Below are positions 1 to 30,384 of a stretch of DNA of 30,384 nt, in pieces. A program made the position numbers and the translations under genes. Origin of the DNA: Oscillospiraceae bacterium (GTDB lineage: Bacteria > Bacillota_A > Clostridia > Oscillospirales > Oscillospiraceae); the NCBI GenBank assembly GCA_021771675.1, contig JAETOP010000040.1:1-30384 (forward strand). Reading direction: 5' to 3'. Numbering within the stretch: the first letter of the stretch is position 1; each line of letters begins with the position of its first letter. Under the pieces are notes generated by a model. It was given only the letters and a program-made list of their open reading frames with translations, was not told where the DNA came from and ran no database searches.

Positions 1-294
1 GTCCCCGTCAAGGGCCCTTTTTTGCCCGCCCGGCAGGGCATGGCAGACGGGGATTGAAGGGCAATCCAGACGTTCGATTTTTGTGCGGGATAAAAGCGGG
101 TGGTCGCTTTGCGCCCACCCGCCAGTGAACACCGCCCCGCAACGCGGGTCGGGGATGCGGCATGGGTGGTCGGTTTCCGGCCTTTTTGCTGTGGCAGGTG
201 GTCGTGGAACGAAAAAACACGCCGCAAACCAGCCTGTCAGCCAGCTTCTACAGGTGGCTGTGGCAGGTGGTCGCGGCAATTTTTGGAGGTTTTT
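1..294. other. Non-coding leader with short repeats, possible relaxosome or oriT flank
   Basis: I see no convincing gene here. The octamer GGTGGTCG occurs four times, at 99-106, 165-172, 197-204 and 266-273, in the same orientation and ending just before the ribosome site of the next gene. An inverted repeat pairs TCCCCGTC (2-9) with GACGGGGA (46-53) and encloses a GC-rich stem. Repeats in front of a mobilization accessory gene often serve as binding sites for that protein or as an operator. That role is inferred from position only. Confidence 0.4.
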
Positions 295-729
295 ATGGAA
301 CAGAAGAACAAAGCTGGCATGGAAACACCGGAGATCAAAACCAGGATTCCCCTGTGGCTCTACCCCTCTACGCTGGAGGCGGTAGACCGGGCCATGGAGC
401 GGGACAATTGCAAGAGTCGGAGCGAGTTTATTGAGAACGCCATCCGCTTCTACGCCGGGTATCTTTCCGGCAAGGACGCGGTGCAGTTTCTCCCCGCCGC
501 GCTGGTGTCTGCCCTGCGCGCTACGGTGCAGTGCAGCGAAGATCGCATCGCCCGCCTGCTGTTCAAGCTGGCGGTGGAGATCAGCATGATGATGAATGTG
601 CTGGCGGCGGGGCTGGAGATCGACGCCAGCCAGCTGGACGCGCTACGCTGGCAGTGTGTCCAGGAGGTGAAAAAGACCAACGGGTCGATCACCTTCAAGG
701 ACACGCTGAAAAAGCACGAGGGCGAGTGA
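295..729 (+). CDS. Ribbon-helix-helix-like mobilization accessory protein (MobC-like)
   Basis: This 144-residue protein probably binds DNA near the origin of transfer and helps the relaxase. The N-terminal third has the pattern of a ribbon-helix-helix fold: a short strand (IKTRIPLWLYP, about residues 14-24) followed by two helices with the typical phrase SRSEFIENAIRFY (about residues 41-53). The rest is predicted helical. An open frame extends further upstream, but ATG 295 is preferred because TTTGGAGG lies just before it and the family normally starts close to the strand. The relaxase gene follows after a hairpin-rich gap, which is the usual order for an accessory protein and relaxase in Clostridia elements. 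The fold is judged by eye, and a role in regulating its own promoter is equally possible. Confidence 0.7.
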   Translation: MEQKNKAGMETPEIKTRIPLWLYPSTLEAVDRAMERDNCKSRSEFIENAIRFYAGYLSGKDAVQFLPAALVSALRATVQCSEDRIARLLFKLAVEISMMMNVLAAGLEIDASQLDALRWQCVQEVKKTNGSITFKDTLKKHEGE

Positions 730-972
730 CCACGCAAAAATGTTGATTGTCCGCCAAGGGGTTTTTATACCCAAACGGGGCCCCCGCAAAGCCGTCCTCT
801 GGCTTTGTGGGGAGAGGAGGGGCAAGGGAACGCAACGGGGAATGCCCAACGGGCGTTCCCCGTGGAGTGGACTTTGCCCCGACGTGAACCGAGTGTCGGT
901 TCATGGTGGACTGCCCTGAAGGTATTCTCTCTAAGGATTTTTTAATTCAGAGGGATAACAAAAACGTGGGAG
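730..972. other. Hairpin-rich intergenic region, candidate origin of transfer (oriT)
   Basis: Three inverted repeats follow one another between the accessory protein and the relaxase. The first is CCCC-G-CAAAGCC (782-793) with GGCTTTG-T-GGGG (801-812). The second is ACGGGGAA-T-GCCC (835-847) with GGGC-G-TTCCCCGT (851-863), containing one T:G position. The third is a perfect TGAACCGA (885-892) with TCGGTTCA (896-903). Serial hairpins immediately upstream of a relaxase gene are the usual form of an oriT. The nic site cannot be placed from sequence alone, and the region could instead be a leader that controls relaxase expression. Confidence 0.5.
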
Positions 973-2397
973 GTGCTGTCTACGCCGCGCGTGATTTTCA
1001 AGTGCCCGCACATCAAGGGCGGCGGTGGAAAGGCCGCCGCCCACCTGGGCAACTACGTCAGGTACGCCGCCACCCGGGATGGCGTGGAACGCGTTGATCC
1101 TGGCAAATCTATGCTCCCTGTCACGGACAAACAGGCCAAGCTGGTGGAACAGCTTCTCCGGGACTTCCCCTCCAGCCGTGACCTGTTCGAGTACGAGGAC
1201 TACCATGCCGCGCCCACACGGGGAAACGCTTCCGAGTTCATCACCCGCGCCATTGAGGACAACTATGAGCAGGTGGGTCGGCGGGAGAATTACGTGGACT
1301 ACATCGCCAGCCGTCCCCGTGTGCAGAAACTGGGGGCGCACGGACTGTTCACCGCTGGAAATGATCCGCTGGTGCTGTCCCAGGTGGCAGACGAGGTTGC
1401 CCATCACCCCGGCGTGGTGTGGCTGCCCATCATTTCTCTGCGGCGGGAGGACGCCGTGCGGCTGGGCTACGACAACGCCGAACGCTGGCGCAAGCTGCTG
1501 TGTGCCCATGCCATGGATATGGCGAAGGCGATGAAAATCCCCGACGCACAGTTCCGCTGGTACGCTGCCTTCCATGACGAGGGGCACCACCCCCACATCC
1601 ACATGGTGTGCTACAGCGCGGATGCCAAGTCCGGGTTCCTCACCAAGCGGGGCATTGCGGACATCAAATCCATGCTGGCAAAAGAAATCTTTCAACAAGA
1701 CCTGGTCGCCATCTACCAGCGCCAGACCCAGCGGCGGGATGAGCTCACCAGGGATGCTGGGGAGGTCATGGCGCGGCTCGTCACCGAGATGCAGACCGGG
1801 ACGTTGGAGAGCCAGCACATCGGACAACTGATGATAGAGCTGGCCCAGCGGCTCCAGCACTGCTCCGGCAAGAAGCAGTACGGCTATCTGCCGCCAGCGG
1901 TGAAGTCGCTGGTAGATGAGGTCGTGATCGAGCTGGAGAATGATCCCCGCATCACCGCCGCCTATGATCTGTGGTATCGGGAGCGGGAGGAAGTGCTTCG
2001 CACCTACAAAGATGATCTACCGGAGCGCATCCCTCTTTCCCGGCAAAACGAGTTCAAGCGGATCAAAAATATCGTCATCCAGGAGGCCGTGCGGCTGGGT
2101 GAAATGGCGCGGATGGTTGAGGCGGAATCCCCGTCAGGCGATCCTCGCCAGCCGCATACGCAACCGACCATGCCCACTGCTCAGAGCAAGGCCAAAGCTC
2201 CATCGCCAGGTGTGGTGTTCAACTCCACCGCCTCACTCCTCTATCACATGGGCCGCATCTTCCAGGAACAGCGCCCCCAGCCTGTGGCCGGGATGCAGGT
2301 TACGGTGGACAGCAAGCTCAAGCGCAAAATCCGGGAGAAGAAGATCGCCATGGGCCACAAGCCGGATGATCACGAGGAGCAGGGGCAGACGATGTAA
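973..2397 (+). CDS. MobP-type relaxase
   Basis: The relaxase nicks the element at oriT and pilots the single strand into the recipient. The protein has about 474 residues. Near the N-terminus is a VIFKCPHIKGG phrase (residues 7-17) followed by tyrosines in NYVRYAATR (about 27-35), one of which is a candidate nicking tyrosine. The metal-binding histidine cluster FHDEGHHPHIHM spans residues 200-211 (H201, H205, H206, H208, H210). The phrases after it (SGFLTKRGIADIK) resemble MobP3/MobL proteins of Clostridia. The C-terminal half is helical with a basic tail. The start is uncertain: GTG 973 overlaps the only good ribosome site (GGGAGG, 968-973), so GTG 988 is also possible. The converging gene on the other strand ends 40 bases downstream. 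Confidence 0.88.
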   Translation: MLSTPRVIFKCPHIKGGGGKAAAHLGNYVRYAATRDGVERVDPGKSMLPVTDKQAKLVEQLLRDFPSSRDLFEYEDYHAAPTRGNASEFITRAIEDNYEQVGRRENYVDYIASRPRVQKLGAHGLFTAGNDPLVLSQVADEVAHHPGVVWLPIISLRREDAVRLGYDNAERWRKLLCAHAMDMAKAMKIPDAQFRWYAAFHDEGHHPHIHMVCYSADAKSGFLTKRGIADIKSMLAKEIFQQDLVAIYQRQTQRRDELTRDAGEVMARLVTEMQTGTLESQHIGQLMIELAQRLQHCSGKKQYGYLPPAVKSLVDEVVIELENDPRITAAYDLWYREREEVLRTYKDDLPERIPLSRQNEFKRIKNIVIQEAVRLGEMARMVEAESPSGDPRQPHTQPTMPTAQSKAKAPSPGVVFNSTASLLYHMGRIFQEQRPQPVAGMQVTVDSKLKRKIREKKIAMGHKPDDHEEQGQTM

Positions 2398-2398
2398 A

Positions 2399-2425
2399 GC
2401 CCGCCCGCATATGCCGGGGGCGGGC
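2399..2425. terminator. Probable terminator between convergent genes
   Basis: An 8-bp perfect GC stem, GCCCGCCC (2399-2406) with GGGCGGGC (2418-2425), lies between the relaxase stop and the end of the minus-strand PIN gene. The following T-run is weak in both directions, so efficiency is uncertain. Confidence 0.5.
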
Positions 2426-2437
2426 CTTGCTATGCCA

Positions 2438-2854
2438 TTATTTTCCTTGCGCATGATCCACATAGCGTTCCATGAACTGCGCCGGGGTGAGTATCTCCGG
2501 GTGTTCCACGGCCACATCGGAAAAATCCTTATCGCCGGTGATGAGTACATCCACATCCTCCCGGATCGCGGTGTAAAGCACAGGGTAGTCCTTCTCGTCA
2601 CGGATATCGAACAGCCCTGGTTCCAAGTCCTGGGGGGTGTATGCCAGTTCAAAGCTCATCGCCGTCAAAAGAGCGTCTACAGTTTGGAGCTTGCCCGGGA
2701 ATTTTCGCTTGACCACATAGGCCAGTTCCTCTACTACAAAAGAGGACAGCACCAATCGATGTTCCTCAAAAATGAACCGCATCATCAGGTTCATCCGTTC
2801 GCCGGGGAACAGGAGCGCGGAGAGGAGTACATTGGTATCCAGCATCACACGCAT
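2438..2854 (-). CDS. PIN-domain toxin of a type II toxin-antitoxin pair
   Basis: The 138-residue protein is a PIN-domain ribonuclease, expected to cut RNA when free of its antitoxin. It begins MRVMLDTNVLLSALL, the typical first PIN strand with acidic D6. Further acidic positions fit the metal site: E43 or E44 in VVEELAYV, D86 and D89 in RDEKDYPVL, and D108/D110 in ITGDKDF. The length is normal. ATG 2854 is preferred over an upstream frame start at 2887 because GGAGGG lies 6 bases before it and the upstream part overlaps the antitoxin. Only one base separates the antitoxin stop from this start, so translation is probably coupled. Being on the strand opposite the transfer genes, the pair most likely stabilises the element. 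The RNA target is unknown. Confidence 0.88.
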   Translation of the reverse strand: MRVMLDTNVLLSALLFPGERMNLMMRFIFEEHRLVLSSFVVEELAYVVKRKFPGKLQTVDALLTAMSFELAYTPQDLEPGLFDIRDEKDYPVLYTAIREDVDVLITGDKDFSDVAVEHPEILTPAQFMERYVDHAQGK

Positions 2855-2855
2855 C

Positions 2856-3113
2856 TCATTCCCTCCGGCGCTCCCGGCGCAGCTCACTGACCAAATCGGC
2901 CACGTCCTGCTCGTCCTTCAGGCCCAGCCGTTCGGCCTCCCCGGCAAACGCCGCCTGGGCTTTGCGCAGGGCCTCCATGGACGAATTCATCATGACGATT
3001 TTTCCCTGCTCCTCGACGAACAGGATCTTGTCCCCTTCCTTCACACCCAGCCTGCGGCGGATGTCGATGGGGATCGTGATCTGGCCTTTCGATGTGACTT
3101 TTGCGACTTCCAT
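2856..3113 (-). CDS. AbrB/MazE-like antitoxin
   Basis: The 85-residue protein has a swapped-hairpin AbrB fold at the N-terminus: MEVAKVTSKGQITIPIDIRR with the hallmark SKGQITIP phrase, then LGVKEGDKILF (about residues 22-32). Such proteins bind the operon promoter and neutralise the paired toxin through their C-terminal tail, here a helical, charged stretch ending RRERRRE. ATG 3113 was chosen over an in-frame ATG six codons upstream because AAAGGAG sits about 8 bases before it and the family starts directly with the first strand. It is the first gene of a two-gene minus-strand operon with the PIN toxin, transcribed from the promoter at 3161-3189. Confidence 0.88.
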   Translation of the reverse strand: MEVAKVTSKGQITIPIDIRRRLGVKEGDKILFVEEQGKIVMMNSSMEALRKAQAAFAGEAERLGLKDEQDVADLVSELRRERRRE

Positions 3114-3139
3114 GACGGCAACTCCTTTCAAAGATCGGA

Positions 3140-3156
3140 TTCCTTACTTTCCTTAC
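3140..3156 (-). promoter_or_regulatory. Tandem repeat, candidate antitoxin operator
   Basis: On the minus strand GTAAGGAA occurs twice (3156-3149 and 3147-3140), separated by one base and directly downstream of the -10 box. A third GTAAG lies inside the promoter spacer within CCCGGTAAGCGGG. AbrB-type antitoxins often autoregulate by binding near the start site, so this is a plausible operator, inferred from position. Confidence 0.4.
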
Positions 3157-3160
3157 CAAC

Positions 3161-3189
3161 AGTATACCCGCTTACCGGGAAAAAAGCAA
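3161..3189 (-). promoter_or_regulatory. Sigma-A-type promoter of the toxin-antitoxin operon
   Basis: Read on the minus strand, TTGCTT (3189-3184) and TATACT (3166-3161) are separated by exactly 17 bases, close to the TTGACA/TATAAT consensus. The antitoxin start is 48 bases downstream of the -10 box. Confidence 0.65.
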
Positions 3190-3207
3190 CAGTGAGGTGA
3201 AAAAAGA

Positions 3208-4072
3208 ATGCCCTACATCCATTTCACAGAGGAACAAAAGCTCCGGGCCAACGCGGCAGACCTGGTGGAGTTCCTCCGTTTCAAGGGGGAGCCGCTGATC
3301 CGCGAAGGGTCGGAGTTCCGCATGGCCAGCAACCACAGCGTCACCATACGGGGCAGCGAGTGGTACGACCATGCCACCGAGAAGGGCGGCGGGCCCGTGA
3401 CCTTCCTCAAAGAGTTCTACGGTATGAGCTACCAGGAAGCGGTGCTCACCCTGCTCAACGAGGACGCCGGCCAGCTCTGCCCCCAGGCGAGCGCCCCACA
3501 GGAGAAAGTGAAAAAGTCCTTCGAGCTGCCACCCGCCAACGAAAACAACAGGCGGGTGTTCGCATACCTGCTCAAGCACCGCCATCTGGATCGGGACGTG
3601 CTCACCGCCTTTGCCCGGGCGGGGCTGATCTACGAGGATCAGAAATACCACAACGCCGTCTTTGTGGGCAAAGACCTGGATGGCGTCGCCCGTCACGCCC
3701 ACAAGCGCAGCACCAACAGCCAAGGCAAGACCTTTCGCATGACGGCAGAGGGCAGCGACTTCCGCTACGCCTTCAACTGGCCGGGTACCAGCGGCCATTT
3801 GCTGGTATTCGAGGCGCCCATCGATATGCTCTCCCTCATCTCCATCTACCACGACAGCGACTGGACGAAGCACAGCTATGTGGCCTTGTGCGGCACGTCC
3901 TCCCAGCCGCTGCTGGGGATGCTGGAGCGGCACCCCAACATTGAAAACGTCCTGCTGTGCCTGGACAACGACCAGGCGGGGCAGCTTGCCACGCGGCGGC
4001 TGGCAGGGGTGGTGCGGGAGCGGGGAATGACGGTAGGCGCACAGGTGCCGGTTCTCAAAGATTGGAACGAGG
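3208..4072 (+). CDS. DUF3991/toprim protein, exon 1 (gene split by a group II intron)
   Basis: This is the 5' exon of a conserved element gene with a DUF3991 region followed by a toprim domain, a fold found in primases and nicking enzymes; its exact role in transfer is unknown. The N-terminal 80 residues include a zinc-finger-like YDHATEKGGGPVTFLKEFYG phrase without the usual cysteines, as in primase-like families. The toprim part shows LVFEAPIDMLSLISI and the acidic LLCLDNDQAGQ motif (about residues 252-262). The ribosome site GAGGTG precedes ATG 3208. The frame runs to a stop at 4096-4098, but the residues after KDWNE come from the intron. Splicing 4072 to 6882 restores KDWNED and gives a 307-residue protein. 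Confidence 0.85.
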
Positions 4073-4860
4073 GTGCAGCGACACGTTGCTGCAAATAAAC
4101 TTTGACTGGGCTTAGAGCCTGGAAGGAGGTAAAAGCAGCGGGAAAAGCAGAGAAAATCCTGCTTTTCCTAACTGATATTCTGAGAAGTGGAATGATGGGG
4201 TAACGCCCTGAAACGCTTCCCCTGAGACTGCGTTGGAGGAAAGGGAGCGCAATCTCCCGGACTGACACAGCACGCTGAAGTCGGCTGAGCACACTCGCCT
4301 TACATGAGGTAAAAGACGGTAGGGCAAAAGCGAGCCAGAGGTGGCCGCGAGTGATAGGCCGGGGGTTCATAACCGCATATGGCGAGAATCGCAGAAATGC
4401 TGACAAAATCCCGAATGTACAAGTCTAAATCCAGAGCGGTCAAAAAGGCCGCAGCCGTGAAAACGGCGTGTGTGAGGTGGAGTAAAACTCCTCGTTATGA
4501 AACACCTTATGGCGTTACAGGCGCCATCCAGCACACAGGCTTATAGGGAAACCTAAGTGCGGTTGCAAAAGGATAGGAATATTGGAACGTGGAAAGTTCC
4601 CGACGTGGAGCCATTGCGGGCAAAGAAGCGTTGGGGAGGAAAGCCGTGTCGCCGCCCATCGGAGGTGCGGTATAACTCCTCTTAATCGGGGATGAAACAG
4701 CAGCCATGGTACCAGTGAAACCGTGAAAAAAGTAAGCGGTGGAGGGACGGGCTGTAGTCAAGGTAAGGTTGCAAGTTAAAAAAATCAGAGTGCAAACAAA
4801 CTCCATAGGTTCGAGTAGGACTAAGAAAGGCCGAATCCAAAACAGGAAAGTAGGCCGACT

Positions 4861-6786
4861 ATGGCAACAAAGGACAAGGCTCAAAAGAAAGCAAAACTGC
4901 GTCATGCGGAATACTATGACCTTCAAGAAATCCAAGACGAACTGTATGCGGACAGTTTGAAGGGGCGGGAATTTAAACATTTGGTGGATATTATCTCGCT
5001 GCCTGAAAACATACGTCTTGCATACCGCAACATCAAGGCAAATCGTGGAAGTAAAACCGCTGGCACAGACGGCAGAACAATCAGGGACTTGGAAAAACTT
5101 TCGGACGAAAAACTGGTTGCGCTGGTACAGCATAAGCTCGACTGGTATGAACCGCAAAGCGTCCGCCGCGTGGAAATTCCAAAAGGCAATGACCCCACAA
5201 AAAAGCGGCCACTGGGGATACCGACGATATTGGACAGGCTGATACAGCAGTGTGTGCTACAAGTGCTGGAGCCCATTTGCGAAGCAAAGTTTCACGACCA
5301 CAGCTATGGGTTCCGCCCCAATCGGAGCCAGGAGCACGCTATCGCGGCAGTCTACAAGAACATCCAGATTTCCCACTACTATTTTGTGGTTGACGTTGAC
5401 ATCAAAGGGTTCTTCGACAACGTAAATCATGGAAAACTGCTCAAGCAGATGTGGACGCTGGGTATCCGGGACAAAAAGCTGCTCAGTATCATTTCAGCCA
5501 TGTTAAAAGCGGAAGTGGCGGGAATCGGTTTCCCGGAAAAAGGCACCCCCCAAGGCGGTATCATTTCACCACTCTTATCCAACATTGTCCTTAATGAGTT
5601 GGACTGGTGGATAGCCAGTCAGTGGGAGAAATTTCCTACACATAAAAAATATTCGCAAATTCGCCTTGGCAACGGGAACTCCTACGATGCGAGTAAATAT
5701 GCAGCACTTCGGAATGGCTCACGCCTAAAAGAAGTGACCTGTGTCCGCTATGCTGACGATTTCAAGCTGTTTGCCAAGAGTTATAAGCAGGCAAAAAGGC
5801 TATTCTATGCGGTGACAGACTGGCTAAAGCATCGTTTGGGTTTGGAAATTAGCCCGGAAAAATCGAAAATTGTAAATCTCAAAGAAACATATTCGGAGTT
5901 TCTGGGACTGCGCATCAAAGCGGCAAATCACGGCAGCGCAAAGAAGCCAAAGTTTGTGGTAGAAAGCCACATCAAAGAAAAGTCCCTTGAAAAAATCAAA
6001 AGCAATCTGGAAAGGCTGATTCACGACATCAAGTTTCCCGGGCACAAAAAACGGTCGGAATATGAGGCGGTCTCCCGCTACAATTCTTACGTGATTGGTG
6101 TCCATAACTACTATAGCATGGCAACTATGGTGTGTGACGATTTAAGTTTTACGGCCTTTTCTGTCCAAAAGAGCCTAAGAGCAAGAATGGGCAAACGACT
6201 GAAAACTGCAAAGCAAGTACACAAGCGAAAATCGAACTATGTGATTCCTGATTACATTAAAGTGCGCTACGGAAAAAGTGAGCAGCTGCGATATGTCGAT
6301 GGATATGCCCTTGCGCCGATTGGTTATGTAAAGCACAGAAACCCTATGCACAAGCGGCGCATTATCAACAGCTACACGCCAGAGGGACGGGAAGCAATTC
6401 ACAAAGCACTGGGGAAGAATATCAATACCGTTATCATGCACTACCTCATGCGCAATCCCATCCCCTACCGTTCGGCGGCCTATAACGACAACCGCATCTC
6501 ACTGTATTGCGCCCAATTTGGCAAATGCGCGGTAACCGGGGAAACGCTCAATATTGGTGATATCCATTGTCATCATAAGCTGCCCAGGTACCTGGGCGGA
6601 ACGGATGAATATAAAAGCTTAGTTATTGTTTGCGAAAACATCCACCGCCTGATTCATGCCACCAACCCCGAAACTATCAGGAAATACATGGAAAAGTTGA
6701 AGCTCACCCCCAAGCAGTTGAAGAAGTTGGAAAAGCTCAGAAGCCTTGCTCACGTTGAGAGTTGTTTGCAATTTGACGCAATCTAA
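4861..6786 (+). CDS. ltrA: Group II intron-encoded reverse transcriptase/maturase with HNH endonuclease
   Basis: The 641-residue LtrA-type protein helps the intron fold and splice and carries out retrohoming. Reverse transcriptase blocks run from about residue 50 to 350: GTDG (68-71), RPLGIPT (116-122), YGFRPNRS (149-156), VVDVDIKGFFDNVNH (176-190), GTPQGGIISPLLSN (228-241) and the catalytic YADD at 297-300. A maturase domain X follows at about 370-470. The C-terminus is an HNH nuclease with C550, C556, the HCHHK cluster (569-573) and H599. All key residues are present and the length is normal. The weak ribosome site AGGAAAG lies about 10 bases upstream of ATG 4861. It is encoded in the loop of intron domain IV, as usual. 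Confidence 0.95.
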   Translation: MATKDKAQKKAKLRHAEYYDLQEIQDELYADSLKGREFKHLVDIISLPENIRLAYRNIKANRGSKTAGTDGRTIRDLEKLSDEKLVALVQHKLDWYEPQSVRRVEIPKGNDPTKKRPLGIPTILDRLIQQCVLQVLEPICEAKFHDHSYGFRPNRSQEHAIAAVYKNIQISHYYFVVDVDIKGFFDNVNHGKLLKQMWTLGIRDKKLLSIISAMLKAEVAGIGFPEKGTPQGGIISPLLSNIVLNELDWWIASQWEKFPTHKKYSQIRLGNGNSYDASKYAALRNGSRLKEVTCVRYADDFKLFAKSYKQAKRLFYAVTDWLKHRLGLEISPEKSKIVNLKETYSEFLGLRIKAANHGSAKKPKFVVESHIKEKSLEKIKSNLERLIHDIKFPGHKKRSEYEAVSRYNSYVIGVHNYYSMATMVCDDLSFTAFSVQKSLRARMGKRLKTAKQVHKRKSNYVIPDYIKVRYGKSEQLRYVDGYALAPIGYVKHRNPMHKRRIINSYTPEGREAIHKALGKNINTVIMHYLMRNPIPYRSAAYNDNRISLYCAQFGKCAVTGETLNIGDIHCHHKLPRYLGGTDEYKSLVIVCENIHRLIHATNPETIRKYMEKLKLTPKQLKKLEKLRSLAHVESCLQFDAI

Positions 6787-6798
6787 TACCTTGATGGC

Positions 6799-6832
6799 AA
6801 GCCGGATGAGGCGAAAGTCTCACGTCCGGTTT
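6799..6832 (+). ncRNA. Group II intron domain V
   Basis: A 34-base hairpin with the AGC triad at 6800-6802, a GAAA loop at about 6813-6816 and the arm TCCGGTTT at 6825-6832 matches the catalytic domain V of bacterial group II introns. It lies just after the stop of the intron protein and before the splice acceptor, as expected. Confidence 0.88.
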
Positions 6833-6881
6833 AGAGCGGGGGAAAATCCGGTGATAACATCAAAGGATTACCTATCGCTAT

Positions 6882-6940
6882 ATCTGTGCGCCAATTTTCA
6901 ACAGACGGAGGAGCAACGATTTGAACAGAAACTATCGTGA
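6882..6940 (+). CDS. DUF3991/toprim protein, exon 2
   Basis: This short 3' exon encodes the last 19 residues of the toprim protein. The last base of exon 1 (G4072) and the first two of exon 2 (AT) make an Asp codon, giving KDWNEDLCANFQQTEEQR and then EQKLS before a TGA stop at 6938-6940. KDWNED is the expected family phrase at this place, which supports the junction. The VirD4 gene starts 15 bases downstream. Confidence 0.8.
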
Positions 6941-6955
6941 AAGGCAGGGTGTGTC

Positions 6956-8809
6956 ATGCCCCAACAGTTTATCATTCTGATCGTCGCCGCCCTGGCCTTG
7001 CTGGTCATGGTTGGCGTCTCTTTTTTGTCCGGGAGGGGTTCCCTGGACAGCATCAAGTCCAAGCCCGTGGGCGACGGCCAGCACGGCACCGCCCGCTGGG
7101 CCACGCCACAGGAAATCAGCAAAACCTTCGCCCGCGTCCCCTTCCAACCTGCCCAGTGGCGGCAGGGGAAAGAGCTGCCCTGTGCCCAGGGGCTGGTGCT
7201 GGGCTCCCAGGGGAAGAAGGGCAAAATCACTGCTTTGGTTGACAGCGACGATGTCCACTGCCTGATGATCGGCGCGTCCGGCGTGGGCAAGACAGCCTTC
7301 TTCCTCTACCCCAATCTGGAATACGCCTGTGCCTGCGGCATGAGCTTCCTGGCCCTGGATACCAAGGGGGATCTGGCCCGCAACTACGGGGCTATCGCCC
7401 AGCGGTGCTATGGCTATGCGGTGTCCGTGATCGATCTGCGCAACCCCACTCGCTCGGACGGGTTCAACTTCCTGACGCTGGTGAATGCCTACATGGATCA
7501 GGCGGTAGCCCACCCGGACGATCTGACGGCGCGGGCCAAGGCGGAGAAGTACGCCAAGATTCTCTCCAAAACCATCATCAGCCCGGACGGCGACAGCGGC
7601 AGCTATGGGCAGAACGCCTTTTTTTATGATTCCGCAGAGGGGCTTCTCACCGCCGTGATCTTGCTGCTGGCGGAGTTCCTGCCGCCCAGGGAGATCGACG
7701 GCCAGCCCCGGGAGCGCCGCCACATCGTGTCGGTGTTCAAGCTGGTGCAGGATTTGCTGGAGCCTTCCGGTACCAAGGGGAAAAGCTGTTTCCAGGTGCT
7801 GATGGGACGCCTCCCCTCCGAACACAAAGCCCGCTGGTTCGCCGGGGCGGCGCTGAACACCTCGGAGCAGGCTATGGCCTCGGTGCTGTCCACAGTGCTG
7901 TCCCGGCTGAACGCGTTCCTCGATACCGAGCTGGAGCAGACCATCTGCTTCGACAGCCCGCTGGACGCCGAGACCTTTGCCAGCCGGAAGTCCGCCATCT
8001 TCCTGATCCTTCCCGAGGAGGATCAGACCAAGAATTTCATGGCGGGCCTGATGATCCAGAACCTGGCACGGGAACTGTTTTCCGTGGCGGACGAAAACGG
8101 CGGCAAGCTGAAGAACCGGGTGGTGCTGTTCTGCGATGAGCTGGGCACCATGCCGCCTTTCGATATCCTACCGCTGTTCAGCGCCGGGCGTTCCCGCCGC
8201 TTGACCCTGGTGCCTATCATACAGTCGCTGGCACAACTGGAGAAGAATTACGGCAAGGAGGGCTCAGAGATCATCCAAGATAACGTGCAGGATACCATCT
8301 TCGGCGGGTTCGCGCCCAACAGCCAGACCGCCGATGTGCTGTCCAAAGCACTGGGCAGCTACACGGTGCAGTCCGGGTACATCAGCCGGAGCAAAGGCGA
8401 GGACAGCCGGACGCTCCAGATGGGGGAGCGGCCCCTGATGAGGCCGGACGAGCTGAAGTCCATCCCAAAAGGTGAGTTCGTGGTGATGAAAACAGGGTCG
8501 CACCCGATGAAAACCCGGCTGCGGCTGTTTTTGGACTGGGGGATTACCTTCGGGGAGCCGTATCAGACCCCGGAGCATGGGCAGCGGAAGGTGTACTACG
8601 CCGGACGGCAGGAGTTGGAGGAAGCCATCAAGCAGAAGTTTTTCCTCGGGGTAGATGAAGCGGATAAAGACCGCTCCCGTCAGCGGGAACGGTCCTCTCC
8701 GAAGCATGGTATGCCCCTTCAACAAGAAGCCCAGGCGGGCCAGCCGCTGGCAACGATCCCTGACACACTAAAAAAGCAGAATGGGCCGCCGCCCGGGGGA
8801 GGAGGGTGA
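6956..8809 (+). CDS. VirD4/TraG-type coupling ATPase
   Basis: This 617-residue coupling protein would deliver the relaxase-DNA complex to a mating channel at the inner membrane. One N-terminal membrane segment (about residues 5-25) is followed by a cytoplasmic ATPase with Walker A GASGVGKT at 106-113 and Walker B VVLFCDELG at about 389-397. It resembles the single-spanning VirD4-like proteins of Clostridia elements. ATG 6956 has a weak ribosome site (GGCAGGG). No VirB4 or other channel gene is visible, so the element is probably mobilizable with help from a co-resident conjugative element, unless those genes lie outside the window. Confidence 0.93.
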   Translation: MPQQFIILIVAALALLVMVGVSFLSGRGSLDSIKSKPVGDGQHGTARWATPQEISKTFARVPFQPAQWRQGKELPCAQGLVLGSQGKKGKITALVDSDDVHCLMIGASGVGKTAFFLYPNLEYACACGMSFLALDTKGDLARNYGAIAQRCYGYAVSVIDLRNPTRSDGFNFLTLVNAYMDQAVAHPDDLTARAKAEKYAKILSKTIISPDGDSGSYGQNAFFYDSAEGLLTAVILLLAEFLPPREIDGQPRERRHIVSVFKLVQDLLEPSGTKGKSCFQVLMGRLPSEHKARWFAGAALNTSEQAMASVLSTVLSRLNAFLDTELEQTICFDSPLDAETFASRKSAIFLILPEEDQTKNFMAGLMIQNLARELFSVADENGGKLKNRVVLFCDELGTMPPFDILPLFSAGRSRRLTLVPIIQSLAQLEKNYGKEGSEIIQDNVQDTIFGGFAPNSQTADVLSKALGSYTVQSGYISRSKGEDSRTLQMGERPLMRPDELKSIPKGEFVVMKTGSHPMKTRLRLFLDWGITFGEPYQTPEHGQRKVYYAGRQELEEAIKQKFFLGVDEADKDRSRQRERSSPKHGMPLQQEAQAGQPLATIPDTLKKQNGPPPGGGG

Positions 8810-8813
8810 TATC

Positions 8814-9071
8814 TTGGCCTACTATGAGTCCATCTACAACGACCAGGAGCTGAGCCACAGGGCCAAGGCGGTGTACATCTACCTGAAAGATCACGCCAAC
8901 AAGGAAGGCACCTGCTGGCCGGGGATCAAGACGATTGCCGCCGGGGTGAGCCTGTCCCGCTCGACGGTAAAGCGGGCGTTGGATGATTTAGTGAAGGCGG
9001 GGCTGGTGGAGAAGTCCAGACGGTGGCGGGAGAATGGGAGTTTGTCTTCCAACCTTTATCGAATCAGATAG
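8814..9071 (+). CDS. Small winged-helix DNA-binding protein (HTH_36-like)
   Basis: The 85-residue protein is almost entirely one winged helix-turn-helix: ELSHRAKAVYIYLKDHAN, then WPGIKTIAAGVSLSRSTVKR as the recognition part and LVKAGLVEK before the wing. This fold is common in replication-initiator N-termini and in small regulators of Clostridia elements, where it often follows virD4. I prefer TTG 8814 because GGGGAGGAGGG lies about 8 bases upstream inside the end of virD4. ATG 8781 would add eleven residues that do not look like the family. Its likely role is regulating transfer or replication genes, but the target is unknown. Confidence 0.75.
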   Translation: MAYYESIYNDQELSHRAKAVYIYLKDHANKEGTCWPGIKTIAAGVSLSRSTVKRALDDLVKAGLVEKSRRWRENGSLSSNLYRIR

Positions 9072-9103
9072 AGGTAGATCACCATGTGCATTATTCTGCT
9101 GTT

Positions 9104-9136
9104 TTCTGTAAAATGGAAGGATATCATTTTACAGAA
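9104..9136. repeat. Perfect 12-bp inverted repeat before the resolvase gene
   Basis: TTCTGTAAAATG (9104-9115) and CATTTTACAGAA (9125-9136) form a perfect inverted repeat with a 9-base spacer. Its right arm runs into the resolvase ribosome site (AGAAGGAGG). It could be a binding site for the resolvase or a hairpin affecting translation. The core TGTAAA...TTTACA recurs at 9767-9796 and partly at 9884-9909. Confidence 0.7.
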
Positions 9137-9148
9137 GGAGGCCGACCT

Positions 9149-9754
9149 ATGACAGGGAATACATACGGCTACGTCCGGGTGTCCACCCACGAGCAGAACG
9201 AGGCCCGCCAACTCATCGCACTGCGGGAGGCGGCGGTTCCGGAGCAGAACATCTACATGGACAAACAGTCCGGGAAAGACTTCAACCGTCCGGCCTATCA
9301 GAAAATGGTGAAAAAATTGAAACGGGGCGACCTGCTGATTATCAAGAGCATCGACCGGCTGGGCCGCAACTATGAGGAAATCCTGGAGCAATGGCGGATT
9401 ATCACCAAGGGGAGGCAGGTGGACGTCCGTGTGCTGGATATGCCCCTGCTGGACACCAGCATCCACCGCGATCTGACCGGGACGCTGATCGCGGATATTG
9501 TGCTTCAGCTTCTCAGCTATGTGGCTCAAAATGAACGGGAGAACATCCGACAGCGGCAGGCGGAGGGCATCGCGGCGGCAAAAGCGCGGGGGGTCAAGCT
9601 CGGAAGGCCGTCCCGGCCGCTGCCGGATAACTTTTGCCAGGTTCACAGAGACTGGAGAAATAAAAAAATGACCCTCCGGCAGGCCGCACAAGCGTGCGCC
9701 ATGCCAGAAGGAACCTTCTATGCCAAGGCGGTTCGATTTGAAAAAACCATATAA
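9149..9754 (+). CDS. Small serine resolvase/invertase
   Basis: The 201-residue protein has the size and layout of Tn3-type resolvases and invertases, which recombine two short sites through a serine intermediate. The N-terminal YGYVRVSTHEQN contains the catalytic S12, and IKSIDRLGRNYEEI is the conserved arginine-containing motif (about residues 65-78). A long E helix (about 118-145, NERENIRQRQAEGIAAAKARG) leads into a C-terminal helix-turn-helix (about 172-195). ATG 9149 is fixed by AGAAGGAGG just upstream. An in-frame extension to 9023 overlaps the previous gene and is rejected. Flanking inverted repeats are candidate recombination or operator sites. It may resolve cointegrates or invert a segment, but no invertible promoter is obvious. 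Confidence 0.9.
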   Translation: MTGNTYGYVRVSTHEQNEARQLIALREAAVPEQNIYMDKQSGKDFNRPAYQKMVKKLKRGDLLIIKSIDRLGRNYEEILEQWRIITKGRQVDVRVLDMPLLDTSIHRDLTGTLIADIVLQLLSYVAQNERENIRQRQAEGIAAAKARGVKLGRPSRPLPDNFCQVHRDWRNKKMTLRQAAQACAMPEGTFYAKAVRFEKTI

Positions 9755-9766
9755 CAGCCAACGCGG

Positions 9767-9796
9767 CACTTTGTAAATGTGTACTTTTACAAAGTG
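9767..9796. repeat. Inverted repeat CACTTTGTAAA/TTTACAAAGTG
   Basis: A perfect 11-bp inverted repeat with an 8-base spacer, CACTTTGTAAA (9767-9777) and TTTACAAAGTG (9786-9796), begins 12 bases after the resolvase stop. The 15-base unit at 9763-9777 (GCGGCACTTTGTAAA) recurs exactly at 9878-9892. It is a candidate res-type site or operator. Confidence 0.7.
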
Positions 9797-9883
9797 GACA
9801 GGCATCCAGAAATTTTTTTGTTTTCACTCTTATTTTTCAAGCCTTTGCGCCGAATAAATGGGTGTAGGCAAAATAAAGCGGCA

Positions 9884-9909
9884 CTTTGTAAAGGTACACC
9901 TTTGCAAAG
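9884..9909. repeat. Near-perfect inverted repeat before the next gene
   Basis: CTTTGTAAAGGT (9884-9895) and ACCTTTGCAAAG (9898-9909) pair with one mismatch across a 2-base spacer. It shares GCGGCACTTTGTAAA with the repeat 115 bases upstream and lies about 60 bases before the GTG start at 9967. It is probably bound by the resolvase or by the catalytic-domain-less protein that follows. Confidence 0.65.
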
Positions 9910-9966
9910 CGGGCTTTTATTGAACCCACACGGAGACAGCCGGATAAGCCGAAGGGAGGCAGGCCA

Positions 9967-10350
9967 GTGTCCGCGATTTTGCAAATTAACAGCGAGGGAA
10001 CGCAAGAATACATCCAGAAACTGGCGCAAGATGTGGTATCAGAGATTTCCAGGCTGGATCCCTCCCACAGCAAGGAGCTGCTGGGGATTCTTGTTTCCGA
10101 AGTGTTCCGCGCCGCAACAGAGCAGGAACGGCGCGAGGAGCGCCGCCAGCGTCAGGCAGAGGGCATCGCGGCGGCAAAGGCCAATGGAGTGCATTTTGGG
10201 CCGCTGCCCCGGACGATGCCGGAAAACTTTGAAACGCTGCGGCAGGCATGGCGGAGTAAGGAACTGACCTTAAAGGAAGCGGCGGAAGCCTGCGGCGTCC
10301 CGAAGTCTACGTTCCGTGACGCCGCCCTCCGGGCGGAAGCGAACAGGTGA
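9967..10350 (+). CDS. Resolvase-like DNA-binding protein lacking the catalytic domain
   Basis: The 127-residue protein keeps only the second half of a resolvase. From about residue 56 it aligns with the neighbouring resolvase: REERRQRQAEGIAAAKANG against RENIRQRQAEGIAAAKARG, then a helix-turn-helix (LTLKEAAEACGVPKSTFRD against MTLRQAAQACAMPEGTFYA). The catalytic serine domain is absent and replaced by about 50 unrelated helical residues (EYIQKLAQDVVSEISRL). GTG 9967 has a good ribosome site (AGGGAGG). Such a protein could bind the same sites as the resolvase without cutting, acting as a repressor or architectural partner. The nuclease-dead TnpB gene starts 25 bases downstream, so the two are probably co-transcribed. 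The function is inferred, not known. Confidence 0.75.
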   Translation: MSAILQINSEGTQEYIQKLAQDVVSEISRLDPSHSKELLGILVSEVFRAATEQERREERRQRQAEGIAAAKANGVHFGPLPRTMPENFETLRQAWRSKELTLKEAAEACGVPKSTFRDAALRAEANR

Positions 10351-10375
10351 GCCAAATGGAAAGGAGCGGATCGCC

Positions 10376-11557
10376 ATGCCGCGGAGGCCGAAAACAACTT
10401 GCGCGGACGGCATGACGGTTCAGTACACCACCATCAAGGCCCGTCTCTATCCCAACGAGGCCCAGGCAGAGCTGTTTGAAAAGACCTTCGGCTGCTGCCG
10501 CTGGATCTGGAACCATATGCTGGCCGACCAGCAGCGGTTCTACCTGGAGACCGACCAGCACTTCATCCCCACCCCGGCCAAGTACAAAAAGGAAGCCACT
10601 TTCCTCACCGAGGTGGACAATCAGGCGTTAATCCAGGAGCACAACAAGCTGTCCCAGGCGTTCCGGGTGTTCTTCAAAAGTCCCGAGCACTTTGGCTACC
10701 CCAACTTTAAGAAGAAGAAAACTGACCGGGATTCTTTCACCGCCTGTAACCACGTCTTTGAGTCCGGCCCTACCATTTACATCACGAAGGACGGCATCCG
10801 CATGACCAAGGCGGGCATCGTCAAGGCCAAATTCCCCCAGCGTCCCCGGAACGGCTGGAAGCTCCGGCGGGTGACGGTGGAGAAAACCAAGACCGGCAAA
10901 TACTTCGCTTCTATTTTATATGAGTACACCGTGAAGGAGCCGGAATCCATTGCCCCGACCGCAGAGGCAACGATTGGTCTGAAATATTCCATGCCGCACT
11001 TCTATGTTGTGGACAATGGTGAGCTGGCCGACGCCCCCCACTGGCTGAAGCAGTCTCAGGAAAAGCTGACAAAGCTCCAGAAACGGCTCAGCCGGATGGA
11101 ACCAGGTTCCAGGAACTATCAGGAAGCCGTCCAAAAATACCGTCTGCTCCACGAGCACATCGCCAACCAGCGGCGCGACTTCATCCACAAGGAATCCAGC
11201 CGGATAGCCAACGGCTGGGACGCCGTGTGCGTGAGGGACGATGACCTGCAGGAGATGGCCCGGGAGATCAAACTGGGCAGCGTGCCGGACAGCGGCTTCG
11301 GGATGTTCCGGGAGTGCCTGCGGTATAAGCTGGCACGGCAGGGCAAGGCGTTGATCGTGGTTGACCGCTACGCCCCCACCAGCCGCACCTGCTCCGCCTG
11401 TGGGCTGGTTTTGGATGACGCCATCCATTACAAGAAGCGGATCTGGACTTGCCCCAAGTGCGGCGCGGTGCACAGCCGGGAGGTCAACGCCGCAAAGAAC
11501 ATCAAGGCCCAGGGCCTTTCCCAGTATTTCAGTATGCAGGAGCGAGAAGTCGCTTAA
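10376..11557 (+). CDS. tldR: Nuclease-dead TnpB-like protein, candidate TldR RNA-guided repressor
   Basis: This 393-residue TnpB homologue has the family layout: N-terminal beta/helical DNA- and RNA-binding part (KARLYPNEAQAELFEKTFGCCRW pattern, about residues 21-43), RuvC from about 195, and a zinc ribbon with intact CSAC (339-342) and CPKC (359-362). The expected RuvC acids are all changed. The usual GLDYS aspartate is K203 (IGLKYSMPHF), the glutamate of the VEDLNM motif is R287 (VCVRDDDLQEM), and the last RDxNAA aspartate is E369 (SREVNAAKN). DNA cleavage is therefore unlikely, while guided binding may remain. No TnpA and no transposon ends are apparent. TldR proteins of this kind are known beside fliC in enterobacterial prophages, where they repress host flagellin. 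Here csrA and a flagellin gene follow. ATG 10376 is supported by AAAGGAG, about 9 bases upstream. Confidence 0.88.
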   Translation: MPRRPKTTCADGMTVQYTTIKARLYPNEAQAELFEKTFGCCRWIWNHMLADQQRFYLETDQHFIPTPAKYKKEATFLTEVDNQALIQEHNKLSQAFRVFFKSPEHFGYPNFKKKKTDRDSFTACNHVFESGPTIYITKDGIRMTKAGIVKAKFPQRPRNGWKLRRVTVEKTKTGKYFASILYEYTVKEPESIAPTAEATIGLKYSMPHFYVVDNGELADAPHWLKQSQEKLTKLQKRLSRMEPGSRNYQEAVQKYRLLHEHIANQRRDFIHKESSRIANGWDAVCVRDDDLQEMAREIKLGSVPDSGFGMFRECLRYKLARQGKALIVVDRYAPTSRTCSACGLVLDDAIHYKKRIWTCPKCGAVHSREVNAAKNIKAQGLSQYFSMQEREVA

Positions 11558-11690
11558 AGCATAAAACCCCAGCTATACCGGTCGGGACGCCGGTGAACGC
11601 CCATGAACCTCGGCTGGGAACCTTGCGTGAAACAGAAGATTTCGATGTTCCGTTTCACGCAGCGTTTCCAGGCCGTTGAGTGGGAAACGA
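11558..11690 (+). ncRNA. Candidate guide RNA (omega-RNA-like) of the TnpB-like protein
   Basis: In TnpB and TldR loci the guide RNA is encoded at the 3' end of the gene, scaffold first and guide last. This stretch fits. CCCAGC (11568-11573) pairs with GCTGGG (11613-11618), enclosing an ACCGG/CCGGT hairpin (11577-11594). Next comes TGCGTGAAAC (11624-11633) paired with GTTTCACGCA (11652-11661), with a further GAA/TTC pairing inside. CGTTTCC/GGAAACG (11663-11689) follows. The guide could start about 11639, after AGAAG, or about 11659, after the TTCAC that often ends such scaffolds. No transcript data are available, so the boundaries are guesses. Confidence 0.55.
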
Positions 11691-11781
11691 GAGGCCGTCT
11701 TTCTTTCGAATCGCGGTTGAAGGCCCTTATGGGGCCGTCCAAAATATTATGACGATGAAAAGCTGGCGAAAGGAGTTTGCC

Positions 11782-12159
11782 ATGCTGGTGCTGCAACTCA
11801 GGACAGGGGAGTACATGACCATCGGCGACGATGTAGTGATCCAGGTCAATGATGTTTCCGGCGACCGCTGCAAGCTGATGATCAAGGCCCCCAGGGAAAT
11901 CCCCGTGATACGGGGCGAGCTGCTGGAACGGGCCGGCGCGGGTCGCCCGGAAGGCGTGGCGGAAACGTCACGCCGCCAGCACAAGCCTGGGCCGGATCTA
12001 TCTTGGAACCGGAACAAATCCCAGGCACTGATCGCCATGCGGCGGCTGCTGGGCCAGATGGACAGCGGGGACGACAACGTAAAAAACCTGCGCCGCCAGC
12101 TGGACTTCCTGTTCCCGCCCGAATTCGCGTCCAACGAGACAATCTACGCCCCGAAATAA
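11782..12159 (+). CDS. csrA: CsrA-like RNA-binding protein with long C-terminal extension
   Basis: The first 50 residues are a CsrA domain (MLVLQLRTGEYMTIGDD, then IKAPREIPVIRGELLE). CsrA dimers bind GGA motifs in mRNA leaders and block ribosomes; in Bacillus subtilis the main target is flagellin (hag) mRNA. R7 and R44, two RNA-contacting positions, are kept, while position 6, usually Arg, is Leu. The protein has 125 residues, about twice the usual length. The extra 75 include a helical stretch (SQALIAMRRLLGQM) and a charged segment, for which I recognise no domain. ATG 11782 has a clear AAGGAG 6 bases upstream. It lies between the TnpB-like gene and the flagellin gene, whose leader carries GGA hairpins, so flagellin is the likely target. 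No FliW gene is seen here. Confidence 0.85.
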   Translation: MLVLQLRTGEYMTIGDDVVIQVNDVSGDRCKLMIKAPREIPVIRGELLERAGAGRPEGVAETSRRQHKPGPDLSWNRNKSQALIAMRRLLGQMDSGDDNVKNLRRQLDFLFPPEFASNETIYAPK

Positions 12160-12165
12160 CATCGG

Positions 12166-12193
12166 TTTCACCCGGCTGACGAGCCGGTTGAAA
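12166..12193. other. Strong hairpin between csrA and flagellin
   Basis: An 11-of-12 base-pair stem (12166-12177 with 12182-12193, loop GACG) begins 6 bases after the csrA stop. No T-run follows, so it is more likely an RNA stabiliser, processing site or partial attenuator than a full terminator. Confidence 0.45.
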
Positions 12194-12284
12194 TAACAGC
12201 GCCGAGCGAACATTCCAAAGGCCACGGAACATAAGCGAAGCGCACCCCTTGCTGTGCCGGATCCAGGGATAAGGTGAACGCACA

Positions 12285-12328
12285 GGGAGGAACCCCAGCA
12301 ATCATTTTATTTATAGGAGGACTATAAA
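12285..12328 (+). promoter_or_regulatory. Candidate CsrA-binding sites and ribosome site in the flagellin leader
   Basis: TTTATAG (12310-12316) and CTATAAA (12322-12328) form a perfect 7-bp hairpin whose 5-base loop is GAGGA, the ribosome site just before ATG 12329. A GGA in a hairpin loop over the ribosome site is the classic CsrA target. About 30 bases upstream GGGAGGAACCC (12285-12295) places a second GGA in a short stem-loop, a spacing suitable for one CsrA dimer to bridge. The binding itself is inferred. Confidence 0.6.
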
Positions 12329-14104
12329 ATGAGGATCCAACACAACATAATGGCCATGAACGCCTACCGGAACTACACCAACAACGTCTCCGCCATGAAG
12401 GCGAACCTGGAGAAGCTCTCCTCCGGCTACAAGATCAACCGCGCCGGCGACGACGCCGCTGGTCTGGCCATTTCCGAAAAGATGCGGGCTCAGATCACCG
12501 GCCTGGAGACCGCCCAGAAGAACGCCAAGGACGGCATCAGCCTGGTGCAGACCGCTGAGGGCGCCCTGACTGAGGTCCACGATATGCTCAACCGTATGGT
12601 GGAGCTGGCCACCCAGTCCGCCAACGGCACCTACGACAACGACACCGACCGCGCCCAGATGCAGAAGGAGCTGGATCAGCTCCGCTCCGAGATCAACCGC
12701 ATCGCCGACAGCTCCAACTTCAACGGCATCAAGCTGTTCGACGGCTCCATGGAGGCCGATAAGGTGGAGTACAGTGTTTCCGGCGGCAAGAATCTGACCA
12801 TCCTGGCCGGCGAGACTTCGACTGTCGGCGTTGGCACCAGCACTGTCATCCATAAGGACGGCCAGCAGGCCCAGAAGACCAAGTTCGAAGTGGATCTGAA
12901 CACTATCTCCTACACCACTTCCGCCACCACTGACCAGACCGTTACCATCACCATTGGCTCCAGCATGATTACTGCTGGCATAGCGTCCGGCGCGACTGGC
13001 GCAGATTTGACCAAGCAGTTTGTGGGCTCCACCGGATCGAGGGAGGTCTTGATCGACGGCGTGAGCTACACCATGACGAACGACGGCTCCAAGCTGGTCT
13101 TTGAGATGACCGATGAAGCTTTGGACGCCTCCACCGATGGGGTCAGCTTCTCCGGCAACTTTGCGGTCCAAATTGAGGGCCCGACCGACAGCGTTGAAGG
13201 GGGCACCATCAACGCGGCCACCCAGGTCATCACCGAGGGCGCGGCCAAGTCCGGCGTCCAGCTGGCCAACACGGAGCAAAAGACTGCGTGGACTTTGACC
13301 GACATTGTGGACGGCAAGGCCATCACCATCGGCGACACCACCTATGTGTTCGCCAGCAAGCAGGAGACCCTGGACGCCATTAAGGCCGCCGGCGGCAACT
13401 TCAAGGCCGTGGACATCAGCGACCTGGTGAACGACAAGGGCGCCCTGACAGACGCCAAGGCCAGCACCGGCGATGCCCTGTCCGAGGCTCTCAGCCGCCT
13501 GACCGTGGCCGCCAAGGACAACAAGATGTTCACCGTGGGCCAGAAAGCCGATGGCACCTACAATCTGACCTTCCAGGAGAAGCTCGGCTACAACGGCAAC
13601 GGCAAGGGCGGCCGGGCCGACCTGACCACCCAGGCGGGGATTCAGAAGCAGATCCAGGAGGGCACCTTCACCTCCAACACCGTTGCCGCCAAGAACGGCA
13701 CCGGCAAGGGCCTGACCCTGCAGATCGGCGACACCGCCGACAGCTTCAACCAGCTGAAGGTGAGCCTGGGCGATATGCACGTGTCCTCCCTGGGCATCGC
13801 CGACATCAGCATCGCCGACCAAGACAGCGCCGCCGCCGCGGTGGACGCCATCAAGGCCGCCATCAACACCGTGTCCGACGTGCGTGGTACTCTGGGCGCC
13901 ACCCAGAACCGCTTGGATCACACCATCAACAACCTGTCCGTCATGACGGAGAACATCCAGGACGCCGAGTCCACCATCCGCGACGTGGACGTGGCCGAGG
14001 AGATGATGGCGTACACCAAGAACAACATCCTGATCCAGTCCGCCCAGGCCATGCTGGCTCAGGCCAACCAGGTGCCTCAGGGCGTCCTCCAGCTCCTCCA
14101 GTAA
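12329..14104 (+). CDS. fliC: Flagellin
   Basis: The 591-residue protein is a complete flagellin, the filament subunit exported by the flagellar type III apparatus. The N-terminal D0/D1 region is canonical (MRIQHNIMAMNAYRN, LSSGYKINRAGDDAAGLAIS, about residues 1-150), and the C-terminal D1/D0 ends with VAEEMMAYTKNNILIQSAQ and NQVPQGVLQLLQ. The middle (about 160-480) is a long variable domain rich in Thr, Ala, Gly and Ser, the surface-exposed part that carries glycans. The D1 motif NRMVELATQ (about 88-96) keeps R89, L93 and Q96, aligning with residues contacted by TLR5 in Salmonella flagellin. The gene is isolated from other flagellar genes but follows tldR and csrA and precedes a glycosylation cluster, so it is probably an imported replacement subunit for the host filament. 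Confidence 0.96.
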   Translation: MRIQHNIMAMNAYRNYTNNVSAMKANLEKLSSGYKINRAGDDAAGLAISEKMRAQITGLETAQKNAKDGISLVQTAEGALTEVHDMLNRMVELATQSANGTYDNDTDRAQMQKELDQLRSEINRIADSSNFNGIKLFDGSMEADKVEYSVSGGKNLTILAGETSTVGVGTSTVIHKDGQQAQKTKFEVDLNTISYTTSATTDQTVTITIGSSMITAGIASGATGADLTKQFVGSTGSREVLIDGVSYTMTNDGSKLVFEMTDEALDASTDGVSFSGNFAVQIEGPTDSVEGGTINAATQVITEGAAKSGVQLANTEQKTAWTLTDIVDGKAITIGDTTYVFASKQETLDAIKAAGGNFKAVDISDLVNDKGALTDAKASTGDALSEALSRLTVAAKDNKMFTVGQKADGTYNLTFQEKLGYNGNGKGGRADLTTQAGIQKQIQEGTFTSNTVAAKNGTGKGLTLQIGDTADSFNQLKVSLGDMHVSSLGIADISIADQDSAAAAVDAIKAAINTVSDVRGTLGATQNRLDHTINNLSVMTENIQDAESTIRDVDVAEEMMAYTKNNILIQSAQAMLAQANQVPQGVLQLLQ

Positions 14105-14150
14105 GAAGCTGCCGGAACAACCTGACACACCATCAGCCCAACGCATTCAA

Positions 14151-14185
14151 AACGGGGGCGGGCTTCGTGCCCGCCCCCGTTCTTT
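14151..14185 (+). terminator. Rho-independent terminator after flagellin
   Basis: A perfect 13-bp stem, AACGGGGGCGGGC (14151-14163) with GCCCGCCCCCGTT (14169-14181), loop TTCGT, is followed by CTTT. It ends about 50 bases after the flagellin stop and would separate flagellin from the glycan genes. Confidence 0.88.
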
Positions 14186-14196
14186 ATGAGACGCGC

Positions 14197-14223
14197 GGGG
14201 AAGCCGCCTCCGGCGGCTTCCCC
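14197..14223. repeat. 12-bp GC-rich hairpin in the glycosyltransferase leader
   Basis: GGGGAAGCCGCC (14197-14208) and GGCGGCTTCCCC (14212-14223) form a perfect stem with a 3-base loop, 33 bases before ATG 14256. No T-run follows. It may be a dispersed palindromic repeat or a leader structure. Confidence 0.5.
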
Positions 14224-14255
14224 ATGCGCCCCAGCGCGAAAAGGAGAGATTCGCC

Positions 14256-16403
14256 ATGACAAAGCCCCTGCTGTCCATCGGCATCATTTTCAAAAACGAG
14301 ATCCGCTGCCTGGAGCGGTGCTTAAAGTCCCTCCAACCCCTGCGGGACGCCCTTCCCTGCGAGCTGGTGATGGCCGACACCGGTGCCACGGACGGGAGCC
14401 GGGCCGTGGCGGAGCAGTACGCCGACCTTGTGTTTGATTTCCCCTGGATCAACGACTTTGCCGCCGCCCGCAACGCGGTGATGGATCGCTGCTCCGGGAC
14501 GTGGTATATGACCATCGACTGCGATGAGTGGGTGGACACTAACATCGAGGGGTTCGTGGCCTTCCTGACCACGGACAAGGAATTTGACTTCGCGTCGGTG
14601 ATCATCCGCAACTATAATACGCCGCAGCTGGACGCGGACGGGGGCTATTCCGACTTCCTGGCGGTGCGGCTTCTGCGCCTGTCTACGGGTATCCGGTATG
14701 AGGGGAGCATCCATGAACATTGGCTCTATCAGGGTGACCTGCATACCATGTTGATCCGGAACGCTGTGTTCCACCATGACGGGTATGTTTTCCAGGATCC
14801 GGCCAAGAAGCAAGAAAAGCAGGAGCGGAACATGGTACCGTTGCGGGAACGTTTGGAACAGGATCCAAACGATCTGATTGTCTTGACCCAATGTATTGAA
14901 TCTGCAGATGGCCTGCCGGAGCAGGAGGACTATCTGCGCCGGGCCATGGCTGGGGTGGCCGAAAAACGATCCCAGTGGGAGCTGTTTGGCCCGGTGATCT
15001 ATCGTCATGCGGTACGCTATGCGCTTGCGAAGAATTTGCCGGAATTTGAGGAATGGCTTCAGACAGCGGAGGATATGTTCCCCAATTCCATCTTTCTCCG
15101 GGTGGAGATCGCCTATTTCACTTTTGGGTTCTATTGGAACAAAGACAATTATGACAAGAGCATTTACTGGGGGGAAAAGTATCTCCAGGGGGTAGAGGAC
15201 TACCGCACCGGGAATTTTAACCGCGGCGATCTGTTGGCCGCCGCGCTACATAAGACAGAAACCGGCAGCAAGCTCAGCGTGGCCACCGTGCTGGCCTCCG
15301 GCTACCTCCATGAGCACCAGCCGGAGAAGTGCATGAAGCTCATGGAGACGCTGAAGGGCGGCGAGATGAACGCCAAGCAGACGGGGGACTGTGTGAAAAA
15401 CCTCTGCAATGTGCAGAGCCATTACAGCCTGGACACCGCGCCGTTCCTGCTGCGGCTCTGGGAGGAGATCACCCGGCCGGGACCCAGTAAGGAGCGGGCG
15501 GATGAGCGCCGGGCGGCCTTCCTCCAGGTGGGCGCGGGGATGTTTGAGGGGCAGTTTATCCGGGAGGAGGCGGGTGAGCCGGACACCGTCCGCCACGCCT
15601 ACACCGTGTTCCTGCCCTTGGGCGATCGCTGTGATCTGGGCATCGCCGCCCAAATGCTGGAGACGGAGGACGGCGCCAAGCTGGGAACGCTGCTGGGCAA
15701 GGTGGAAAAGCCGGGGGATCTGCCCGGCCATGTACTTGCCCACGGGCTGCGGTGTGGTGTGCGCTTCCCGCTGCAGGGCCGCCCGCTGACCATAGAGCAG
15801 ATGGATCTCCTGGCGGGGGGCATCGCCCGGGAGAGGGACGAGCTCTATGATCTGGTGGGGCAGACGGCGCGGGCGGAGCTTCCGGACAGTCCCCAGGGGC
15901 TGGGCTGGGCCCGGGGGCTGTGCATGGCGGCGCTGAAGGTGTGCCCCTGGAAGGAAATTGGCGCGGAGATCGGTCTGCTGCTGGCCCGGGCCTTTGCCCA
16001 AGTGGAGAAGGCGTATCTGCCGGTATGCTATGCCAAGGAGATGCTGACGGCGGAAAACCTGTTCCTGCTGCCTCCGCTGCACCGCTTCGGCTTTTACTGC
16101 GCCCAGGCGTTCGGGGCGCTGGACGCCGGGGACGCCGCGGGCTATATACGGCTGCTGCGGGAGGGGCTGGAGGCCTGCGAGAGCGTAAAGGATATGGTGG
16201 AGTTCCTGATTGACCACACGCCGGAGCTCAAAGACCCGTCCCAGGAGCTGAAAGAGCTGGCGGAACAGATCCGGTCTGTGCTGGCGAAGTTCTCTCCGGA
16301 CGATCCGGCGGTGGCGGCGCTGAAGCAGAGCGAGGCATACCAGAAGGTGGCATATCTCATCGAGGGGATGGAACCGCCGGTGGCAGGAGGACTGATGCAA
16401 TGA
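14256..16403 (+). CDS. Family 2 glycosyltransferase, probable flagellin glycosyltransferase
   Basis: The 715-residue protein has an N-terminal GT-A domain of the GT2 family: LSIGIIFKNE (6-15), the nucleotide-binding phrase ADTGATDGS (40-48) and the metal-binding DCD at 88-90 (TIDCDEWVD). After about residue 230 comes a long helical region, possibly TPR-like, as in protein glycosyltransferases that hold a polypeptide acceptor. No membrane segment is obvious. The ribosome site AAAAGGAGA lies about 8 bases before ATG 14256. It is the first gene after the flagellin terminator. In Clostridia a GT2 enzyme next to fliC commonly puts the first sugar on flagellin Ser/Thr, which is the likely role here. 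The donor sugar cannot be deduced. Confidence 0.82.
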   Translation: MTKPLLSIGIIFKNEIRCLERCLKSLQPLRDALPCELVMADTGATDGSRAVAEQYADLVFDFPWINDFAAARNAVMDRCSGTWYMTIDCDEWVDTNIEGFVAFLTTDKEFDFASVIIRNYNTPQLDADGGYSDFLAVRLLRLSTGIRYEGSIHEHWLYQGDLHTMLIRNAVFHHDGYVFQDPAKKQEKQERNMVPLRERLEQDPNDLIVLTQCIESADGLPEQEDYLRRAMAGVAEKRSQWELFGPVIYRHAVRYALAKNLPEFEEWLQTAEDMFPNSIFLRVEIAYFTFGFYWNKDNYDKSIYWGEKYLQGVEDYRTGNFNRGDLLAAALHKTETGSKLSVATVLASGYLHEHQPEKCMKLMETLKGGEMNAKQTGDCVKNLCNVQSHYSLDTAPFLLRLWEEITRPGPSKERADERRAAFLQVGAGMFEGQFIREEAGEPDTVRHAYTVFLPLGDRCDLGIAAQMLETEDGAKLGTLLGKVEKPGDLPGHVLAHGLRCGVRFPLQGRPLTIEQMDLLAGGIARERDELYDLVGQTARAELPDSPQGLGWARGLCMAALKVCPWKEIGAEIGLLLARAFAQVEKAYLPVCYAKEMLTAENLFLLPPLHRFGFYCAQAFGALDAGDAAGYIRLLREGLEACESVKDMVEFLIDHTPELKDPSQELKELAEQIRSVLAKFSPDDPAVAALKQSEAYQKVAYLIEGMEPPVAGGLMQ

Positions 16404-17041
16404 ATACCACAGAAATCTTAAACCGCTATAAACGCAAGCAGGCAAAGGACAAACTGATCTTGATTCCAATTCTCGATTCTGATGAACGAACGATTGGGTT
16501 CCTCCGCCCGATTACCGCCGATTTTGAGGCCACCATCCCCCATTGCGTAGAGCTGCTTGACCGTTGGAGGACAGAGAACCCGACCCTTTCGCCATCCAGA
16601 TTTCCAATTACTCATGAGCGGACCCGCCAGTGGGTGAAGGACGCAATCATTGATAACGACAGGCGGATTCTGTTTCTGGTTCAAGCCTTGGATGGAACGT
16701 ATGTTGGACATATGGGACTTACTGCGATCTGCCCGGAACAAAACTGCGCTGAAATTGATTTGGTTGTAAGAGGGGTCAAAGGCGTTGTACCTGGGCTTAT
16801 GGGTTATGCAATGGAGGCCATGACTCGTTGGGGAAAACAGGAATTAAAGCTGGAGCATATTGCGGTTATGGTTTTGTGGGACAATATAAAGGGAATTGAA
16901 TTTTATAACCGCTGTGGATTCGAAAAAGAAAAGGTGATTCCGCTGCTGAAAGTTGAGAAAGAAAACGAGATCAGTTGGGTTCCGTGCGGAGCTTTGCAAG
17001 GTGAGGCTGAAAAATATTATTTTCATATGAGACTATGTTGA
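16400..17041 (+). CDS. GNAT-family N-acetyltransferase
   Basis: The 213-residue protein has the RimJ/RimL-like GNAT pattern: GFLRPITADF near the N-terminus, LFLVQALDGTYVGHMGLTAI as the central strands, EIDLVVRG, and near the end NIKGIEFYNRCGFEKE, the usual beta-6/alpha-4 region. It would move an acetyl or similar acyl group from CoA to an amino group. The start overlaps the preceding stop (ATGA), with GGAGG 9 bases upstream, so translation is probably coupled. Base composition falls here, with clearly more A and T than in the preceding gene. A likely substrate is an amino sugar made by the DegT-type enzyme downstream, but flagellin itself is possible. Confidence 0.78.
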   Translation: MNTTEILNRYKRKQAKDKLILIPILDSDERTIGFLRPITADFEATIPHCVELLDRWRTENPTLSPSRFPITHERTRQWVKDAIIDNDRRILFLVQALDGTYVGHMGLTAICPEQNCAEIDLVVRGVKGVVPGLMGYAMEAMTRWGKQELKLEHIAVMVLWDNIKGIEFYNRCGFEKEKVIPLLKVEKENEISWVPCGALQGEAEKYYFHMRLC

Positions 17042-17116
17042 CATAATGGTTCGGTACGGTATCTCAAAATCAGAAAAAGAAAACCATTTGAATTGTCAGT
17101 GGGGAGGAACCTCATT

Positions 17117-18625
17117 ATGCAGGATTATGAACAGGTTCAGATAGTAGAAACCGAAAATCTGGCAGCGCCATTGCCAGCAAATGATTTATCCACTTCCAGA
17201 AAAGGAATTTATGGAACACGGATGAGTGGCGCACCGGAGGTCACAGTTTGCATACAGGCATTTAACCGACTGGAAAAAACAAAACGATGTGTCGAGGCGA
17301 TCCTGACATATACGCAAGGGGTCGATTATGAACTGTTGTTGCTCGATCATGGCTCGTCTGACGGCACACTGGAATTCTTCCAATCTGTTCATTATGACCG
17401 TAAGAGGATTATCCACGTAACAAAAAACCTTGGTCCGCAGTATGGAACCTGTTTGGCCATGAAGTCTTTTCAGGGGCAATATCTTGTGTTAGTTACGAAC
17501 GACACAATCGTAACAAAAAACTGGATCACTAATATGCTGAGCTGCATAAAGTCTGATTCCCAAATAGGGATGGTTGTCCCCGGCAGCTCCAATGTCAGCA
17601 ATCTACAGGAGATTCCCATAACATTTTCGTCGTATCAAGAGATGCAGGAAAAAGCGGCGGCTTACAACCGGAGCGATCCGAAAAAATGGGAGCAGCGGCT
17701 CAGGGTTGTCCCCATTACCTGCATGATTAAGCGCGAGGTAATTGACTTAGTTGGAGTTTACGACACAGGCTTTTACCACGACTTTCCGGAGGACGATTTC
17801 AGCGTTAGGATTCGGCGAGCCGGGTACAAACTGATGGTATGCATGGATACGTTTGTGCATCACGATCACGATTTCCGGCACGGGGAGGACAAAGAGCAGG
17901 AGCTGTTTCAGCTTTCCCTTGAAACAGGCCGGAAGAATTTTTCTACAAAATATCATGGGCTGGACAGCTGGTCAGAAATGATTAATTATGAGGGATATAT
18001 CGCGCAGAATTTTCCCGATAAAGGAAACTTGTCGGAGCCACGGATTTTAGGAATTGATGTCATGTGTGGGGCGGCTATTCTTCAAATAAAAAACGAGCTC
18101 CGGCATAGAGGTGTGATAAACGCGGAAACCTCAGCATTTACCACGGAAGCAAAGTACTTTTGCGATCTGCAAAGTATTTGCACGGATGTTGTTTGTGACC
18201 GTATAGAACGCCTCCCAGATTTTTTTGAACACCGGAGCTTTGATTATATTGTGCTTGGAAACGCAGTTAACACATATTCGGATTTCCCTCGGCTTTTGCG
18301 AAGCCTCCTGCATGCGCTGCGACCTGCTGGGGCGTTGTTTTTGAAGCTGCGCAACACACAGGACATTATCTCTTATCTCAACATGATGGGCCGGAATTTC
18401 ACCTTGGAGGAATTTGTAACGCAGGTGTCATTTGAGCAGTTCAACGATATCCTTAAACTGCTCCATATGCGGAACTACAATGTTTTGAGTATTCCCCACC
18501 AGGTTGATGCCGCATCACAGAATGTGCTGGTGGAGTCGCTGAAAAAGTCCCAGTTGACAGATGACGTTCAGGCCTCGTTTAAGCGGCTTATGACCAGAGA
18601 ATACGCTTACTGTATCAAAAAATGA
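17117..18625 (+). CDS. Family 2 glycosyltransferase fused to a methyltransferase-like domain
   Basis: The 502-residue protein starts with a GT2 domain: VTVCIQAFNR (43-52), LLDHGSSDGT (75-84), TNDT (127-130) as the metal-binding region, and FPEDDFSVRIRRAGY as the acceptor-side motif. From about residue 305 a second domain begins, LGIDVMCGAAILQIKNEL, followed by a phrase like FDYIVLGNAVNTYSDF and LRPAGALFLKLRN. These resemble motifs I, post-I and III of Rossmann-fold SAM methyltransferases. The fusion suggests a chain-building enzyme that adds a sugar and methylates it or its neighbour. ATG 17117 has GGGGAGG about 9 bases upstream, so an earlier TTG is not needed. The methyltransferase activity is uncertain because the glycine loop is imperfect. 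Confidence 0.78.
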   Translation: MQDYEQVQIVETENLAAPLPANDLSTSRKGIYGTRMSGAPEVTVCIQAFNRLEKTKRCVEAILTYTQGVDYELLLLDHGSSDGTLEFFQSVHYDRKRIIHVTKNLGPQYGTCLAMKSFQGQYLVLVTNDTIVTKNWITNMLSCIKSDSQIGMVVPGSSNVSNLQEIPITFSSYQEMQEKAAAYNRSDPKKWEQRLRVVPITCMIKREVIDLVGVYDTGFYHDFPEDDFSVRIRRAGYKLMVCMDTFVHHDHDFRHGEDKEQELFQLSLETGRKNFSTKYHGLDSWSEMINYEGYIAQNFPDKGNLSEPRILGIDVMCGAAILQIKNELRHRGVINAETSAFTTEAKYFCDLQSICTDVVCDRIERLPDFFEHRSFDYIVLGNAVNTYSDFPRLLRSLLHALRPAGALFLKLRNTQDIISYLNMMGRNFTLEEFVTQVSFEQFNDILKLLHMRNYNVLSIPHQVDAASQNVLVESLKKSQLTDDVQASFKRLMTREYAYCIKK

Positions 18626-18639
18626 GAGGAGTACTGAAA

Positions 18640-19653
18640 ATGGCAAGGTTTTTGACCCCTGTAGACTGTAATCAAAAGCGGGAAAAGTTATACGAGATTC
18701 TTCCCCTGGAGGGGGGACCGTTTTGTGTGCGGTTTATGGTAACCAACGTTTGTAATTTCAGATGCTACTATTGCCGGCAGGCAGAACCGGAAGAACAGCG
18801 GAAAAAGCTTGGCTTGGATCATACCGTGATGTCCTTTGACGACTTTAAAAAGAGCATTGACCATCTTGAGGGATTCGACCGATTTAAAGTATTTAATTTT
18901 ACAGGGGGAGGTGAGCCGTTAACCCATCGGGATATTGTTCGCATGGTCGAATATGTCAAAAGCAAGGACTTTACAAAGTCGATTGAAATCACCACCAATG
19001 GGGCTCTGCTGACCCATGAGATGAGCGACGCACTACTGGCGGCGGGAGTAGATCGGATCAAAGTATCTCTTCAAGGCTGCTCTGATAAAGCATACCAGGA
19101 AACCTGCGGTGTGGCGATAAATTATGAGCGTTTTAAAGAGCAGCTGCAATATTTCCACGAGCATAAAGGCCCGGATGTTGTGCTGTTCGCAAAAATCATT
19201 GATAAAATGCTGCCCACTCCGGAGGCGCGGCAGAGCTTTATTGAAGAATACCGGGATATTGTGGATGAGTATGAAATTGAATGCCTGTATCCAACGCCCG
19301 GTGCCAAACAAGCGGTAGAATCGGCGTATGATAACACGCTATATGGGCAGAAGGTTGACCGTCACACGGTGTGCCCGCAGCCTTTTTATTCTACCACTGT
19401 TTTTCCAAACGGGTATGCCTATCCCTGCTGCCCACTCCCCAATCCGGCACCGATTTGTAATTTAGTGACGGATCGGCTTGCTGACTACTGGCATGGACCG
19501 GAGCACAAGGCGTTTTTACTCCGCCTTTTAAAAGGAGAGCGGGAACGAATGCCGGTATGCAAGGACTGCACGCTATTCGACTATTTTACTGCCCCAAATG
19601 ATGATTTAGACCCCTATGCCGCGGAATTGCTTGCAAAATATGAGGCCCTATGA
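18640..19653 (+). CDS. Radical SAM enzyme with extra C-terminal cysteines (SPASM-like)
   Basis: The 337-residue protein has the radical SAM cluster motif CNFRCYYC (C38, C42, C45) after a FMVTNV strand, then the SAM-binding NFTGGGEPL (about 85-93) and TTNGALLT. The C-terminus has several cysteines (VCPQPF, YPCCPLP, CNL, CKDC), consistent with a SPASM-like auxiliary cluster. Such enzymes modify peptides or sugars, for example as epimerases, dehydrogenases or methyltransferases. ATG 18640 is preferred because GAGAGGAG lies just before it. ATG 18622, overlapping the previous stop, adds six residues without a better ribosome site. Its position among the glycan genes suggests modification of a sugar or of flagellin. 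The reaction cannot be predicted. Confidence 0.85.
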   Translation: MARFLTPVDCNQKREKLYEILPLEGGPFCVRFMVTNVCNFRCYYCRQAEPEEQRKKLGLDHTVMSFDDFKKSIDHLEGFDRFKVFNFTGGGEPLTHRDIVRMVEYVKSKDFTKSIEITTNGALLTHEMSDALLAAGVDRIKVSLQGCSDKAYQETCGVAINYERFKEQLQYFHEHKGPDVVLFAKIIDKMLPTPEARQSFIEEYRDIVDEYEIECLYPTPGAKQAVESAYDNTLYGQKVDRHTVCPQPFYSTTVFPNGYAYPCCPLPNPAPICNLVTDRLADYWHGPEHKAFLLRLLKGERERMPVCKDCTLFDYFTAPNDDLDPYAAELLAKYEAL

Positions 19654-19680
19654 CAGGGGAATTGGGATGGGGTTGATGCT

Positions 19681-20451
19681 ATGAAAGTCGTAATTCTGGC
19701 CGGTGGCCTGGGCACCCGGATCAGTGAGGAGAGCTACCTAAAGCCCAAGCCCATGATCGAAATTGGCGATCAGCCGATTCTGTGGCACATTATGAAATAC
19801 TACTCCAGTTTCGGCTTCCACGATTTCATCATCTGCTGCGGCTACAAGGGCCACGTAATCAAGGAATACTTTTCGGACTATTACCTGCACCGCTCCGATG
19901 TGACCTTTGACTTTTCCGATGAAAACCGCATGACTGTGCATCAGAATGTGGCCGAGCCCTGGCGTGTGACCCTGGTGGATACCGGGCTGATGACCCAGAC
20001 CGGCGGGCGGGTAAAACGGGTGCGGAGGTACATTGGGGAAAATCCCTTCATGCTCACTTATGGCGACGGGGTGGGCGATATTGACCTAAACGCCTTGCTG
20101 GCTCAGCACCGGACGTCCGGCAAAACCGTGACGCTTACCGGCATCCAGCCCGGCGGGCGGTACGGCGTGCTGGACGTAGACGGGCAGACTGTCACCAGCT
20201 TCCGCGAAAAGGCCACGGAGGACGGCGGCTGGGTCAACGGCGGATTCATGGTGTTGGAGCCGGGGATTTTTGACCGGCTTGATGGCGACAGCTGCGTTTT
20301 GGAGCGGGAGCCGCTGGAACACTTGGCACAGGAAGGGCAGCTGGGGATCTACCGGCACAGTGGCTTCTGGCAATGTATGGATACCCAGCGGGACAAATAC
20401 AAGCTGGAGGAGCTCTGGCAAAGCGGGGATGCGCCGTGGCGCGTATGGTGA
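19681..20451 (+). CDS. rfbF: Glucose-1-phosphate cytidylyltransferase
   Basis: The 256-residue enzyme joins CTP and glucose 1-phosphate to give CDP-glucose, the first step to CDP-deoxysugars. The N-terminal signature is MKVVILAGGLGTRISEES (G8-R13 loop) with KPKPMIEIG (21-29), and the metal-site phrase YGDGVGDI follows further on. The WVNGGFMVLEP segment and the length are typical of RfbF. It precedes rfbG, whose start lies at or inside this gene's stop, an arrangement common to CDP-sugar operons. The composition is GC-rich again compared with the three genes upstream, suggesting a different origin from that block. Confidence 0.92.
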   Translation: MKVVILAGGLGTRISEESYLKPKPMIEIGDQPILWHIMKYYSSFGFHDFIICCGYKGHVIKEYFSDYYLHRSDVTFDFSDENRMTVHQNVAEPWRVTLVDTGLMTQTGGRVKRVRRYIGENPFMLTYGDGVGDIDLNALLAQHRTSGKTVTLTGIQPGGRYGVLDVDGQTVTSFREKATEDGGWVNGGFMVLEPGIFDRLDGDSCVLEREPLEHLAQEGQLGIYRHSGFWQCMDTQRDKYKLEELWQSGDAPWRVW

Positions 20452-20456
20452 CCAAC

Positions 20457-21509
20457 ATGAGACAACTGGAATTTTACCGCGGCAAGCGTGTGTTTATCAC
20501 CGGGCACACGGGCTTCAAAGGCTCCTGGCTGTGCGCCATCCTGACCATGGCAGGCGCACAGGTGACGGGCTATGCCCTTCCCCCGGCGGATCAAAGTCTC
20601 TATGGGCTGCTCGGCCTGGACGGCAAGCTGCACAGCGTGTACGGGGATATCCGGGATCTGGACAGCCTTTGGGCCGCCTTTGACCGGGCACGGCCGGAAA
20701 TGGTGTTCCATCTGGCTGCCCAGCCCATTGTCCGGGAGGGTTACCGTAACCCGGTGGGCACCTATTCCACCAACGTGATGGGGGCGGTGCATCTGCTGGA
20801 ATGCGTCCGGCGGGCGGAATCGGTTCGAAGCTTTCTCAATGTCACCACGGACAAGGTTTACGAGAATCACCAGTGGCCCTGGGGCTACCGGGAGACGGAC
20901 AATTTGAACGGCATTGACCCCTACGCCAACTCCAAATCCTGCTCAGAACTGGCGACAGACAGCTATCGGAGCAGCTTCCTGGCAGGCCAGGGGGTGGCGG
21001 TGAGCACGGCCCGAGCGGGGAACGTGATTGGGGGCGGAGATTTCGCGCCGGATCGGATTATCCCAGACTGCGTCCGCGCCGTTCAAAAAGGCGAGGCCAT
21101 CCGGCTTCGGAATCCCAGCTCCATCCGCCCGTACCAGCACGTGCTGGAGCCCTTATCCGCCTATCTGTTGATCGCCCAGCGGCAATATGAGGACGCTTCC
21201 CTGGCCGGCAGTTACAATGTGGGCCCGGACAGTTGCGACTGCCTCACCACCGGGGAGCTGGCCGACCTGTTCTGCCAGGCCTGGGGCGCTCCTGCCCGCT
21301 GGGAGCACACAGGGGAGCGCGGCCCCCACGAGGATGCCATCCTCAAGCTGGACTGCTCGAAGATCCAAAGCGTCTTGGGCTGGAGGCCGAAGTGGCACGC
21401 GCCGCAGGCGGTGTCAGAAACGGTGGCCTGGGCCAGGCAGTGGCTGGCGGGAAACGATATGGATGTATATACGGCAAGACAGATCGAAACGTATTTTGCG
21501 AAACGCTAA
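20457..21509 (+). CDS. rfbG: CDP-glucose 4,6-dehydratase
   Basis: The enzyme converts CDP-glucose to CDP-4-keto-6-deoxyglucose. It is a short-chain dehydrogenase-type protein with an NAD-binding loop near the N-terminus (VFITGHTGFKGSW), LNVTTDKVYEN in the active-site region and the catalytic YANSK pair (DPYANSKSCSE). About 350 residues is normal. The start is ambiguous: ATG 20457 follows GGTGA and gives the usual beginning MRQLEFYRGKRVFITGHTG, whereas ATG 20445 overlaps the rfbF stop and adds four residues. Overlap with rfbF implies translational coupling. The product is the branch point for many 6-deoxysugars, and the aminotransferase, epimerase and C-methyltransferase downstream fit as next steps. 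Confidence 0.92.
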   Translation: MRQLEFYRGKRVFITGHTGFKGSWLCAILTMAGAQVTGYALPPADQSLYGLLGLDGKLHSVYGDIRDLDSLWAAFDRARPEMVFHLAAQPIVREGYRNPVGTYSTNVMGAVHLLECVRRAESVRSFLNVTTDKVYENHQWPWGYRETDNLNGIDPYANSKSCSELATDSYRSSFLAGQGVAVSTARAGNVIGGGDFAPDRIIPDCVRAVQKGEAIRLRNPSSIRPYQHVLEPLSAYLLIAQRQYEDASLAGSYNVGPDSCDCLTTGELADLFCQAWGAPARWEHTGERGPHEDAILKLDCSKIQSVLGWRPKWHAPQAVSETVAWARQWLAGNDMDVYTARQIETYFAKR

Positions 21510-21526
21510 GGGACGAGGGATCATTC

Positions 21527-22534
21527 ATGATTCAAACCATATCTGTAAATCCTCCTGAAAGGCTCCGCGCTTATACAGAAGTTACCCTATCGGGTGGAGG
21601 ACTGGATGGCTTTCCTTTTCTCTCCATTGACCGTGACAGTTATATTGTGCAGGCAGAGGTGCAAAGCGGAATCAATTTTCGTCCAAAAGATGGACGGCAC
21701 TGCTTGGCCATCGGTAAAGGGTGCTCCTTGGCGGACGGCATCACCTTTGTGATCGACCTGAATCATGATTACCGTTCTGTTTCCCAAGGCGCCAACGCTT
21801 TTCTGGAGGGTATTGTCCCTATGACAAAAACTCCGAGAAAAGGCACCGTTATCATTCAAAATGATGTCTGGATCGGACATGGGGCAACCATTATGGCCGG
21901 GGTTACGTTACATAACGGCTGTATTGTGGCCGCGCAGGCCGTTGTCACAAAGGATGTTCCGCCTTACGCCATGGTTGGCGGCAACCCGGCGAAGATTTTG
22001 GGCTACCGCTTCGCGCCCGATACGATCACGGCACTCCAGAAAATAGCCTGGTGGGACTGGCTGGAAAAAATCCAGTGGGACAGGCGGGAGGACTTTGCCC
22101 TCCCGGTGGAGGCATTTATAGAAAAATATCTTCCGTTTACGGAAGATACTGCCCCCGGGGGCAGCGGCCACAATACCATTTACTTTCCAGTTGATGTGGG
22201 AGAGCCCTTCCCCCTCTACCCTAAAGTGCTGAAGGAGTATTTTCAAAAAGACCGTCCTAATGCCGAGCTTTTGCTCTATATATCTGTGGAGCGCTCCGCT
22301 GAGGAAAACATCCGTGCCGTAGAATGTATTTTGGAACAATATGAGGCTCGGGACAGCTGTGTGACGCTTCAAACCGGGGTGACGCTTGACGAGCGTGTTT
22401 TGTTTCAAGGCGCGGACTACTATGTCACCACCCGCGCCAAAGAGACCGTCTACCGGACCTGTTTGGCAGACCGCTATGGCACAAAGGTGCTGTATGGAAC
22501 AGACGATGGCCTGTTCCCGGACAATTTGCAATAA
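21527..22534 (+). CDS. Left-handed beta-helix acyltransferase with a C-terminal domain
   Basis: The first about 200 residues are a CatB/LpxA-like hexapeptide-repeat acetyltransferase: VIIQNDVWIGHGATIMAGVT, NGCIVAAQAVVTKDVPPYAM and VGGNPAKILGYRF, with the likely catalytic H in the NHDYRSVSQGAN area (about residues 79-90). The last about 110 residues (PNAELLLYISVERSAEENIRAV onward) form a separate domain I do not recognise; it resembles the sugar-hydroxyl or transferase tails seen in cell-surface glycan enzymes. Total length is 335. ATG 21527 has GAGGG about 8 bases upstream. In this cluster it probably acetylates an amino or hydroxyl group of the deoxysugar. Confidence 0.82.
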   Translation: MIQTISVNPPERLRAYTEVTLSGGGLDGFPFLSIDRDSYIVQAEVQSGINFRPKDGRHCLAIGKGCSLADGITFVIDLNHDYRSVSQGANAFLEGIVPMTKTPRKGTVIIQNDVWIGHGATIMAGVTLHNGCIVAAQAVVTKDVPPYAMVGGNPAKILGYRFAPDTITALQKIAWWDWLEKIQWDRREDFALPVEAFIEKYLPFTEDTAPGGSGHNTIYFPVDVGEPFPLYPKVLKEYFQKDRPNAELLLYISVERSAEENIRAVECILEQYEARDSCVTLQTGVTLDERVLFQGADYYVTTRAKETVYRTCLADRYGTKVLYGTDDGLFPDNLQ

Positions 22535-22583
22535 CGGGTACTATTCCTGACCCGATACTGTATCACTTGACGAGGCGAAAAAT

Positions 22584-24077
22584 ATGCTGGATGTTTTATC
22601 AACACCAATTTTAGTTTCCGGAAGCTCCATCTCCCCACTGGAGGTCTATTACGCCGCCGACGCGGCGCTGACCGGGTGGAACGAAAAATGCTTCGACTAT
22701 CTCAAGCGGTTTGAGGCCTGTGTGTGCGAAACGCTGGGGGTAAACTACGCCATCGCCACCCCGTCCTGCACCGCCGCCCTCCATTTGGCCCTGCTGACCA
22801 TCGGCGTAGGGCCCGGGGACGAGGTGATTTTGCCGGACAGCACCTGGGTGGCATCCGCCAACCCGGTGGCGTACACCGGCGCCACCCCGGTCTTTGTGGA
22901 TGTCTGCGAGGACGACTGGACCATCGACCCGGAGGCGGTCCGCCGGGCGGTGACGCCGAAAACCAAAGCGATTATCCCGGTTCACCTCTATGGCCATCCC
23001 TGCAAAATGGATGAGCTCAACGCCATTGCCCGGGAATTTGGCCTCTATGTCATTGAGGACGCGGCGGAGAGCATGGGCAGCCTGTACCACGGCAGGCACA
23101 CCGGCGCCCTGGGCGATATGGGATGCTTCAGCTTCCACGGCTCCAAAACGGTGGTGATGGGCGAGGGCGGGGTGTTTACCACCAACGATGAGAAGCTCTA
23201 CAGCCGGGCCAAATTTTTGGGCGACCAGGCCAAGCACCCGACCATACGGTTTTACAACGAGGAAATCGGGTATAAATTCCGGCTGTCCAACCTCCAGGCC
23301 GCGTTTGGCCTGGGGCAGATGGAGCGGCTGGAGGAGATTGTGGAGAAAAAGCGTCAGGTATTCCGGTGGTATCAGGAGGAGTTGGGCGATATCGGCGGCC
23401 TGACCCTAAACCCGGAGCTGCCGGGAATTCGGAACAATTTCTGGATGGTGACGGCTGTGCTGGGTGATGAGTTCCCCGTGGATGCCGCCCAGGTGCTGCC
23501 TGAGATGGAACAGCGTGCCGTCAGCCCCCGCCCGTTCTTCTACCCCTGTACGGAGCTGCCCATCTATCGCAGCTGCCGCCGCGTCCCCACGCCTGTGGCC
23601 CACCGCCTCCATGACAGGGCGTTCAATCTGCCCAGCGGCGCGGAGATGACCCGGGAGGAGGTGCGGTATGTCTGCACCCACCTGTGCCAGATTTTGACGG
23701 GCAAGGAGGGAGCGGCGCCCATCACAGGGTGGCTGGCCAAAAAGGAGAATTTCCTCCGGGCCAAGGACAGCTTCCCCGGTGTGGAGCTTGTCAACCCGGA
23801 TTTCAAAACCATGGACTGTGAAATCGTGGTGGAGGACATGAGCCAACTCACGGAAAAGCTGCTGGAGGAGATCCGCAAGAAGTGTGGCTTTAGGCGGCTG
23901 CTGATTCGGCAGATCGTCCGGGCGGGAGAGCGGTGCGATGGGCTGCTGTCCCTCGGCTTTGAGCTGCGGCAGCAAACCCCGCTGGCCCAGGTAAATGGCC
24001 AATGGGTTCCGTTGCTTTTGCAGCCCTATGCCGACGCCCAGGCCTATGAAGCCGTATTTTTGAAAGCCTTTTCCTGA
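22584..24077 (+). CDS. DegT/DnrJ/EryC1-type PLP-dependent sugar aminotransferase
   Basis: The 497-residue protein has an aminotransferase core of about 375 residues. PLP-site features are the NYAIATPSCTAALHLAL phrase, EDAAESMGS (D159 likely contacts the pyridine nitrogen) and FHGSKTVVMGEGG, where K188 is the expected Schiff-base lysine. The lysine argues for amine transfer to a keto-sugar rather than the RfbH-type dehydrase reaction, which has a histidine there. The C-terminal 120 residues (from about GAAPITGWLAKKENF) are an addition that I cannot name. The ribosome site GAGG precedes ATG 22584. The likely substrate is a CDP- or related keto-deoxysugar from RfbG. Confidence 0.88.
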   Translation: MLDVLSTPILVSGSSISPLEVYYAADAALTGWNEKCFDYLKRFEACVCETLGVNYAIATPSCTAALHLALLTIGVGPGDEVILPDSTWVASANPVAYTGATPVFVDVCEDDWTIDPEAVRRAVTPKTKAIIPVHLYGHPCKMDELNAIAREFGLYVIEDAAESMGSLYHGRHTGALGDMGCFSFHGSKTVVMGEGGVFTTNDEKLYSRAKFLGDQAKHPTIRFYNEEIGYKFRLSNLQAAFGLGQMERLEEIVEKKRQVFRWYQEELGDIGGLTLNPELPGIRNNFWMVTAVLGDEFPVDAAQVLPEMEQRAVSPRPFFYPCTELPIYRSCRRVPTPVAHRLHDRAFNLPSGAEMTREEVRYVCTHLCQILTGKEGAAPITGWLAKKENFLRAKDSFPGVELVNPDFKTMDCEIVVEDMSQLTEKLLEEIRKKCGFRRLLIRQIVRAGERCDGLLSLGFELRQQTPLAQVNGQWVPLLLQPYADAQAYEAVFLKAFS

Positions 24078-24099
24078 CCCCCGAAAGGAGGCGAAGCAT

Positions 24100-24687
24100 A
24101 TGGGTTCCTTTGTGTTTCAGACCACAAAGCTTGAGGGCCTGTGCCTGATCAGTCCCATCTTCATCCGCGACCAGCGCGGATACTTCTCCAAACCCTTTGA
24201 GCGGGAAATCTTCGCGGCGCACGGCGTGTGCTTTGACGTGGCGGAGGAGCTGGAAAGCCGCTCTGCCCAGGGTACTCTGCGCGGCCTGCACTTCCAGCGC
24301 CGGCACAGCCAGGACAAGCTGATCCGGGTGCTGTCCGGCGAAGTCTACGATGTGGCGGTGGATCTGCGACCCGACTCGAAAACGTTTGGGGTGTGGCAGG
24401 GCTTTGTGCTGTCCGCAGAAAGCCGGGAGATGCTGTATTTGCCAAAGGGCTTTGCCCACGGTTTTTTTGCGTGCCGGGATCACACCGTCATGCACTATCT
24501 CTGCGGGGATCGGTACGACCCGGAGAGCGAGGACGGCATTCTTTGGAATGATCCCGATCTGGCAATCAACTGGCCGGTCGAACCAGGACAGCCGCCGCAA
24601 CTATCTGAACGGGATCAAGGGTTTCAAACTCTTCAGCAGTTCAAACAGTCTTTACCGCCGGACATAGGAGGAAATGAAATTGGATAA
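24100..24687 (+). CDS. rfbC: dTDP-4-dehydrorhamnose 3,5-epimerase-type sugar epimerase
   Basis: The 195-residue cupin-like enzyme of the RmlC/RfbC family epimerises C3 and/or C5 of 4-keto-6-deoxy nucleotide sugars. Conserved features are RDQRGYFSKPF at about 23-33, LRGLHFQ with the catalytic H64, DVAVDLRPDSKTFG at about 84-97 (D88) and LPKGFAHGF. The length is normal. Strong AAGGAGG lies 9 bases before ATG 24100. Although the family is named for dTDP substrates, the cluster holds CDP-sugar enzymes and no RmlA or RmlB, so a CDP-linked substrate is likelier. It overlaps the C-methyltransferase start. Confidence 0.88.
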   Translation: MGSFVFQTTKLEGLCLISPIFIRDQRGYFSKPFEREIFAAHGVCFDVAEELESRSAQGTLRGLHFQRRHSQDKLIRVLSGEVYDVAVDLRPDSKTFGVWQGFVLSAESREMLYLPKGFAHGFFACRDHTVMHYLCGDRYDPESEDGILWNDPDLAINWPVEPGQPPQLSERDQGFQTLQQFKQSLPPDIGGNEIG

Positions 24688-25918
24688 CCAACACTGCCGC
24701 TTCTGCGGCCATGAGCTGAAGCACACCTTTGCGGATCTGGGCTTGTCCCCGCTGTCCAACGAGTACTTAAAGCGGTCGGATCTGGAGCGAGGGCAGATGT
24801 TTTATCCCTTGAATGTGAAGGTGTGTGAGCAGTGCTTCCTGGTGCAGGCCGCCGAATACCAGCGGCCCGAGCAGATTTTCGGGGAGTACCAGTATTTCAG
24901 CTCCTATTCTGAGAGCTGGCTGGCTCACTGCAAAGCCTATGTGGACAAGATCGTCCCCCGGCTTTCCCTGACTTCGGACAGCCGCGTGCTGGAGATCGCC
25001 TGTAATGATGGCTACCTGCTGCAATATTTTCGGCCCTATGGCATTCCGATCAAGGGAGTTGAGCCGGCGGAAAATGTGGCCGAGGAGGCCAGGGCCAAGG
25101 GGATTGAGGTTGCGTGCTGCTTCTTCGGGGCGCAGACCGCCCGGGATATCGCGGCCCAGGATGGCCTTTATGACTTAGTGATTGGTAATAATGTGCTGGC
25201 CCACGTGCCGGACATCAACAGTTTTGTGGAAGGACTTGGAATTGTGTTGGCTCCCGGAGGGACAATCACGATGGAGTTCCCTCACTTGCTCCAATTAATT
25301 GAGCAGTGCCAGTTTGACACCATCTACCATGAGCATTTTCACTACCTCTCGCTGGGGACAGTAAAGCGCATCTTCAACGCACACGGGCTGGAGATCTACG
25401 ATGTGGAGGAGCTGCCCACCCACGGCGGCTCTCTGCGGATCTACGCGGCGCACCGGGAATATGGCCAAATCCATATGCAGGATGCCGTCGGCGCCCTTTT
25501 GACGCGGGAGCGGGACTTTGGCCTGGAGGATATCCAATCCTACGCCAGCTTTTCAACAAAAATTCAGAAAATCAAACTGGACACCCTGGGCCAGCTCAGC
25601 CAGTGGAAGCAGGCAGGGAAGCACATTGCCGCCTTCGGCGCGGCGGCCAAGGGGAACACCTTCCTGAACTACTGTGGTATCAAAAATGACCTGATTGACT
25701 TTGTAGTGGACTCTAACCCGCATAAACAGGGCCTGTATCTTCCTGGCAGCCTGATCCCAATTATGAATCGGGAAGCGTTATGGGAGCGTAAGCCTGACTA
25801 TTTGCTGATTTTACCGTGGAACCTGACGGATGAGATCGTAAAGACTGCAGGCTTTATCTCTGAATGGGGCGGGCAATTCGTTGTGTGCATACCACAGCTT
25901 CACGTTTTTTCAGCTTAA
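24674..25918 (+). CDS. Sugar C-methyltransferase (TylC3/NovU-like)
   Basis: The 414-residue enzyme has the three-part layout of nucleotide-sugar C-methyltransferases. An N-terminal zinc module (HCRFCG, then KVCEQCFLVQ) precedes a SAM-binding domain with LEIACNDGYLLQYF (about 106-119), and the catalytic phrase YHEHFHYLSLG leads into the C-terminal domain (HGGSLRIYAA, FGAAAKGNTFLNY, VVDSNPHKQG). It would add a branched methyl group to a keto-deoxysugar, as in mycarose-type sugars. The start is ambiguous: AGGAGG is only 2 bases before ATG 24674, while TTG 24680 has ideal spacing. It overlaps the end of rfbC by 8-14 bases and ends the glycan cluster. Confidence 0.88.
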   Translation: MKLDNQHCRFCGHELKHTFADLGLSPLSNEYLKRSDLERGQMFYPLNVKVCEQCFLVQAAEYQRPEQIFGEYQYFSSYSESWLAHCKAYVDKIVPRLSLTSDSRVLEIACNDGYLLQYFRPYGIPIKGVEPAENVAEEARAKGIEVACCFFGAQTARDIAAQDGLYDLVIGNNVLAHVPDINSFVEGLGIVLAPGGTITMEFPHLLQLIEQCQFDTIYHEHFHYLSLGTVKRIFNAHGLEIYDVEELPTHGGSLRIYAAHREYGQIHMQDAVGALLTRERDFGLEDIQSYASFSTKIQKIKLDTLGQLSQWKQAGKHIAAFGAAAKGNTFLNYCGIKNDLIDFVVDSNPHKQGLYLPGSLIPIMNREALWERKPDYLLILPWNLTDEIVKTAGFISEWGGQFVVCIPQLHVFSA

Positions 25919-26276
25919 TATATCAATTTTTGCGAAATCTGTTAAGCGGGGAGCATACAGGACTCCAATTAAGATGATTGAATTAAATGACAAAAACCAA
26001 TCCCCCTATTCATAGTTCACAACCTTACATGATGCACCCTGTCATTAAGTTGGATCTGTGGCGCGATTCAGCCGTAAGGCCACGAGTCGAGCAATGTGCA
26101 TCTAGCTTCGATTGAGTGCGGAGAGATAGAGAATCCCCCGCCTCCACCGCTTGCCCAACACATTATGTGTTGTTGCTTTATTTTAAACTAAAAGCGGTCA
26201 GTGAAGTCCATCCACTGCCGCCGCCAGCTGGTGATCCACGGAAGAATGGTCATAACAAATTAAATTGGTGTTTTGA

Positions 26277-26315
26277 AGAAGGAACGCAAGCACACCGGGT
26301 GCTTGCGTTCCTTCT
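26277..26315. terminator. 17-bp perfect hairpin, probable terminator or attenuator
   Basis: AGAAGGAACGCAAGCAC (26277-26293) pairs perfectly with GTGCTTGCGTTCCTTCT (26299-26315) around an ACCGG loop. A T-run comes only a dozen bases later (26326-26330), so it may terminate less directly or act as an attenuator for the sigma-like gene 144 bases downstream. Confidence 0.6.
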
Positions 26316-26410
26316 CTGTTCGACATTTTTCGCTGCTACCCGACAGCGCCCCCGCTCGGATGACAACGAAAACTGCCGAACCCAACCGCCCCGCTGCCGG
26401 GGCCCTCCGA

Positions 26411-26450
26411 CTTCTGAAATCAAGCGTTTACCCCTGATTTCAGAAGGAGG
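26411..26450 (+). promoter_or_regulatory. Leader hairpin reaching the ribosome site of the sigma-like gene
   Basis: CTTCTGAAATCA (26411-26422) pairs perfectly with TGATTTCAGAAG (26435-26446), and the last bases of the stem begin the ribosome site AGAAGGAGG (26442-26450). If formed, it would partly hide the site. The DNA palindrome could equally be an operator. Confidence 0.55.
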
Positions 26451-26458
26451 TCTGCCCT

Positions 26459-26878
26459 ATGGTAGAAGAAAAGAATTACTATATTAAAGTGCCGGGAGCC
26501 CTGGTTGAAGTGACCGAGGAGGTATATCTCACCTATTACCGTATGCGCCGCCGCTGCTCCGCCGTCCAGGAGAAAGATACATACAACGGCGTGACTTCTT
26601 ATGACGCCCTCGATACAGCTGATACGCTGGGGGTGGACAATATCCCGGATTCAAATTCCCCCAGCGTGGAAGATCTGGCGATGGACAATCTGCTCCGGGA
26701 AAAACTCCGATTCTGTTTATCTCAGCTTACACTTCCAGAGCAGCTTCTCATTCACGCACTTTTTTATGAACAGAAAACGGAACGGGAATATGCCAAAACC
26801 CTTGGCATTTCCCAAAAAGCAGTGAATAAACGCCGTCATAAGGTTCTGGACAAGCTGCGCCGCATGATGACCGCTTAA
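26459..26878 (+). CDS. Sigma-factor-like helix-turn-helix regulator
   Basis: The 139-residue protein ends in a sigma-70 region 4-like helix-turn-helix: SQLTLPEQLLIHALFYEQ, TEREYAKTLGISQKAVNKRRHKVLDKLRRM (about residues 92-137). The first half has a phrase VYLTYYRMRRRCS, common to sigma-like proteins of Clostridia elements, and lacks a full region 2, so it may not work as an independent sigma factor. ATG 26459 follows AGAAGGAGG. Such proteins are common beside the serine recombinases of these elements and probably control excision or transfer genes. Its ribosome site adjoins a hairpin, hinting at tight control. The targets are unknown. Confidence 0.8.
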   Translation: MVEEKNYYIKVPGALVEVTEEVYLTYYRMRRRCSAVQEKDTYNGVTSYDALDTADTLGVDNIPDSNSPSVEDLAMDNLLREKLRFCLSQLTLPEQLLIHALFYEQKTEREYAKTLGISQKAVNKRRHKVLDKLRRMMTA

Positions 26879-26893
26879 AAATTTGTGGTTCTC

Positions 26894-26930
26894 AACCCCC
26901 TCACGAATCTGGATAAGAAGTGAGGGGGTT
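26894..26930 (+). terminator. Terminator-like hairpin after the sigma-like gene
   Basis: AACCCCCTCAC (26894-26904) and GTGAGGGGGTT (26920-26930) form an 11-bp perfect stem with a 15-base loop, 16 bases after the stop. Only GTCC follows, so the T-run is poor. Confidence 0.6.
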
Positions 26931-26939
26931 GTCCTATGC

Positions 26940-27326
26940 CCCCCGGTGAACCTTGAAAAATACCGGGCCGCGCCCGGTCACATCCGGCTACTGAAATACG
27001 TTCCCTGACGAGCAAGCGACCCTGGAGGGTGCGCCAAGACCCGCCTGTGGGGATTCTCCCCATCAAAGACGGCCAAATAAGGCGGCGAGCGGTACCCACC
27101 CGACCAGAAGCAGCGGACAAGCTGTTTTGCAATGACCTCGTCAGCACACAATGATACTCCTGCCTGCGGGCAGCTCGGAGCGATCCTCGGAGGGGTGAAA
27201 TTCCCGTGACGCGCCTTTTGCGCGGTTTCAGTCTGCCGCCCACGCCTGGGGAAGTAGTGTCGAATACAGGCGGACGAAAGATCAGGAATTCAGATATCTT
27301 TCGAGAACCTCTTGATTTTGGAAGCC
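26940..27326 (+). ncRNA. Structured non-coding region, candidate regulatory RNA
   Basis: No real gene is visible in about 390 bases, yet the sequence is GC-rich and full of local pairings: ACCGGGC/GCCCGGT (26962-26978), TGGGGA/TCCCCA (27048-27062), GCGC-CTTTT-GCGC near 27213-27225 and several purine-rich links typical of folded RNAs. It lies directly before a strong terminator (27327-27370). That combination suggests a transcribed RNA or a long leader of the next gene. I do not recognise the family. Boundaries and strand are inferred from the terminator. Confidence 0.4.
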
Positions 27327-27370
27327 ACGTGGGCCACCTGTCCCATCGCAAACAGGTGGCCCACGTTTTT
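27327..27370 (+). terminator. Strong Rho-independent terminator
   Basis: ACGTGGGCCACCTG (27327-27340) pairs perfectly with CAGGTGGCCCACGT (27353-27366), followed by TTTT. It lies 40 bases before the small gene at 27411. Confidence 0.88.
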
Positions 27371-27410
27371 CTGCAATCAAGCAACTTACTGTACGAAGGA
27401 GCGTTTCACT

Positions 27411-27566
27411 ATGTCTAAAGCTGAACTCACCGATAACCTCACCTTTGTCTCTGCCGTGCGGATGCTGAAGCAGCTCGTGGCGCAGGGACTTCTCTCCGCC
27501 GATGAGGAGGCCCGCACCCGGCAGGAGCTGGAGCGGAAGCTCCGGCCCACCATCTTCCTGGCCTGA
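27411..27566 (+). CDS. Small SHOCT-like protein
   Basis: This 51-residue protein (MSKAELTDNLTFVSAVRMLK and on to RPTIFLA) is mostly helical. The phrase LKQLVAQGLLSADEEARTRQ is like a SHOCT short helical module, where leucine-rich helices are followed by a Gly-Leu-turn and an acidic/Glu helix. Such small proteins commonly sit just upstream of the serine recombinases in Clostridia elements. AAGGAG lies about 9 bases before ATG 27411. I cannot assign a function; a recombination directionality role is conceivable but without evidence. Confidence 0.65.
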   Translation: MSKAELTDNLTFVSAVRMLKQLVAQGLLSADEEARTRQELERKLRPTIFLA

Positions 27567-27676
27567 TTTTGGAACTGTAAACTGCCCAATTTGTGTCCAC
27601 GCTTCTCGTTGCTATTTCCAAATAGCTTTAGAACAGGTGTTGTGGTATTGTCGTTGCTGAAAGGAGGAAGCCACCC

Positions 27677-29236
27677 ATGGCAAATCAAGTCAAAACCCCA
27701 AAGGTTACCGTGATCGACCCGGCCGCGCCGGAAAAAGCCAAGCTCCGTGTGGCCGCCTACGCCCGCGTGAGCAGCGACTCCACAGATCAGCTCAACTCTT
27801 ATCTGGCCCAGGTGGATTACTACACCCGCCACATTGGGGAGAACCCGGACTGGGAGCTGGCCGACATCTACGCCGACGAGGGCATCTCAGGTCTGGACAC
27901 CCGGAAGCGGGATGAGTTCAACCGCATGATGGCGGACTGCCGGGCCGGGAAGATCGACCGCATCCTGGTCAAGTCCATGTCCCGGTTTGCCCGAAACACC
28001 AGGGACAGCCTGCACTTCATGCGGGAGTTGATGCGGCTGGGCGTCACCGTCCGCTTCGAGAAGGAGAACATCGACACCGGGAAACTCAGCTCCGAGCAGA
28101 CAGCCACGATCTATGCGGCCTTCGCCCAGATGGAGTCCACCGGCCACTCCAGCAACATGAGGTTCAGCGTCAGGATGCGGATGGAGAAGGGCATCTTCAC
28201 CCCATCCTCCATGCCCTACGGCTACCGGCTGAACGGGCTGGAGCCGGAAATCATCCCCGAGGAGGCCGAGGTGGTGCGGCGCATTTTCGCCCTGGCCCTC
28301 AGCGGCCATGGGCAGGAGGATATCACGAAATGGCTCAACGAATCAGGGGTTGAGCGCGGCCATGGCCGGGAAACGTGGCACCGCTCCATGGTCGCCTACA
28401 TCCTGTCCAACCGCTTCTACACCGGCGACTCGGTGTGGCAAAAGACCTGCGCCACCGACACCCTGCCCATCCGGCAGGTGAAGAACCGGGGGCAGAAGCC
28501 CCAATACCACGTAGAGGACGACCACCCCGGCATCGTCAGCCGGGAGGACTTCCAGCGGGTGCAGGAGCTGATCGCCGCCAGAAAGGAGCTGTTCTACCGC
28601 GGCTCCAAACCGTCCGATTCAATCTACACCGGGCACGTCTTCTGCGGGCACTGCGGCTGTGTCTGCCGCAGGAAGGCAACCCGGGGGATGATCCATTGGG
28701 TCTGCAACCGCCGCAACGATGGCAGAGACCTGTGCCCCATCCCTCAAATCCAAGAAACGGCCCTTACCGCAACAGCCCTGCGCCTCCACAACAAGCTGGC
28801 CCTCCATGGCCTTGAGCTCCTCCAGCCCCTGCTGGATCAGCTCCGGGAAATCCGGGAGCGTGAACTGCGTTCCAATCAACGGCTATCCGATATCGACAAG
28901 GAAATAGCAAACATCTCAGGGCAGAACCTGGTGCTGATCCGGCTGAAAAGCAAAGGATGCATCGATTCTGCCCTTGCTTTATCCCAGGCCGACGAGCTGG
29001 GCCGCAGGCTGCGGGATCTGCGGCGCCTGCGCCGGAAGGTGCTGGAGGCCGCCGATGGGGACGAGCAGATCCAAACCACGCAGGCCGTGCTGGACTATTT
29101 GGACGGTGCCCAGTGGCAGGCCGAGGCCACATCGGAGCTGTTCGAGAACCTGGTGGAGCGGATCACGGTGGTCTCGGCGGACGAGGTGCGGTTCCGGCTC
29201 CTGAACGGGCTGGAACTGGCGGAAAGGCTGGCGTGA
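27677..29236 (+). CDS. Large serine recombinase (integrase)
   Basis: The 519-residue protein probably integrates and excises the element. The catalytic domain begins RVAAYARVSSDSTDQ with S32 as the nucleophile, followed by VKSMSRFARNTRD carrying the conserved arginines (about 95-107). The recombinase domain starts near residue 165 (MPYGYRLNGLEPEIIPEEAEVV region). A zinc ribbon with CGHCGCVC and CNRRNDGRDLC (about 325-355) and a long coiled coil (about 385-460) follow. Length and layout are normal for the family. AAAGGAGG lies about 9 bases before ATG 27677. Two further recombinase genes follow with 3-base and overlapping spacing. The attachment site is not visible, because the right end is outside the window. 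Confidence 0.93.
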   Translation: MANQVKTPKVTVIDPAAPEKAKLRVAAYARVSSDSTDQLNSYLAQVDYYTRHIGENPDWELADIYADEGISGLDTRKRDEFNRMMADCRAGKIDRILVKSMSRFARNTRDSLHFMRELMRLGVTVRFEKENIDTGKLSSEQTATIYAAFAQMESTGHSSNMRFSVRMRMEKGIFTPSSMPYGYRLNGLEPEIIPEEAEVVRRIFALALSGHGQEDITKWLNESGVERGHGRETWHRSMVAYILSNRFYTGDSVWQKTCATDTLPIRQVKNRGQKPQYHVEDDHPGIVSREDFQRVQELIAARKELFYRGSKPSDSIYTGHVFCGHCGCVCRRKATRGMIHWVCNRRNDGRDLCPIPQIQETALTATALRLHNKLALHGLELLQPLLDQLREIRERELRSNQRLSDIDKEIANISGQNLVLIRLKSKGCIDSALALSQADELGRRLRDLRRLRRKVLEAADGDEQIQTTQAVLDYLDGAQWQAEATSELFENLVERITVVSADEVRFRLLNGLELAERLA

Positions 29237-29239
29237 ACC

Positions 29240-30106
29240 ATGGCATGGCAGAGAAAAACACCCTTCGGCTACGCCATTCGGGACGGGCTAATCCAGCCCC
29301 ATTCCCAGGAGGCGGACGCGGTGCGGTTCATCTTCAAACAGTATCAGGCCGGGGCCTCCCTCCTGTCTATCGCGGAAGATATGACCCGGCAGGGCATCCG
29401 CTACCACCAGCACACCGCCGCGTGGAACAAAAACATGGTGAAGCGCATCCTGGAAAACGCCAAATACATTGGAACTGGCGGCTATCCCCGCTTGGTGTCC
29501 GATGAGGACTTCGCCGCCGCCCAGGATCAGCGGGAGCAGCGCAACACCTACGCCCCGCTGCCTGCCGAGATCCGGCCCATCCAGGGGAAGATGGTGTGCG
29601 GCCTGTGCGGGGTGAAGACGATCCGGGGCAACCGCTCCCACGGACTGGTTCACTGGAAATGCCAAAACCCGGACTGCGGGCAGAGCATCTCCCTCAATGA
29701 TGAAGCCCTGGCCCTGCTGGTGGAGGAGCGGCTTCGGACGCTGGCCCTGGCCCCGCACCTGCTCACCGCACCGGAAGCCAAGCGGGCCGGGCTGGACTTG
29801 GATGCCATCCGGCTCCAAAACGAGCTGACCATGGCCCTCAACCGGGGCTCCAAAAACCCCGAGTACATCAAGACGCTGGCCTTGGCCGCCACCGCCCAGC
29901 GGTACGGGCAGCTCCCGGACCCCACCCCGGCCCATGACCTGGAGCAGCTCCGGGCGAGGCTGGAGCAGGGCCCCGCCGATGCCGGCGCGCTGGCGTCCCT
30001 TCTGGCCACGGCGGTGCGGGCCGTCCGGCTCACTTCGGACAAAAACGTGGAATTGGAGCTGGTCAACGGCCAGATGATTGCGGAAAAGGAGGCGCAGAGC
30101 GCATGA
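29240..30106 (+). CDS. Recombinase-like protein without catalytic domain
   Basis: The 288-residue protein begins directly at the recombinase domain (TPFGYAIRDGLIQPHSQEAD) and has the DNA-binding zinc ribbon CGLCG with CQNPDC (about 117-148) and a C-terminal helical part, but no serine catalytic domain. This truncated form is a regular member of tandem recombinase cassettes in Clostridia elements, not necessarily a pseudogene. It may bind att sites as a partner of the full enzymes. It starts 3 bases after the preceding stop, and the next gene starts within its stop codon (ATGA), so the set is translationally linked. Confidence 0.85.
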   Translation: MAWQRKTPFGYAIRDGLIQPHSQEADAVRFIFKQYQAGASLLSIAEDMTRQGIRYHQHTAAWNKNMVKRILENAKYIGTGGYPRLVSDEDFAAAQDQREQRNTYAPLPAEIRPIQGKMVCGLCGVKTIRGNRSHGLVHWKCQNPDCGQSISLNDEALALLVEERLRTLALAPHLLTAPEAKRAGLDLDAIRLQNELTMALNRGSKNPEYIKTLALAATAQRYGQLPDPTPAHDLEQLRARLEQGPADAGALASLLATAVRAVRLTSDKNVELELVNGQMIAEKEAQSA

Positions 30107-30272
30107 ACGTCCAGAAAAAAGCGCCGAAGAAGGTCACCGTCACCCCGCCGGACCCCAAATATACGCAGAAGGACATCCGCAAGCAGCATCTCCGGGTGGC
30201 CCCCTACTGCCGGGTGTCCACCGGCAGCGAGGAGCAGCAGACCAGCTTCACCGCCCAAATGGAGTATTATAC
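30103..30272 (+). pseudogene. Third large serine recombinase, truncated
   Basis: Only the N-terminal part is present: a basic tail and then LRVAPYCRVSTGSEEQQTSF with S39 as the nucleophile, and TAQMEYYT. After that the frame leaves the family pattern (VSASDKM) and stops at 30297. The break is at about 30271-30273, where a sequence starting TGTCAGCG begins, which looks like the end of an insertion sequence. The rest of the gene may continue beyond that insertion outside the window. The integration cassette may therefore be damaged. Confidence 0.75.
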
Positions 30273-30384
30273 TGTCAGCGCCAGTGATAAAATGTAAGAA
30301 AACGCCGAGGAAAAAATGTAATTATGTGGCGGAGAGGAGGGAAAAAAGATAGACTCCCCATAGGGCAGAAAAAGTGCCCGGAAA
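30273..30384. mobile_element. Probable terminal segment of an insertion sequence (IS21-like?)
   Basis: The sequence that interrupts the recombinase begins TGTCAGCG and contains two copies of AAAATGTAA (30289-30297 and 30313-30321), 24 bases apart. Repeated short motifs next to a TG terminus are seen in IS21-like ends. No transposase is within the window, so the family is a guess. Confidence 0.45.

Follow-up and report, generated by a model that had tools for sequence, protein, structure and literature searches.

A probable csrA-associated TldR cassette with predicted self-sparing by codon changes on a likely mobilizable element

Known TldR systems and the locus compared with them

The 2024 paper on the discovery of TldR reportedly dealt with the fliC-associated TldR of Enterobacter prophages. 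In that system a phage is the carrier and the guide targets the promoter of the host gene, whereas the locus described here has a predicted guide on flagellin codons 6-10, a likely mobilizable element as its carrier, and CsrA and Hin in addition. What the two would have in common is that mobile DNA brings a replacement flagellin together with a repressor, guided by RNA, that acts on the flagellin of the host (PMC13418256).

The csrA-associated TldRs of gut commensals (Oscillibacter, Flavonifractor) combine hin, csrA and fliC, and their guides are aimed inside fliC ORFs (PMC13418256, Nat Microbiol 2026). CsrA binds the fliC leader in these systems, and ChIP-seq and RIP-seq have been reported for related TldRs (PMC13418256). 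Our window, by which we mean the whole 30,384-nt stretch analysed, has the same RuvC-mutated TnpB, the same adjoining csrA and fliC and a predicted guide inside the fliC ORF. The published hin lies upstream, with an inversion of roughly 120 bp that carries a FliA promoter; the window has hin and palindromic sites, with a weak promoter match. PMC13418256 describes the systems as chromosomally or host-encoded, whereas the cassette of the window is preceded by a relaxase/coupling-protein module and has sugar genes after it.

The initial annotation, made from the letters of the window, had regarded the pairing of a dead TnpB with flagellin in Clostridia as independent or unusual. This view gives way to the published csrA-associated clade, so that the proposed TldR-like repressor was right in kind but not as an isolated occurrence (PMC13418256). 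Nor had it noted the csrA gene, the guide RNA and inverton predicted here, or the codon difference between self and non-self flagellins. While the clade of dead TnpBs is already known, its likely mobile-element setting seems to be new, as does the codon-based self-sparing that we predict. The main text of PMC13418256 has no term that starts with synonymous, self-target, conjugative, mobile or glycosyl, and the literature matches listed include no other paper on this clade.

When comparing the window with active IS200/IS605 TnpB (8h1j, 8bf8), the fold, the zinc ribbon and the guide RNA downstream are common to both. The window differs in having no catalytic triad, no transposon partner seen and a predicted guide fixed on one gene across species. 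In Salmonella hin/fljBA phase variation the silencing arm is FljA, whereas in the window it would be an RNA-guided protein together with CsrA. The flipping of a flagellin promoter by a Hin-type recombinase would be common to the two (PMC13418256).

We read the locus as a csrA-associated TldR, an RNA-guided repressor that would bind codons 6-10 of a recipient's flagellin and block transcription, and we put the probability of this reading at roughly 0.7. The carried flagellin, whose codons depart from the guide within its seed, would thereby escape. Repression, sparing, inversion and transfer are all predicted. The TldR-guide complex would bind the DNA of the recipient gene and, with the guide paired to the template strand, act as a transcription roadblock. 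CsrA would block translation of the target mRNA, and Hin would serve as the on/off switch of the cassette. A recipient that received the entire cassette, sugar genes included, would be able to swap its flagellar filament.

Table 1. Features of the window, with positions, strand and basis of assignment
Feature	Position	Strand	Basis
RHH protein	about 310-729	+	Pfam RHH_1; syntenic homologs 53-94%
MobL relaxase	973-2397	+	Pfam MobL; syntenic homologs 60-88%
Toprim/DUF3991 primase-like gene	3208..4098	+	Pfam; homologs 80-91% in four related stretches, 53% in a fifth
T4 coupling protein	6956-8809	+	Pfam T4SS-DNA_transf 2e-38
Winged-helix protein	8781-9071	+	Pfam HTH_36
Hin-type small serine recombinase	9149..9754	+	Pfam Resolvase 7e-31
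Predicted invertible segment: 38-nt palindromic sites 9760-9797 and 9875-9912, 115 bp apart	9760..9912	.	Repeat search; similar sites in relatives
Sigma-28 (FliA)-like promoter within invertible segment, toward tldR	9830..9856	+	Motif scan, three mismatches to consensus (weak match)
127-aa protein like only the C-terminal DNA-binding part of Hin	9967..10350	+	tblastn similarity; no Pfam/NCBIfam match
tldR, TnpB relative with K203/R287/E369 at RuvC positions	10376..11557	+	ORF, family profile, alignments, structure search
Predicted guide-RNA scaffold	11577..11742	+	Fold z -3.57; covariation across 20 loci
Long hairpin inside scaffold	about 11611-11675	+	Predicted fold
Predicted guide AATATTATGACGATGAAAAG	11743..11762	+	End of conserved scaffold; match to flagellin codons 6-10; first base uncertain by a few nt
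csrA-like gene, CsrA domain and C-terminal extension	11782..12159	+	Pfam CsrA 7.3e-18
Flagellin (hag) carried with tldR	12329..14104	+	Pfam Flagellin_N 2.9e-45, Flagellin_C 1.3e-28
Carried flagellin codons 6-8 (AAC ATA ATG), mismatching guide at positions 3 and 6	12344..12352	+	Sequence comparison
SunS-like glycosyltransferase, acetyltransferase, GT2, radical SAM, nucleotidyltransferase, sugar dehydratase, hexapeptide protein, DegT aminotransferase, sugar epimerase, C-methyltransferase	14256..25918	+	Pfam/NCBIfam
Sigma-region-4 protein	26459-26878	+	Pfam
Two large serine recombinases	27677-29236, 29240-30106	+	Pfam, NCBIfam

The putative TldR protein and its relatives

The tldR gene is an uninterrupted frame of 393 residues whose product matches NCBIfam guided_TnpB (3.9e-70). 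Alignment with the ISDra2 TnpB chains 8bf8 and 8h1j spans residues 21-381 and shows the three acidic positions of RuvC to be occupied by K203, R287 and E369, as the initial annotation had read from the motifs. The corresponding catalytic residues of ISDra2 TnpB are D191/E278/D361. K-R-E thus stands in place of the D-E-D triad of active IS605 TnpB. The claim that every catalytic residue had been lost holds in that all three are changed, but the third change is Asp to Glu, and this position stays acidic. A structure prediction, proposed along with that claim, gave a model (mean pLDDT 73) whose closest counterpart is the TnpB-omegaRNA-DNA complex 8h1j (E 8e-25), a match at the level of the fold in which the three positions are set by the sequence alignment.

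Conservation of this pattern is complete among the nearest relatives listed. In a first alignment of 120 rows including the query, with the nearest homologs taken from the best 120 of 4409 matches, K-R-E and the four zinc-ribbon cysteines are found in 120/120 rows, in agreement with the earlier statement that the cysteines are kept. The 119 nearest relatives among the matches listed are 75-91% identical to the window's protein; one of them (P0090, 79%) is named uncultured Oscillibacter. A second alignment of 121 rows comprised 107 of the 120 proteins listed in another search (13 were omitted) and 14 others. Here D-E-D is present in only two rows, L110 and L148, at 35-36% identity, and the first Asp is absent from every other row. 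The third-position Asp is kept in 11 rows without the first Asp, and the second-position Glu in two. Close relatives with active residues, which would have counted against the initial annotation, were sought, and across both alignments no row at 47% identity or more has D-E-D. A scan of viral contigs returned a single distant TnpB, L148, with D-E-D, and the plasmid and phage collections hold no tldR relative at 60% identity or more.

It is very improbable that tldR is a TnpB pseudogene, the decaying remnant of an IS605 transposon, that happens to have a flagellin neighbour. The catalytic positions do vary in more distant relatives as if unconstrained (N/K/H/S/Q/T at the first, R/K/E at the second and E/D/A/S/G at the third). 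Against this stand the open frame, the K-R-E and zinc ribbon common to the 119 nearest relatives, the covarying RNA described below, and the window ORFs scanned with Pfam and NCBIfam, which include no TnpA. Moreover, csrA is present in 17 of 20 related tldR loci, and flagellin likewise in 17 of 20. We rejected the dead-pseudogene reading on conservation and covariation. In the window both genes lie within 3 kb of tldR; the flagellin said to adjoin it is indeed nearby, but csrA intervenes between the two.

Predicted guide RNA and codon differences at its target

An RNA block 3' of tldR is kept in 17 related loci. The consensus structure of its scaffold, built from 20 sequences, has 94.8% of cells paired, a value that drops to 36-46% when the structure is slid. 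Across the 20 loci, 22 of 39 pairs have changed on both sides, compared with 4 to 9 in slid versions, and none of 500 shuffles reaches any of five measures. The predicted guide at the end of the scaffold would be aimed inside a flagellin ORF: it matches codons 6-10 of flagellins without tldR, and flagellin starts of the AATATTATGGC type are the predicted target of the window's TldR. Since the guide has the coding-strand sequence of flagellin, it would pair with the template strand. The guide pattern, allowing up to 3 mismatches, occurs at 68 places in 19 related genomes, guides and flagellin starts included, compared with 7 for the reversed pattern. In a sampled family search, scaffold and guide were found together in 4 of 200 genomes; the two loci that were new are excluded from the codon counts below. 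The notion of a nuclease-dead TnpB under selection near flagellin is supported. A hopping transposon was also sought, but the predicted guide is aimed at the same gene in many species, which is unlike such behaviour.

Guide position 10 mismatches nearly all targets (A against G), so that either only about 9 nt serve as guide or another constraint acts there. In the window (11737-11753), a GUC at the scaffold end might form base pairs with a GAC that is conserved among the guides, and such a hairpin might explain the fixed mismatch. The hairpin includes the guide and was kept out of the covariation test.

Flagellin starts were collected with a pattern that leaves the third base of codon 7 open, which yielded 39 starts in 19 genomes. 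Eighteen of them have no tldR detected beside them and are termed unlinked; two of these have csrA upstream (G006:C7 and G016:C34). The linked set comprises 23 genes including that of the window. Omitted from it are L101 (same gene as L008), L106 (no csrA), and three members of a divergent clade, L107, L108 and G016:C110. At L014, L018 and L020 there is no flagellin within reach.

Codons 6-8 read AAT ATT ATG in 17 of the 18 unlinked genes, identical to positions 1-9 of the predicted guide of the window. At codon 7, all 18 pattern-found unlinked flagellins have ATT, while the linked genes have ATA (10), ATC (9), GTG (2) and ATT (2). The difference, 18/18 against 2/23, has a Fisher p of 9e-10 (not corrected for kinship). 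Six flagellin-domain hits missed by the start pattern were read as well, hits without a start in reach being excluded: G009:C49 and G018:C62 have ATT, G008:C118 has ATC, and three other flagellin-like proteins with a different start were left uncounted. With the three added starts, ATT stands at 20/21 unlinked against 2/23 linked (5e-9). The exception, G008:C118, lies on a contig that ends just upstream of its csrA. Its tldR could be out of sight beyond the contig end; we counted it against self-sparing. This locus (L157) has csrA upstream and a leader resembling that of the window (TTTATAGGAGGACTATAAA). Two unlinked flagellin starts, G016:C60 and G018:C62 (L158), are broken genes with an in-frame stop at codon 4, and excluding them leaves ATT in 18/19.

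The difference is also seen guide by guide. Position 6 is mismatched in 21 of 23 linked genes and in none of 22 same-genome comparisons with unlinked genes, and at 22/23 csrA-tldR loci, among them that of the window, one to three of the first 9 nt of the guide mismatch the linked flagellin. Not every unlinked target is perfect: a single mismatch within these 9 nt occurs in 11 of the 22 comparisons, and four guides start with AAC and miss position 3 of their own genome's unlinked gene. For an Enterobacter TldR the seed measures 6 nt (PMC13418256), so that mismatches at codons 6 and 7 would be effective. The codon difference at the guide's seed looks like self-sparing by codon recoding.

Kinship among the flagellins was addressed with a tree from codons 12-146, codons 1-11 being left out, for which 13 of the 18 pattern-found unlinked genes were taken. 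Linked and unlinked genes are intermixed on it (12 changes; 448 of 500 shuffles as low). Of six independent pairs on the tree, an average of 5.7 have a codon 7 that agrees with linkage, and none has one that runs against it (median p 0.03). Five same-genome pairs were compared. Over the 405 nt of codons 12-146, linked and unlinked genes differ at only 14 nt in G002 and 13 nt in G013, but codons 6 and 7 both differ; the remaining three pairs have 34-60 nt differences.

Differences in translation start and leader, acting through mRNA folding or CsrA binding, could produce a divergence at codons 2-11 that has nothing to do with guide escape. We regard this as unlikely. In a codon-by-codon test with 14 of the 18 pattern-found unlinked genes, codons 2, 3, 5, 6, 7 and 11 differ between the two sets (uncorrected p < 0.05), none of codons 12-48 does, and the leaders differ as well; ANGGAT CsrA-like motifs occur in 10/14 unlinked and 7/23 linked leaders. 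Codon 7 is the strongest, however (p 2e-8), and departs from ATT in three ways (ATA, ATC, GTG), one of which, ATA, accounts for 10 of 21 Ile codons at this position and only 7 of 587 Ile codons elsewhere in linked genes. At L016, ATT is kept at codon 7, but a change at codon 8 creates a mismatch to that locus' own variant guide. The differences at codons 2, 3, 5, 6 and 11 may mean that the start region travels with the leader as one unit.

A CAYAATATTAT string, like the guide of the divergent clade, is found in 3/14 unlinked leaders, where a recognisable scaffold motif is absent. These are L122 (G004:C14), L139 (G002:C111) and L146 (G015:C45), with the string 175-314 nt upstream of the unlinked flagellin.

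Guide escape by the carried gene, our preferred reading, can also be set against autoregulation or dosage control, in which TldR would act on its own neighbouring flagellin and not on that of a recipient. Two guides match the adjacent flagellin 9/9, those of L015 and of L106 (G018:C72), the latter a tldR without csrA next to a flagellin with ATT, where autoregulation is possible. As a general account this is improbable, given the mismatches at 22/23 csrA-tldR loci. L015 and L106 are also exceptions to self-sparing, as are L107 and G016:C110, with ATT, in the divergent clade of three tldR loci; L108, the third, has ATC, and the two guides read there (L107, L108) begin about seven nt earlier on flagellin. 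Counting all 27 tldR-linked genes, ATT is present in 5.

Predicted inverton, sugar genes and the likely mobile setting

Of 20 related loci, 16 have a hin homolog 5' of tldR, which is partial in one case. Among 17 loci including the window, the sigma-28-like motif points toward tldR in three (the window, L009 and L012), away from it in 13, and was not found in L008; L017, counted as away, has an equal-scoring match on the plus strand as well. A scan allowing up to 2 mismatches misses the site of the window, which a looser scan finds. The palindromic sites and the opposite motif orientations in relatives fit an inverton like that published for Flavonifractor, and the window's promoter would be in the on orientation. 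The Hin-C-terminus-like protein between inverton and tldR is possibly a repressor or inversion regulator. It is present in the same place at L001, L003, L005, L010 and L020, and at G006:C7 (L043) it precedes csrA and flagellin with no tldR.

The genes that follow the carried flagellin are likely flagellin glycan genes, a link to flagellin glycosylation that we infer. The SunS-like gene has a relative (46-47%) in both L011 and L014.

The overall gene content of the window, with a relaxase, a coupling protein and site-specific recombinases, is that of an integrative mobilizable element (Pfam; left-module synteny). The order RHH-MobL-Toprim-coupling protein-winged-helix is shared with L149, L151, L152/L153, L154 and L156, and the coupling protein is 84-96% identical in four of these stretches and 71% in L156. 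None of these transfer-module stretches has a match to tldR, hin or flagellin. The genes after the transfer module differ among them (10 ORFs scanned), with esterase-like and transporter genes in L149, ABC transporter genes in L151 and unnamed genes in L154; they may be cargo or flanking chromosome. No terminal overlap was found in the window, which stops at 30384. We conclude that the window is likely a tldR cassette on a mobilizable element.

This element had been named in the initial annotation and proves to be a real addition: MobL and the coupling protein are present in the window, and neither is found on any of the 29 tldR-bearing contigs, several of them short, in 19 related genomes. 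A large serine recombinase is present on at least 6 of these 29 contigs, and L003 has a distant Toprim together with a serine recombinase, so that integrative DNA may harbour further tldR loci too.

A wider and more tentative reading, which we hold slightly more likely to fail than to stand, is that the mobilizable element carries a full switch of flagellar identity. Once the element has entered a cell, an invertible promoter would activate the dead TnpB and CsrA, which would silence the resident flagellin at the DNA and RNA levels. The element's own flagellin and glycan genes would take over, immune through mostly synonymous recoding of the seed, and this codon-level immunity would be general in the csrA-tldR clade. 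If true, RNA-guided flagellin swapping is no longer confined to prophages and host chromosomes but is also carried by a likely mobilizable element in Oscillospiraceae relatives. A domesticated TnpB would then tell its own from a recipient's flagellin by a simple rule, one or two recoded seed codons. Since flagellin is a major ligand for both the immune system and phages, a filament replacement that can be transferred and switched would then matter for colonization of the gut.

Other elements are inserted among the transfer genes. A pair of PIN-domain toxin-like and MazE/AbrB-type antitoxin-like genes lies between MobL and Toprim (2438-3131, minus strand). A group II intron (4167-6881) separates Toprim from the coupling protein, with Rfam domains at both ends and a reverse transcriptase at 4861-6786; in L149 the Toprim and coupling-protein genes are less than 100 bp apart. 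When the left 9.1 kb of the window was compared with plasmids, the matches listed (8 of 42 records) fell in this intron. Upstream of the serine recombinases lies an Rfam pemK RNA motif (RF02913, 67.7 bits) at 27148-27209.
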